Assembly: GCA_020809705.1 (NCBI GenBank)
Contig: CP085832.1
Span: 4,216,001 to 4,280,000 of the forward strand
Reading direction: 5' to 3'
Origin: Calonectria ilicicola
Lineage: Eukaryota; Ascomycota; Sordariomycetes; Hypocreales; Nectriaceae
Length of the DNA stretch: 64,000 nt
Shown: positions 1 to 64,000 of the stretch, one piece after another
Layout of the letters: each line of letters begins with the position of its first letter
How positions within the stretch are numbered: position 1 is the first letter of the stretch
Position numbers and translations under genes: made by a program
Notes under the pieces: generated by a model
Databases searched by the model: none
Told to the model about the DNA's origin: nothing
Seen by the model: only the letters and a program-made list of their open reading frames with translations

Positions 1-1066
1 GTCGGCCTATGAAATATAAATAAGTGGTGCATTAAAACCTCCGAAATCTCCTCAGGTCTCCTCAAGGCGTGCAACACAGTGTAGCATCAATCAGTGAGGC
101 GCATCATGACGCATATAGTGACCCACTATACCCCAGGAGCGCATCACTTTCTTCCGGGGAATGAATGCTTCGGTGCCCGAATGGAGCATCGAGGTACCGA
201 TCCAATGATCGGTCCAATGAAAGCAGCTGAGGGTGAGATTCTTGCGATTTCTTGAATTTTGGTGGTAATAGGCATGAATCCAATTACCAGCAGTCTTTCC
301 GCAATTCCAGTAATTGCTTTTTACAGTTGGTGGCGAGCAGTGCTCCTCAAATACATCAACTTTGCGGGTTGCACGGTGGGAGAGCTTGTACTCAAGTATG
401 ATGCGGAGAAAGATAGCCTGTACTCGCCTCGGACATCAACTGGCCCTATCAATGAGCCCAAGACGTGAAGAGATTACGGTGTCGCATTCGGTTGAGACCA
501 ATCATGCCATGCGTCAGCCGCAATCCTACAGCCCCTCATGCACGGGAGTCTGAAAAGTGATGTAACCATCTTCGCGGAGCCGTTAATCTGCCCGAGCTGG
601 CCAGCTTTAGTCGAAACTGCAGCTGCAATTGCGCCGATGTGAGATATCACATTATGCGTCATGCAGGAACAGTACAAAAAATTACCGAAACTGTTTGGTC
701 GGGGGGGAGTGAATGATGCGTATTTGCTTTTAGTACAGGTCTCTTCTTATTCTCATTCACAAGTTAGTTAATGTGAGAGCTTTTTAGACCCCATGCCATG
801 CACAGGCAATCTATCACATTATTCTTCTACATAAAGATTCGATTCGGGTGAGTATTCCACTGTTCTGACTTTTTCTGTGGCCAGTACCAAATGTAGTAAT
901 TCCGCCCGCCATCATGTCTGGGTAATAGCAATTGCAATTAAAACCTCCGTAAGATCGTCGCTTGCGGCCACAATGAACACTCATTCAACCGGGCATGGAC
1001 ACTACCACTGCTCAAAATGCTCAGTATGCCACCGTGAATCCAACAACAATGGATTCTCATTGGACG
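1..1066. other. intergenic, no supported gene
   Basis: Only short overlapping open frames occur on both strands, with no recognisable domain or convincing splice structure. Nothing else is seen before the tRNA gene. Confidence 0.5.
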
Positions 1067-1163
1067 GCTTCCGTAGCTCAGTTGGTTAGAGCTTCGTACT
1101 AATACTTTCATCTGCTAAGTCTTGGTGATGCGAAGGTCGCAGGTTCAAGCCCTGCCGGGAGCA
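1067..1163 (+). tRNA. tRNA-Ile (anticodon AAT) with a 23-base intron
   Basis: Cloverleaf folded by eye. Acceptor 1067-1073 (GCTTCCG) pairs with 1156-1162 (CGGGAGC), with one G-T pair. The D stem is GCTC/GAGC at 1076-1079 and 1089-1092. The anticodon stem is 1094-1098 with 1129-1133, and the T arm GCAGG-TTCAAGC-CCTGC ends at 1155. The discriminator base is A1163. The anticodon loop reads CTAATA then A, placing AAT at 1101-1103. A 23-base intron (1105-1127) follows position 37, the canonical eukaryotic tRNA intron site. The D arm and T arm carry normal A and B boxes for RNA polymerase III, and runs of T from 1197 onward would terminate transcription. The CCA end is not encoded, as expected for a nuclear gene. 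Confidence 0.9.
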
Positions 1164-1220
1164 AGTCTCAACTGCCATCCAATTGAGAATCTTATCTTTT
1201 TGATCTTTTTTCCTTTTTCC

Positions 1221-1253
<33 letters not shown>

Positions 1254-1674
1254 CGGGGTCATTCATTCCACGCTTGAAAACAAAAAAGATGACGCAGGCG
1301 AATGTTTTTCGAGAACACCATCGACGAACCCGCTACAAACCCTACACACAAATTAAGTCAACAGATCAAGCTAAAGCACTTCTATAAACACATCATATAA
1401 CGACTGCTAACTCATATCTTATATTGGGCTATTTTTATATACTGCGGACGGCAAGCATAGTGACGTTTCTGTATTTTTACCCACTGGTATTTAAGCACTG
1501 AGATCATCCAAGATGCGACCAAGGAATCCTGCACAGTAATCACTGCACGCCACCTTCAATATGACGATGCATTTGATCTGGCGCTATGAAATACGACAGA
1601 ATTGAGCATGCTAGCCCCTTCAAGGGCCGGCGTTTGATCTATATACCTCAGAGCATCAGAGAAGATGACTAGGA
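1164..1674. other. intergenic; polymerase III terminator and T/A homopolymer
   Basis: Contains oligo-T stretches at 1197-1201 and a long T run followed by A residues near 1225-1253. No gene is seen. Confidence 0.5.
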
Positions 1675-2844
1675 TTATTCATCTGCACAAGGAATCGAAT
1701 TCACTATAGAGCATTCGTCCGGCAATTCTTCACCGGTTAAGGCGAGCCCTCCATGTCCTGACCCTCCTTCGTCATTCCAAACACACCATGCGAGCTTGCT
1801 TCGAGGTTGGTTCTCTTGAAGCGTTGAAGTGCACTTCAAATTGCCATCTTCAACGCCGCAAGTAAAGGTGCCAGGTATGAAGTCGCCTGTGAATTTAATG
1901 TAATCGGCGTCTGGGCCCTCGTCGAAAACCCCCACAGTGGAGGCCCATTTGGCTTGGTCAGCTGGATCTTGAACGGATAGGCGACCGGTGTCCCAGACCA
2001 AGAATTTTGGTGGATAGAGACAGCCTACGAAGCCGTAGTTGCCTTCGGTGTCCACCATGAAGCAGTAGCCATCTGCCCGTTGTAAATTGAAACAGACACT
2101 GGTTGTGGGGGCCAAGCCCTGTGTGCTTGTGGCAGTTGTTTCGAGCCTTGTTGTAGTTACAGTAGGGTCTTGAATGGCTGTGCTAGTCTTTGTTATAGTG
2201 GTAATCACAATTGAAGTCACAGTCTTTGTTTTAGTAGCTGAGACGAATTTAGTCGATGTCTTCGTTACCCATGCTGTTTTGTTGCTAGTACTGTACTGGC
2301 AGGCAGTGTGATGGTGGTTGGCTTCACGCCCAAAGCACAGCACGCGGCCGAATACTCTTTGCCATTGCAGTGCTGGCCAAGAGCAGCCGGAACTTTGGTG
2401 GGGCTTGAAGAGGATGTGCACGTTTCTTTGGCGAGCTTCTTCTTTTGCAATAGTTGAGAAGCGGTCTTGGCGGACTTTGTTACTGTTGATGTGCTAACTA
2501 TTACGAGTGGCAGTTGCACATGTTGAAGTCACAGTTTTAGTCGTGGTTTTCCCCGTTGTCTTTGTGGTTCTCTTTGTCCTTGCAGTGTGTAAGCAAATAA
2601 TAAACACAGTTCATCATGTAACCTACTTTGCGCAAGGTGTGACTGTGGTTTTTAGATACGATGAGCAAAGTGCCTTGGCCGACGGACAAAAGGAAAGCTG
2701 CCGTATCATTAGCAACCAAAGCCCATAAGATTTTCGCCATATAGATGATTCACTTACTGCATTGTAGCAATCCTTATTCGCGGGCTGAGGAGATGCACTG
2801 GTGAGGAGTGCAGAGATGCATGCCAAAAAGATAGAAGCACGCAT
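1675..2844 (-). CDS. secreted Thr-rich, Cys-containing protein, function unknown
   Basis: I do not recognise this as a named enzyme. The start MRASIFLACISALLTSAS at 2844 is a classic signal peptide. A short Cys segment (FCPSAKALC) follows, then Thr/Lys repeats of the TKTxT kind likely to be O-glycosylated. The C-terminal domain of about 150 residues has regularly placed Cys (CFNLQRADGYCF, then FTCGVEDGNLKC, AWCVW and two final Cys). At least four short introns are needed. Clear ones run from GTAAGT just after residue NA to a CAG near 2698, and 48 bases starting GTAGGT near 2635. One of about 59 bases starts GTACAG near 2300 and restores the TKTKTVTS frame. The border near 2470-2535 is uncertain. 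This is probably a cell-wall or effector-like secreted protein. Residues in the middle of the model may be wrong. Confidence 0.6.
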
Positions 2845-3566
2845 CGTGGGCCAACTATTCGTAGTTAATTACAATGGAGGTTTTATCCAGGCCTCTCACT
2901 TTATTTTGGGGCGTGTCCGAATGATATACGCAATTAGACCTGCGCCCCTGAAAATGTCTGGATTCAAATCGGGCATAGTGGCTTCAGCTTCACGTCCACC
3001 CAAGTTGAGATGAATGTCGGTCAACGCCTGAATTGTGGCGCTTGTGGAGAAGCCGAATCCCGGCAAGAAAAAAAGGCTGAACCAACAATCAATAGACTCA
3101 ACTAGCTGCTGCAAGACTGCTCGCTAGCGGTTCAACTAGTGAGTGGCGCATCTCAGTGTAATTGCATAAAATAAATCGAAACTATTTAAATTTAGTGCAG
3201 CTAACTTGATCGGTACATAACAACTTTACCTCCAATACATATGCACTGTAGTTCAAGCTTGCTAGGGTACAAATATCACGTGCAAGTTGGTTCCCAATAG
3301 TAGTGCATACCATTCGATATAAACAATGCAATTTTTACCACACATGTCGTTTTAAGAACTTTGTAGCGACTGAGACTTAATCTAATAACCCCAAAAGTCA
3401 GCATGGATATTTTTCTAGTACAGCATATTAGGAAGTGCTTGCTCGCAAAAATTAATAGAAATATTACTACTCTAATTAATTTTCCTCCCACATAAATTAG
3501 TATAATTTAATCTTTAAAAACCTAATAATATAAAGGATTTCTTCTTAAGAAATATTTTTACTTAGA
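2845..3566. other. AT-rich intergenic
   Basis: AT-rich stretch between two minus-strand genes. It should hold the promoter of the secreted-protein gene and the 3' end of the SSADH transcript. Its short frames have no recognisable features. Confidence 0.5.
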
Positions 3567-5217
3567 CTATTTTATACCACTAAGTGTAATAGACTTGATA
3601 ACTTGGTATTCATGAATACCATACTTTGAGCCTTCCCTTCCAAATCCACTCTGCTTCACGCCCCCAAAAGGCAATGAGACCTCTGATACCAACCCCGAGT
3701 TAACTCCAACCATGCCTACTTCTAGTGATTCTGCCACGCGAAGTGCACGACATAGATCATTGGAGATAATATAGCCTGCAAGCCCGACATCGCAATCATT
3801 TGCAAGGCGCACAACCTCTTCCTCTGTTTCAAAAGGTATTAAGACTGCCACAGGCCCAAAGATTTCTTCCTTCATAACGTTCATATCTCTCATCAAGCCG
3901 CCAAGTACCGTTGGCTGGAAGAAATTTTGGCCCAAATGAGGCATTCGTTGCCCACCGATGAGAACATGAGCTCCTTTCGCTTCGGCATCATTGACTAGCG
4001 ATTCAATGTTGTCAAGTGCGCGTCTGTGAATAAGCGGACCGTGGGTCGAACTCTTATTGAATCCATTGCCGACACTGAATTCTCTAACACTTTCGACAAA
4101 TGCTTGTGCAAATTCTTCATAAATTCCAGTTTGGACATAAATTCGATTAGCACACACACAAGCCTGACCAGATAACCGAAATTTCGCCGTCGTGGCGCTC
4201 GCGACCGCAGTAGAAATATCGCTATCATCAAAGACGATAAAGGGCGCGTTCCCTCCCAACTCCATTGATAACTTCTTTAGTGTGGCGGATGCTTGTCTCA
4301 TCAAGAGCTTTCCGACGCGTGTGGACCCTGTGAACGAGACCTTCTTTACTATCGGATGGGTCATAAGAGTCTCGCCTATCGCAACTGTATTCTTCAAGCC
4401 AGTTATGACGTTTATCACACCCTTCGGTATGCCAGCTCGGTGAGACAACTCAGCTAATGCTAAAGCCGTGAAGGGCGTCTCGCCCGGCGCCTTGCAAACC
4501 ACCGTGCACCCTGCTGCGAGAGCTGGCGCGATTTTTCTCGTGATCATGGCCGCCGGGAAGTTCCATCTAGAAATCTACATTTAGCATAATGTTTCCTGAG
4601 TGATGGGTCTCTTTAATCCTACGGAGTAATTAATCCACAGACACCGATAGGCTCCTTCATCGTAATAACACGGTTGCCTGGTACTGCACTTGGAATGGTG
4701 TCCCCGTAGGTTCTAGGGGCCTCCTCGGCAAACCATTGGACGAAGCTTGCAGCGTAGGCGACTTCTCCTTGTGAATCACTAAGAGGCTTGCCATTCTCCC
4801 ATGTAATAAGCGCTGCGATGTCGTCTTCATTGGCAATGATCTCTTCGTACCATTTGTACAGCAGCTTGGAGCGTTCGCGACTAGTCATTGTCCGGAATGA
4901 AGCAAAAGCATTTGAAGCTGCATTAATAGCCTCCTCGCATTCGTCATTGCCGTATTCAGGGCATTTTCCAATCAATATATCGGTTGCAGGATCTGCCAGG
5001 CGCCAAGTTAGCTTGGGGAAATCTTAGAGAAACGAGTGGTGCATCTACCAGTGACTGCAAATACCTCCAGGTTTTTAGCAGGCTTCCAATCTCCATCGAC
5101 ATAGCAGATATTCTGCTTAAGCAGTGATGGATCTTTGAGCTAGCGTCGCCTCTCATTAACAAGTGGCATTTGGCAGTGGAACATGTTATGATTGAATCTA
5201 CTTACCCTAGGCACCAT
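3567..5217 (-). CDS. succinate-semialdehyde dehydrogenase (aldehyde dehydrogenase family)
   Basis: NAD(P)-dependent oxidation of succinate semialdehyde (or a close semialdehyde) to the acid. Four exons are inferred: 5206-5217 (only MVPR), 5049-5139, 4623-4992 and 3567-4566, giving 490 residues. Intron borders are GTAAGT, GTAGAT and GTAGGA with matching acceptors, and they restore the family N-terminus (YVDGDWKPA) and the PWNFPAA motif across the third intron. The general base Glu lies in MELGGNAP (about residue 260). The catalytic Cys is in SGQACVCANR (about 294), the CVC form typical of SSADH. The C-terminal PFGGVKQSGFGREG is also diagnostic. It is divergent from the lactonase gene, with a shared 540-base promoter holding three GCGATATCGC-type palindromes. 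That context suggests oxidation of a semialdehyde made from a lactone-derived hydroxy acid. No clear targeting peptide is seen, so it is probably cytosolic. Confidence 0.93.
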
Positions 5218-5371
5218 TTTGGAATTCTCGCAGGATTGGCAAGTATACATCAGCTCCATAGGCAATTAATTACTCATCAAGCATGCTACATGTATAACCT
5301 ATTAAATATACCCAATTGAAACTACTATTTTTCGCCTTGTTCTGGGCGATGCAAGTGAAAGCGCGCCTGAT

Positions 5372-5422
5372 GCGATATCGCAAGAGAATGCGGTCTCGCA
5401 AGAGCGACAAACGCGACATCGC
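5372..5422. promoter_or_regulatory. three GCGATATCGC-type palindromes in the SSADH/lactonase promoter
   Basis: GCGATATCGC at 5372-5381, GCGGTCTCGC at 5390-5399 (18 bases on) and GCGACATCGC at 5413-5422. Each is an exact or near palindrome lying between two divergent starts. The same word recurs upstream of the alcohol dehydrogenase and between AtuA and the MFS gene. It is inferred to be the operator of the cluster regulator. Confidence 0.6.
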
Positions 5423-5760
5423 CACACGGGGCGATTGCGGGGTCTATGAGCGACAGTTTCGTGCTAATCAAGTACGATTCATTCACGGCCATCCCACCTG
5501 ACTGCTGTCTTGTGACATGAAGCAGTGTCTAAGCAACGATGGTGGAAACGTAACAGTCTATGCTGAAATCTTGGAGACAATTTAGGAATAACCGGAGTCT
5601 GGGAAAGCGGATCGCTAGAAATATCCTTCCTGCTGCCCCAGGGAGCTTACGACCAAGATTTTGCAGAAACGCTGCCTCTATCCAAGATACCACCGCCTGT
5701 CTTTGCGATACCCGGATTTACTTGTTCTAACTTCAAGATTTCTCGAGCTGACGTGCAAAG

Positions 5761-6928
5761 ATGGTGGCATTCGATGTCCCCCCCGGCCAGGTAGCCCAGG
5801 TTCGAATCATAGATACGGGTTCGTCCATCTCCAGCATCCCTACTGATCGCCTAATGAGCCCGAAAATGGACGGGTTCAGTCACATGCCAAAGATGCCGTC
5901 GTTATCTTTTCTTGTCGAGTCAGACACAGGCCAGAAAGCACTGTTTGATCTCGGAATCGCAAAGGATTGGAAAGACTTCGCCCCATTTGTAGCCAACAGG
6001 CTCAAGACGAATGGTTACGAAATCGAGGTGACAACTGATGTTGCTGACGTTCTTAAACAACATGATGTGGAACTGGACACAATCGACAGCATAATATGGA
6101 GGTCAGTTTGCTCTCGTAACCTAATATGTGGATGCCAGATTCTGACCCTGGTCATAGTCATTGGCATTGGGATCACCTCGGGGATCCGTCAACCTTCCCC
6201 CCCAAAACCGAAGTTGTAGTCGGTCCAGGCTTCAAAGAAGCCTTCTTCCCCTCTTATCCTGAAGGAAAAGATTCACCCGTCCGAGAATCGGATTTTAGGT
6301 ACGCCTTTCCGTCTAGTCTCCTTTGTAGTATCCTCGATTTGTTTGCTCAACTCAATTCTATAGAGGTCGAAATGTTCGTCAGATCAGTTTCGACCAAGAC
6401 ATTTGGATTGGTCGGTTCAAAGCTGTAGACTTTTTTGGAGATGGTTCTTTTTATATTCTGGATACTCCTGGCCACGCCATCGGCCACTTGGGAGCTCTTG
6501 CACGGACAACCTCGAACCCTGATACCTTTATCTTCATGGGTGGTGACCTATGCCACCACTCCAGTGAGATGCGACCCTCCAAGTACCTACCGCTGCCTGG
6601 AACTATTCAGCACCCCATCATAGCAGCTTCACTATACCCATGTCCTGGTATGGTTCTTGAGAAGCTCCAGAAGCTGAGACATAGGTCGGCCAATGAGCCT
6701 CTTTTTGACCCAGCAAGAGGTGTGCCACTTGAGGATGCTGTTGAGACCGTGTGCAAGGCTCAGGAAGCTGATGCCAATGAAAATGTACTGTTTATCTACG
6801 CTCACGAGCAGTCTGTAACGGAAGTAGGCGAGTTATTTCCTTTGAGAGCCAATGAGTGGAAGGAAAAAGGTTGGCGAGATAAGATGTTATGGGCATTCCT
6901 GCGAGACTTTAAGCACTTGATCGAGTAG
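5761..6928 (+). CDS. metallo-beta-lactamase-fold lactonase (AttM/AiiA type)
   Basis: Predicted zinc hydrolase opening a lactone ring. Exons 5761-6101, 6158-6298 and 6364-6928 encode 348 residues; the splices are GGTCAG..ATAG and GGTACG..ATAG. The first intron must end at 6157 to create SHWHWDHLGD, which carries the HxHxDH metal motif (residues 115-120). Further metal-site candidates are the His in DTPGHAIGH and the Asp in GGDLCHH. Both the length and this arrangement fit the quorum-quenching/gamma-lactone lactonase branch rather than true beta-lactamases. No signal peptide is present, so it is likely cytosolic. Neighbours are SSADH (divergent) and a zinc alcohol dehydrogenase: exactly the three activities that take gamma-butyrolactone to succinate in bacterial blc operons. 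Fungal relatives also open lactams and benzoxazolinones, so the natural substrate is open. Confidence 0.9.
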
Positions 6929-7388
6929 ATAGATATATTGAGCAGTCTAATAAGACGAAAAGTTACGCAGTTCTATCTACATAACTGTCGCGTCACGCGA
7001 AAGCTATGTCACTCTTTTGACAGCCTCAAGCCTTCACGCCCGTAACTTGGTAAAAGTTGAGCAGACCTGTACTAGTATAATGTATTCAATTGTTTTCGAA
7101 GTCTCACCAATATAATTTATGTCAGCCGAAATACGAGGGTGGAGGTTGAGACTACGAGAGGGAGAGTGCGTTCCGGATGTCTCTCTGCCAGTGATGGACT
7201 CGCAGCTGGCGGTAAATCATTTTTCTTGAATATATTAACCCTCTATGTCAGGAAATTTGTGTTTAATTGATGTCTAGCATTTAGCAACGAGATACTTCCT
7301 CAATTTTTCACTCTACATGGTCACATATTTCTGGACACCACCCACTAACCGATTGTTTTACATTCTCACTGCCCAACCACACTATCTT
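6929..7388. other. convergent intergenic
   Basis: AT-rich region between the 3' ends of the lactonase and alcohol dehydrogenase genes. No gene is seen. Confidence 0.5.
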
Positions 7389-8696
7389 CTACTTTCCCGC
7401 CTCAAATATTATCTTTTGATATCTCTGGTTGTGGAAGTCGTCATATCTAAATAGACATATCACCTAATCAGCCTCAGTAGCCATCCACGATTCGGGTTTG
7501 CTTACGCTTGCACGGCATCAGTTAGAGGCCGAATATTGTCAATCATAAAACTGCTTTTTCTCAGTCTTCATTCTTTGTTAAATTCAAATTCATCAGGGAA
7601 CTCACTCTAGTTGATCCTGTTTCTTGACCAACATTTCGAGAGATTCGATGAACAAGCCTATAGTCGCTGTTAGCAACGTCGACGTGACTGAGAATGGCTC
7701 ATTGACAAGTACTCACTTCTAACTGGACATCTGCCCATCTTGATGGTCAAGTTCTTGTTGTACGCTTCATTCGCAGTCCATGGAATCTCTCCATTGTGGA
7801 CACCAATGCTGGAGATAGTCCCCCAAGGTCTAAGTATATCGAACCCGAGGCGAAGGGCGTCACTATGACCAACAGACTCAATAATCACATCAGCCCCTCG
7901 ACCATCTGTCAATTCCATGACTCTTTTTTTGAGCCCCCCCAAGTCAGTCTTGAAGTTCCACGGCTCCGCCCCAAGCATTTGGGCCTGCTTTAACCTCCCA
8001 TCAACGGCATCAACAGCCAACAAGTTCATGGGCCCAAACTCTACCGCGTTAACCACGGCACAGAGCCCAACGGGGCCGCATCCTAGAAGAACGACAGTGC
8101 TGCGTTCCACGACAGCCCGATCGAGACCAGTAAATGCATTCTTGACCGCAAAGTATCCTGTGGGGAAGATATCGGCCATCAAGACAAGTTTTTTTTCGTC
8201 AACGGCTGATGGGGCTTTAACCACAGTGCTATCGGCAAGCGGGACACGACAATACTCAGCCTGGCCGCCATCGAGTGTCTTGGTGCCAAACAGAGTGCTT
8301 CTTGCGCAGCGGGACGATGTCTTATGTTGGCAGTAGAAACATTCACCACAGCTAACGGTAAAAGGCGAGACAATCTGATCGCCCTTCTTGAAATCAGTTA
8401 CCTTGGATCCGACTTCAACAACCTCTCCCGTGAACTCGTGGCCCATGATGAACCCTGTATCTGATGCCTGATGACCGCGAAAGACGTGGAGCTCACTTTC
8501 GCAATCCCTGGATTTAGCTACTGCCCCATTGCGTAACATATGGATTCCATTTTCCATCTTACCTTCCGCATAGAGCGGTATATTTCACCTTCACGATTAT
8601 GTCCTGATCATCTTCTATCCTGGGAATCGAGCGACGCTCCACGGCCACCTCAAATTTGCCCTTGAAGACGACAGCGTTCATGGTATTCTGCGACAT
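7389..8696 (-). CDS. zinc-dependent alcohol dehydrogenase (MDR family)
   Basis: Medium-chain NAD(P)-linked alcohol dehydrogenase. Five exons were reconstructed: 8563-8696, 7717-8507, 7606-7657, 7506-7550 and 7389-7446 (359 residues). The last three small exons carry the family's C-terminal end (FMIDNIRPLTDAVQAYD) and would be missed in a simple frame scan. Catalytic zinc ligands are the Cys in TALCG and His/Glu of MGHEFTGE. The structural zinc loop is the four-Cys CGECFYCQHKTSSRC, and the Rossmann motif is LLGCGPVGLCAV. The start MSQNTMNAVVF fits the usual N-terminal strand. In context it probably oxidises the hydroxy acid released by the lactonase to the semialdehyde used by SSADH. The upstream region shared with the Zn2Cys6 regulator contains two palindromes of the cluster type. 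Confidence 0.92.
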
Positions 8697-8831
8697 AATT
8701 GGTAGAAAATGCAATACCATGTGAAACCATGCCAAGTACTCGAACCCGGCACAAGGAAAGCTTTGGCCCTTTTGTCCAGACCTATTTCTACGGAGTCCAT
8801 AAATTGCCACCTCCATTCCCGAGGCTGAGAA

Positions 8832-8860
8832 GCGATATCGGGAAAAATTTGCGGTATCGC
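8832..8860. promoter_or_regulatory. pair of GCGATATCGC-type palindromes upstream of alcohol dehydrogenase
   Basis: GCGATATCGG at 8832-8841 and GCGGTATCGC at 8851-8860, 19 bases apart. They lie 136-164 bases upstream of the alcohol dehydrogenase start in the promoter shared with the regulator gene. Same word and spacing as the other cluster A sites. Confidence 0.55.
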
Positions 8861-9455
8861 TCCGTGGCTACGCTACTCCACTTGCATGGTGATGAAAAGA
8901 GTCATGCATGCCATTAAGGCCGGATTGATTTGATTTTGGGTAAGATACGCGAGAAAAACCGCATTCGACAGCGGTGGATACAAACAAACAAACACACCCC
9001 TCGGAAAGGATGGAGAGAAACACGTAGGTCTGACAGCAGGCTATAGTCATGCCCATATCGGAGTGTCCCACGGGGCACCACACAAGTAATGGTTCAAGAA
9101 CTGGGGTTTGTGAGGGGCAAAAAAGGCGGTCCCACTTAGTCTACTCTATTGCCATTGACCGCTTCCTGACTGAATAGCTTTTGGCTGGAGGGCGAGGCAT
9201 GTGACCTCGGATAAACTACGCGAGTTAGAGTAGAGCATTGTTAGATTCTTTGTGAGGCCGGAGGAGTAGACCCACCTCACCCATTCCCGGTCCTCACCTC
9301 AACATTCGCCAGAACTTCACCTAGAGCAGCCAGTACGGTGCAACCAGTCAACTACGCGAGCCGTGTCTGAACAATAGCGTGTCAGAGTCTTATCACCGTT
9401 TAATTGGTGCAATCATACCGCAAGTGCAAGAGCTCATCGCATTCTCGTAACGGCA
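8861..9455. other. remainder of divergent promoter
   Basis: The interval between the palindrome pair and the regulator start has no recognisable gene. It should hold the regulator's promoter and leader. Confidence 0.45.
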
Positions 9456-11421
9456 ATGCCTACTGGACCAAAGATCGCAACATGTGTAAACTGTCGTCAG
9501 ATGAAGGTAGTTCCCCGCCAGATTTTCTTTCAGGGGGAAAAGTGATAATGGCAATAAGCTTATATTATTTTAGGTAAAATGTGATGCAAAGGCTGTTTTC
9601 CCTGCACCCTGCTCTAGATGTAGCAAGCAACAGTTGAGCTGCCTCATCAATCCCACATTCCAAAGAACGGCCAAGCGAAAGTGGGTCTCTGTTGCATTCC
9701 CTTCACAAGCGATGAATATTTACATAGCGGAATTACAGACGGGCAGAGGAACTAGAGAGAGAACTGAGGGAAATAAAAACCGCAGGTCATGCATCACCAG
9801 CAACTACTACTCACGGAGGAGTTCTGCATGCTTCCACGGCGTCCCCAGCCGAGCTCACACAGACACTACCAGCAGCAGTATCCACTTCCACATACCCCGA
9901 GTATAGCTCTGCTATACACTCTTCGGCATTTGAAACGCAGAGAATTGGAGACGTAGAGCTGTCTCCTTATACCATCACAGAAATTCTCGATCGGTAAGTC
10001 ATCCATCAATATGACCGAGACTCTTGTGTTGCTAACCTTGCCGGGAGCTTTTTCACATTATATCATCCTGACTTCCCCATACTACCAGATCCTTCTGTTT
10101 TTGTCCGAGGTTATTATCGGTGCCCGTTGCTTTTTTGGGTTGTTGTAGCAATAGCATCGAAGAGTATGGAGCAATATGCTCAGCTGTATGTCCAGCTAGA
10201 ACCACACGTTCGTCTCCTCGCCACCAATATCGATGCGGTTCCCGATCACCCACTCGGCACAGTGCAAGCCCTCCTGCTTCTCTGTTGGTGGCCGTTTCCT
10301 TTTCAAGCAACTCGTAATGACCCCTCCTGGATGTACTCCGGCTTAGCTGTACACATCGGTCTCCGATTTGGTCTGCATCGTCCTCATCACTTCTCCGATT
10401 TCGTGTACAGCGACCGCCTGGATGAGAATGGCATCCAGGCTTTTCAAAAATCTTGGGTTGGATGCTTCATTGTAAACCAGACGTCTGTCTTCTCCGATAA
10501 ATTATCAAAGGATAATGAAATGCTAACATCTTGTGAACTAGTCTCAGTAGCGAACTCGGGGTGCCATCCACAGTCTCCCCCGACACGACGATACTCTCGG
10601 CACTGAACGGCCAGATGCCTAGGCTCCCAAAGGTGCTTGAGCAGCACCTTAAGATTGCTTACCAAAGTTACAACATCTGTCATACTCTAGGGAACAACGA
10701 ATCGACCACTTCAGGACTTCTCCCAAGCGCCCTCAGCGCGATTAAGGTGTTTGACAGAGGATTCAAGGAGCTTGATACCCAGCTTTCCACTGATTTATCA
10801 CCGTATACAAAAATGGCACTACTAAGGCTAAAGTTGCAGCTATATTCGTTCGCATTGACGGATGATATCGTCGATAGACATGACATCTGCGTAGCTAATA
10901 GAACAGCCGAGTATTTGTCGAGAGCGGGACATGATGCTATGCAACTAATTGCAACTGCATCTGAGCATGCGTGCCCTCTATCTTCTCAGCAGCCGTGGCC
11001 CACAATAGCGAGAGCATCGGTCGTGTATGCATCACATTTCCTTCTTCGGCTACTTGCCTGCTCGGAATATCTTGACATCGAGTTGGCCAAGAATTCCGTT
11101 GGACAAGCCTGGATGCTTCTCAATTCGCGCTCAGAGCTGGAAAACGACAGCTGGGCGAGGATTTGCGAAATTATTTCCTATCTCAGTCGCGCGGGTTCTG
11201 AACAAAGTGTTCCTGCTTTCATGCCAGTCAGGGCTCGCATGTCTGCAAATGTTATGGTTGACTCTGTGTGGCGCGCTCGTGAGCGCTTCAGTGAGGATAT
11301 CCGACGCGAGAAGCCCAGCGATTATACTGCAGCTGAGGCAGTGAAAGATATGCTTCAGTTTGGTTTCAACCTTTTGGTTGGCTCTGAGTTTTCGGAGGAA
11401 TCCGGGTCAATCATTATGTAG
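9456..11421 (+). CDS. Zn2Cys6 transcription factor with fungal-trans domain (cluster A regulator candidate)
   Basis: Predicted nuclear DNA-binding regulator of 575 residues from five exons: 9456-9506, 9574-9680, 9739-9993, 10048-10482 and 10542-11421. The first intron lies inside the zinc cluster, a common position. Joined, it reads CVNCRQMKVKCD then CSRCSKQQLSC, six Cys in the binuclear zinc pattern. A short coiled coil (AEELERELREI) follows as a dimerisation element. The segment ITEILDRFFTLYHPDFPILP is the usual start of the fungal transcription factor homology domain in Leu3-like proteins. Its gene is divergent from the alcohol dehydrogenase and sits in the middle of cluster A, making it the likely pathway-specific regulator. 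Whether it binds the GCGATATCGC sites is inference. Phases are consistent at all four introns. Confidence 0.88.
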
Positions 11422-11593
11422 TAATCGTGGGTAAAAGGTTCAATGAGGACTTGGATGAGCATTGCTAGCACACATATTTCATGAAGGATAAATGACAAGT
11501 TCCAACACCACACGGATAGGAATATAGAAGTGAATAGGAATTTTCTATTTTCTTGCTATTAAGTGCGATTGTCTAATGAGGTTATTCGCTCAA

Positions 11594-13739
11594 TCATTGA
11601 CTCAAAGCAATGAGCTTCTCCTGTAAGGTTTCTGGCAGCACAAGCCTAGTTAGTGGAATGTACTGCTGTGACCCGTGAACATCATTTTCAAGGTAACCTC
11701 CGGAACAAGCAGGCATGCCACGTCTTCTTCGAGGTACGGTGGCTTTGAAAGCCATAGCAACATCAAAGAAACCGGCCCAGATGATCTCAGCTTCGTCAAG
11801 TTTGAAAAGCTGGGCAATGACACCTCTACTCAGCAGCCCAGACTCCTTCATGGTGTTATACACGCCCGTATTGTCGAACATAATGTCCAATGTGATCTCA
11901 TACGGGCCCGAGTTCTTGGAGCGGATGACCTTGGCTACGTCAATAAGAGTTTTGGGAGTTTCGTTAAATGAAGGCTTGGCTTGGATAGGCGCCACCGCGG
12001 ATTTGGCAGATGTATCCTTGACTCCAGCAGGCATGCCATTGACGACTGGTTTTCCAACCTTTGCATACACAGGACCACTGCCCATTGTGTACTCCTGCCA
12101 TCGGAATAGGCCTCTCTGACCATCGGCATCGATTTGGGGAAGCGAGTTGTGACGGCAACCCTCCTCTTCGACCCCGAGGGGCATTAAATGGTACACGGAG
12201 AACTCGGCGCACTGCTTAGTCTCCAGCTCAAACATTCCGCCTATTCCCATGGCGAAGTTTCCTGAGGTGGCCTTTTGATTGGGATAGGAGCCATGGGTGC
12301 AGTGGACCCTAACAGTAGAGGCTAGACTAGTTGCAGTTTCTTGCGAGTCTGCAATTATCTCAGCCACAATAAATACCTCGCTGGGTACGAACGTGGGCTC
12401 ATTATCATTAAAACCGTAAACATGGAATCCAATATCCCATTTCTCATTAATATGGCTGTGTTGCTTTCCAGCAAACTCTTTCACAGACTGGAGAAAGGAA
12501 TGGACTTGGGGAATGAGAATAGGGTCTCTAAAGGAACCCATAGTTAGTGTGCGGAATCCCGCCACGCGAGCACCCTCCAACTTGACGGTGTAAGTAGTAC
12601 CCTCCTGGCGGCTTGAGTGAAACACAGATCCGCGTACCCGTACGGACTTGTCGTCCTCAAGCTGGGAGAAGCTGGTTTGGTTGAGATCAATGTAACCACC
12701 CGGGCCAGCAAGCTTGTCCGGCCGCGTCTTCTCATACAGCGTGTGCGCTGCGACACTGAGAGGTGTGCACCGAGCATTCGTATCCAACGGCTTGATGTCG
12801 AAACTGAAGTCCCGGTTCATGATACCTTGGGCACTAGTGCCCTTCGGCGTAGCGCATAGGCCGCCACACTCGAGGATCTTGCCCATGTGGGTCATGGATC
12901 CAAGCTCCTCGGGGCTCAGGTCGGTATAGTTCCTCAACCCTCGGGCTTTGAGCGCGTTTTGGGCGGTGAACGCGACAAATGGAGCTACGTCGTATGCTCG
13001 GCCGGCGATCAAGACGTTGTAGTCGGGATGTGCACTTATAGCGTCTATCAAGGGCTCAGGGCCCATTTGAGCCACGATCCTGGTGGTTTGTTCCACAGTT
13101 TCGACTGTTAGTTGAGGGACAGAGTCACCACATCCCGTGATCTTGTTTTCCCCCAGTCTCTGGAGAACTACAGTCTTTGGTACTTCAGAATAGACGGCAA
13201 GTGCCTTCAGCTTCCAATCCCTAGATTTCCGCGTGAGCGACCATATAAAAGGAAATAAAGGTACATAATGGGAGGATGTTCGGTGAGATTATCAACAGGC
13301 CAGGAAATATAAACACAATGTAAGGATGGCTGAAGTCAACATGCCACTTTGAAGGTTGCACTCACTCGTGACCAGGTTCTTGTGCAATCTCGCGAATGAT
13401 CTCAAGGAACAAATCCACATGCTCATCGCTACCATCTCCACCAGCAGAAGAAATAAGAAGAGGTACTTGGTAACGGACGCTAATCCTGAGCAACTTGCGA
13501 AAGTCTCGAACATATGATGATCGCGGGCATGTGGTTGAGCCCAACGCCAACTTCGAAGGTCCAGAATCTGTCGATCCAGAGTCCAAAATGATGGCAGTGG
13601 GAGTTGGGAGCTTGCTAAAATGCTCCAAAGCGGCCTCTGTCTGTTCCTCCGGGAATCCATAGCCCATCATGCCCACAGGCGTGACGACTTGGCAGAGAGG
13701 CTCGGTTGGGCCGACGTGGTCAAGAACTGCGGGACTCAT
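11594..13739 (-). CDS. AtuA-like (DUF1446) protein fused to a DUF4387 domain
   Basis: Two exons, 13366-13739 and 11594-13220, give 666 residues. The 145-base intron has GTGAGT and CTAG borders. The N-terminal 520 residues match the acyclic terpene utilisation AtuA family (GMMGYGFPEEQTE, ILDSGSTDSGP, LIAGRAYDVAPF, MGKILECGGLC). The C-terminal part (VAKVIRSKNSGPYEITLDI through NDVHGSQQYIPLTRLVLP) matches DUF4387. In bacteria the two are usually separate adjacent genes of acid or terpenoid-acid catabolism, acting with CoA-linked enzymes; the exact reaction is not settled. Here they form one polypeptide. It is divergent from the MFS transporter, with a promoter holding three cluster palindromes. 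It probably processes the imported substrate or a branched intermediate. No targeting signal is obvious. Confidence 0.9.
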
Positions 13740-14029
13740 GATGGCTGTACAGGTGATGAAGTAAGATAAAGATTGCCCTTGTTAGAAGGTGTATTTCAAT
13801 TTCAAGTCAAAGGTCCAAAGATTGAAAATATAAGAAAAAGGCCGATGGGTAAGCGGAAGTGGCTGGCGGCCATGGATGAGTTTCGTTGGGCTGGTAGATC
13901 AGTACCTAGACCTTTGGACCCTTGAACGTCAGTCCCTGCGGTAGGGAATCATTTGTTGAGTATCGGACTCGGATTCATTGAAAATGCAACCAAAACTAAG
14001 GAGCGAGCGCCGCGACGGGCGATCTGGAG

Positions 14030-14075
14030 GCGATATCGCTTTGTCGAGCGATAGCGGCTAAACTTGCGATATCGC
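14030..14075. promoter_or_regulatory. three GCGATATCGC-type palindromes phased exactly 18 bases
   Basis: GCGATATCGC at 14030-14039, GCGATAGCGG at 14048-14057 and GCGATATCGC at 14066-14075. Starts are exactly 18 bases apart. They lie between the divergent AtuA-like (start 13739) and MFS (start 14428) genes. Two copies are perfect palindromes. Confidence 0.65.
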
Positions 14076-14427
14076 CTCCCTCACCGACGCTGGTCCAGCC
14101 ACGCTATTCCTACAGAACAGGCTCTAGCGAGCGCTCTGACTTAGCAGGTCTCTTCGCACATTCTGGGGGGAGTTTCCATGCTAACCAGTCAGGGGAACCC
14201 CCTTGTTGCCCCGCACTCCAGACTCTCCAAAGTTGGGGTTGGGTGTGGGGACCCCGTTAATTATTCCACAAGGACCATCACTGCTTGTTCCATGAACCTG
14301 AAGCTAAGGTGCAAATTTCACATCATAAAATGAGAGGCAACTCTGCCTTCAATATCCGTCTCTCGCCTCCTATTATTCACTCCTTCATCACTTCTCTGAC
14401 TTCCCATAAAAACTGAAGCACCAGTAT

Positions 14428-16193
14428 ATGTCTACAATGAGCTTTGATCGGAAGACAGACACCATGGACTCGAAGGATGTTGCAGCGACAACACACGACG
14501 AGATGGTAAATTATGCCCACCTTAATCAAGAGGATGCGGTTTTCATGGCCAGCTTCACAGAGGAACAGAGGAAGAAGCTTTTGAAAAAGGTTTGAACAAT
14601 CCCTCACTGGTGGCTATCCTCCGTTCTAAATCACGCTGGGTTACAAGTGGCTGACTGAAGGTTGAACAGATTGACTGGCGCCTAGTTCCTTTCTTGTCCT
14701 TTCTCTATCTTATCAGTTACTTGGATCGTGCCAATATTGGCAATGCCAACATTGAGGGGCTCTCTGAGGACCTTGGCTTGAGCGGAAGCCAATATAACGT
14801 TTGCTTGGCTATATTCTTCATTCCTTACATTCTCCTCGGTAAGCATCTCCAGCCCTGCTTGTGATTTGAGCGTTTAGGTCACCTTTTGGGATAGCTTCAC
14901 AGTACTGATTCGATTCTCATTCATAGAGGTCCCTTGTAACATGATCCTGAAGAAATTCGACCGTCCTTCATACTGGGTTGCCATCATGACGTCTTCGTGG
15001 GGCCTAGTCCTCTTTTGTACCGGATTTGTCCAGAACTATGAAGGACTCATCGTCTGCCGCATCTTGTTGGGCGTTACAGAGGCCGGATTTTTCCCTGGTG
15101 CTATCCTCATTGTCTCTAGTTGGTACTCTTGGGGCGAGGTAGGCATTCGAATCGCCCTCTTTTACACGTCTAGTGCTCTAGCTGGCGCCTTTTCTGGACT
15201 TTTGGCCTTCTTGATTGCAAAGATGGATGGAATTGGTGGCTATGAGGGGTGAGAGCGTTACCCTTCTTTTATGAAACACAATACTAACAGATTAATGCTG
15301 GCAGATGGCGCTGGATTTTCCTCCTGGAAGGTGCTGTTAGCTTGCTCATCGGCATCGCGTGCCCCTTTCTTCTCATCGATACGCCCAAGCACTCGGCCTG
15401 GCTCACATCTGATGAAAAGCGCTACTTGGTCTTGCGCAAGGAAGTCGAGGATGGAGGCCGACAGACGCAGGCCAAGGGCGAAAAGATCAACGCCAAGGTT
15501 CTCATCGCCACCATTACGGACTGGAAGATCTACCTTCAAGCCATCATTGCCCTCTCCAATACGATTCCTAACTACGGCCTCAAATTCACAATGCCTCAGA
15601 TCATGAAGAACATGGGTTACACCTCCGCCAATGCCCAATTGCTCACCATTCCTCCTTATTTCCTCGGTGCCTGTAGTGCCTATGTGTCCGCTCGTTTTTC
15701 GGACCGCTATAAATGGAGAATGCCATGCATCGTTGGACCTCAGATCCTTGTCCTCGTCGGCTTTGCCATCAGCTTTGCCTATGCCGGACATATCGACAAG
15801 CACATTGCCGAATGTTACTTTGCTATTTCCCTTGCCTGTATTGGCCTGTACCCGATCATCCCCGGCGCCAACGCCTGGAACTCCAACAACCTGGCTGGTC
15901 CTGCAAAGCGTGCAGCGGGCATCGCTCTGTTGGGAACATTTGCCAGTGCCGGCGGTCTTGGTGGTTCATTCATCTACATGAAGGACGAAGCGCCTTGGTA
16001 CCCTACAGGTTTCGGCATCTCTTTGGGTGTGGCTTTTAGTGGAATTCTAGCCGCTCTTGTTTTGGAACTTTTGCTATTCCGCATTAATAAGGCGAATGAA
16101 AAGTTGACAGTTGAACAAGTAATGGAGATGTATACTAGTGATCAGCTTGCTGATATGGGCGATAAATCGCCTTTATTTAAGTATAAATTATAG
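14428..16193 (+). CDS. MFS transporter, anion:cation symporter (Dal5/allantoate permease) family
   Basis: Plasma-membrane carrier, 513 residues. Exons are 14428-14589, 14670-14838, 14927-15248 and 15305-16193, all phase-consistent. The start MSTMSFDRK precedes a hydrophilic tail. The first transmembrane helix contains LVPFLSFLYLISYLDRANIGNA, the signature of the Dal5/Tna1 group. FFIPYILLEVPCNMILKK, EAGFFPGAI and YPIIPGANAWNSNN follow, about twelve helices in all. The C-terminal GDKSPLFKYKL is nearly identical to the tail of the second MFS gene at 22982. Family members take up small carboxylates, nicotinate or allantoate. The promoter shared with the AtuA-like gene places it in cluster A, as importer of the lactone, its hydroxy acid or a related carboxylate. 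Confidence 0.92.
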
Positions 16194-16473
16194 AGAGAGC
16201 AAGATATTGATTAATTTTATTTATTATTTAAAGTATAAAGTATGGAGGTGTTACTTTTGTCACGGCTGTGCTGTTGACCGCTGTACCACGGGGCAAAAGA
16301 TTGGTCAATAACTGCTATTGCGGCAATTATCGCAACACCCAACAGCACCTAAGAGCCCTGTAAGCCCTGTGCCCACAGGCCAGGTCATAACACATGGGAC
16401 AAAGAAAGCGTTCCTAACCTTTGCCAGTACAAGCTTATATAAGCACAAGTCCTTTTTCCTCCCTCCACACTCT
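16194..16473. other. intergenic 3' of MFS gene
   Basis: AT-rich 3' region of the first MFS gene. No gene is seen. Confidence 0.4.
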
Positions 16474-16664
16474 ATGTCCGGCACCATCGGCAGTATGATA
16501 GTTCGTACTCTGGTTTGCTACTCAATCTCCGGATTGATAAGGCTGTGTGGTTTGCTACGCACTGTCTGGTTTCCTTCTCCATGTCCGGTTGTTACTGACC
16601 CGATTCCCGGTTTTCCACATGTCCGGCTCACTAAGCCATGTCCGACTTTGTGCGCAATGTCCGG
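16474..16664. promoter_or_regulatory. dense array of ATGTCCGG words upstream of the amino acid permease
   Basis: ATGTCCGG at 16474-16481, 16581-16588, 16619-16626 and 16657-16664, plus ATGTCCGA at 16638-16645 and related words (CTCCGGAT near 16527, TTCCCGGT near 16605). All perfect copies have the same orientation. The array lies 640-830 bases before the permease start. The word contains CGG, the half-site of many Zn2Cys6 factors, and recurs in the other cluster B promoters. Confidence 0.6.
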
Positions 16665-17303
16665 CTTCCTACAAATGGATCCTCGGTGATAGAAAAACTA
16701 TTATGGAGCATGTCGGGTCCACCCTTGTAGCCAATAGGTTTATAGAAAACCTGAAGCTAATGGCCCCTTTCTCTCTCCTTGTGGGGTAGTTGGCAAGAAG
16801 ATCAGATTTTAACCAGTCTTGATACGAAGAATTTACAGGCCAAGCCAAGTCTTTACTAGGAGAGGATGTACTGTTCCATGCAGCCTTTCGGTATCCCTGA
16901 TAGTGAGATGATTGTGTAACCTTAGTATGACAAATACAAGGAAGATAGGCCTTGATAGCAAATATGTTCTATGCCGATACTCCTTATACGGCAGTAATAT
17001 GGATTTAGCTTATCTCTAGTAATCTGCGAGGTTTTAGCAGCCCATGTGTCGTGAACCTGCCTAGAGCAGGGCCTAGTCTAACAAATTTGGGTTTTTTCTT
17101 AAAGCTCACTGGCCTCTGCCTTTTTATTACACTCAGAATTCCCACCCATCTTCTCTTTCTTGCCTTTCAGTAGAGAAACCCATCTCAAGGGAGAAGCTCG
17201 CTTCAATATTTGTGAAAGATCAACTTGCCCTATATTTCTTCAAACCGACACCCTTTATACCCCAATTATTTGCGCTTCATTCGGCTCTCAGACCATTGAG
17301 AAT
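16665..17303. other. permease upstream region
   Basis: Probable promoter and leader of the permease. No convincing gene; an in-frame extension upstream of 17304 lacks an ATG start. Confidence 0.4.
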
Positions 17304-19139
17304 ATGGAGAAAACTTTGTCCGTGGAGAAGAGTCCGGGCTATGATGCCGAGGGAACCACGTATCAAGCGACGATCGCCTCGGACCAGATGGCTGGTCATA
17401 TTCGGGGTCTAGAAACATCGTCTGATACTATGCTGCACCGCGGACTCGAAGCGCGTCACATTACGATGATTGCTATTGCCGGTGCTATTGGCACTGGCCT
17501 CATTATTGGTGCTGGCAAGTCATTGGCTCTAGCTGGACCCGGTTCCATCTTCATATCGTACTCGATTGTCGGTTTTGTCGTCTTTCTTGTCATGGCAGGC
17601 CTAGGTGAGATGGCTACCTGGCTACCTATGAGTGGTGGCTTCACTGGTTATGCTTCAAGATTCTGCGATCCAAGTCTTGGCTTTGCACTCGGTTACACGT
17701 GAGTCTATTTTCCTAGCGACACATGGGCTTGTCTCACCTCGCCGCCAGTTAGAGGGGCCTTCTTCAACCATGCAGTTGTCTAACGGAAACTGACCTATTC
17801 GTCTCTAAAAGCTACTGGATCAAATATCTAATCGTTGCACCAAACCAACTTACCGCTGTTGCACTGGTCATGCAGTATTGGGTTGATCGTTCCAAGGTGA
17901 ATCCGGGTGTTTGGATCGCGATAGTATTGGTAATTGTTTTTATCATCAACTACTTTGGCATTGAAATCTTCGGCGAAATCGAGTTTTGGATGGCCGTTTT
18001 GAAGGTTCTGACTATTCTCGGCGTCATCGTCGTAACATTGGTTATTTCATTAGGTGGCGCACCTGACCGCGATCGTCGAGGATTCCGTTACTGGCAGGAT
18101 CCTGGGTAATTATCCTGTTAAATGCCAACCAGAAGCATTGCCGTACTGATTTATCACAGTGCATTTGCTACCTACATCCATGGTTACCGCTGTCTTTGCG
18201 TTCTTGGGTACTGAATTAGTGGGCGTCACCGTCGGAGAAGCTCAAAACCCTCGCAAGACGATTCCTCGCGCTATCAAGATGACATTTTGGCGTATATGCA
18301 TTTTTTACATTGTCTGTATTCTGTTGATTGGCATGTGCGTGCCATACAATGATTCCAGCCTAGCCTTTGCCAACACTTCCACAGCAAACGCCTCTGCGTC
18401 ACCATTTGTACTTGCTATCAAGCTTGCCGGCATCAAAGGTCTTGATCATGTGCTGAATGGATGTATCCTAATTTTCGTGTTCTCAGCTTCTAATTCCGAT
18501 CTTTATATAGCCAGTCGGACGCTTTACGGCCTTGCTTCCAATGGCAATGCACCCTCTATTTTCCGAAGGACTAACAAGAACGGCGTGCCAACATATGCTC
18601 TCCTTCCCTCAGCACTGTTTAGCTTGTTGGCATTTATGAATGTCTCTGACGACTCCAAGACAGTTTTCACCTACTTTGTCAATCTGGTAACCATGTTTGG
18701 CCTCTTGACCTGGATCTCTATCTTGGTGTCACATATTTCGTTTGTCCGTGCGCGCAAGGCTCAGAACATTTCAGACAGTGAACTGGCCTACGTCGCTCCT
18801 TTTGGTATTTGGGGATCCTATGCGGCCTTGTTCATCTGTGTTTTGATTACCATCACTAAAAACTTTGATGTTTTCACCGGTTCAGGGTTGAGAACCAAGT
18901 ACGCCACTTTCATCACTGGCTACCTCGGTATCCCGATCTATCTATCCCTGATATTCGGCCACAAGATTGTTACCAAGAGTAAAGGACTTAAGCTGACCAA
19001 AGTCGACTTTTATACTGGCAAGGATCTTATTGACAATGAAGAAGAAGCTTTCCTAGCCGCACAGGCTGAAAGAAACGCTGCGGAGAATACATCTGCTATT
19101 GCTGCCTTCTATAAGAGGTGGGTCTCATGGTTGTTTTAA
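17304..19139 (+). CDS. amino acid permease (AAT/YAT family, Dip5-like), probably frameshifted
   Basis: APC-superfamily amino acid:proton symporter. Exons 17304-17698, 17812-18105 and 18160-19139. Motifs RGLEARHITMIAIAGAIGTG, LGEMATWLPMSGGF and GVTVGEAQNPRKTIPRAI are diagnostic, and GFRYWQDPG recalls dicarboxylic amino acid permeases. The expected splice (GGGTAATT to CACAG at 18159) continues the family sequence as GAFATYI. The conserved following stretch (roughly GRFLGFWS) is then missing, and the downstream frame MVTAVFAFLGTELVG is offset by one. Read literally, translation stops soon after 18180. The rest is open to 19139, so this is either a recent deletion (pseudogene), an assembly error, or an unusual splice. 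One alternative, a GTTACT donor near 18087, keeps frame but loses conserved residues. If functional it would import an amino acid for the cluster B enzymes. Confidence 0.75.
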
Positions 19140-20149
19140 GCAGAGGTAGGGCTATACCTGTACTAGAGAATTAGGCTTGTTAAGATGTTGAGCGCAAGTA
19201 AAGGCCTAGATCCATAAAATAAAAGATTTTTCTTTTGTCATAATTAATAGTAGTTACACTTGGATTTGTGCTTTAGTTTCGTGAAAAGAATACAGTATTA
19301 CGACCCAAATGATAAAACCGTGGCTAATAACATCATAATCAGACGACCTACCCTGCACTAATCAGTCAAGAAAAGACTGACTGGGTCTCCCCAAACAAAT
19401 ACCCAACCAGAAGATAGTGATTCCCTTGAAGATAATCAGTCGAGGGATCGGAGTAATATTCGTATTATGATTACACTGTCGTGGCTATTAAGAAATTGCA
19501 AGGCAAATAGATCAGCAAACTATGCAACACTGGACAAGTAATTTACCAGATATTGCGATTGCGCTTCGGAGCTACCTAGTCCGGAATCTAAGGAGAAGTT
19601 GATTGCGGGGCTATTTTGCTACTAACAGCGAACACATTAGTCAAATTTCCTTCTCGGAAATCGAATCACCGTCAACTATGCAATGCATCTCTAGCCTCCA
19701 AGATAAACCGGAAGTACACGGAAATCACCCTATGGACAAACTCTATAGGGCATAACGTGATAGTAATCCTACGAGATGCAATTTTGTCTAATACGCCGAG
19801 GCTCAGGTTCTGGTAGTAAAGCGATAAATAAATATTTGTAAAAGGTGCTTAGGTTACGACTGGGTATTATCTTTCATATACTGTTCATATATAGCTTGAA
19901 AATGACTAACAGATACTAAATTATGTCTCCTGGCCTGTTGCTGAATCCAAACCTAGACCTGTACCCTCATAAAGTTCCCAAGAACACCATTTTAGAGAGA
20001 GTGTCGGAAGATAATCTGAGGTATGGGGAGAACTCTAGCATAAAAGCTTCGATCAATGTAATACTTGAATCTAATAATAGGATCCGTCAGAGGGCGCGAA
20101 AGCTATCAATTTATATATATAGAGTAGGACTAGAACGATACACGAGGAC
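19140..20149. other. intergenic, 1 kb without a gene
   Basis: AT-rich sequence between the 3' ends of the permease and the hydroxyglutarate dehydrogenase. Short frames at 19616-19816 and 19923-20165 have no support. Confidence 0.5.
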
Positions 20150-21811
20150 TCATATAAACTTATAAGGATTCATAATTCCGTTCTGCCGAGGTTAGTCGTA
20201 TTGAACAACTGGAACAGGGAAGATACTTACAGGATCATACATATCCCTTATCTGCTTCATCAATCCTAGGTTAGTTTCTGTCTGTGCCAACTGAATAAAT
20301 GGTTTTTTCGCCTGTCCTAATCCATGTTCGGCGCTGATACTGCCATGATTCTTTTGAACCCACTCGTATATCCAAGGCTCCAGGGCATCTCGTATTTCTG
20401 GAATGTACTCCTTTACTGACACATTCAAATGTAAATTGAAATCGCCAATATGTCCGTATCCAACCACCGTATTCACTACCGACGACTCGTGTGTGTGGCT
20501 GGCAAGTAGTCCTAATTGTTGGAGGCGATGTCGACAGTCCTCAACCAGTTGATACCATTTAGACATGGGTATTGATACATCATATTTGTATGTGCCACCC
20601 ATACTATTGATGACTTCCGCGATGTCTTCTCTCATCCGCCAAATATTGCGGGCCTGTAGCTCGCCTTGAGCCAGCACACCGTCTGCGACAACCCCTGCAC
20701 TCATCAGTTGTTCTAGGAAGTCCTCCATCTTCGCCGCATCATGTTCGCCTCTAGAACCGCTTGTCTCTACAATGCAATAGAACGGATACTCCTCCTGCAA
20801 AGGATACTGGATGCTGTCAAGTCGACGCACCAATTTCTGGCTTGCACCATCCATCATTTCAAATGCTGACAAGATCTCAGAAAGATATGTTTTGGCCTCT
20901 GAAAATGTTTTGCAAACATCTTCATAGCTTTTCAAGCCGAGATATGCCACATGGATGGCTTTGGGTTTCGGTGGGCATAGAATTGATACGCCAGTGACAA
21001 TGCCAAGTGTCCCTTCGGAACCAATAAACAATTGTTTGAGGGCATATCCAGTGTTGTCCTTTCTCAAAGAAGAGAGCGAATCTATAATCGTTCCATCGGG
21101 CAGAACGGCCTCTATTCCGAGTACGTTGGCTGAAAGGCTCCCGTATCGAAGCACTCGGAGCCCTCCCGCATTGGTGGCGATATTGCCACCGATGTGACAT
21201 GAGCCCTTGGCACCTAAATCCAAGGGAAAAATGTGGCCATGATCCTCGAGATATTGATTTGCAATTTCAAGGATCACTCCTGCGTCGGCTGTGAGGATCC
21301 CAGACATAGGGTTAAAACTCCGAATCTTGTTCATGTCCATGGTGCTGATCACTATTTCATCAAACACAGGCACAGAGCCCCCAACCAGACCCGTGTTCCC
21401 TCCTTGTGGTACGACAGCCAATTTCCTCTCATTGCAATATCGGAGGATTTGGCTGACTTGGTCTTTATTTTGAGGTTTAAGAACAAGTCTAGAACTCCCG
21501 CGATATTTGTGCATCCAGTCAACATTGAAATTTTCAATATCATCATGCCGACCCCCCGATAGATTATCTATGACGGCGGAAGAACGACCGAGCTGCTCAC
21601 GAAAGAAATTGAGGTCATCATGTGAGACCTGGGAATATCTGGGATCGCGTGCCGCACAATCGACGGTGCTTGAAGCTGCGTGGCTGTATGCCCTCCTAGA
21701 AAAGAATTGTCGACCCGTACATGAACTAATTCTCATACACTGATGTATGGGAGGGGATAAAATTAGGTACATACCACGGTTTCCATGAAAGGAATTGCAA
21801 ACCGGATGCAT
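20150..21811 (-). CDS. D-2-hydroxyglutarate dehydrogenase (FAD-linked, mitochondrial Dld2/D2HGDH type)
   Basis: FAD flavoenzyme oxidising D-2-hydroxyglutarate to 2-oxoglutarate. Exon 1 is 20231-21811. A second exon at 20150-20182 supplies the family's C-terminal NGIMNPYKFI after a 48-base intron (GTAAGT..GGCAG), giving 537 residues. The FAD-binding domain shows VPQGGNTGLVGGSVP, GSCHIGGNIATNAGGLRVLR and LRKDNTGYALKQLFIGSEGT. The C-terminal domain shows GYGHIGDFNLHLNV and the active-site SAEHGLGQAKK. An Arg/Ser-rich mitochondrial presequence begins at Met26 (MRISSCTGRQFFSRRAYS, ATG at 21736), so the true start may be there. It is divergent from the MFS gene at 22982, sharing a promoter with CCGGACAT words. 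D-lactate dehydrogenase is the main alternative, but the RKDNTGY and GSEGTLGI signatures fit D2HGDH better. Confidence 0.9.
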
Positions 21812-22038
21812 TTTAATGCTCTTGGGATGATTAAAATGATATCAAACAGTCATAGAAGCCTCTCTGTGATGCTCTGATCTGGGAATTTATGGTTATTCAG
21901 ATCAATGTTGCCAAAAGACTCATATCCCACAGTTTCACAAGACAGAAACCAAGGTATATTAGATTCATTAAACGGGGTACGTACAAATTTGCTAGCTAGG
22001 CAACTAGGTTTAGCCTATTCAAGTGTCCTTCGTAGTCT

Positions 22039-22056
22039 CGGACATTGGATGTCCGG
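22039..22056. promoter_or_regulatory. inverted repeat CGGACAT-TGG-ATGTCCGG
   Basis: Seven-base arms CGGACAT (22039-22045) and ATGTCCG (22049-22055) flank a TGG spacer, about 230 bases upstream of D-2-hydroxyglutarate dehydrogenase. A palindromic two-half-site arrangement of the cluster B word. Confidence 0.6.
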
Positions 22057-22528
22057 TTCACTAACACGACCGATTTGACCCTCCAATCGCAAAAGCGGTC
22101 AAGCAAAGATTGATGTCATCCAACAGGAATATCTTTGCTGATACGGGAGCACACTCCAATGACGGATGTAGAGGCTAGTTGGTTCCATTGTACAATCTCT
22201 TATCGCTACGTTAACGCCGGGATCATGGTCAAGTCATCTGTCTAACTAATGATTTAAAAAAAAAAAAATGCTGCGTATGCTCAGTAAGAACTCTGTTCTA
22301 AATATCTCTGCGTAATGATTTACAAAGGATATGCAAAATCCGCTTTCGCAAACTATCTACTACTTCTCTCAGAAGGTGTCACAACCATGTTGCCCATTCA
22401 CATAGCAGCCACGTCTCAGTCCAGGTATTTGGGATGGACGATGACCATGTGGCGCCAACCTGGACCCCCTATCAATTCTCGACATTGCCACAGCCCCACA
22501 TGACACACTCACTAGATCCGTCACCCGC

Positions 22529-22721
22529 ATGTCCATTGTCCGGACCTACGTTCATCGGACTTTGTAACTCATCATCTTGCTGCAAAAAAGACTTTTCCTC
22601 GGGCAAATACTAATTCATACTACGGACGTATGTGATTTATATTTCCGAGCCTTAACCTTTGGATGGAAACCCCAATGCGAGCAAACATCTCTCCTACCAT
22701 ATTCTTGAGTTACATGTCCGT
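22529..22721. promoter_or_regulatory. further CCGGACAT-related sites before the second MFS gene
   Basis: ATGTCC at 22529-22534 next to palindrome GTCCGGAC at 22538-22545; ATCGGAC at 22554-22560; ATGTCCGT at 22714-22721. They lie 260-450 bases upstream of the MFS start. Confidence 0.45.
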
Positions 22722-22981
22722 AGTGTTAGAAATACCGAAGCTCTTACGTAATGCACCATGGCTCTGCTTTCGATCTAAGATTTATCTGGGGTAGTCTGGA
22801 GAAGGTGGATTGTGGGGTAAAGTAAAATCCGGGGAATCTCCCAAATCCTATCAAGGAAATCTTGATATAAAAACGAGAACTCGCTCATATTTCAATCTTT
22901 TTGATAAAACAATCCACCCAAACTTCCAGTCTCTTTGGATCAAATATCAACTACAAGTTCCTAACTTACACGCAGCTTGAT

Positions 22982-24717
22982 ATGATGGATAGTCAACAAT
23001 CCGACACAAAAAGTGAGAAATATGCAACAAGTCAAACTGTCCATGAGAATGAGAATGGCACCGCCATTCACAAAGATAATCTTGAGTATTCTGAAGATTG
23101 CATCAAGTATATCGCGTCTGGGCTGAGTGTCGACGATGCTCACTTCCTCGCATCGGTTTCAGTCGAAGAGCAGGATCGTATCTTCCGCAAAGTTGACTGG
23201 CGCTTGGTTCCATACTTGGGCGTTCTTTATTTGATCGCGCACCTTGACAGAGCGAACATCGGCAATGCCAAAATTGAAGGGCTTGAAGCCAGTCTTGGGA
23301 TGTCTGATGTCGATTATAACATTGCTGTCGCAATATTTTTCATCCCCTACGTACTCTGCGAGGTTCCCAGCAACCTTATTCTGTCTAAATTCACCCGTCC
23401 AAGTTGGTACATGGGAGTTCTAGTACGTATCTCCAACACCTTCTTCAGACAGAGATCTTATAATAATATTACCTTACAGGTTGTTTCTTGGGGAATTGTC
23501 ATGACCACGTGTGGGGTTGTTAAGAACCTTAATGGTCTAATCGCAACGAGATTCATGCTTGGTCTTCTTGAGTAAGTGAATCATTTCCATCATCTGGGTA
23601 TTAATCCTTTGACTGTACATTTCTAATGTGATAAAAAAACAGGTCAGGCTTCTTTCCTGGCGCAATTTGGCTCTCCAGCCAATGGTACCCGCCGCATAAA
23701 TCTCAAGGACGAATGGCCCTGTTTTATATGGCTAGCGCCCTAGCAGGCGCATTTTCTGGGCTGTTGGCGGCCGCAATCGCAAAGATGGATGGTGTTGGTG
23801 GTTATGAAGGTTGGCGATGGATCTTCCTCATCGAAGGTCTTGCATCTGTACTCGCCGGTGCACTCACCTTCTTTCTGCTACCGGATACACCGAAACTATC
23901 TAAATGGCTGACGCCTGAAGAGGCTCGATTTTTGGAATGCATGCATCGAGCTACACGTGGTAGTAAGGCGAAAGTTGAAGAAGAGCCGGGAAGCACAGGA
24001 AAGAAGTGTTTCAAATGGGGTATCTTATGGAGTGTGGTCAAAGATTGGCAATTGTATCTTCAGGCAATGGTCATGGCGTCCAACTCAGTTCCAAATTATG
24101 CTCTCAAAGTCACCATGCCACAAATTATCCGGAATATGGGCTTTACCTCGCAGACGTCTCAACTTCTCACGGCACCACCCTACATATTTGGTGCAATTTC
24201 TGCTGTCGTCGCTTCCTTTTACGCTGATCGTTTCACTTGGCGTATGCCATTCATTGTGGCATCTCAATCACTACTCATCATTGCCTATGCGGTGCTTTTC
24301 GTTAAAGCAGACGACATTGCTGACAACGTGGCTGTCTGTTACTTCTGTGTTTTCCTGGCCTGCATCGGAATCTATCCAATCATTCCTGGGTGCTTGGCCT
24401 GGACGATAAATAATCTTGCTGCAGCTGAAAAGAGGGCCATGGGAATAGCATTTATGATGTGCATGGGGAACAGCGGAGGTCTCGTAGGAAGCTTCATATT
24501 TCTCGACAAGGAGAAGCCAAAGTATCCTACCGGATTTGGTGGATCATTAGCATTTGCCGCATCAGGTATGATGTGTGCATTGACATTGGAGCTTTTATAC
24601 TATAGGTCCAACCAACAGAAAGCAAAGCTCACTGAGGAGGAAGTACATGCAAAATTCACTCAGGAACAGCTTTACAAGATGGGGGATCGCTCACCACTAT
24701 TCAAATATGGACTGTAA
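22982..24717 (+). CDS. MFS transporter, Dal5/allantoate permease family (second copy)
   Basis: Twelve-helix carboxylate/anion symporter of 535 residues. Exons are 22982-23422, 23480-23571 and 23643-24717, phases consistent. The long hydrophilic N-terminus is followed by LVPYLGVLYLIAHLDRANIG, FFIPYVLCEVPSNLILSK, SGFFPGAIWL and YPIIPGCLAWTINN. It is a clear paralogue of the MFS gene at 14428, sharing the loop sequence AKMDGVGGYEGWRWIFL and the C-terminal tail SPLFKY. Intron positions differ only partly. It is divergent from D-2-hydroxyglutarate dehydrogenase, with cluster B motifs in the shared promoter. It probably imports the cluster B substrate (an amino or keto dicarboxylate); the real substrate is unknown. 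Confidence 0.92.
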
Positions 24718-25939
24718 GGTGCTACAGACCGGTTAGTGGTTAGGCTTTACTCCTAGAGAGGCTTTCGATTCAAACTCAACCTCCAGAGTCTTCATTGTCA
24801 ACAGTTTCTCAGTTCTTCATGGGAGTTGCTTGATTAGCTTCTATACAGAACTGATAAATATTCTGGATTTTATTATATTCATAAGCACCCAACGATGCAC
24901 AAACCAGTTATACCATCTTCTCTTGCATATACCGATGAAACTACTCCGTGTTTCATAAATTTGTCTATGTGTGATTTTACTGCATCCAGATTTAGGGTCT
25001 TCCAGTTGAAGTGAGCTTGCACATTCTCTGGACAGTTCATGTTTCGCAATGCAGTATTCTTCACTGTAGCAGCGCAGTAAATAGATGATTAAAACTCCTT
25101 GTTCCTTAACAAGGGGAATTTCTCACAGAGGCGTTGAATATATGCAACTGCTCCAGTTCCACCTGTAACTTCGGGTACGGTCCGGACCATATAACCCAGG
25201 TTTTCGACATGATCAATATGAAAGCCAGTTCGCCTTTCTGTGGAGGTTGATAATCTCCCGAGCTCAATGATGTCGTAATAGTTGCTTTTGCCAAATCAAG
25301 CGACTTCTCAATAAGCGATATCAAAATTAGACGGATTTCGGCATAGAAGTGAAAGCATTCTAGGGTTATTGACCAAGTAATTAAGAAAGATCATTAAGAC
25401 TTACATTTTGGGACTTTGCTCCATCAATCAGGTTTTCATCTCTGTAATCAGATGTCACATGCTCTCGTTGGAACATCCCAACGCTTTACCATGCTCTTAC
25501 GCACTTGGCCTTTCCATTTCATAGCCTTACTTTTTCTCTTGTCTTCATTTTCCCACCCTTTTCGCTCTGGTTTATTGAGAGTATACTTCTCATAGGGACC
25601 ATTCTAACAAGGACAGGGCGGGTATCATTTTGGCATCCATGTGAGTGGATCTCCTCCAGCCCATGGCTCAAGTTTTTGATTATTTTATCGCGAAAAAGGA
25701 AGACATAACTAATTTTTTATTATTCGCCTACATTTCCGAAATTTTGCCCCAATGATATTGACACTTGGACCAAACGAAAATAACTGATACTCGCTTGAGG
25801 TGGGTTATTCCCACTCCCCTCCTAGTGCTAAGCAGAGTGTGATTGGACTTCTTACGCTATATTGGAAACGATTTGTAAATTTCTATGTCACAAATAAAAG
25901 TCTCAAGCTATGAAAAATATACTTTCTGCTATGAGATTC
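24718..25939. other. intergenic, with a doubtful coding remnant
   Basis: Between the convergent ends of the MFS and aminotransferase genes. Apart from the weak locus at 24882-25478 nothing is seen. Confidence 0.4.
24882..25478 (-). pseudogene. possible gene remnant, unrecognised
   Basis: Minus-strand pieces look coding but do not join into one frame. An ATG near 25478 opens MFQREHVTSDYRDENLIDG and ends at a good GTAAGT donor near 25400. Further on, one frame reads TGGTGAVAYIQRL and another TTSLSSGDYQPPQKGELAF. A last piece near 24879-25064 reads NCPENVQAHFNWKTLNLDAV. No domain is recognised. It is either a small gene with introns I cannot resolve or a decayed copy. Confidence 0.2.
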
Positions 25940-27224
25940 TCAGCTACTTTCCTCCCCTTCAATGACGTGAGCCCAGATATGATCTTCGTTTCCGAATTGG
26001 ATATTTTCTAGCCATGTTTTAATCTGAGCTCTATAGCTGAGACCTTTATCATTCGCTAAAGCGATATCCATATTCACTCCCTCATTACGAATAGTTGTGA
26101 CCGCCGTGATAAAATACTATACAATGTCAGAATATGTGGATTTCGACCCAATGGTCCGTTCTTAAATAACTTACCGCTGTGCCTGTGACAAAAGCTTCGA
26201 TCAACCGACCTTGTCTCCAAGCTTGCTCAATTTCATCGAACGTGACATCTCGTTCTACAACTTCAAGAGGTGGGAGCCCGCTGACAGATTCCGTAAATCT
26301 AGATCGGGACAGGTCTAGAACACTTTTTCTAGTGATGCCGTTGAGAATGAGCTTGCTATCGAGACTTGGGGTGATGAGTTCATTGCGGCCCGTTATTTCG
26401 GATGTCCAGACTAGAAATAAATTGCTGGCGCCAGCCTCCGTTACAGTACGCTTAGGACCGAAAAGCCATAGAATTTGATCAAAGCCCTGGTCTGTAGCAG
26501 CGCGATGAGCCTCCAAAGATGGACCATAATTTGCCCCCAATTTGGCGAATCCGAAGCCTCCCGGCCAAGCCCGAGTCGAATCAGGAGGCGATGTTAACAG
26601 CTTCAGACCGCAAGGCTTACCAGATTCTGTCTGAGACAAATTCTTGTAAGGTGTTGCAATCACCAGTAGCAACGCCTCGTCGGGTATCTTGTATCCGAGC
26701 TTTTTACCAGTTCCAATGATTGCGGGCCGAATGTAGAGGAAGTGCCCGGGTCGGTCCTTGGGAAGCCAGCCTGTTCTTGGTTACATATGATTTTTCAGAG
26801 AGTTAGTATGTGGACGAAGCTTACGTGGGCCATCAATTTGCAATAACCTTGAGATCATGTCCTTCAGTTTGTCCGGAGGAAACTGGGGCAAGGAGCCTCT
26901 CTCAGCGCTCATGGCGAGTCGATCACCATTTAGATCTGGGCGAAAGAGTCGCAATTTACCATCATATCCTCTGTAAACCTTTAACCCCTCAAAACATTCG
27001 GTGGCATAATGAAGACATGAAGCAGTGGGAGAAATTGAAATATCTCCAAACGGGCGTACCTCCGGGGTCTCCCACCCAGCGAGTGCGGTCCATTTAACTA
27101 TCAGAATGTGGTCGGTGTTGGGAAGAACAAGATATTCAAGTGAATTTGGCACCGGAACCTCAGTTAAATTCGTTGATTTGACAACTTGGATATCGAATCC
27201 ATTGATGCTGCCCAAGGATCCCAT
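25940..27224 (-). CDS. class IV PLP aminotransferase (branched-chain aminotransferase-like)
   Basis: PLP enzyme that exchanges an amino group between an amino acid and 2-oxoglutarate. Exons 26825-27224, 26175-26770 and 25940-26116 give 390 residues. The last exon adds YFITAVTTIRNEGVNMDIA, and the splices are GTAAGC..ACAG and GTAAGT..ATAG. Family features: HYATECFEGLKVYRG, LYIRPAIIGTG, the PLP-lysine segment FGFAKLGANYGPSLEA, TEAGASNLF and LILNGITRKSVLDL. No mitochondrial presequence is seen, so it is probably cytosolic. It is divergent from the HglS-like gene and shares a promoter with two ATGTCCG words. Branched-chain enzymes use Leu, Ile and Val. Next to a 2-oxoadipate dioxygenase, a 2-aminoadipate aminotransferase role is the more attractive inference. 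Confidence 0.92.
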
Positions 27225-27777
27225 GTTCGTGGATTTTGTTAGGTTCCAATAATAAAAAGAGCAAAAGTATATGGGTAAGTAACCAATTAATTTGTACCAG
27301 ACTTTCTAGATCAAAGAAGAGATTACTTAACCTTACATCGTTTTAAATAACTTAAGAATTAATTTCACTGCTATACTGCCAGCGGATATTGACGGGGATC
27401 AATTTGCGCCAGCACAGCAAAAGCCAAAAGGTGGAAGAAGCATCAAAATTTCGGATATGCAGATCCGCATCAGTTCGGACTTTCCTTCAACCACCATCTT
27501 AGCCAAAACCCGGAACCCCAATGTCCGTTCTCTCGGCCATAATGTCCGATCAACTACTCCAGTGTGTGAACATCATACGAGAGCCAAGAGCTAAGGCAAC
27601 CGAAATAACCCGGCGGATTGGATCTACCAGAATTCCCAATTAAATTTAATCTTCGCTGTAAATTCTGCAAAATGTCTGGTTCAAAATCACAGGTCTTCAT
27701 CATTCATCATTTCTTGTGAGAAGTACCGCTATTGTTACCATAAGCCCAGTCTCCTTGTCTTGCATTTGCTAGCAATC
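27225..27777. promoter_or_regulatory. divergent promoter aminotransferase/HglS with ATGTCCG sites
   Basis: ATGTCCGT at 27521-27528 and ATGTCCGA at 27542-27549, 21 bases apart. TTCGGACTTT (near 27474) and ATGTCTGG (near 27672) are weaker relatives. No gene lies in the interval. Confidence 0.5.
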
Positions 27778-29130
27778 ATGTCAACTGCATCGAAATATGT
27801 CTCCTCAGACGAAATACGAGCCCTACTCGCGTCAGCTTTATCTGAAATGTATCGTCGCGAGGTTCCTCAGTATGGTACACTTTTAGAGTTGGTGTCAGAG
27901 ATCAACCAACGTGCTGGTGCAAACATTACCCAAGATAACCAACACCGGTTTGAAGTGGAACGCCATGGCGCAATCCGGTTGGGCACAGCTGATGAGTTGA
28001 ATATGATGCGAAAAATGTTCGCCATAATGGGCATGCAGCCCGTGGGATATTATGATCTGACTGTTGCCGGTCTACCTGTACATGCGACTTGTTTTCGGCC
28101 TTTGACTAAGGAGTCTCTGGCTATCAATCCATTCCGGGTCTTCACATCTCTCTTACGGCTTGATCTGGTGGAGGACCAATCGCTTCGGGCCCGAGCTGAA
28201 AAAATCCTTTCCAAACGACGCATCTTCACCCCGCGTTGTATCGAAATGATCGATCAATTTCAATCGGCAAATTCCTTACCTAAGTCAATTGCTCAAGAGT
28301 TCGTGGAGGAAGCTCTTGAAACTTTCCGATGGCATAAATCATCGACAGTTGATATGGCGACCTACAGGGATCTCCAAAATGCCCATCCCCTGATTGCCGA
28401 TGTTGTGTGCTTCAGGGGACCTCATATCAATCATCTTACACCTAGGGTAGTCGACATCGAAGCCGCCCAAGTTGAGATGAAAAGACGCGGGCTGCAGGCT
28501 AAATTGGAGATCGAAGGGCCACCGCGAGAGTCATGTGCCATTTTACTGCGCCAGACCAGCTTTCTAGCCTTGGAAGAACAAATTGCTTTCTCAGACGGCG
28601 CTGAAGTGGGTGGTAAACACAAAGCCCGCTTTGGTGAGATTGAGCAGAGGGGAGCTGCTTTGACAGAGAAGGGGCGTTTTATCTATGATGAGTTAATACA
28701 TGAACTACGACAAGCCTCTTTGATTGGCGACCTGCCACTGAAAAAGGATATTATTAATAAGTTTGTTGCAGCTTTCCCTAGTGATCTGCCTACACTTCAC
28801 CGAGAAGGCTTGGCCTATTTTACATACCACGTCAACCAAGCTGGATACGACAAAATGCAAACTTGGGGCCAGGAGGATGTTGATTCCTTGATCCTAGCAG
28901 GCATTTTAGACTTGGAGCCGATTACATATGAGGACTTTTTGCCAGTCAGTGCAGCTGGAATTTTCCACTCTAATATCGGTGACGAGAGCGAGGGGAATTC
29001 GACAGGTGGTGACCGGGCTGGTTTTCAGAAAGCACTTGGATGCAGTGTTGAAAACGAGTTCAAGCTCTACGAAAAAATGCAACAAAGCTCCTTGAAAAGC
29101 TGCTTGGCACAGCTTGCCAGAGCTCATTAG
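27778..29130 (+). CDS. 2-oxoadipate dioxygenase/decarboxylase (HglS/YdcJ, DUF1338)
   Basis: Fe(II) enzyme of the DUF1338/HglS family, which converts 2-oxoadipate plus oxygen to D-2-hydroxyglutarate and CO2. Single exon, 450 residues from ATG 27778. Near-textbook motifs: ERHGAIRLGT (His63, Arg67), MGMQPVGYYDLTVAGLPVH, NPFRVFTSLLRLDL, ETFRWH, DVVCFRGPHINHLTPR (His216/His219), IEGPPRESCAILLRQTSF and ARFGEIEQRG (Glu287). His63, His219 and Glu287 fit the family's metal triad. The known bacterial partner is D-2-hydroxyglutarate dehydrogenase, which is encoded 6 kb upstream here. It is divergent from the aminotransferase that could supply 2-oxoadipate. Plant and bacterial homologues act in lysine breakdown. 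No targeting peptide is visible. The family call is secure; the substrate is inferred by homology. Confidence 0.95.
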   Translation: MSTASKYVSSDEIRALLASALSEMYRREVPQYGTLLELVSEINQRAGANITQDNQHRFEVERHGAIRLGTADELNMMRKMFAIMGMQPVGYYDLTVAGLPVHATCFRPLTKESLAINPFRVFTSLLRLDLVEDQSLRARAEKILSKRRIFTPRCIEMIDQFQSANSLPKSIAQEFVEEALETFRWHKSSTVDMATYRDLQNAHPLIADVVCFRGPHINHLTPRVVDIEAAQVEMKRRGLQAKLEIEGPPRESCAILLRQTSFLALEEQIAFSDGAEVGGKHKARFGEIEQRGAALTEKGRFIYDELIHELRQASLIGDLPLKKDIINKFVAAFPSDLPTLHREGLAYFTYHVNQAGYDKMQTWGQEDVDSLILAGILDLEPITYEDFLPVSAAGIFHSNIGDESEGNSTGGDRAGFQKALGCSVENEFKLYEKMQQSSLKSCLAQLARAH

Positions 29131-29269
29131 AAATAGTGGAAGAATGGCTGAATGAGACGTAACAGTTGAGGGAAATTGATTTCATCTGCTATCGTTTGCC
29201 ATGTCTTTTGGTGCCCCATGTGGAGTTAATCTGGTAAACGGCGACTTAGCAGGCTCAAGACATCCCTGT

Positions 29270-29537
29270 CTTGGGGGGATTGTCCGTCTAGTTGTTTGGA
29301 AATGGATCTTTGGGCTGCCCATTACTAAATGCTAAACATTCAAAAACCCCGCATAAAAATTTAGTATGATATAAATTTTAAAAGATGAAAATTGATACGT
29401 TCAATAAATCTCCGTCTTGGGAGGATTGTACAACTAGTTTTTTGGAGATGGATGTTTGGGCTGCCCATCACCAAGTACTGAACATTCAAAAACACCACAT
29501 AAGGATTTGGTTTGATATGAGTTGTATAAAGATGAAA
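29270..29537 (+). repeat. imperfect tandem duplication of about 121 bases
   Basis: Copy 1 (29270-29390) and copy 2 (29416-29536) share CTTGGGNGGATTGT, GGATNTTTGGGCTGCCCAT, AACATTCAAAAAC and AAAGATGAAA in the same order and spacing. The offset is 146 bases. Located between the convergent 3' ends of HglS and the racemase. Confidence 0.75.
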
Positions 29538-29562
29538 GTCCATCTACAACTATGGTCTATGG

Positions 29563-30261
29563 TTACTTTAACGCTAGATCTACAGCGGCCTGTGCATGGG
29601 CAAAGGTAGTATCGATGATAGGAACCGAGCTATCTTCCTCCTTTACCAGCATCCCGAACTCAGTGCACCCAAGGATAATGACCTCGGCTCCTCGCGCAAT
29701 CAAATCATCTATAGCAGCCTTGAACTTTTTTCTAGTTTCAGGCAAGAAAATATTCTTGGCAAACTCTTGGTAGAGAGCATTGTGCACATTTTGCTGATGC
29801 TCGCCCTCCGCGATCAACACGCCTAGTCCATACTTCTCCTTCAGGCGACCAACAAAATATGTTCCAGTCATCGTATATCGACTACCTAGAAGCCCAACTG
29901 TTTTGACTCCGAGTTCCAAGGCCTTTGTAGCGGCGGGGTCGACAATGTGGAGTAGAGGCAAGTCCACATTTTGAATCACATACTCGTCGACAGTATGGAC
30001 AGTGTTGCACGCTATGAGGAAGAAGTCTGCGCCTGCAGCCTTAAGTTTGTTGCCTTCCTCGACGAGTAATTTTCCGACTTCATCCCAATTTCCCTCTGAT
30101 TGGGCCTTTTCGAAGAGGGCGAAGTCAGTTTGGGTGATGATCAGATTGGGTGTGTTTATGCCATTGCTATCAATGCGTTCCCTGACGTAGGTATTGAGTA
30201 ACTTGTAGTAGACCACTGTGCTCGGCCAAGCTACGCCTCCAATGACTCCGATGGTTTTCAT
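29563..30261 (-). CDS. aspartate/glutamate-type racemase (cofactor-independent)
   Basis: Single-exon protein of 232 residues in the Asp/Glu/hydantoin racemase superfamily. The start MKTIGVIGGVAWPSTVVYY is the first beta strand and loop. The two catalytic Cys sit in IACNTVHT (Cys85) and ILGCTEFG (Cys199), the two-base arrangement of PLP-independent racemases. Length matches bacterial YgeA-like broad-specificity racemases, and intronless structure adds to a bacterial flavour, though this alone does not prove transfer. It is divergent from the glutamate dehydrogenase gene. In cluster B it may interconvert D- and L-forms of an amino acid (for example aminoadipate or lysine), letting a D-isomer enter the pathway. 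Substrate cannot be read from sequence. Confidence 0.9.
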   Translation of the reverse strand: MKTIGVIGGVAWPSTVVYYKLLNTYVRERIDSNGINTPNLIITQTDFALFEKAQSEGNWDEVGKLLVEEGNKLKAAGADFFLIACNTVHTVDEYVIQNVDLPLLHIVDPAATKALELGVKTVGLLGSRYTMTGTYFVGRLKEKYGLGVLIAEGEHQQNVHNALYQEFAKNIFLPETRKKFKAAIDDLIARGAEVIILGCTEFGMLVKEEDSSVPIIDTTFAHAQAAVDLALK

Positions 30262-30761
30262 TTTGGTCTGCGCCAGAGGGATGTGGTCAACTTGCGAAAT
30301 TCAAAACAAAGGCAGAAAAGGGCATGTCTTACATTGGAAGATGTTCCTGTATTTTCACAAGCGTGGTAAATCTTGACAGAATCAAGAAGTGGCGAAATAA
30401 GCTGTGATGATGAACACACAAATTTGCCTCCAGTCTCGCATGTTATGCCCTTTTTTAATACTTGACGATTTATCCGACCTAGTGTGGGTCAGAATTCCTC
30501 AGGAGTCAGGATAGTGTGTTTGGATAATTGGGGCACTTCCGCTCCGCATATTTCGGAAGTTGAATTTGCGGCCAGCCCAAGTGACGGCAAATAAGTCCGT
30601 CCTCGACACTCGGCTTCATCTGCAAGTCCGGCCCCATTCGGACAACCAAGTGCCTTCCGGTCATGATGAGCTGAGTGGCATTCTTCCATATACAAAACAG
30701 ATTTTAATGCCATTGAGATTTGACGCATGGTTAGTGTTCTGTGATCTGCATCTGGAATACA
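30262..30761. promoter_or_regulatory. divergent promoter racemase/GDH with degenerate CGGAC sites
   Basis: AAGTCCGG at 30624-30631 and TCGGACA at 30638-30644 form an inverted pair, and AAGTCCGT lies near 30593. These are weaker matches to the cluster B word. No gene is seen. Confidence 0.4.
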
Positions 30762-32315
<1,554 letters not shown>

Positions 32316-32642
32316 ACAGTGCGCCATTGCCATTGTATGAGGAGCCTGTACCTAGTTAAATTGCGTGTGGACCAGCCTTCCGTCAGTGGACGTTAGCACG
32401 CCGCTGTTGAAGCCTCTACCCGCATCAGGTCTAGCCCCTCTGGGGCATACCCCACACACACGCTGTCTCGACCTACATAACATAACTGATAATCTCTCGC
32501 CACCGGCAAAAGCCTGTGTCCGTGATCCCTTGGTTAGTGCTCTCTGGAGCCATCCACCTTGCAGACTCTTCTTCCCAGGCTCCGGCGTGAGTGACATCGC
32601 CCAAAAATATATCAGAGGCTGGTGTGTTTTGTAAACTGCAAC

Positions 32643-35060
32643 ATGGCCACCCGTGCGTCATCCCACGGGCCTCCGCCAAATCGAACACCGAGGGCCCGGG
32701 ATACGTGTAGAACCTGTGTCGGCTGTCGTCGCAAGAAGGTAATACAGATATCCCCGCATGTATAACCTCCCCATATTGCGGCCGCTTACTTACAAGCCAT
32801 GACCGCTTAGGTGAAATGCGATAGTCGACGGCCAAGATGCAGTCATTGTCGCAACAGAGACGCCATCTGTGAATATCCTCAAGATGCCAGGCGGACCGCG
32901 GTGCGTCCCCGGAAAGAAGTCATCACAAGCCTAGAAACTGAAGTGCAGATGCTACGACGACGCCTTCGCCATTCCGGACAGCCAGAGCAGCAAAATCATT
33001 CCAACAAGTCACCCCTTCACGGCAGCCCTGTTGATGACCAAACCACCGCTATTGATGTTGACGATGGCTCAGGAATCCACGTCGCCTCAGCTTCCACAGA
33101 ACTCCAAGAGCGTGACCGAAACCACCTACCCTCAAACACTCCCTCGGGACCAATTGACATTGTCGGTGAACATAATGATCAAAGCTTCCTCTCGCCCGAC
33201 CCAACCCCCGATGCCGATGAGATTGAGCAATACTCGCTCCCCCTATACGGCGCTACGAGTCTGCTGGACCGTCATTCTCCCGCTATGCATTCTACCAAGT
33301 CTAACCGCACAGCATCGGTGCGTGACAATCATTACGAGTCCAGGGATTCTGCCAAGCATTACCTTATTGCTCAAGCGGCGCTTGGTCGACAAGCAGAAAT
33401 GGCTCTGCGCTCAACCCCGAGTATTTACTCCCACATCGATTTTGACGGTGTTCCTCTGGACATGGCTTTGCATCTTTTGGACCTTCACTGGAACCGACAG
33501 CATCTCTCATACCTCCTGACATATAGGCCCGCAATCATGGACAGCTTAATAAACAACGGACCCTATGTAAACCGACTTCTTCTTAATGCCATCTATCTTC
33601 AAAGCAGCCTATACAGTGATCGCGCATTGTTGTGCGCCGATCCCAAAGACCCGCAAACCAAAGGCATTGCCTTTTATGACAGATTCAAAAGTTTGCTGGC
33701 TTACCACATCGACGAGCCTACTGTTCCAACAGTAGTTGCACTGCTGACCTGCGGAGCTTGTCTTGTGCCCCGAGGCAAACAGAGCGCAGGCTGGGGGTAC
33801 TGTGGCCTTGCTTACAGGATGATATTGGACCTGGGTTGTCACCTAGACCCGGAAGAACTGTCACAGAGGGGATCCAGTCCTGTAATCACGGCAACTGACA
33901 AAGAAATGCGAAAGAGGCTTTATTGGGGCGCCTACGTCGGAGACAAGCTACAATCGCTATTCCTAGGTCGACCTCCCGCCCTTGACGAAGCTATTGGCAA
34001 TGTACCGCTGGATTATTATGACAGCTTTGAAGAAATGGAAGAGTGGAAACCTTATATAGATCCTCTTGCTGATCCAGTCGACAGCCCCCAATACCAAGGT
34101 CGACCTACATATGCCATTAGCACGTTCCGCTGCTTGGTGCATCTTTGCAAACTCGCAAGTCGAATTATAAAAGCATTTTACGCCTTTGATAGCCCAAAAC
34201 AAGCTCAGTCGACATTAGTCCAGGTAAGAAAAGACATTCGAGCGCAACTGGCAGCTTGGAAAGACCAAGTTCCTAGCTGGCTGTTGTTTACACCAGACTC
34301 GGACCCTACTCCTCCCCCTCATCAAATAACTCCCTAGTAAGAACACGCTCCACATCAGCCCTTGATTACATCCACATCTAGCCTAACATTATATGTAGTA
34401 CCCTCTACTGGACACTCGTTATTCTAGTTGAACATCCCTTCCTTGACCAAAACCATTTCCCATTTTCGCTCGATGAAGGAGACCAACGCCAAAGCAAAGA
34501 AACATGTATTCAAGCTGCTCTACAGATCTGGAAATTGTTAGAAGCCTATAAATCCTCCTTCACGCTTAGGCGTGCTCAATATGGAATTGCCTATGCCACC
34601 TACTGTGCAGTTCTCGTTATTCTTCGTCATACAGACCAAGATAGCGATGAGTATATTGAGTGTATACGCTTCTTCTGGTTTGCTCTTCTGGAATATCAAC
34701 GTGGATGCAGCTTTGGCTTAAAAAGACCTCTGAAACTGCTGAGGTCATTGATGCAACGCATACAACGAGTTACTCAAAGCATTAACATGGATCTCACCGG
34801 CGATGGCCAGCAAATGGGATCAACTCGTGGGTTTCAAGGTCGCATTGATTCCCTTTCATGTGCTAATTGAACCTTGTATAGGACTACAGACAGAGATTGG
34901 TGCGATGTTTAACCCGAATTTTCTCGGGGACGCGGGTGAGAACTTGGAATTTGACCAGAATTGGTCCGATCTGATCATGCAAGATGGATGTCTTGTCGAT
35001 GACATTGTATTTGGGGTTGCTAACGACAATATGTTTGGCCTGTTCACACAAAATCAATAA
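32643..35060 (+). CDS. Zn2Cys6 transcription factor (cluster B regulator candidate)
   Basis: Predicted nuclear regulator, 746 residues. Exons 32643-32738, 32811-34336, 34399-34838 and 34882-35060. The first intron splits the zinc cluster, which joins as CVGCRRKKVKCD then CSHCRNRDAIC (C-x2-C-x6-C-x6-C-x2-C-x6-C). A basic linker and a heptad stretch (SLETEVQMLRRRLRH) follow. The fungal-trans domain is seen in WGYCGLAYRMILDLGCHLDP, EMRKRLYWGAYVGDKLQSLF and LGRPPAL, closest in style to NirA-like factors. Introns 3 and 4 were placed to recover LYWTLVILVEHPFL and the acidic C-terminus EIGAMFNPNFLGD. It lies just downstream of GDH, at the edge of cluster B. Binding to the CGG-containing ATGTCCGG words is plausible but unproven. 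Confidence 0.88.
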
Positions 35061-36210
35061 TGTTACGTATACACATGCTTAGCCAAAAGGCCTCCGTCTG
35101 AAACAAGCTCATTTCTCAATTTCCGATCTTGTGCCATTATGTTTTCACAGTCATACATACACCCAATTCTCACAGACGCTGAGTCATGTGACTAGTAAAT
35201 CAATGCAACAATGATATTGTTGCCGACCGTTGGCACCGAAACCTTTCAGCAAGATTAGACCCATGCACCGTACTAACACCACAATTTTATACCGCATCTT
35301 TCATTGATTCCAGCATTATAAGAGGGGATGGTGCATTAGATTATTTCTAAAGGACACATATTTTAGAAGTTGTTCGGCCAAGATCTGCGGAATATCTGGC
35401 GAGTGCAATATGTCTACTTTAATGGCAGCCGCAGCTAGCGATGAAACATATTCCGGGGAAACGATGGCATCAATAGTATGCATTGATAACCCTGTCGTGC
35501 TGTTCCTTGTAAGACAGTCGACGTTATGCAGAGGACTGAATAGGTGTGGGCGTGACCACTGGGTTGATTGATCGGACATTATGACCGAGAGACCGGACAT
35601 TGGAGTTCCGAGCTTCAGGTCAACCAGCTGGTGGTTGCAGGTCAAGGCCAAATTGGGGCGGATTTTGCAACTCCGGTTTTTTTCCGTCACGTTTGTTCTC
35701 CCTCTCGGCTTTTACAGTGCCGTCCCAGGTTGATGCGCGCCCATATCCGCTAGCCACACTACTCCGTACTATTAAACTCGGTGAAATTATTAGCTGATAC
35801 AGAGATTCTTTACTCACTAGACACAAATTTCCGACGCAGCCAAAAGATACCTTGGTTTACGTCATTGATTCGCAAATGGGGACGGGACGAATGGATTTAC
35901 TGTCATGATCTCTATTGTCTAAATTCTTCACAACCTATGCTTCCGCCCGCTTTTGCAAAAACAACAAATTAAATCAGATGTGATCAAATACTCCTAGTCA
36001 TGCAAAATAAAGCAAGTAAGATATTTTTCAACAGCTAGTTTACAAAGTATAGAAAAGAATATTCCCATGTGTGTGTTCTCCAGGCAAACCCTTCCTCATC
36101 AGAGTCTCGGCAAAACCAGCGGTACTTGGACATAGGACATCAGGCAACCACTCTCAAAATGGCCCACTACGGTACTACGACGCCCGTCTAGAGCTTCGCG
36201 AGGAATGCGC
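35061..36210. other. intergenic after the regulator, with two CCGGACAT words
   Basis: Contains TCGGACAT at 35572-35579 and CCGGACAT at 35593-35600, in the same orientation 21 bases apart. A minus-strand frame at 35316-35690 has no domain support. If the motif marks cluster B promoters, an unrecognised small transcript may start here. Confidence 0.45.
35572..35600. promoter_or_regulatory. CCGGACAT pair at the end of cluster B
   Basis: TCGGACAT (35572-35579) and CCGGACAT (35593-35600), 21 bases apart, the same spacing as the pair at 27521/27542. Not obviously in front of a gene. Confidence 0.4.
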
Positions 36211-37980
36211 TTAGTAGACGGGGACCTTGAAGGCATCGAAGGTGTAGGTCCAGCTGTCGATGGACTTCTCGTGGTAGACGCAGTCAAAGGTGGAGTTGCT
36301 GCTCCAGAGAGGGCGGTAGGGCCACTGGCAAAGCATCTGGGTCTCGCCCTCGTAGTCACCAGAGGAGACGGTGGCGTTGAGGCGGGAAGGCTGGTTGCCG
36401 TTCTCAACCCAGTCAATCATGATGTTCATGTTATTCTGGGGGTAGGGGCCGGGCTGGAGAGAGTTGGAACCGCAGTGGGCAGCACCGGGGACGAGGTAGA
36501 ACTGGTACCAGCTCTCCATCTCCTTCTGAGCCTCCTTGTCGGACAGGTCGGGGTGCATGATGGAGGCAACGGACTGCCAGTAGTGGACGGAGGAAGCAGA
36601 GGGAATGCTGGGGTCGGATTCACCGTGGTAGTGGAGGAGCTTGCCACCAGCCTTCTGGAAGTTGGTGAGGTCGGGGACGGTGGTCTGGAGAGAGTCGAGG
36701 TACTTGACCATACCAATGTCCATCCACTCGTGGAGGGTGTCGTAGGTGACGTTGTTGAGGTCGGAGAGGTTGTCAATGTTCAGAAGCTTAATGTACTTGG
36801 CAACGTACATGCCACCGGTAGAGGGGATGTTGAGTCCCCACTCGCCGGTCTCGTTGTTGTAGGTCGGGTCGCCATCACCAAGGTCGGAACCAATCTGCCA
36901 CGAGAGGTAGGCACGCTTGTTGTCGGAGGTGAAGATACCATCGTAGATGGCCTGGGCAACGGCAATACCCTCGGCGGAGACGGTACCGTTCTGCTCAGGG
37001 GTGCTGCTGCTGGAGCTGCCCTGGGCCTGGCGCTTGTCAAGAGCACGCTTAGAGAAGCCGAAGCCAAGGGAAGAGCTGGTGGTGGCGGCGCAGTAGTAGG
37101 ACTCGCCAATGATGCTCTTGAGGTCGAACTGGAGCTTGCAGAGATCGGTTCGGCCGATGACACCGTCCTCACGTCCGTCGAGCTTGTCGCAGGCCTTGAT
37201 GGTGGCGTTCACGATCTTGTCAAGCTCGCAAGGGGGAGGGTAGTAGTCGAGCGTCTGCTCAACGGTGGCAGGGTAAACGTGGAGAACCTGCTGCTGAGCG
37301 AATCGGAAAGCAGGAGCACCGGCAATGACACCGTCATACTCATCGCCCCATCGCTGGACCTGGCTCATACCCTCACGACCACCGTCGGAGCATCCCTCGT
37401 AGTAGGTGTAGGGGGCCTTGCTGGCGGAGTAGAGGCTCTGGGAGATGGTCTTACCAACCTTGGTCATCTCACCAAGAGCTTGGTAAGAGAACATGTAGGT
37501 AGAGTCCCAGTTGATGCTGCCGTTGCCGTAGAGGAACTTCTCATCGTAGCTGTAGTTGAAGGCGTCGTATCCACCGTCGGTAGCACCACCAGCGGCACCG
37601 TAGGACAGACCACCGGTGGCATCAGAGCTCAGAGAGTAACCACCACCACCGGCGACGTAGAATCGGTTCTTGTACTCGGAGGAGCTGGGGAAGGCGTACT
37701 TGAGGTTGACGGTGTCACCCTTGCCGGTGTGGGTGTAAGCAACAGTCACGTTGCAGTAGCTGTAGGTGGTGCCACCACTGGTGCTGCCCATGCCGCCGCC
37801 AATGCTAGCGTTGTAAACGGGGCTGGCAGTGACGGACGAGGGGACCATATCGATACCGAGGAGAGTGCCGTTGGAGGGCAGAGCCGCCTTGACGTTAGAA
37901 ACGGTACACAGATCGGCCAGGGATGCGGCCTTGGCTGTGGCGGCCATGGCGGCCACAGCAACCTTGGAGGATTGACGCAT
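36211..37980 (-). CDS. secreted tannase/feruloyl esterase family protein
   Basis: Predicted extracellular serine esterase (tannase family, alpha/beta hydrolase) that cleaves gallate, ferulate or similar aromatic esters. Single exon. From Met at 37980 (MRQSSKVAVAAMAATAKA) a short signal peptide is plausible; an in-frame Met at 38082 would add 34 residues. Family landmarks: YYEGCSDGGREGMSQVQRW with nucleophile Ser in CSDGG, GAPAFRFAQQQ, YHGESDPSIP with the acidic residue, and GAAHCG with the catalytic His. Paired Cys flanking the Ser and His recall the tannase CS-D-HC motif. The middle insert RALDKRQAQ contains a KR site that could be processed by Kex2. Codon choice is unusually uniform and GC-ending compared with neighbours, typical of a highly expressed secreted enzyme. 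Confidence 0.93.
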   Translation of the reverse strand: MRQSSKVAVAAMAATAKAASLADLCTVSNVKAALPSNGTLLGIDMVPSSVTASPVYNASIGGGMGSTSGGTTYSYCNVTVAYTHTGKGDTVNLKYAFPSSSEYKNRFYVAGGGGYSLSSDATGGLSYGAAGGATDGGYDAFNYSYDEKFLYGNGSINWDSTYMFSYQALGEMTKVGKTISQSLYSASKAPYTYYEGCSDGGREGMSQVQRWGDEYDGVIAGAPAFRFAQQQVLHVYPATVEQTLDYYPPPCELDKIVNATIKACDKLDGREDGVIGRTDLCKLQFDLKSIIGESYYCAATTSSSLGFGFSKRALDKRQAQGSSSSSTPEQNGTVSAEGIAVAQAIYDGIFTSDNKRAYLSWQIGSDLGDGDPTYNNETGEWGLNIPSTGGMYVAKYIKLLNIDNLSDLNNVTYDTLHEWMDIGMVKYLDSLQTTVPDLTNFQKAGGKLLHYHGESDPSIPSASSVHYWQSVASIMHPDLSDKEAQKEMESWYQFYLVPGAAHCGSNSLQPGPYPQNNMNIMIDWVENGNQPSRLNATVSSGDYEGETQMLCQWPYRPLWSSNSTFDCVYHEKSIDSWTYTFDAFKVPVY

Positions 37981-40900
37981 GGTTGAAGAGGCAAACGAGT
38001 GAATCGAAGTCGTTAATGTTGCAAATGAATGTCGAGTTGTTGATATCCAAGATGCTTCTGAACAAGAAACTTCGAAAGGCACCGCGCCTCTATTATATCC
38101 AGAGGTCGTCTAGGATATTCATTCAGTCGTCGTACGCCTGTCCATCCCAATGCCCACTCAGCCTATCACGGACAGTCGGCATAGACCAGAGCTCGAGCCT
38201 ACGTAACCTTCCATACCTTCCATGGCTTCCATGTCTTCCCCATCTCTCAAAGTGGCAAGCATAATGAGGCTCAGTAGGGCAAATGCTGGTGGACTGTCGT
38301 CACCTGGATCTAGAACTGAGCAGTGCACGGCGGGGCGATGTGATTAACCCTCTTTTGAGGCGGAGCCGCCGAAATGAAGGACATGGTTTCGTCCTTAACT
38401 GCAAAATATTAGCCTTGAAGCTCTCGGGCCCAGTGCCGAAACGTCCGTGTGTCTCTACCAAAATGCCTGCCAATTGTGCTTATTCCCGTCATTGTTCCCG
38501 ACGGATGATCCGGTTCGCCCAAAACGGCAAGCTAAGGTTGTTTCTCAACGTCATGATGCTCAAACGCCTGACGCGTACGAACGTGGGAAGAGAGTCAGAG
38601 ATTGAGCTGTCACCCTTGCCATGCCTAGAACTGAAGCTTGAATAACGTAAGATGGTTGGCCTGACGGTCCGTTGATCGACGAACGGGTTGCGGAACGTGG
38701 AACGTGCTTGGCGATGTGAGATTTCTATTTCGTTGTGTGTACTAGCTAATAGAGCCATCACGAGATGCCTCACAATGCCTACATCAAATGGCGCGAATAC
38801 GAAAACCAGCTTGAGACAGTATATTGTATGCGTAAATTTAAGAATCGTCAAGTACCGACATCACTGTAATAGTGGCGCCTGTCAAAGATCCGCCTCCGGC
38901 AATCGCTCTTTGTTCCAATTTGCGGTCCATCGGTGGTGCCGCATTACCGCCGTCCCCACAATCTTAATACGAGAGAGCCGTGGATATTTCCGTCGGGGCA
39001 ACCGGCGGAAGCCAAAGTTTGAGGGACTTTAATCCGATGCGTCAATTCATCTAAGTCCTGTAGAGTTTGATCGTTTCATGGGCTACACGGGACAATCAAA
39101 CCAGACCCCAATTCCACAGATATGCCCACGTTTTTGACAGAATCCCCCCCACGCATAAGGTCCTGTCGGAACGAGGGCTCCGATTTCCGCGTCTCAACTT
39201 GGCAATGCATCAGTTCCCAGATTCAGGGGCACATGGAAGATTAATTAGGGACCAGCCTACGCAAGTCTGCCAACGCAACTTGGCCGAGAGGCGGGGTGAA
39301 CAGGACGTTTGGCCGTTGCTGCATACTCCTTGACCTTTAATTAACGGCAAGGTTTACATTGCACGAGTTGTGGTACCATTCAGGCTAAGATAGACCGTGT
39401 GATAGCATTCCTACGTGGAAGGGGTTCCCTGTCTTATGGGGCACGGTGCTCATTTCTCCGTAGTGTGCGGCAAAGTTGTTGTTGGCCGACTATAGGGTGG
39501 CCAGCTGTGTTTATATTTGCTCAGTAAAATTCGAGAGACATCGGTTGAGATGTGTATGAAACGATAATATACGATTGTATCGGCGTTGGTGTTGAGAAAC
39601 TAGTCAAGGTTGGGTATCACAAGGAAGGAGTTGTGGAGCGCTGTGATAGTGTCACCACGAAAGCAAAGAATTTCAAGACTATCACGTTAAAGAGTATAGA
39701 ATGTTAGAGCAGGCATCCACTTTCGCGGCCGCAAGTATTGCGCGACGCAAGGAGACCGATGCCTCTATCCTTGGACGCCAATGAAACTGGCTGTTCGTAT
39801 CCATTGTAACCGCAAAATTCTAACCAGTTACCTAGACCCGGACAGAAGCTCCTAGCGGCCGATCTTTCGTCCGTGCTTCGTATCTATACTTTTATGGCCA
39901 AATGGATCCAATAGGTCTCAAGGACATCACCCACGAGTACGTGTATGGCCTTCTGGTGGGGTTTAGAATACATCGCGGTAACCTTCCAAAAAAAAAAAAA
40001 TGAGATGCACTTGGCTTCAGCACATACCCGGAACACTCCAAATAATCTTACAGCCACCAGCTATTATGGTCATCTAGATTTCTAGGGCGACACGTGTCTC
40101 GGCGCAACAACGAATGTTGCTCTCACCATCATCTCGCTCGCTTCTGACACGCGGAACCACCCGCGTAACTACACGCGTGTGAGGCAGATATCCACAGTTC
40201 TCTAAACGAAGAAATGCCATTAGGTTCTTGGCTCCAAAGGTACCTCACCAACACAAACTATTATGTGAAGCCTGTCAAGCTAAACTCATAGTCAAATTAT
40301 ACAATAGCAATGGGGCTACTATTGGTGATCTCTGCGGCACAAGATTAGTAGCTACACTCTTTTACTCGCCTCCAGATTAGCTGGCTAGTATTTCTTCTCA
40401 AATTTGGCCTACGTAATGAAACAGTATCGTAATGAAGGCCGATTCATACCGCGAATGCTCTCATTTGGCCTTCCCTAATGGTAAGTTGCACGGGTAGGAC
40501 CGATAGAGACACCGTCATGGTCTCATTGACACAATTGCTCCGGAAAAGATCCCGGGGCATACGAATCCAAGGCCGTTCTAGATCATGAGCTATGACATGG
40601 GGAAATTTACACGTGCCTGAATGGACCCCACTGACGTCAGGTCGGCTTCGGCACACACGTTGTTACGATGCGGGGCCGAGTTCATTTGCGTACTCTAACG
40701 GCCATGAACTTTTCATTCCTTTTCAAGTGTCCTCAACCAGATCGCCCGAATATCATATTATGGGCCTACTAGGAAGCCTGCTAGACACTACTAGTCATAT
40801 TTGATCCCCTGGCATTGCACTCTAAGAAGACAAGACAACAAGAGCATGGCAGGGTTATCAAAATGATGGTTTATTAACGTTTCTTTTGAATGTCTAAATC

Positions 40901-42005
40901 AAATTCAAGGGAAAAAGGGGTTGGCATGGAATGTAATCTCGCAGCAATGTCGCCATAGAGCAGTCCATTGTCGCACCTGAAGAGAGCCGGTTCCATAAAC
41001 CCAACTAGGCAAGGGTGGAAAAGCCGATGCCTTCTGGAAAGGCTGATTAAGGACTACGCTGCCGGGGCGTTAAATGCTTTTTTTCGTTAACAACTCTCGC
41101 TTGCCCGGCGCCTTCAAATAATACCGAATTGCCATCGGTTCTCTAGCATCCTCTTTTCATTGGCAATTCTCGGCTTGCTCGGGCAACTTGCAAAATGCCG
41201 AATTGCCACACCCTCTCGGGCAAGCTCTTTGTGACAAATAACAAGAGTATCACAATGCAAAGCTGAGGCAGTAGAATTGAAATTTGTGTAAAATATCAAG
41301 TAGAAAATTTGCCCTTGGACGAATCGTTCAGACACGTTCACAACTGGGCAATTAGGCGCCCGCGTTGCTAGTGAGTCGGCCCTAGCAACGTCCTGACAAC
41401 GCCATTGGCGCAACTGTCCCACACCAACTTGGCGCTGCGCCAGGCAATAACCACAATCTGCCTTGGCTGCATGAATGGCTGATGAATTGCCCAGGAGGGT
41501 AATTTCAGGGAACCCCAGGGCCTGTCGTTGTCTTCGCCACGCAAAACAACTCTTTGAGGGGGGCTTCACATGTCGGTCGGGCTTCGCGTCTTCCTCCTCG
41601 GTCGGCAACTAAGAGCCTTGGTGAAATAAAGATCGCAGTCAGCACTATCACGGCAACGTGGTGGTGATTTCACGTGGCGCACGGGAGAAGATTTTTGTTT
41701 TTTCTCGACAAGGTCTCAAGTGATGCAATATATGTTCCTTGAAAGCTAACTAAGGGGGTGATAATAATACAAAAATACTAAGCTAAGTGAACAAAGACCG
41801 AATGCAACATTTTTGTGTCGTGTGCAGTGCAGGCCTTGTCTGGATATCATGATCAAAAAAGTGACCGTCAAGTCAGCTACTCCATTATACATTCAATAAG
41901 CGCGGTTCCGTTTCCCAGTAATAATAATGATAATAAAAAAAGATATGACCCGACCCATCCCAATTGAAAACTCCCCGAAAAAAAAAAACAAGTTTGATGA
42001 CTAAC
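37981..42005. other. 4 kb gene-poor interval
   Basis: Upstream of the tannase gene and downstream of the RGS gene. Short frames on both strands lack domains or splice logic. Near 41121-41228 several related words (GAATTGCCA, TGGCAATTCTCGGC, CTCGGGCAA) form imperfect inverted and direct repeats. No gene supported. Confidence 0.5.
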
Positions 42006-43943
42006 CTAAACTGTGTCAATGGCCTCGGCGACGGACAGCCTTCGGTCCTTGACGAATTTGGGCCAGGTGTTGGTCAGGACCAGGTACTTGATGCTTGCCT
42101 CGGAATCGTCAAAGACAGTCTCGTCGAAGCCCTCGGGAATGTCGCCCCAGTACAGCGCCTTGTCGCCGATGATGTCAGTGTCCGACTTCTTGTCGTGGAT
42201 AATGGCAGTCTCGGAGCCGTTGGATGAGACGGCGTCGTGTCGGTCCGGTCCAGCAAACAGGTCGAAGGGGATGGCGGGGTCAATGTCCATCTTGTCGCCA
42301 AAGAGGATGCGGGCAGAGTCTTCAAAGACGGATTCGAGCTTCTTGTGGTCTTGCGAAGATAGGTTGATCTGGAACTCGGCGTCGCGGGCGCTGATGAAGT
42401 TGGTGTAGATGCGGAGGGCGCTGTTGAATCGCTCGCGGACGAGCTCCTGGATGTCGCTGTCCTTGGAACGTTCGGGGTCGCGGACAGAGGGAGGCAGAGA
42501 CGACTTCCACTCAGCGACGGCGCGGAGGAAGGCAATGTTCTCACCAGAGAAGTCGCGGAGGGCAGAGAACTTTTGCAGAGGCTCGGGGTTGCGCTCAAGG
42601 ACGTATTCGAGAGCGCCCATGGTCAGGATACTTTCTCCAGAGCTGTTCTTGGAGTCCTTGGTCATGGCGGTATAGGCAGAGCCTGCAACAGTCGTGGAGC
42701 CGGTAGCGATGGAGCGGGAGCTCTTGCCGATGGCCTTGTTGTTAAGCTCCCATTGCGCAATGGAGTCAAGCGTCTCCTGACGCAGAGTCTGATGCCTCAT
42801 CACTTCCCAGCACGGAAAGAAGACGGTAAAAATCTCAAGCATCATGATCGAGACAGCAATCCTGGCTTATGGTCAGCGCGCGCGAACGAGAGGGGGCTTT
42901 GCAGCGGCGATCAAGACTTACCATTGCGGAGGAATCCAGACCTTGTTAACGGGTGCCATGCCCGGGACGTACAGGGCAACCAACCACATGGGAGTGGCGT
43001 GAAGGCTGTTCATGGCGATTAGCGGCATGTCTCAGGTATAAGATTTCCAATCACTCACTTTGCAAGACAGCATGCAACTGTCTGGAATCTCCATCCCTGG
43101 GTGTCGTGGATTCCGCGCGACTGCCACACCATGACGGGGGCAACGATCCAAGCCCAGAAGAACTGCCAAAACACAGAGGGCCACCTGAAGGCGAGACACA
43201 TGTTAGCCTTGTTCTTGTTCTTGTGCTATTGTCCGGGGATAACTCACCACTCCCATCCTCGGCCCTGGTTCGACTTTTGCTCCGACACACTGCCCGTGAC
43301 CTCGGTACCGGGGATGCCAAAAGACTTGTGAAATTTGCGCGAGACAAGGTACATGAAGATGGTTACGAAAAACTGGTCAGAGTCAGCACAATTACACATG
43401 ACGCATGCCCGCACATTCGGGCATATTATATTTGGTTTGGTTTCTGTGGCAGTTCACTCATACCTGAAAGCCCATGCCTACTCCAACTAGGATGAGAATC
43501 TTGCGGTTATAGTCCAGAGCGCGGAAGCGGCCGATGAGAGTTGTCGGTCTGGCGCGGAGGGGCTTCTCTGGGATCTTCTCCTCGGAGAAGAGCTTCTTCT
43601 GTGTCTTTGCGACGTATAAAAAGCGGCTGTTGGATGCATGAAACAAGGCAATGCCAAAGGGCAGCCAGATGCTCATGATCCAGTACTCGACGACGGCGGG
43701 GGCTAGCGGACCATAGCAGTAGCCGGTCTGCACGGCACCCCAATACAGGTGAAGGAAAATGATGGCGGTAAATGATAGGTGCAGTCCTCGGATACGGAGC
43801 ATAGGGATTTCGCGGCGGCGCCAGAGATAGGTCATGCCGCCGCCGAGCAGGATGGTCCACGACAGGGCGAAGACGATCCAGAAGATGCCCAAGCCATCTA
43901 GCTGAAGTTTTGGTGCAGCCATGACGGAGCCTGTAGATGCCAT
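42006..43943 (-). CDS. seven-transmembrane protein with C-terminal RGS domain (GprK-like)
   Basis: Predicted plasma-membrane receptor that also accelerates G-alpha GTP hydrolysis. Exons 43464-43943, 43248-43372, 43059-43184, 42922-43005 and 42006-42861 give 556 residues, all phases consistent. Seven hydrophobic helices can be counted, beginning with [18 protein letters not shown] and ending with [15 protein letters not shown]. Among the helices spanning introns are the one at [11 protein letters not shown] and the one at [16 protein letters not shown]. The C-terminal 250 residues carry the RGS fold: [36 protein letters not shown] and [13 protein letters not shown]. This 7TM-RGS layout is known from fungal GprK/Rgs7-type proteins. 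Neighbouring genes give no functional link. An extended 5' leader is possible, since the next gene upstream is 3.7 kb away. Confidence 0.92.
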
Positions 43944-46900
43944 ATTCGTGACTCTTCTTCTTCTTCTTTCTCAACAACACTCACTCTCTCACACACTCAC
44001 TCTGGGCTCAAAGGCGGCAGAGTCAGTTTGTGATGGTGACTGTGGAGGGCGACAGTAAGGAACGTGGTGTTGAAAGGAATGTGGTCGAACCGTTGTCATG
44101 GTAAGCGGAGAAGGCCATGAGTTATGTATCACGGTCGATGAGGGCAAGGAAAAGCAAAGAGCGACTGATGGACCTCCTTCGGGAGGGATGAAGGATGTCA
44201 AGTTCAGAAATGCCGTCCAGGGGCCGGGGGGGAGGGTGGTGGTTCAGTAGCCGCGTGCACGATGCTAGAGTATCTCCCGGGGATGCGATCAAGTGCGGGC
44301 TCATCTTGGTCGATACGGGACCCCGATCGCGACGATCCCATCTCGTTTTCTCACTAGGGGCTGTCTTAGCCCTGCGTCCTGACATGTCAACCCGCCAGGC
44401 TGGAGATGGATAGCTTCGCGCACGCCCTCACGCCCAAGACGCCCCGGTTTAGCAAGGGAAGGGGGGGGGGCCTTGGGGGCCCTTCTCAATTCATCACTTT
44501 GTGCAAATGCAGATCGTCACGGCCAGCTCCAATGCCTGGCTCAGGTCCCCAAGGGCGGATTAGTTGGTGGCTGAGACATGCCGCTAGGATCGACAAGGTC
44601 AGGCCCCATCGTGAGCCAACCAGCAGGGCAGGACTCGTCGTTGAGCAAGCGACAGTCACCGGCGATCGACATGGCTTTTGCCATGAGCTGCTGAATCGGC
44701 CCTGTTTGCGGTTGGTGAAATGTGCCAAACTCTCAAGCCACCACATGCTTTTTATCCTCTCAAGTGGGCTGTTTTTGACCCTTGGAAGTGTGTGTTTTAC
44801 CCACGCATCTGTGCTGTTGTTGTGGTTTTTCGCTTTTTCGTTTCTTTTTCTTTTTTTATTTTCTTGGCTCCTCGTTGATTATTTGCTTTTTCAGCGCCTC
44901 CTCTCTCCCTCCCTTATCCCCCCCGTCCCCTCGTTTTCCCTAATTCTTGATGTTGCTTGCTTTGTCCGATGGCTCCCTTTCAGCCCTTCAACCCACCCAC
45001 CACTAAACTCTTTCCTTCCCCTCCCATTCTTCCCTTGGCAAGCAGGTGGTGGTGGTGGGGGCGCCTTGCGTAGGCGGCGTTAAGCATGGGACTGGAGATC
45101 CGCCGAGACATTTCTAGGGCAGGGTCAGTTTTATCACGAAACCAAGAAAAAAAAACCCTCGACGCTCCAACGGGGACACAAAGTTTGTTCGTCTGGAGTT
45201 TATGGATGCCGTCACAATGGACGGGTCGTTCCGCAAGCTAGGACGGGGCGCTGCGCAACAGCCACCAGACACACACGCATAACCTTTTGGCCCAATCGTA
45301 TTGCACCGTCGTCACATTGGCTCCGAGATGCAAGTGCATGCCGCCGCTTCCTCGAGAATGACACCGCTATTCGCAGTATTAGGCTTGGCTAAATTGACTG
45401 TTCATATTTTTATTTCGTTTTTCCTTTCTCGTCCCCTCCTGTCAGCTGCGCGGAACCGGTCCGGACCCATACATGCATACGCTCGGTGGACTCGCGGCCG
45501 GCATCATGGGATTTACCCATTACCATGATGGTATAGTGCAAAATGCCAGTCACACACAGACACACACTTGCACATGCACACAGCTATCCATGGGCACACA
45601 CACATACATACATGGGGGCAAGCACAATAAAAGTCAGTCCCCATCATCGCATCCTAAGCCCAAGACGACAAGGGCCGGCCTTACGGGAAGTGGACCCTCG
45701 TGGCTTTCCGCTCCCGCGCACCGTTTCCACTGGCATTCCGTCCCGACGCTATGGACAACAATGCAATGCATTGTCTGTCATATGTAGGTACGATGCTGCC
45801 CTGTTGCTGCCCTGTTGCTGTGCGTGTGCGTGCGTGCGTTTTGATCCCTCGCATGGGCATCGCATTGTTACTTGCAGCGGGCGCAGGCGAACAAACTCAC
45901 GGCCTCTCTCTCTCTCTCTCTCTTTCGCTTCGTATCCCTCCCTTTCTTCACAGCCGAAGCAAGATACAATTCTTCACATTCGCAGCCGCACCGATGCATC
46001 ATGTAAATAGCGTGCTGGGGGGCCCTGCGGCCAAGGAAAAGCCACTTTCACACATTTGATCCAGACCAGTAGTTGCAAAGGGCTGATCACTTCCCAAATC
46101 ACCCGCCACTGGTAAACGATCCGCCTAGCTTTAGCGTCCCTAAGCGTGGCCAGGCCCCCTCGCCGTAAATCAATCCCACGTATTGGCCCTGCACGTAGTT
46201 ATTGGCCCTGTGTATTAGCCCTGTGTGGGTGTTTTTTTTTTGTTCGTTCCCTTCCCCTTCTGGTTCACTTCTGGTTGCCTCGCCATGGTCGCTCGCTCGC
46301 TTGTTCTCGCTTGCAAGCCCCATTGCTCCCCTCCACCCTCCCCAAGCACCAGCACCATAACCAGATCCGTTCCACCGTAGCCCAGATTTCTTCCCCCCCA
46401 GCAAACCTTGGACAAAGCTGATCTTAATCTTGCCTGCCTTGACAAGAGCCTCCCAGCCCATCGAACAGGCATAGCGCGGACCGTCACAGCGGACGCGAGC
46501 TGGTTCCAGTGGCCTGGCTTCGGATCTGCCGATGGGCGAGATTTCCAGAGTGTCATGCCCATCAGAGATCGCGCGTCGCCTGTCAGATCGATCCGATGTC
46601 TGAGGGCGACACACAACCAACAAGCAGTTTTTTCCCTGCAATATGATCAATCATTTACGTGGCTGTTACCATTCCGACGGTTATGCCCCGTGATCGCACG
46701 CACGCTCGGCCATGGCGTTCTCGTGCCGTCATCACCACATTAGTTAGCCTACATCTCTCCATCCACGTCCACGCAGGTAGGCTTGCAGCTTTTGCTTTTT
46801 GGACAGAGTTACACTCGCTTCCAAGCATGTCTAGAGTTAAGCCCACGCTCGGCATTACTGCCCAGTGGCTCTTCTTGTTTTTTTTTGTTTTTTTTTTTTT

Positions 46901-47692
46901 TTGCCCACCAAGCTGAACAACCCTCCATGACCCCTCCAGCTTCCCCCCCTTTCACTATCCGCTCCTCGCTCCCTGCGGACCTCATCACCACCAAGGTTCA
47001 GCATGGGAAGCACCCGTAAATCGGCGGGGCCTGACAGGGCCTGACAGGTCATTTAGCGGGGGAAACAAGATTGCATAGTGGGCCTGATCGGCAGCGTCCA
47101 GGGCCTCCCCGAGTACGTCATGCAGCACCAAATGGCCTCTGGGGACATTGCGACATTGGCACCATGGCCCAATGCAGCCATGCCATTTGATCCCATCACT
47201 GCACTAAACCAAACTACCCTATCATTGCTCAAAAGTTCTTCACTTGATCACGATAATTTTAAAATTCTTCAAGATTAAAGATAGAGAGAAAAATAAATCG
47301 CTCGCTCTTTAATCCCAGCCATCTTTGGGAGCCGCTGGTAAAGTGCCCCATGATGGCTGCTGCAAGGGTGGCTTCGGCCCGAACGGAGCGACAGCAGCGC
47401 GGGGTTGGGCCGTGACAACCGCCGTTTTGCACTCACAGCGGTACCAGTTCGGAAATAGAGGGCTTGATTCTATCGTATATCATTGTATTACATGGGGAGA
47501 GGGGAAAGGGAAAAAAGAATAAGGGTCTTAAACAGGCGACAATTAACCGTGTCGCAGCTCGGAACATACATGACATTACAGTTCAGTTCAGTCCAGTTCA
47601 TATGCAGGCAAACCCTCTCTGCCCCCCAGTCCGTCCTATCCCCTCCGTCAAAACGCGATGTGTCACTGTGACTCCGTCTATGGCCCGGCAAT
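43944..47692. other. 3.7 kb gene-poor region with simple repeats
   Basis: GC-rich upstream region of the 7TM-RGS gene. Holds a CT microsatellite near 45904-45922, CA-rich stretch near 45547-45602, TGCG repeats near 45820-45838, and long T runs near 46225 and 46877-46901. The longest frame (44406-45083) is low-complexity and unsupported. Probably a long regulated promoter or leader. Confidence 0.5.
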
Positions 47693-49964
47693 TTATTGAA
47701 ACATGCTAGACAGTTTCTTGTCGGGCCAGGCACGTGCATCCCGAAACTTTTCAACCACCCCCCTCAACGCTTTTCGCTCGTAGTGATCTGTAAAGAAATC
47801 TCCGTAAAGTTCCATCCCGAACGCTGCATGGACCAGGGCAGGAGGGCACGCCGGGTGGCACAAGCTGATGCCACAGAGATCTAGAATCATTTGCCGGACC
47901 TCGTTCTCAATCTCCCGCCACCGTGCTCTTGTAGTCGATTGACCACTGTACGAAACAACAAAAAATAACAAAGGTCAGCCACTGATAAACTCTTTATCCC
48001 TCCTTGTGAGGCTTTTTTTTTTTTCGAGGCCAGCAAAAAAAGGACTTACGCTAAAAAGGGGTTCTCAGCCATTAACACCATCTTGGCAATAATAGTGAGT
48101 TGGATGCTCGTAACCTCGAGCGCAGACGAATACCAAATAGTGGGGAAGATTTTCCCGTTGGATCGGTCAGCCTGGCGGCGAAAAAATGGCTGGAATTCGC
48201 GAAGTGCCTCTTCCTCAAGCTGCTCGCCCTGTTTCTGGAGACGCACTAGAGGGTGGTCATGTATCAGCAAAAATCACATTCCAGGGCGGAGAAAATGTCA
48301 CTCTTACGCCACTCCCGTTCAGACCCATCAGACCAGCGCCATTTGGCCACCTGCGCCGTGTGTAGGACTATTTGATTAGCTTTGGACGCTCCCAGGCCAA
48401 AGTCAGGTTCTATGGCCATCTGGGGCGGATGTCTCCGCGTAAACGAGTGGAAAATCTCCTGCCGCACCGCCATCCAGTACGCAGCCTGCATCAGCGGCCG
48501 GCGCCCAAATAGCGACTGCGACGGTGCGCTTCTAAGAACCGCGTCAATGACTGCAAGGAAATTCGGTTGGCGTTTCGAGTGTGAGTCATTAGACCCTTCG
48601 TCGGTACCCCCGTCGCCATCTTCCTGGTCGTCTTCGTCGTCAATTTCCTCGAGTTGTCTCAGAATGACCGCGGTGGCTATGATGCTCTCGAGCCGTTCAT
48701 CGTCCTGGATATTGTGAAAGTTGCGCAATGCAGGTATGCACTTTAGAGTGTATTCTACAGCATCATGCGAGGTGAGGTTGGGCAACAGCTGCCCTTGGTA
48801 TAAGATACCCTGCGGTGTCTTGAACTTTGGCAGACGAGTGAGGTGACGGGCCGCGAGCGCGAAAATTGCATTTAGCAACGGCGGATGGTGTCTCGCCCGG
48901 ATGGGAACTATCAGCTGAAAGTGTCTCTTCTCATCACACAGGTCAAACTAGCAGCAAGGGTCAGCGAGGCGCAACGCAGGGGGGAAAAAAGGTGCTCCAT
49001 GTCTTACCCAGTGTGAGAGGTCCTCGACAAAGTATCGCAGCAAACAAGCTTCCTGGGGGTCCGTCAGGGGGAAGCCAGGAGTGTCTCCCGTGCGGTACAG
49101 TGGAACATGGCTGGTTGGGGAAAGGGAAGCCTTGTCTGACGGCTCGTGGGCTCGACCAAACGGCTGGGAAGGCAGGTCTTGGTTGCGAGTGGTGGAGAGA
49201 TCTGAGTGAGTTGTTGAGCCAGGCGAGTCCTCGCTGGCAGCCTGCCAGGGCTGGTTGCGATAGCTGTGGACAGCAGCAGAAGAAGCAGTGGCAGCAGGGG
49301 CCGCGTCTTTCGCCCTCCTCGATGGCCTGTCCTGTGGAATGGCATCAAATATTGAAGCAGAGCCTAGCGAAGACGTGTCGCTAAAGGCTGTGGTTGCGCC
49401 CATGGTATGAGCGGCTGACACGCTCGCCGTGGCGGCATGGCCATGGCCGACGAGGGCGCCTGTGCTGCGCTGGAGCGACTCATCGCCAACGCGCGAATCC
49501 AGAGAAACTATAGACGGTTCGCCAATCAGATCAGCTCCAACGCTTCAGGGCGTAAATAGCGATAGTTGCACTCATACATACATTCTCTAATACCGCCGCT
49601 GCTCACCCACCGCTGATCATTGTTGAAGGGCGCCGTCGAGGCGTTCCTGAAGACAGTCTTTTTGGCAGGCCGCGTGCATGTCAGGTTCCGGGCCTGGCAG
49701 CGCCGGCACTTTGGCCTGGCCTCATCGCCTGAGTCGGTCGATTGTTAATTAGCAGCCGGATCATTAGATCATGTGTGTGTATCCCCTCTTCGGCACCCAC
49801 CGTCGCATCCTTGTCTGCACGGTGCCAAATCAAGAGTCGCGACTTACATTTAACGTGCTTTTCTGTGGCCCTGGTCAGCCCACATTCGCAGAAGCGGAGT
49901 ATTTTTCGAGATTGAGGCCTACTGCACCTTTACACTGGAGACATGGCCTCTTTGCCAGTGGCAT
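47693..49964 (-). CDS. Zn2Cys6 transcription factor, ARCA-like, with a 15-base exon
   Basis: Seven exons reconstructed: 49928-49964, 49848-49862, 49582-49728, 49008-49507, 48308-48947, 48050-48245 and 47693-47945 (595 residues). The zinc cluster is split over three exons and reads CLQCKEKHVKCDEARPKC then RRCQARNLTC, matching C-x2-C-x6-C-x6-C-x2-C-x6-C only when the 15-base exon is included. A Ser/Thr/Ala-rich linker follows. The regulatory domain then has PQEACLLRYFVEDLSHW, LLNAIFALAARHLTRL and RPLMQAAYWMAVRQEIFHSF, as in the fungal-trans-2/ARCA group. An acidic stretch EEIDDEDDQEDGDGG sits inside this domain. Target genes are unknown, and no metabolic cluster is adjacent. Start at 49964 chosen; an in-frame ATG at 50060 would extend it by 32 residues. 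Confidence 0.87.
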
Positions 49965-50423
49965 TTTGGAGTTGGCCAGGCCTATGAGGCGAGGTCTTCG
50001 GTTCCTCTCGACCCAACCCCGCCATTCCCCAGATTCTTTCACTTTGCCTAACCGTGTCACGTGACGAAATCTCGCCCTTCTCGCCGATGTCCTCCTTGTG
50101 CCGCTGTTACCCTACACCGAGGACAGCATCGTGAGATTTTTGGTGGGTTTGCGCCGTTTGCATCTATTTCGCGCATTGTAGTTGTATTATGCTTTTTTCC
50201 TTTTTTTAAACCGTTGCATTCGCCGGTTAAAAGTCTACATGTCACCCTGTAGGTTGTATTTTCGCCAGGCAGTCAGCCACCAAACGCCATGAATTCCTCC
50301 CAGTTCTCACTGAGCAACAAAGCTAGCTACTATGTAGCCTGTCCTTAGTCAGCACTCATGTTGCGGCTGATGGCTCTCCTTAAACTAAACACCACAACTA
50401 CGTCGCGACAAATCGCGTCCAAT
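49965..50423. other. divergent promoter
   Basis: Between the ARCA-like factor and the YdeI-like gene. Nothing specific recognised. Confidence 0.4.
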
Positions 50424-51080
50424 ATGCCCAGACAAACACGGTCTGCGTCGAAGAGAGCCACCAAAACACCCCCAGCCACACTTCCAAAGGCATCCACAGC
50501 CGCAGCCACCGCCACAGCCGATGTGGAGAGCCAGGTGTTTGACGATGCTGCCGCCTGGGAGTCCTGGCTAGAGAACAATCACGGAACACATACAGGGCTG
50601 TGGCTCAGATTTGCCAAGAAAAACTCCGGCGTCACATCCGTCACCTACGATGAGGCGCTTGACGGCGCGCTTTGCTATGGGTGGATCGACGGCCAGAAAA
50701 AGTCATATGACGAGCAGTACTTTCTCCAGCGCTTCACGCCTCGCCGCAAAGCGAGCATCTGGTCGAAGCGCAATGTCAACAAGGTCGCCGCACTGACAGA
50801 GGCTGGCCGTATGAAGCCCTCCGGCCAGGCCGAGATCGACGCGGCTAAGGCCGATGGCAGATGGGATCGTGCATATTCGTCCTCAAGCAACGCCGAAGTT
50901 CCGGCTGACTTCCAGGCGGCGCTGGATCGCAACCAGGCGGCTGGGGAATTCTTCAAGACCATCAACCGGTCCCAACGCTATTCGTTTCTGTTTCGACTTG
51001 AGACAGCAAAACGCCCAGACACACGGCAGCGCCGCATTGAGCAATTTGTCCAGCTTCTCGCCAATGAGAAGTGCCTGTGA
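50424..51080 (+). CDS. YdeI/OmpD-associated family protein
   Basis: Single-exon gene. From ATG 50424 (MPRQTRSASKRATKTPP) it encodes 218 residues; an in-frame ATG at 50358 would add 22. The basic, Ala/Thr-rich N-terminus may be a nuclear or mitochondrial signal. The core matches the YdeI/OmpD-associated (bacteriocin-protection-like) family: WESWLENNHGTHTGLWLRFA, VTYDEALDGALCYGWIDGQK, FLQRFTPRRKASIWSKRN and the C-terminal RRIEQFVQLLANEK. The family is widespread in bacteria and fungi, but its biochemical role is unclear. Its neighbours give no clue. Confidence 0.88.
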   Translation: MPRQTRSASKRATKTPPATLPKASTAAATATADVESQVFDDAAAWESWLENNHGTHTGLWLRFAKKNSGVTSVTYDEALDGALCYGWIDGQKKSYDEQYFLQRFTPRRKASIWSKRNVNKVAALTEAGRMKPSGQAEIDAAKADGRWDRAYSSSSNAEVPADFQAALDRNQAAGEFFKTINRSQRYSFLFRLETAKRPDTRQRRIEQFVQLLANEKCL

Positions 51081-52024
51081 AGTTCGCAACGGTCTGTGTC
51101 TTGAGCGAGTCAGGCTGTCCTTCTAGAATGTCATCTAGCCAGGGGCAGCATATCCATCACTGACTCGAGTTCCGACCTGGAGGTTGGATCAACCAGGGGG
51201 AGGGGTGTTGGTTTCTACTGGCGCAAATGCTATTTTATGGCTAAATATGTACATAATTTAGAGATAGGTCTTGATCGGGCCCGGCTTGCCGTTTGTGTAA
51301 TTCGGCCCGTCACCAAGCGGGTGTGTGTTTTCAGATTCAACTTTGAACTAGCGATAAGAGAGATTCGAAGAACTCTAAAAGCCCGCTTCTAATAAAGCAT
51401 GACCAGTGACTGGGTCTGTGTCCCATTGCTACATGATTAAATGCAATATATGCTGTTCTTCATTGTGATTGGTTCACCTAGTATCCGGCCTTTGACACCT
51501 ATTTTTTTTACGTAGTGCCAGACGCCAAGAGACAAGGGCTGTGTGCTGATCGGCTGCACTGACCAAAGTCGGCGTACGAATTTAACCGTGAGTGGTTGAG
51601 AATACGGAACTCCGCGGACCGTTTTTTGTATGGACCCAAGCGTCCAATCCACGTCATGGTATTTGGTGCATCTATGGCCAAATGCATGATGTTGAAAGGT
51701 CAGCACTGCCTTGGGTATCAGTTTCGTCTGGGATGCTCGCAAACTTTCATGGCCACCTTTCCAATTCTTGTTGCTGTGCGCGCAGAGCCCACGGAGAGCA
51801 TGCCTTGTAGTGGATATTATTTCGGACTTTCGGGTTCGTAATCTGCCGGGAATTCATATCATAAAGGATACGAAGTACGAGCATCATCATGCAAGAAGAA
51901 CAAATTGAACACACTCTTCATGCTTTTCCTCTTCTTTTTAAGATAACATTGCCCTGAAATTCCGATCGAACTATTTCCCGCCCTGCTATTCTATTTCAAT
52001 CTGATTGGTTAGGGATTCGCCATC
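51081..52024. other. intergenic
   Basis: Upstream region of the P450 gene. Short frames only. Confidence 0.45.
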
Positions 52025-53788
52025 ATGGCAGTTCCCGCTGCGTTACCGTCAGATGGTACCTTTTCAATTAGCATCGTGGTCATTGTGGCAGCAATTATTG
52101 CGGTAAGTGTTCACTAAGCTTAGAGCAGTGGGCCGAGAGCAATTATTTGAGGAGGCATCCACTGATATTTTATTCTTGTTGAATGGAATAGGCACCCGTA
52201 TACTTTATCGGTAGCGGGCTTTACAATACCTTTTTTCACCCCCTGTCCAAGATCCCCGGTCCGAAGATCTATGCCTTCACTCAAATCCCCTATCTATATC
52301 ACTTGTCGAGAGGGAACTGGCACGAAGTACTTAAAAACTTGCATAATAAGTATGGAACTGCTGTGAGGTTTGCCCCCAACGACGTCTCCTTCATCACATC
52401 CGATGCCATCAAGAAGATCTACGGACACAAGAGCGGCGGCGACAAGACTTTTGAGAAACACAAATTATTTTACGGACAGACTCGAGATGCCCCTGATATT
52501 ATTAATGCTAATAATGAGGACCATAAACGCATGCGTCGTCTTCTTTCCCATGCCTTTTCGGAAAAGGCATTGCGCAACCAAGAAGATGTCCTAAAGCACT
52601 ATATTGATGAATTCATCAACAAACTTACAGAGGAAAGCGAAAAAGGAAACATTGTTGACATTGTCCGATGGTACAATTTTGCTACCTTTGATCTCATTGG
52701 AGACCTTGCATTTGGCGAGCCTTTTGGCTGTCTGAAGAGTGGAGGCTATCATCCCTGGGTAAAGCTTATCTTTGAGAGTGTTAAGATTTTGCCTATTCGA
52801 CACATAACCAGACGTTTAGGCGTAGAAAAATGGATCAATGTTCTCGCCCCTCCGTCTTTGAGGAAGGGTGCGGATGAACACTGGGAGCTTAGCAAGCAGA
52901 CTGCGCTGCGCCGCCTCGACACGCAAAACATGGAGCGTGAGGACTTCATGTCTTACATTTTGCGCCACAATGACAAGAATGGTCTTACACAGGCAGAGAT
53001 TCTTGTGAATGCCAACATCTTGATCATTGCAGGAAGTGAAACGACGGCTACTCTGCTCAGTGGCACTACTTTCCAGATTTTGACCAACCGCCATGTCTAT
53101 GACCAATTAGTCATGGAAATTCGAACCGCTTTCGGCTCAGAAGACGAAATTACTTTCAATGCTGTAAACCAGCTCAAATATTTGATTGCAGTATTTAACG
53201 AGGGCCTAAGAATGTGTAAGAAGCTGGAGGTTATTAGCAAACGGACTTGAAACATGCTAAACTGTTACTAGATCCACCTGTTCCCAGCAACCTTCCTAGG
53301 GCAAGCCCCCCAGGTGGTGAAGTCATCGAGGGATACTTTATCCCTGAGAATGTGAGTTGACCAGCATTGTATTAACTCTGGAAGTAGTGACTGAATAGGT
53401 TACAGACATCGGTGTCGGTGCCGCACTGGTCGGCGTATAGGGCTGACAGAAACTTTCGAAACCCCGACAAGTTCGCCCCAGAGCGATGGCTAAACGACCC
53501 CTCTTACGATAGTGACGACAAAACGGTACTTCAGCCTTTTTCGTTTGGCCCTCGTAACTGCATTGGCAAGAAGTAAGTGTCAACCTATGGTACTTGAGAC
53601 CAGTAAATGACTGACATGAATTTGCCACCAGTCTTGCGAATGCGGAGATGCGACTTATGCTCACGCGTCTTTTGTGGAAGTTTGATCTTGAGATTATGCA
53701 GGATAGTTTGTCTTGGGACAAGCAGGACGTGTTTATTCTGTGGGAGAAGGGAGACTTGAATGTTCGTTTGACAGAGGTGGAGCGATAG
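52025..53788 (+). CDS. cytochrome P450 monooxygenase
   Basis: Heme-thiolate monooxygenase, probably ER-anchored. Exons 52025-52102, 52192-53215, 53272-53351, 53406-53572 and 53632-53788 give 501 residues. The first exon encodes the N-terminal membrane anchor (ISIVVIVAAIIA). The proline-rich hinge is HPLSKIPGPKIY. The I-helix oxygen-binding motif is AGSETTAT, and the K-helix ExxR is in NEGLRMYPPVP, restored by the second splice. The PERF-like FAPERW follows. The heme loop FSFGPRNCIGKN has the Cys ligand, with the last intron cutting within it. It resembles fungal CYPs of secondary metabolism or xenobiotic hydroxylation, but no such cluster surrounds it and no reductase is nearby. Substrate unknown. 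Confidence 0.92.
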
Positions 53789-54833
53789 ACAAAATGCATC
53801 TGGGCCACGTTTTGGTAGTCGTAGACTAATATCTGATTGATCCTCTGATGTAAATTACACCTGATTCGCCGAAGAGGAAACATGAGATCTTGAAATGGGA
53901 TTAAAATAATTAGCATGCATATAATAGAAAGGCTCCTCCCCGTCTCTTTGATGGAGACAATTTCCATTAATGTTATAGCGTCTTAAATAAATATTTTGGA
54001 GCAATTCCGGGATTTCTGTTTTATTTCAGCTGACAATCATGAAAAAGGGAAAACCTTTTAAGAGGGCATAGAACTATTACTAGGTAGACGAAATCTCTGT
54101 AATTTGGACGCTTTGGTCTTATGAATGAAGTGATGTCTTGTATGTGGTGACAAGATAGTTCGAAGGTTCGAAATTAACCCATTATCCAACACTTCGGTGA
54201 CGTGTTATGTTGAGCCTCCTTCTTAAGCTATATAAAGTAGCACATTGGTATACTTTTATTGGCATGATTGGACAGAAATTGTATTGCCTGACTCGCAGTC
54301 CTATACCTGAATAGCACAGCATGTAGTTTAAGTTAGGTTATTTGAAGGTCTATGTTTATCATTACGACACAGACAAAAAAGTGACCCATTGATATGTGTC
54401 TTGTTGCAAAAGGCCCGCTGGTTGTATTTGGTAAACTTTCGGTCGGATAAAGAAGCGGATGGTGTGACCTGACTTGGCAGATGCCCCCCATCCCGATGCA
54501 CCCATTGACTGAGTTGTTGCGCACGCCACAAGTGAATGATCACTGTAGCAGAACAATCAAAACGGAATGACAAAGGAAAAATGTCGTACGGGAAGTATAC
54601 TTGTCAAGCAAATAACGAGAGTTTGCTGTGAGCAAGAGTCAAGCAAACCTGCTTGCTCTAGTGTTTGCGATGTGCTTGTTCTGTTTCGTGTGGCATCTTC
54701 GTGGATTTTGTTTGTCGATTGAATTGAATGACATCTCCAAGAAACTGTTATAGATATCCAAAATGTCACATTCTGCCGTTATTTTCAAAACCCATTCAAC
54801 TCCAATGTTCGTGCCAGTGAAACGCGATTGGTG
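53789..54833. other. intergenic
   Basis: AT-rich. No supported gene. Confidence 0.45.
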
Positions 54834-56258
54834 ATGGCGGAACCCGACGACAATTCAACTCATTTACTTCCAATCCGTTCGACACAACAGGATGAAACAC
54901 AAGGCAAGTCTGTTGCATAACCGTTAACATACGGAAATGGTCCGATTAACTAGGTTTACGATATAGAATGCTCTGTTTATACTCAAACCCTTCAAGACCT
55001 CGTTCTTGAAATGGGACTCGAACCCACACAATGTGAATCATACACTGACTTTATCCTGAATCGAATTCCCCAGAACAGTGACAGGGAAAGTCTGAAAGTA
55101 TTCTTGAAAAAACCTCACCGTGTTTGCACAGCCCTTGGTACCCTTGATGATTGGGTGACGAGGGACATTCCTGGCAGTTGGAAAAGCCATTGCCCATTGA
55201 TGGACATGTTTTGGGAACAGTTTCTTGACCAGGTCAAGGTGCCCTTGGTAAATGCAGGGGTACGCGAATCACGGCTTTGCAAGCCTTCCGGCCCATACAA
55301 CGCACGGTTGACCATTCTATGGAACTACCCAACATATCTTGGCCACAATCTGGAATTCGGCATGACGATGGACGAGACCAATCCGAGTCTCAGGGAACAA
55401 TGTGTGAGTGTTTGTCATATTTAGTCGATGACACTCTATTTACTTTGATAATGTAGCGCAAGATCGGACAACCCGCTTGCATTAGATCGCAAGATGTCTA
55501 TCCTATTCGTACGTACGCCTTACCAAAAGCAAGGGCAAAAGTGGGAGAAATTGCTTCATCCTGATTGGGATGAAATGAGACAAGCTTTGAATACTTTTTT
55601 GAGTGACACGGTTGAAGGTTCTCCTTTCCTCCTTATGAATGGAGATTCACCTTTTCAAGCTTTCAAATCTATGATCGAGGGTCGAGGTCAAACCCTTCGA
55701 CCTTTAGATCTGGGAATTAGCAAGAAGAGCCCCATAAAAAATTCGCTCAAGATGTTTGTTTTATCTAAAAAATGTTCGGATGAAATCTCCCAGGTTGTTG
55801 TAGTAACCTGGCATGCTTCAGCCATATTTTACACCAAGCTCAAGGAACCGGTCGCATCAATGGATTTTGCGTGGAATCTGGCTCTAGAAATGACTGGAGT
55901 TCCAGTCAAGGATCCACTATCGTTCAAACGCACTCATGCAATAAAACGCCAAACAGACCGCCTTGACCGTGTTGAGAAGATCCGAGAGAGGGAGCGCCAA
56001 TTGCACATTCCAACTACAGCTCAGGAAATCACCGACTATTTCAAGAATGAAATGGATAGAGTGGGTGATTTATCATCAAAGTTCAAACAAATCGAGACAA
56101 TGAACACTACGCCACTTGACGCCATTGAAAGGGTTTTGAAGGAGATGAAGGCGGAAAAAGATTTGAGAAAGCGACCTGCACTGGCATCTGCAATCGAGTG
56201 CGAACTAGCGAAGCGGGAAAAAAAAGTGATGGAGGAGGTATGGTTTGATGGCAGGTAA
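54834..56258 (+). CDS. hypothetical protein with coiled-coil C-terminus
   Basis: Not recognised. ATG 54834 opens MAEPDDNSTHLLPIRSTQQD. The first exon ends at 54903 with AAG followed by GCAAGT, a typical GC-AG intron donor. An acceptor at 54966 restores the frame into SVYTQTLQDLVLEMGLEPTQ. The long middle part contains WVTRDIPGSWKSHC and YNARLTILWNYPTYLGHNL. A second intron starts near 55402 (GTGAGT or GTGTGAG). Its acceptor is uncertain: CAAG before 55494, or TTAG near 55483. The last exon to 56258 ends in a Lys/Glu-rich, probably helical tail (ERVLKEMKAEKDLRKRP). Possibly lineage-specific. Confidence 0.6.
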
Positions 56259-57660
56259 TAGTGAGTGTGATTAGTGGGTCAAGAGGGATACTTGAAAAAG
56301 CATCGCATGATTCTGACTGTTTTACTTCTTGGATAACTTACTAGATTAGACGAGTTTCGGTCGTGAGCTGAATAATCAACGCACGGCTTGAGATGGGAAT
56401 CATCATAGTCCTGCCTGATATCATCAGTCCAATCTCCCGAATTGCGATCGACGCTACTGCATGTGTTGGAGAGAAGGTATTTATTTGGCACAGCCATCTG
56501 GATGCGCCGTCTGGTTGTAACGCATCTAGAGAGGTCGGGTTTTAATAAGGTTAATAGGAAAGGTCTATCAAGCTCATTGAAAACCCGTCACTAGCTGTCA
56601 TTTTGGCTCTAATTAGAGTGCCCCTTGGGTCAAGTTATAGCTGCCTTTCAAAGGAAGAAGTAGTCACGTGGGTACTCATACTAGAGAAGATACTTAATGC
56701 CTGAATATTGCGCGCCCCACTAAAGCGGGTCTGACGCCGCGTGGTCTGCGGCCCGATCGTCGGGACGTCAGCAAAGACATTAGCTCTTGGCAGGGCTCCG
56801 AGTTCGAACCCCAAGTAAGAACTCGTTGAGCACTGAGATCATCCGTGTTAGACTAGAAAATAGCCAGCGAGGCGACTTTTTTTGGTCTTTTTTTTTTTTT
56901 TTTTCTTTCTTGGGGTCACAGGAGACATTTTATTGCCGCATTGAAAAAAAAAAAGACCTTATTTACATTTCGCCACTCTATTTCGTCTCTAGTCACCTTT
57001 GTCAATCGGATGAACTAGGCGCCACAGGCCAAGCCCACCCCAAATGAACATGCCCATTTAGAATGGACAAATGTAACATAAATGGTTTGATTGTGGCCCT
57101 TACCCGGCAGAATGGCATTCCAGAGCTATGAATGGCCGTGATTCTTCTTTACTTATTCCAATCCATCCAGCCTAGAGCACTTATCTGTCGGGCATCATCA
57201 AATGGTGTTGTTTCTCCCTGACATCTTAAACGTCCCATAGATGGCATGCATGAATATTTTGAATATAAAATATGTCTGTATGCTTTTATGTTAATGAAGA
57301 GATAAATGTTATTAGCCATAATTCACGAGAGAGATAATTGTCTTTATTTACACACTTAAAGATTTGAGCGGACCACAAAATTATTCGATCTCATTGGTGT
57401 TTGTCTGTGAGCGCTGCTACTCAACGCGAGAGCTCTGTTGACGGGATATCGAAATCCTACAGGGCTCTTCCTTTCGTGACCATAAGGGTAGATTAACAGA
57501 GTAATGGATTGCCTGTATTCTTTTAAAATCGATGAACTTGCTCATATCGACAAGGTCGGCAGATAAATGCCCCACAGTCTTGGATTTTGAATCATGAATT
57601 CATCGAAATATAAACACTGGATCCCGAGATCAAAGATTCTTCTTGCTGACGCACTGATTG
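56259..57660. other. intergenic, 1.4 kb
   Basis: Contains T/A homopolymers near 56878-56955 and a polymerase III B-box-like GAGTTCGAACCCC near 56800. No convincing gene. Confidence 0.45.
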
Positions 57661-58147
57661 CTAATGCGATAATTTCTCTGTTGGCCTGGATCTTGACATC
57701 CACTGTGCTCCTTGATAATTGGCTACGGCATTATAGCTGACAAAGCCTTCATTGGTTTTTGGGCGAAGCAAGTTATGTAAAAAACCGGACCATATTATCA
57801 ATGGAACACCCAAAAATAGGAAGGTCATAAGAAGGAAGATATACATTTTTGGATTTGAGAATAGAATTTGGAGAGGTTTCCAAAACGGTCGGTAGAAAAG
57901 AATCATGAAGAGTGAGACAGGCCACCGAATCCATGGCCGCTCGTCTTTGGTGAGTGGTACCGGTCTGAGATCGCCAGATATTTGACGGTTCTCGTTCGAC
58001 AATCCCGACTCAACTACTCCGAAAAAATTTCCTCATTAGATAAAACCGTTACCACTTTCGAGAAATTGGACTGTGCTCACCAGTATCTTCCCTAAGCCAT
58101 CGGAGACCACCCGAAACCTCTCGGGTGCTGCCCTTTGCTCTAAACAT
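57661..58147 (-). CDS. small two-helix membrane protein, unknown function
   Basis: Two exons, 58081-58147 and 57661-58016, joined across a 64-base intron (GTGAGC..GGAG), encode 140 residues starting MFRAKGSTREVSGGLRWLRE. The frame was chosen because it is the only one giving a phase-consistent join. Two hydrophobic segments are visible: WPVSLFMILFYRPFW and MYIFLLMTFLFLGVPLIIW. The rest is hydrophilic. No family recognised. It lies 0.5 kb from, and divergent to, the NLR gene, so the two may share a promoter. Small membrane proteins of this kind sit beside NLR genes in some fungi, but a functional link is speculation. Confidence 0.6.
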
Positions 58148-58652
58148 AGCAGTGTCGTTTTTTTTGTATGCTTTAGTTTATTGCAGCTTCGTTGAAGCTC
58201 AAAAGAGACGTTTTTGGTGACCATTCAGTCTGTCAACAGAAGTTGCACCGCCATTTCCATTTGCTGACAGCTCACACTGCATGCGGGGTACTCACGTGAC
58301 AATCATCTTGGCATTGCTGACACTTTGCTCCTTCGCACATTTTTGAAGTCTTCATGCCGCAAATTTTCACCCAAATCATAACCAGAGGCGGTCAGGTTAT
58401 TGGGGCCTGGTATATTAAAAACCAAAAAAAGTTGCTGGAGTATAAACCTCATGGGATGCAAGCCTTGTAAGTTGGGTGTCATCGTTCTAGTTATTCGAAA
58501 TTAAGAGTACACTAACCGGGATTTAGCTGAAAGTTCACTATAATTTATAGTACGGTTAGGGATGAATTTCTGCCGTTTTTATAAAACCTCATAATCGAGA
58601 ATCTAGTGGATGTGTATCTCACTGGCCACAGCTTTGTCCCAAATCTGCTAGG
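58148..58652. other. divergent promoter before the NLR gene
   Basis: AT-rich, no gene. A TATA-like TATAATTTATAG lies near 58540. Confidence 0.4.
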
Positions 58653-61490
58653 ATGGCTGCTGAGCTTGATGCAATAGATCTCGCTAGCAAAATACTACAA
58701 TTTTTGGACCTTGGAATCAGACTATTTTCAACAGCTAAGGAAATACACAAGTCTCAATTAGGACTCGATCCAGAAGATGAGGAGCTCCTCGAGGTGACAA
58801 AAAGTCTCCAAGCTCTGGCACGTTTTATACATGAGGGGAATTCCACTCTTGAGGATCAGCTCATAGAGGTCAATCTTTACAAAATCGCAAGATCTTGCGA
58901 CAGACTTGCTACTGACCTCATAGATATTCTCAGCCGACTGGGTGTCAATGCAGGGCGAAATAGTCATTGGGAAAGTTTTCGGAGAGCACTATATAAAGAG
59001 TATTCGAAGTCTAAAGTTGAGGATAAACAAAAGAAACTTGAAAGGTTGCGGCAAAACCTCATACTTCACCTTACGGTGGCATCTAGGTAAGCTTACGAAT
59101 AAAAACCTCTGGATATAGCATACTGACTAACCCAACACAGCAACCAGCAGTCTGTGACCCTTAACCTCGTTCGGAATCTGAAAACCGAAAATGCAAAATT
59201 GAATGCCAACACGACTACTAGGCTGGAGGCCATCCAATCTCACTTGGAAAACGCTGACGCACTGGATGGAAATATTGTCTCCAACATCGTTTCACAGCTT
59301 GAGCAGATCACCAATGAAGCGCGTAAAGTTCAAAAACAACAACAAATTCTCTCAACTCTCATTTTCCCGAAAATTAAACAGAGATACATCTCCATTCAGG
59401 AACATCACACAGCAACGTTTGATTGGATATTCGCTTCCAAGACGACCAGCTTTTGCGAATGGCTGGGGAGTGGAGATGGCATCTTTTGGGTCAAAGGAAA
59501 AGCAGGCAGCGGCAAATCAACTCTGATGAAATTTCTCGCTTCCCATCCTGGCACACAGGCTAGGTTAGATGTTTGGGGCTCGTCAAAGCGAGTCATCATC
59601 GCCAGCCACTTTTTCTGGAATGCTGGAAGCTCGATACAAAAGTCGTTGACGGGTCTTTGGCAAACACTCATGTATCAGATTTTGAAAGAGTGCCCTGAAC
59701 TAATTGAAGTCATCTTCGCGTCGCGTTGGGCGAAAGATGGTCTTACAACCACAGAACCATGGGATGATGAAGAGCTTCTTTTGGCATTCAATGAACTTTC
59801 CCGTCAGTCCTCTATGCCATTCAAATTTTGCTTTTTTATTGATGGACTGGACGAGTATACCGCTGGTGAAAAGCGTTACCAGGGCACGTTTAATGAATTG
59901 GTCAAGCCTCTGCAGGCTTTGGCATCATCAGATTCAATCAAGATTTGCGTCTCTAGCCGACCATGGAATGCCTTCAATGATTCGTTTGGACAGCTAAGAT
60001 GGCAAGTTCAGCTAGAAGATGTTACTAAAAATGACATTAGAAAATATGTCACCGAGGAGTTGGACGAGAACCCTCATTTTAAAAGTCTGGTAGCGAGAGA
60101 CAGCCGATGTACCGAGATCCCAGATACCATCGTCAAAAGAGCCCAGGGGGTGTTCCTTTGGGTTTACCTTGTTGTCCTCTCTCTCAAAAGAGGCCTTTCC
60201 AATGAAGATAATTACGCGGATCTTATACAGAGACTAAACGAACTTCCAGATGATCTTGAAGAATACTTCAAGCATATCTTGCAGTCTATTGAACCAGTCT
60301 ACTGGGATCAAACGACACGCATTCTTCGAATAGTCATGAGTGCTGAGCAATCCCTTCCTCTTTTGGGGTTCGAGTTCCTTGATCAAGAAATGACGAATCC
60401 TGAATATTCCATTACAATGCGGGGCCAAGAAGGTATGTCGGAGGACTTGGACAAAATAAGTCCCCGATTAAACAAACGACTGAACGCCCGCTGTCGAGAT
60501 CTGCTATATGTTACTGAGAATGCTGAAGAATCGGGCCCTTTAAGATTCCAGGTCGACTTTTTGCACAGAACTGTTAGGGACTTCTTTCTGGACACGGGTG
60601 TAATGGACGACATGCTACACGAAAGAGCTACTCGAAAGTTCAACCCACATCTATCCTTATGCAAAATCATGCTGTGTTTAAGCAAGATATTGGTTGTTGA
60701 TCCGACAAATTCTCAAGTCTATAACCATATCTTTGTCTTTGCAGACAGTTTGATGTACTATGTGCAGCGAATTGAAGAGTCCTGCCCAGATATGGGTAAA
60801 AGCAAAAGCAGACATCCAGAAGTTCAAGGAAATTTGATTGAAGCCTTCAAAATTCTCGACGAATTGGAGAGGTCAAACTCGACAAGAATGAGCCATCTAG
60901 GATTTCACTGGACAAATCTCAAGGATCCTCCAAAAGGGATGTTTCAAGAATATCGACAAAAGACATTTCTTGCAAGTACCATACAAGCTAGGCTCTCATT
61001 ATATGTTGCGGAAAGTCTTTGCCGAAATAAGTCACAGCTTCGAGAGAAGCGCGGCCGTCCTTTGCTTGATTACGCGCTCCGGCCAACCATGGTCACTCCA
61101 TTTAAAGTACCCGGTCTGAATCAAGGCCCCGCATTGGGTATTGTCAAGCTGCTCTTAGAGCTTGGTTCGGATCCTAATCAAAGCATTTATATCTATGATG
61201 GGAAGACGACTTGGGAACTCTTCTTACGAGCTTGCTATCAACAAGCTGGGAGTGGATTTGATTCTGATAGTACGGTCGAAGACATTGGAACGGCCATTCA
61301 ACTAATGATATCTCACGGGGCTCGGACGACTTTGTCCATTAAACTCGAAGATGGCACACCTTTAGAAATTGTGGACATAGTGGAGAAAGTTGGATTGCCA
61401 GCTCATCAAATAGGAGTAATCAAAGAACTCCTGGAACAGAAACAGAATAGCGGATCTATACTTTCATGGATCACTTCTTGGGTTTCTTGA
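58653..61490 (+). CDS. NACHT-domain NLR-like STAND protein
   Basis: Signal-transduction ATPase of 927 residues; exons 58653-59086 and 59141-61490. The N-terminal 240 residues are helical (IDLASKILQFLDLGIRLFST) as in the common fungal NLR effector/adaptor domain. The NACHT core starts with GIFWVKGKAGSGKSTLMKFL (Walker A about residues 264-272) and FCFFIDGLDEY (Walker B about 374-383). ICVSSRPWNAF (sensor) and GVFLWVYLVVLSLKRGL follow, the usual fungal NACHT signature, then VDFLHRTVRDFF. The C-terminus has helical segments with weak ankyrin-like features (GIVKLLLELGSDPNQ, AIQLMISHGART), which would act as ligand sensor. Fungal NLRs act in heterokaryon incompatibility and immunity, and the HET gene just downstream strengthens this reading. 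No frameshift is seen. Confidence 0.93.
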
Positions 61491-62778
61491 AATCCCATAG
61501 TTTTGCGAGCTTCACTTTCTTAAAAAATAACAGATAAGTCTCCTTTTTACTATTTATAGTTTAGCTATGATGGTATACATCTGTGCTTGATAATGTACTA
61601 GCATGATGACTTGAAATCTTGATTTGGTCTTGATACAAAATCCCAAGGCATCGCAAAATAAAGCTAGATTGAAGGGTGAATGATCAACGCATCAAGTCTT
61701 TTGTGACTAATAGAAAAAGAATGTGTATGGACTTGTTGCGGGGTTGAGTCATTGTTCACCCAAAAATGGACACCCACAAAAAAAAGAAAAAAAAGAAAAA
61801 GGAAATAAGAGAAGGGTTGGGGGCTGTAATAGATGTACCGACACATATTTCAAAAGTTTCCTTTTTTCTGATTGGAATCATACTGCATTTGGTAGATCGG
61901 GAAACCATAACCTCGTAATATCCTTTTTTTGTGCATTTATTTTGTCCCACTGCATTCTTGTTTGGGTCTGTTGGAGCCGAACCTGGTGATAATGCACTCC
62001 GCCTTAGCCTATTGCCACATACGACCATAGCTCTTACAGAATACAGGATCCCGTCAGGAATTTGTCTACCAAATGTTGACCTCCATTTTTGGCTTCTTGT
62101 ATGGAACCAAGAAGGAACCAAGAAGGAACCAGCAAAGGAACACCGTTTAGAGCCTAGAACAAAAGACTAAACCTACCCCACCACTGTAACACATATTGAT
62201 ACAAGGGGTTTATTTAATATTTAATTTGTAGAATCATAAAATATATAAATAACGATGAGAAGAACTTTCTCTTTATTTGATTTATGAAGCTGTTGCCCTG
62301 GCTACCGATGTCCCATTAGCTCGCTGGCTTCGGACGGAGGAGCTGCCTGGTTTAATAGAACTACGCTTGCAACACTTGGTAGCCTGTTATAATGACAAGT
62401 CGTTTTTAGTATCAACTATTTGTACCAGTCTGTAACAGCGTAGCAACCTGTCCCACTACCTTGTGCTTGGCGCTTATTCAACGATCAGCAATAGCTCCAC
62501 TCCCAAATACGATAAAAATCACATGATAGTTGCTGCATTAAGTAAGTGCTATTTGTAATTAGTGGGGGAATGTCTAAGCCGAAATTTAACCGTTTTATCA
62601 AGTTCGAGATTCCCAAAATGGGTGAGGGTTTAGGCAACTTTACTTCGCCCCCTTGCATGTAAAAGTTGCAACGGATAAGTAGCGCAGAACTCTCATTTGC
62701 CCGCTTTTGACGAATCTACGGTTTTTCTTATTGTCGGGCAATTGCACACATTAGAGCCGTACGTGCTTAGCACACGTC
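61491..62778. other. intergenic between NLR and HET genes
   Basis: AT-rich, with A/T runs near 61780-61810. A stretch near 62285-62400 translates as a short helix-like peptide without a start; it may be a remnant. No gene supported. Confidence 0.45.
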
Positions 62779-64000
62779 ATGTCAACATTTCAGGATCAGG
62801 TGCCTGCGAAGCTTTGTGCTCGGTGTCAGGTACTTAAATTCGACGATTCTGAATTCGACAGCTTCGAATCCTATTCAGCAAACGGCGAGCCTTATCTCGA
62901 CTTTGAAACCCCTGACTCCAAAGTACTCGAGTTCCAACTCGATTACGAATTAGATGACAGCTTCCCACATCTCGTAGCCTTGGCCAACGGTGCGAGGGGC
63001 GGCTGTGATTTCTGTGCTTATCTCAGGGAACTTTTACTATCTGATGAGGTGCAATGTCGCCTGAGTGATAAAATCCTTGATTTGGCACAAAAGGAACTTC
63101 CGGTAACCATTTTTCTTTACTATACTTGGGGCACCAAACTGGACGCAGAAAACAAGGGCCTAGATTCTCTCATTGTCGGTCTGTACCTTGATACCCGACA
63201 GTTCACAACACTTGGCAGAACAGGCGATCTGGAAATGGACATAGTACTATCTGCAGGCTCAGTGTCGGATGAAAAGCATGGTAAGTATCCGGCACACAGG
63301 TTGCTTGTATGAAAAGAGGAAAATCATAATTAACCGATGAGCTTTCCCTCTAGCAATCCCTAGTACGAAATGCGATAGTTGGTTGAGACTCTCTCCATCA
63401 GCACAAACAATTCACTTGGACGATAAAAAACTAATTTGGATGAAGTCTCATTTACGGGATTGTCATGAAGGGTCTCACACAAATAAATGCAATTCCCCTA
63501 TTGGGACAATAGATGCCAGAGCACTTCCCACTCGCCTGGTAGATGTAAGGGGACGGACTCCGCGGCTGGTTCACGGCTCCGAGATAATGTCCAATATCAA
63601 AAATAACCAAGAAAACCTCCCAAGATATGCTGCATTGAGCTATTGTTGGGGTACGGCCTTGGATGCAAAAAACCAACTGAAGACGGAGGTGGCATCTGAG
63701 GCGAAAATGCGTAACGAAATACCACTGTCTTCAATGACGAAGACTCTCATGGATGCTGTCCAGCTTGCCCAAGCCCTACAAATACCCTACATTTGGGTTG
63801 ATGCACTTTGCATTCTTCAAGACGATAGCGGGGATTGGGAACGAGAAGCAGTTCGAATGGGCCAAGTGTATGCAAATGCGTTTGTCACCTTCTGCGCGCT
63901 TAGCCCATCCTGTCATTCGAGCTTTTTGCAGCCACTGTCCTCGCGCATTATCATTCCCTTTCAGTCATCTATCCGGAGTGAGGTAAATGGGGCTTATGCC
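62779..64000 (+). CDS. HET (heterokaryon incompatibility) domain protein, 3' partial
   Basis: Exons 62779-63280 and 63354-64000 are joined in phase, and the frame is open to the window end, giving at least 382 residues. The N-terminus has a Cys-rich start (LCARCQVLKF) and GGCDFCAYLRELL, found ahead of many HET domains. The HET core begins at RYAALSYCWG and continues through PLSSMTKTLMDAVQLAQAL, YIWVDALCILQDDSGDWERE and MGQVYANAFVTFCAL. HET proteins trigger cell death on allorecognition, often together with NLRs such as the one upstream. The C-terminus lies beyond the window, so integrity cannot be judged. Confidence 0.92.

What the first reader, a model, noticed from the sequence alone, without database searches (positions are those of the whole stretch)
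17304..35060. Candidate fungal gene cluster converting 2-aminoadipate (lysine-derived) to 2-oxoglutarate through D-2-hydroxyglutarate
Seen: within 18 kb, an HglS/DUF1338 protein with the full His-His-Glu metal set, a D-2-hydroxyglutarate dehydrogenase, a class IV aminotransferase, an NADP-type GDH, an Asp/Glu-type racemase, a dicarboxylic-type amino acid permease, an MFS carrier and a Zn2Cys6 regulator. Known: HglS turns 2-oxoadipate into D-2-hydroxyglutarate and D2HGDH oxidises it to 2-oxoglutarate in bacterial lysine catabolism; a plant homologue does the same. Inferred: the aminotransferase makes 2-oxoadipate from 2-aminoadipate, and GDH balances amino groups. I know of no described fungal cluster that packages this route with import and regulation.
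Basis: partly seen in the sequence, partly recalled or inferred. Interest (0 to 1): 0.88.

Follow-up and report, generated by a model that had tools for sequence, protein, structure and literature searches.

The report
Likely fungal 2-aminoadipate catabolism gene cluster
A fungus carries, side by side and with a shared DNA signal in their promoters, a set of genes whose enzymes together could turn 2-aminoadipate, a relative of lysine, into the central metabolite 2-oxoglutarate by way of D-2-hydroxyglutarate, a route described in bacteria and plants.

Summary
HglS (27778-29130), a D2HGDH, a BCAT-family (class IV) aminotransferase, an Asp/Glu racemase, an extra GDH, an MFS carrier, a permease and a Zn2Cys6 regulator lie within 18 kb. 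Random placement in this 69.9-Mb genome would give about 3e-11 such HglS loci.

HglS passes the NCBIfam equivalog cut-off (608 vs 550 bits); the four paralogues scored, of six, do not. Metal ligands and the 2-oxoadipate-binding Arg are kept.

New here: ATGTCCG is the most enriched 7-mer in five cluster promoters (10 vs 0.30 expected), and four of seven genome-wide direct pairs lie in the cluster. The BCAT belongs to a supported six-member clade with two altered pocket positions; in two of its species BCAT and HglS come from contigs of equal length. A D2HGDH sister occurs in Fusarium oxysporum.

Best reading: a co-regulated, patchily distributed cluster 2-aminoadipate -> 2-oxoadipate -> D-2-hydroxyglutarate -> 2-oxoglutarate. 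The 2-aminoadipate step is inferred, a lysine origin is not shown, the permease frame is doubtful, and gene order elsewhere was not seen.

The parts
14664..16190 (+). MFS1, about 50% identical to MFS2 over its last 301 residues; possible left-hand member
   Evidence: tblastn of MFS2 hits 14664-14834, 14908-15630, 15306-16190; PF07690 on 15288-16190. Exact start not modelled
16474..16663 (+). Five ATGTCCG sites upstream of the permease, three of them 19 bp apart
17304..19139 (+). Amino-acid permease (PF00324); frame doubtful at intron 2
20192..21811 (-). D-2-hydroxyglutarate dehydrogenase, 539 aa, one exon; N-terminus resembles a mitochondrial signal (my judgement); the genome has another copy on C2
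22039..22055 (.). CGGACAT-TGG-ATGTCCG inverted repeat, the only CGGACATNNNATGTCCG found in the genome, in the divergent D2HGDH/MFS2 promoter
22982..24717 (+). MFS2 carrier, 535 aa, 3 exons (Dal5-like is a recalled label)
25940..27224 (-). Class IV (BCAT-family) aminotransferase, 390 aa, exons 26825-27224, 26175-26770, 25940-26116; PLP lysine in GFAKLGANYG
27378..27564 (+). Core of the divergent BCAT/HglS promoter with two ATGTCCG sites (27521, 27542)
27778..29130 (+). HglS, 2-oxoadipate dioxygenase/decarboxylase, 450 aa, single exon; H63, R67, H219, E287, V390, S391
29563..30261 (-). Asp/Glu-type amino-acid racemase, 232 aa, cysteines C85 and C199 at the active-site positions
30762..32315 (+). 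Glutamate dehydrogenase of the NADP type, 459 aa, 4 exons; 57-62% identical to another GDH on C6
32643..35060 (+). Zn2Cys6 regulator with Fungal_trans domain, 4 exons in the models found
35557..35754 (-). Duplicated copy (71% over 198 bases) of the BCAT/HglS promoter core, with two ATGTCCG sites (35573, 35594); no clear gene behind it

Best explanation
The stretch 17304-35060 is one co-regulated catabolic cluster. Shown by sequence: an HglS, a D2HGDH, a BCAT-family aminotransferase of a separate clade, a racemase, an extra NADP-type GDH, carriers, a Zn2Cys6 regulator, and a repeated CGGACAT element in the promoters. Inferred mechanism: a dicarboxylic amino acid, most likely 2-aminoadipate, enters through MFS and/or permease; the racemase brings the D-form to the L-form; the BCAT-family enzyme moves its amino group to 2-oxoglutarate, giving 2-oxoadipate and glutamate; HglS (Fe(II), O2) decarboxylates and hydroxylates 2-oxoadipate to D-2-hydroxyglutarate; D2HGDH oxidises that to 2-oxoglutarate; GDH regenerates 2-oxoglutarate or frees ammonium. 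The Zn2Cys6 protein probably reads the CGGACAT sites. At least the aminotransferase belongs to a patchily distributed lineage whose nearest kin are Eurotiales enzymes, although two other BCAT copies of the host look sordariomycete.
For: HglS: equivalog NF049974 608 > 550 bits, while the four paralogues scored reach 441-535. Ligands and Arg74-, Val402-, Ser403-equivalents are present (role of Arg74 in PMC7286885, passages). D2HGDH: best solved relative human D2HGDH; Arg386, Lys401, Tyr432, His434, His441, Asn443, Glu475 and His476 equivalents kept. Co-localisation: about 3e-11 expected loci. Regulation: ATGTCCG first of 2764 7-mers (10 vs 0.30), CGGACA in 5 of 5 promoter regions; the inverted repeat occurs once in the genome, here; 4 of 7 genome-wide direct pairs. 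BCAT clade 100/98 with two pocket positions changed in 6 of 6 members against 0 of 14 comparison rows. Equal contig length for BCAT and HglS in C. costaricense (1,072,506) and P. verhagenii (2,297,197). D2HGDH sister in F. oxysporum f. sp. albedinis, 100/99.
Against: No expression or enzyme data. The AT substrate is inferred from two pocket positions and gene order. The permease frame is doubtful. D2HGDH lacks the Thr390 equivalent; human mutants of Thr390 and Asn443 lose 2.6-3.4-fold activity, though yeast DLD2/3 have Pro there. Two of five promoters have no exact ATGTCCG, and a fourth convergent stretch (35061-36213) holds two. Control patterns of the two repeat searches also occur genome-wide, once and five times. 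Neighbourhoods in other fungi were not visible. None of 80 bacterial HglS loci showed a relative of the BCAT, racemase or GDH within the flanks held. The window HglS does not nest among Eurotiales as the BCAT does, so the cluster may have been assembled from parts. Six other HglS loci could serve the same or other substrates.
Confidence: 0.66

Rival explanations
1. The route serves lysine, pipecolate or D-lysine catabolism, with upstream enzymes encoded elsewhere; the cluster is only the lower half.
For: 2-oxoadipate is chiefly known as a lysine catabolite (PMC7286885, passage). An aldehyde dehydrogenase at 3570-5023, about 12 kb left of the cluster, is up to 63% identical to one near the C1 HglS paralogue and could in principle be a semialdehyde dehydrogenase.
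Against: The Pfam scans of chosen open frames (not every frame of the window) showed no saccharopine, pipecolate or lysine oxidase family. The ATGTCCG sites do not extend to the aldehyde dehydrogenase. Another HglS on C1 lies just downstream of an aspartate-aminotransferase-type gene and is as good a candidate for a housekeeping lysine route.
Confidence: 0.2
2. A cluster for using acidic D/L-amino acids in general (glutamate, aspartate, D-glutamate), with racemase and GDH as the core and HglS-D2HGDH as a side branch.
For: The racemase matches aspartate/glutamate racemases best; an extra GDH copy is present.
Against: Glutamate and aspartate need no HglS. P. putida HglS acted only on 2-oxoadipate among seven 2-oxoacids, 2-oxoglutarate included (PMC7286885, passages), and the Arg that sets this is kept. 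HglS shares its divergent promoter with the aminotransferase, not with the racemase.
Confidence: 0.14
3. The BCAT-family enzyme keeps branched-chain specificity and this HglS accepts another 2-oxoacid, so the cluster makes or degrades other 2-hydroxyacids.
For: BCAT family; seven HglS loci in one genome suggest some have drifted in substrate. The comparison BCATs also lack Phe at the Phe30 position, and Tyr/Phe at the Val155 position is still a hydrophobic side chain.
Against: Both pocket positions differ from all 14 comparison rows in 6 of 6 clade members; HglS keeps the Arg74 and Ser403 positions; D2HGDH keeps the distal-carboxylate residues except Thr390.
Confidence: 0.1
4. Chance neighbourhood without common function.
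For: None of the other six HglS loci has these partners.
Against: About 3e-11 expected loci under random placement; promoter element concentrated in the cluster.
Confidence: 0.02

Closest known systems
Pseudomonas putida D-lysine/2-aminoadipate branch (HglS, then D2HGDH)
   Same: HglS of the same NCBIfam equivalog; 2-oxoadipate to D-2-hydroxyglutarate (PMC7286885 abstract and passages); oxidation on to 2-oxoglutarate is recalled
   Different: Here a fungal cluster; D2HGDH is the human-like type, and a BCAT-family aminotransferase, racemase, GDH, carriers and Zn2Cys6 regulator lie with it. Of 80 bacterial HglS loci, 17 showed a D2HGDH-like FAD gene in the flanks (up to 7 kb; several only 21-25% identical) and none the BCAT, racemase or GDH
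Plant FLO7/AT1G07040 route of lysine catabolism
   Same: Same chemistry, 2-oxoadipate to 2HG (PMC7286885, passages)
   Different: FLO7 is about 15% identical to HglS and most plant homologues carry a plastid tag (same passages)
Human mitochondrial D2HGDH and yeast DLD2/DLD3
   Same: Family and active-site residues; 500.6 bits to human D2HGDH
   Different: Thr390 equivalent is Ala here and in three relatives; yeast has Pro
Fungal and human BCATs
   Same: Family and PLP lysine; 258 bits to human BCAT1
   Different: Separate clade; Phe30 equivalent Asn/His instead of Cys, Val155 equivalent Tyr/Phe instead of Val/Ile in the rows compared

Membership tests
HglS (2-oxoadipate dioxygenase/decarboxylase, NF049974) | Score above the curated equivalog cut-off of 550 bits | tested here: met
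   608 bits; four of six paralogues were scored and reach 441-535
HglS (2-oxoadipate dioxygenase/decarboxylase, NF049974) | Two His and one Glu metal ligands | tested here: met
   H63, H219, E287 aligned with 6w1g and invariant in 15 rows; which residues are the ligands is recalled, the paper text gives no numbers
HglS (2-oxoadipate dioxygenase/decarboxylase, NF049974) | Arginine that binds the distal carboxylate (Arg74) | tested here: met
   R67; role in PMC7286885 (passages)
HglS (2-oxoadipate dioxygenase/decarboxylase, NF049974) | Turns 2-oxoadipate into D-2-hydroxyglutarate | not testable with these tools
   needs an assay
D-2-hydroxyglutarate dehydrogenase | Closer to D2HGDH than to D-lactate dehydrogenase or glycolate oxidase | tested here: met
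   6lpn (human D2HGDH) 500.6 bits; 3pm9 'putative oxidoreductase' 302.7; D-LDH 122.3; glycolate oxidase 107.8
D-2-hydroxyglutarate dehydrogenase | Residues Arg386, Thr390, Lys401, Tyr432, His434, His441, Asn443, Glu475, His476 | tested here: inconclusive
   8 of 9 kept; Thr390 is Ala in the window, P0222, P0215 and P0208 (positions assigned by me from the alignment)
Branched-chain aminotransferase (as an activity) | Substrate pocket as in hBCATm (Phe30, Val155 and others) | tested here: inconclusive
   Asn at Phe30, Tyr at Val155; family and catalytic Lys present; comparison fungal BCATs also lack Phe30 (Cys), so substrate stays unproven
Asp/Glu racemase family (TIGR00035) | Above subfamily cut-off, two catalytic cysteines | tested here: met
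   164.2 vs 93.1 bits; C85 and C199 (E. coli protein has Thr at the first); catalytic role of the pair recalled
Fungal catabolic gene cluster | Linked pathway genes, transporter, regulator | tested here: met
Fungal catabolic gene cluster | Shared regulatory element in promoters | tested here: met
   CGGACA in 5 of 5, ATGTCCG in 3 of 5 promoter regions; binding by the cluster's own regulator not tested
Fungal catabolic gene cluster | Conserved gene neighbourhood in other species | tested here: inconclusive
   equal contig lengths for HglS and BCAT in 2 species; distances unknown
Fungal catabolic gene cluster | Co-expression | not testable with these tools
   no transcript data

The most novel reading that the evidence does not exclude
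An accessory, horizontally shared fungal regulon for 2-aminoadipate in both mirror forms: a BCAT remade into a 2-aminoadipate aminotransferase, a racemase that admits the D-form (as in the side chain of cephalosporin C and penicillin N, recalled), HglS and a dedicated D2HGDH, all driven by a Zn2Cys6 protein through paired CGGACAT sites. It would be the first eukaryotic gene cluster for the HglS/D-2-hydroxyglutarate route that I know of.
Probability: 0.35. Interest if true: 0.8.

Novelty: new variant of a known kind. Interest (0 to 1): 0.64.

Why it matters
The passages of PMC7286885 that I read say that almost no fungal lysine catabolic pathway is fully characterised and that the role of fungal HglS homologues remains to be examined. 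A compact cluster with its own regulator and promoter element gives that question a direct test: one regulator, one divergent promoter, three enzymes, one product. It also points to a BCAT lineage with changed pocket positions, and to a fungus that probably makes D-2-hydroxyglutarate as an intermediate and carries an extra enzyme to remove it. My searches of the open-access library (listings) showed no paper on such a fungal cluster; subscription papers and preprints were not covered.

Tried and rejected
D-lactate or glycolate dehydrogenase instead of D2HGDH: rejected on scores. HglS as one of the host's other HglS lineages: rejected; the window copy lies in a fungal clade (SH-aLRT 99) apart from the six own paralogues (99) and from the bacterial rows. 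Recent transfer of HglS from bacteria: not shown; the clade spans several orders of Pezizomycotina by name and the root is unknown. The 35.56-35.75 kb element as a degraded HglS or BCAT gene: only promoter similarity found. Cluster motif at the other six HglS loci: 0 to 3 ATGTCCG per 17-18 kb. First intron models failed and were replaced. No structure prediction and no RNA-family search was run.

Limits. The tree rows were picked by me: one search used 49 of 120 listed proteins, 28 of 80 bacterial loci and 6 own paralogues; one search used 37 of 120 and 6 own BCATs, 28 of 120 and 4 own; one search used 44 of 120, 24 of 120 (P0215 and P0208 left out there; one search warned that the window and P0215, both long branches, meet). 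In one search both members of the window pair are long branches; the AU test rejects grouping them with the host's other copy, p 0.006. The host's other D2HGDH sits beside Xylona among Onygenales rows (98/94), but that list holds few sordariomycetes. The C. costaricense and P. verhagenii link rests on equal 'longest contig' lengths, compared by eye. Of pairs of HglS with another BCAT from one assembly, 1 of 4 shared a length (F. venenatum, 12 Mb, gene numbers g4554 and g9492; P. angulare N7456, F. lateritium ACHAP5 and D. estremocensis did not). F. oxysporum HglS hits are from other formae than the BCAT hit, so they say nothing. In one search P0301 looks misannotated near one pocket position and P0307 lacks the lysine region. 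The motif background (214 kb of own genome) includes coding DNA; the five sites before the permease are partly a tandem array; two of the four direct pairs in the cluster share a site and one lies in the duplicated promoter. One further exact ATGTCCG lies inside the D2HGDH gene (20450), two lie left of the cluster (430, 15785).


Full report
What is there. The window is C8:4216001-4280000 of an unnamed 69.9-Mb genome in 12 contigs. Two other BCAT copies of the same genome group with sordariomycetes (L030 in a set with Verticillium, Staphylotrichum, Cytospora and Diaporthe, L032 with Nectriaceae), so I take the host for a sordariomycete. From left to right the cluster reads: MFS1 (to 16190), permease (+), D2HGDH (-), MFS2 (+), BCAT-family aminotransferase (-), HglS (+), racemase (-), NADP-type GDH (+), Zn2Cys6 regulator (+). 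D2HGDH/MFS2, BCAT/HglS and racemase/GDH are divergent pairs with shared intergenic DNA.

The enzymes. HglS matches 2rjb (453 bits) and P. putida HglS 6w1g (442 bits) over nearly its whole length. It passes the NCBIfam equivalog cut-off (608 vs 550), whereas the four paralogues scored, of six, reach 441-535. Metal ligands (numbers recalled) and the Arg74, Val402 and Ser403 equivalents are present. In PMC7286885 (passages read) Arg74 contacts the distal carboxylate, R74A is inactive, HglS acted only on 2-oxoadipate among seven 2-oxoacids, and the authors predict the same reaction for family members with this Arg, fungi included. D2HGDH is far closer to human D2HGDH (500.6 bits) than to D-lactate dehydrogenase (122.3). 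Of the nine substrate-site residues named in PMC7801405 (passages read) eight are kept and Thr390 is Ala. The same Ala occurs in P0222, P0215 and P0208. Of the 120 listed relatives a motif search found Thr in 115, Ala in 2 and no match in 3, of which P0208 was then placed by alignment.

The copies are extra ones. The genome has another D2HGDH (C2, 59% identical), another GDH of the same type (C6, 57-62%), further BCATs (best 53% over 296 residues) and racemases (best 74%). The locus therefore gathers additional copies of central enzymes around HglS. With the genome-wide counts, about 3e-11 HglS loci with all four partner families within 8 kb are expected under random placement; the window is the only one of seven loci with any listed member within 190 kb.

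Regulation. I counted all k-mers in the five promoter-bearing intergenic stretches (3660 bases) against 213,606 bases of the same genome. ATGTCCG ranks first of 2764 7-mers (10 seen, 0.30 expected, Poisson 1.2e-12) and lies in 3 of 5 stretches; the 6-mer CGGACA ranks first of 1594 (13 vs 1.19) and lies in 5 of 5. Three convergent stretches hold no exact ATGTCCG; a fourth, 35061-36213, holds two. Over the whole window ATGTCCG occurs 15 times against 6.9 expected, largest of 100 shuffles 13. Genome-wide, CGGACATNNNATGTCCG occurs once, in the D2HGDH/MFS2 promoter; its reversed control also occurs once. ATGTCCG-N11-15-ATGTCCG occurs seven times, four of them in the cluster's intergenic DNA; the reversed control occurs five times, so the other three are at background level. 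A 28-base element shared by the BCAT/HglS promoter and position 35573-35600 is found nowhere else at up to 3 mismatches. It lies in a 198-base duplication of that promoter (71%). CGG-containing paired sites are what Zn2Cys6 regulators generally bind (recalled), so the cluster's own regulator is the natural reader; this was not tested.

Relatives elsewhere. HglS: the top listed relatives are Fusarium and other Pezizomycotina, mostly at 57-65%; named bacteria reach 53-54%; four own paralogues 38-45%. BCAT: the window enzyme, C. costaricense P0241 and F. oxysporum f. sp. albedinis P0242 form a clade (98/93), joined by P. verhagenii, P. herquei and P. malachiteum copies (100/98), inside a set otherwise made of Eurotiales enzymes and one unnamed row (100/99). 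P. herquei has both this and the ordinary type. In all six, the residue before the T-D-H motif (Phe30 in hBCATm) is Asn or His, against Cys in 14 of 14 comparison rows, and the Val155 equivalent is Tyr or Phe, against Val (13) or Ile (1). PMC6957111 counts Phe30 and Val155 to the substrate pocket, Phe30 at its entrance (passage read). In the two species of this clade for which HglS was also listed from what looks like the same assembly, C. costaricense and P. verhagenii, both proteins come from contigs of the same length. D2HGDH: the window copy pairs with F. oxysporum f. sp. albedinis P0222 (100/99), and an AU test rejects placing that pair with the host's other copy (p 0.006). Both branches are long, so this is weaker than the BCAT result. 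The HglS tree does not show a Eurotiales nesting, so the parts may have different histories.

Bacterial comparison. HglS next to a D2HGDH-type enzyme thus recurs; the rest of the fungal set was not seen there.

Mechanism, with status. Import by MFS2, MFS1 and/or the permease: inferred, and the permease frame is doubtful. Racemisation of the D-form: family shown, substrate inferred. 2-aminoadipate + 2-oxoglutarate to 2-oxoadipate + glutamate: inferred from position, the shared promoter with HglS and the pocket changes. 2-oxoadipate to D-2-hydroxyglutarate: strongly supported by homology. D-2-hydroxyglutarate to 2-oxoglutarate: strongly supported by homology. GDH balancing nitrogen: inferred. 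Lysine as the source: not shown; an aldehyde dehydrogenase at 3570-5023 lies outside the motif-bearing stretch.

Verdict. It is a new variant of a known kind: known chemistry in a packaging that none of my literature listings described.

Noticed in passing
G000 C1, C2, C3, C7, C10 (two) and the window (L001-L008): Seven HglS/PF07063 loci in one fungal genome; the window copy is 37-46% identical to five of the others. The C7 copy has Asn at the Ser403 position and a changed region around the second His; the C3 copy has stops inside.
   Followed up: partly
L009:4534-5941 and L009:6735 onward (C1): Another HglS lies just downstream of an aspartate-aminotransferase-type gene; possibly a housekeeping lysine route.
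   Followed up: partly
L019/L020 (C3): Near the broken HglS copy the Pfam scan shows a Cys/Met-metabolism PLP enzyme and an L-PSP/RidA-like gene.
   Followed up: no
window 35557-35754: Duplicated BCAT/HglS promoter core, minus strand, with no recognisable gene behind it; perhaps a lost cluster member or a small unannotated gene (about 56 codons).
   Followed up: partly
window 17304-19139: Permease frame breaks at the consensus-like second intron; an upstream GTTACT donor keeps it open.
   Followed up: partly
window 11597-13288: One open frame with AtuA and DUF4387 domains left of MFS1; its role in fungi is unknown to me.
   Followed up: no
window 3570-5023: Aldehyde dehydrogenase up to 63% identical to one near the C1 HglS paralogue (L010:7818-8543).
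   Followed up: no
C8:4159470-4160165 (L030): Another BCAT (53% identical, sordariomycete type) about 82 kb from the cluster's BCAT on the same contig.
   Followed up: partly
P0223 (tree): A D2HGDH filed under Fusarium sp. NRRL 66182 sits with Talaromyces (100/100); contamination or transfer.
   Followed up: no
L079: A contig filed under Bacillus subtilis SK7B5 carries an HglS 52% identical to the query, among titles that are otherwise Pseudomonadota as far as I can tell by eye; possible contamination.
   Followed up: no
window 59127-64000: NACHT/NPHP3_N and HET-domain genes to the right of the cluster.
   Followed up: no
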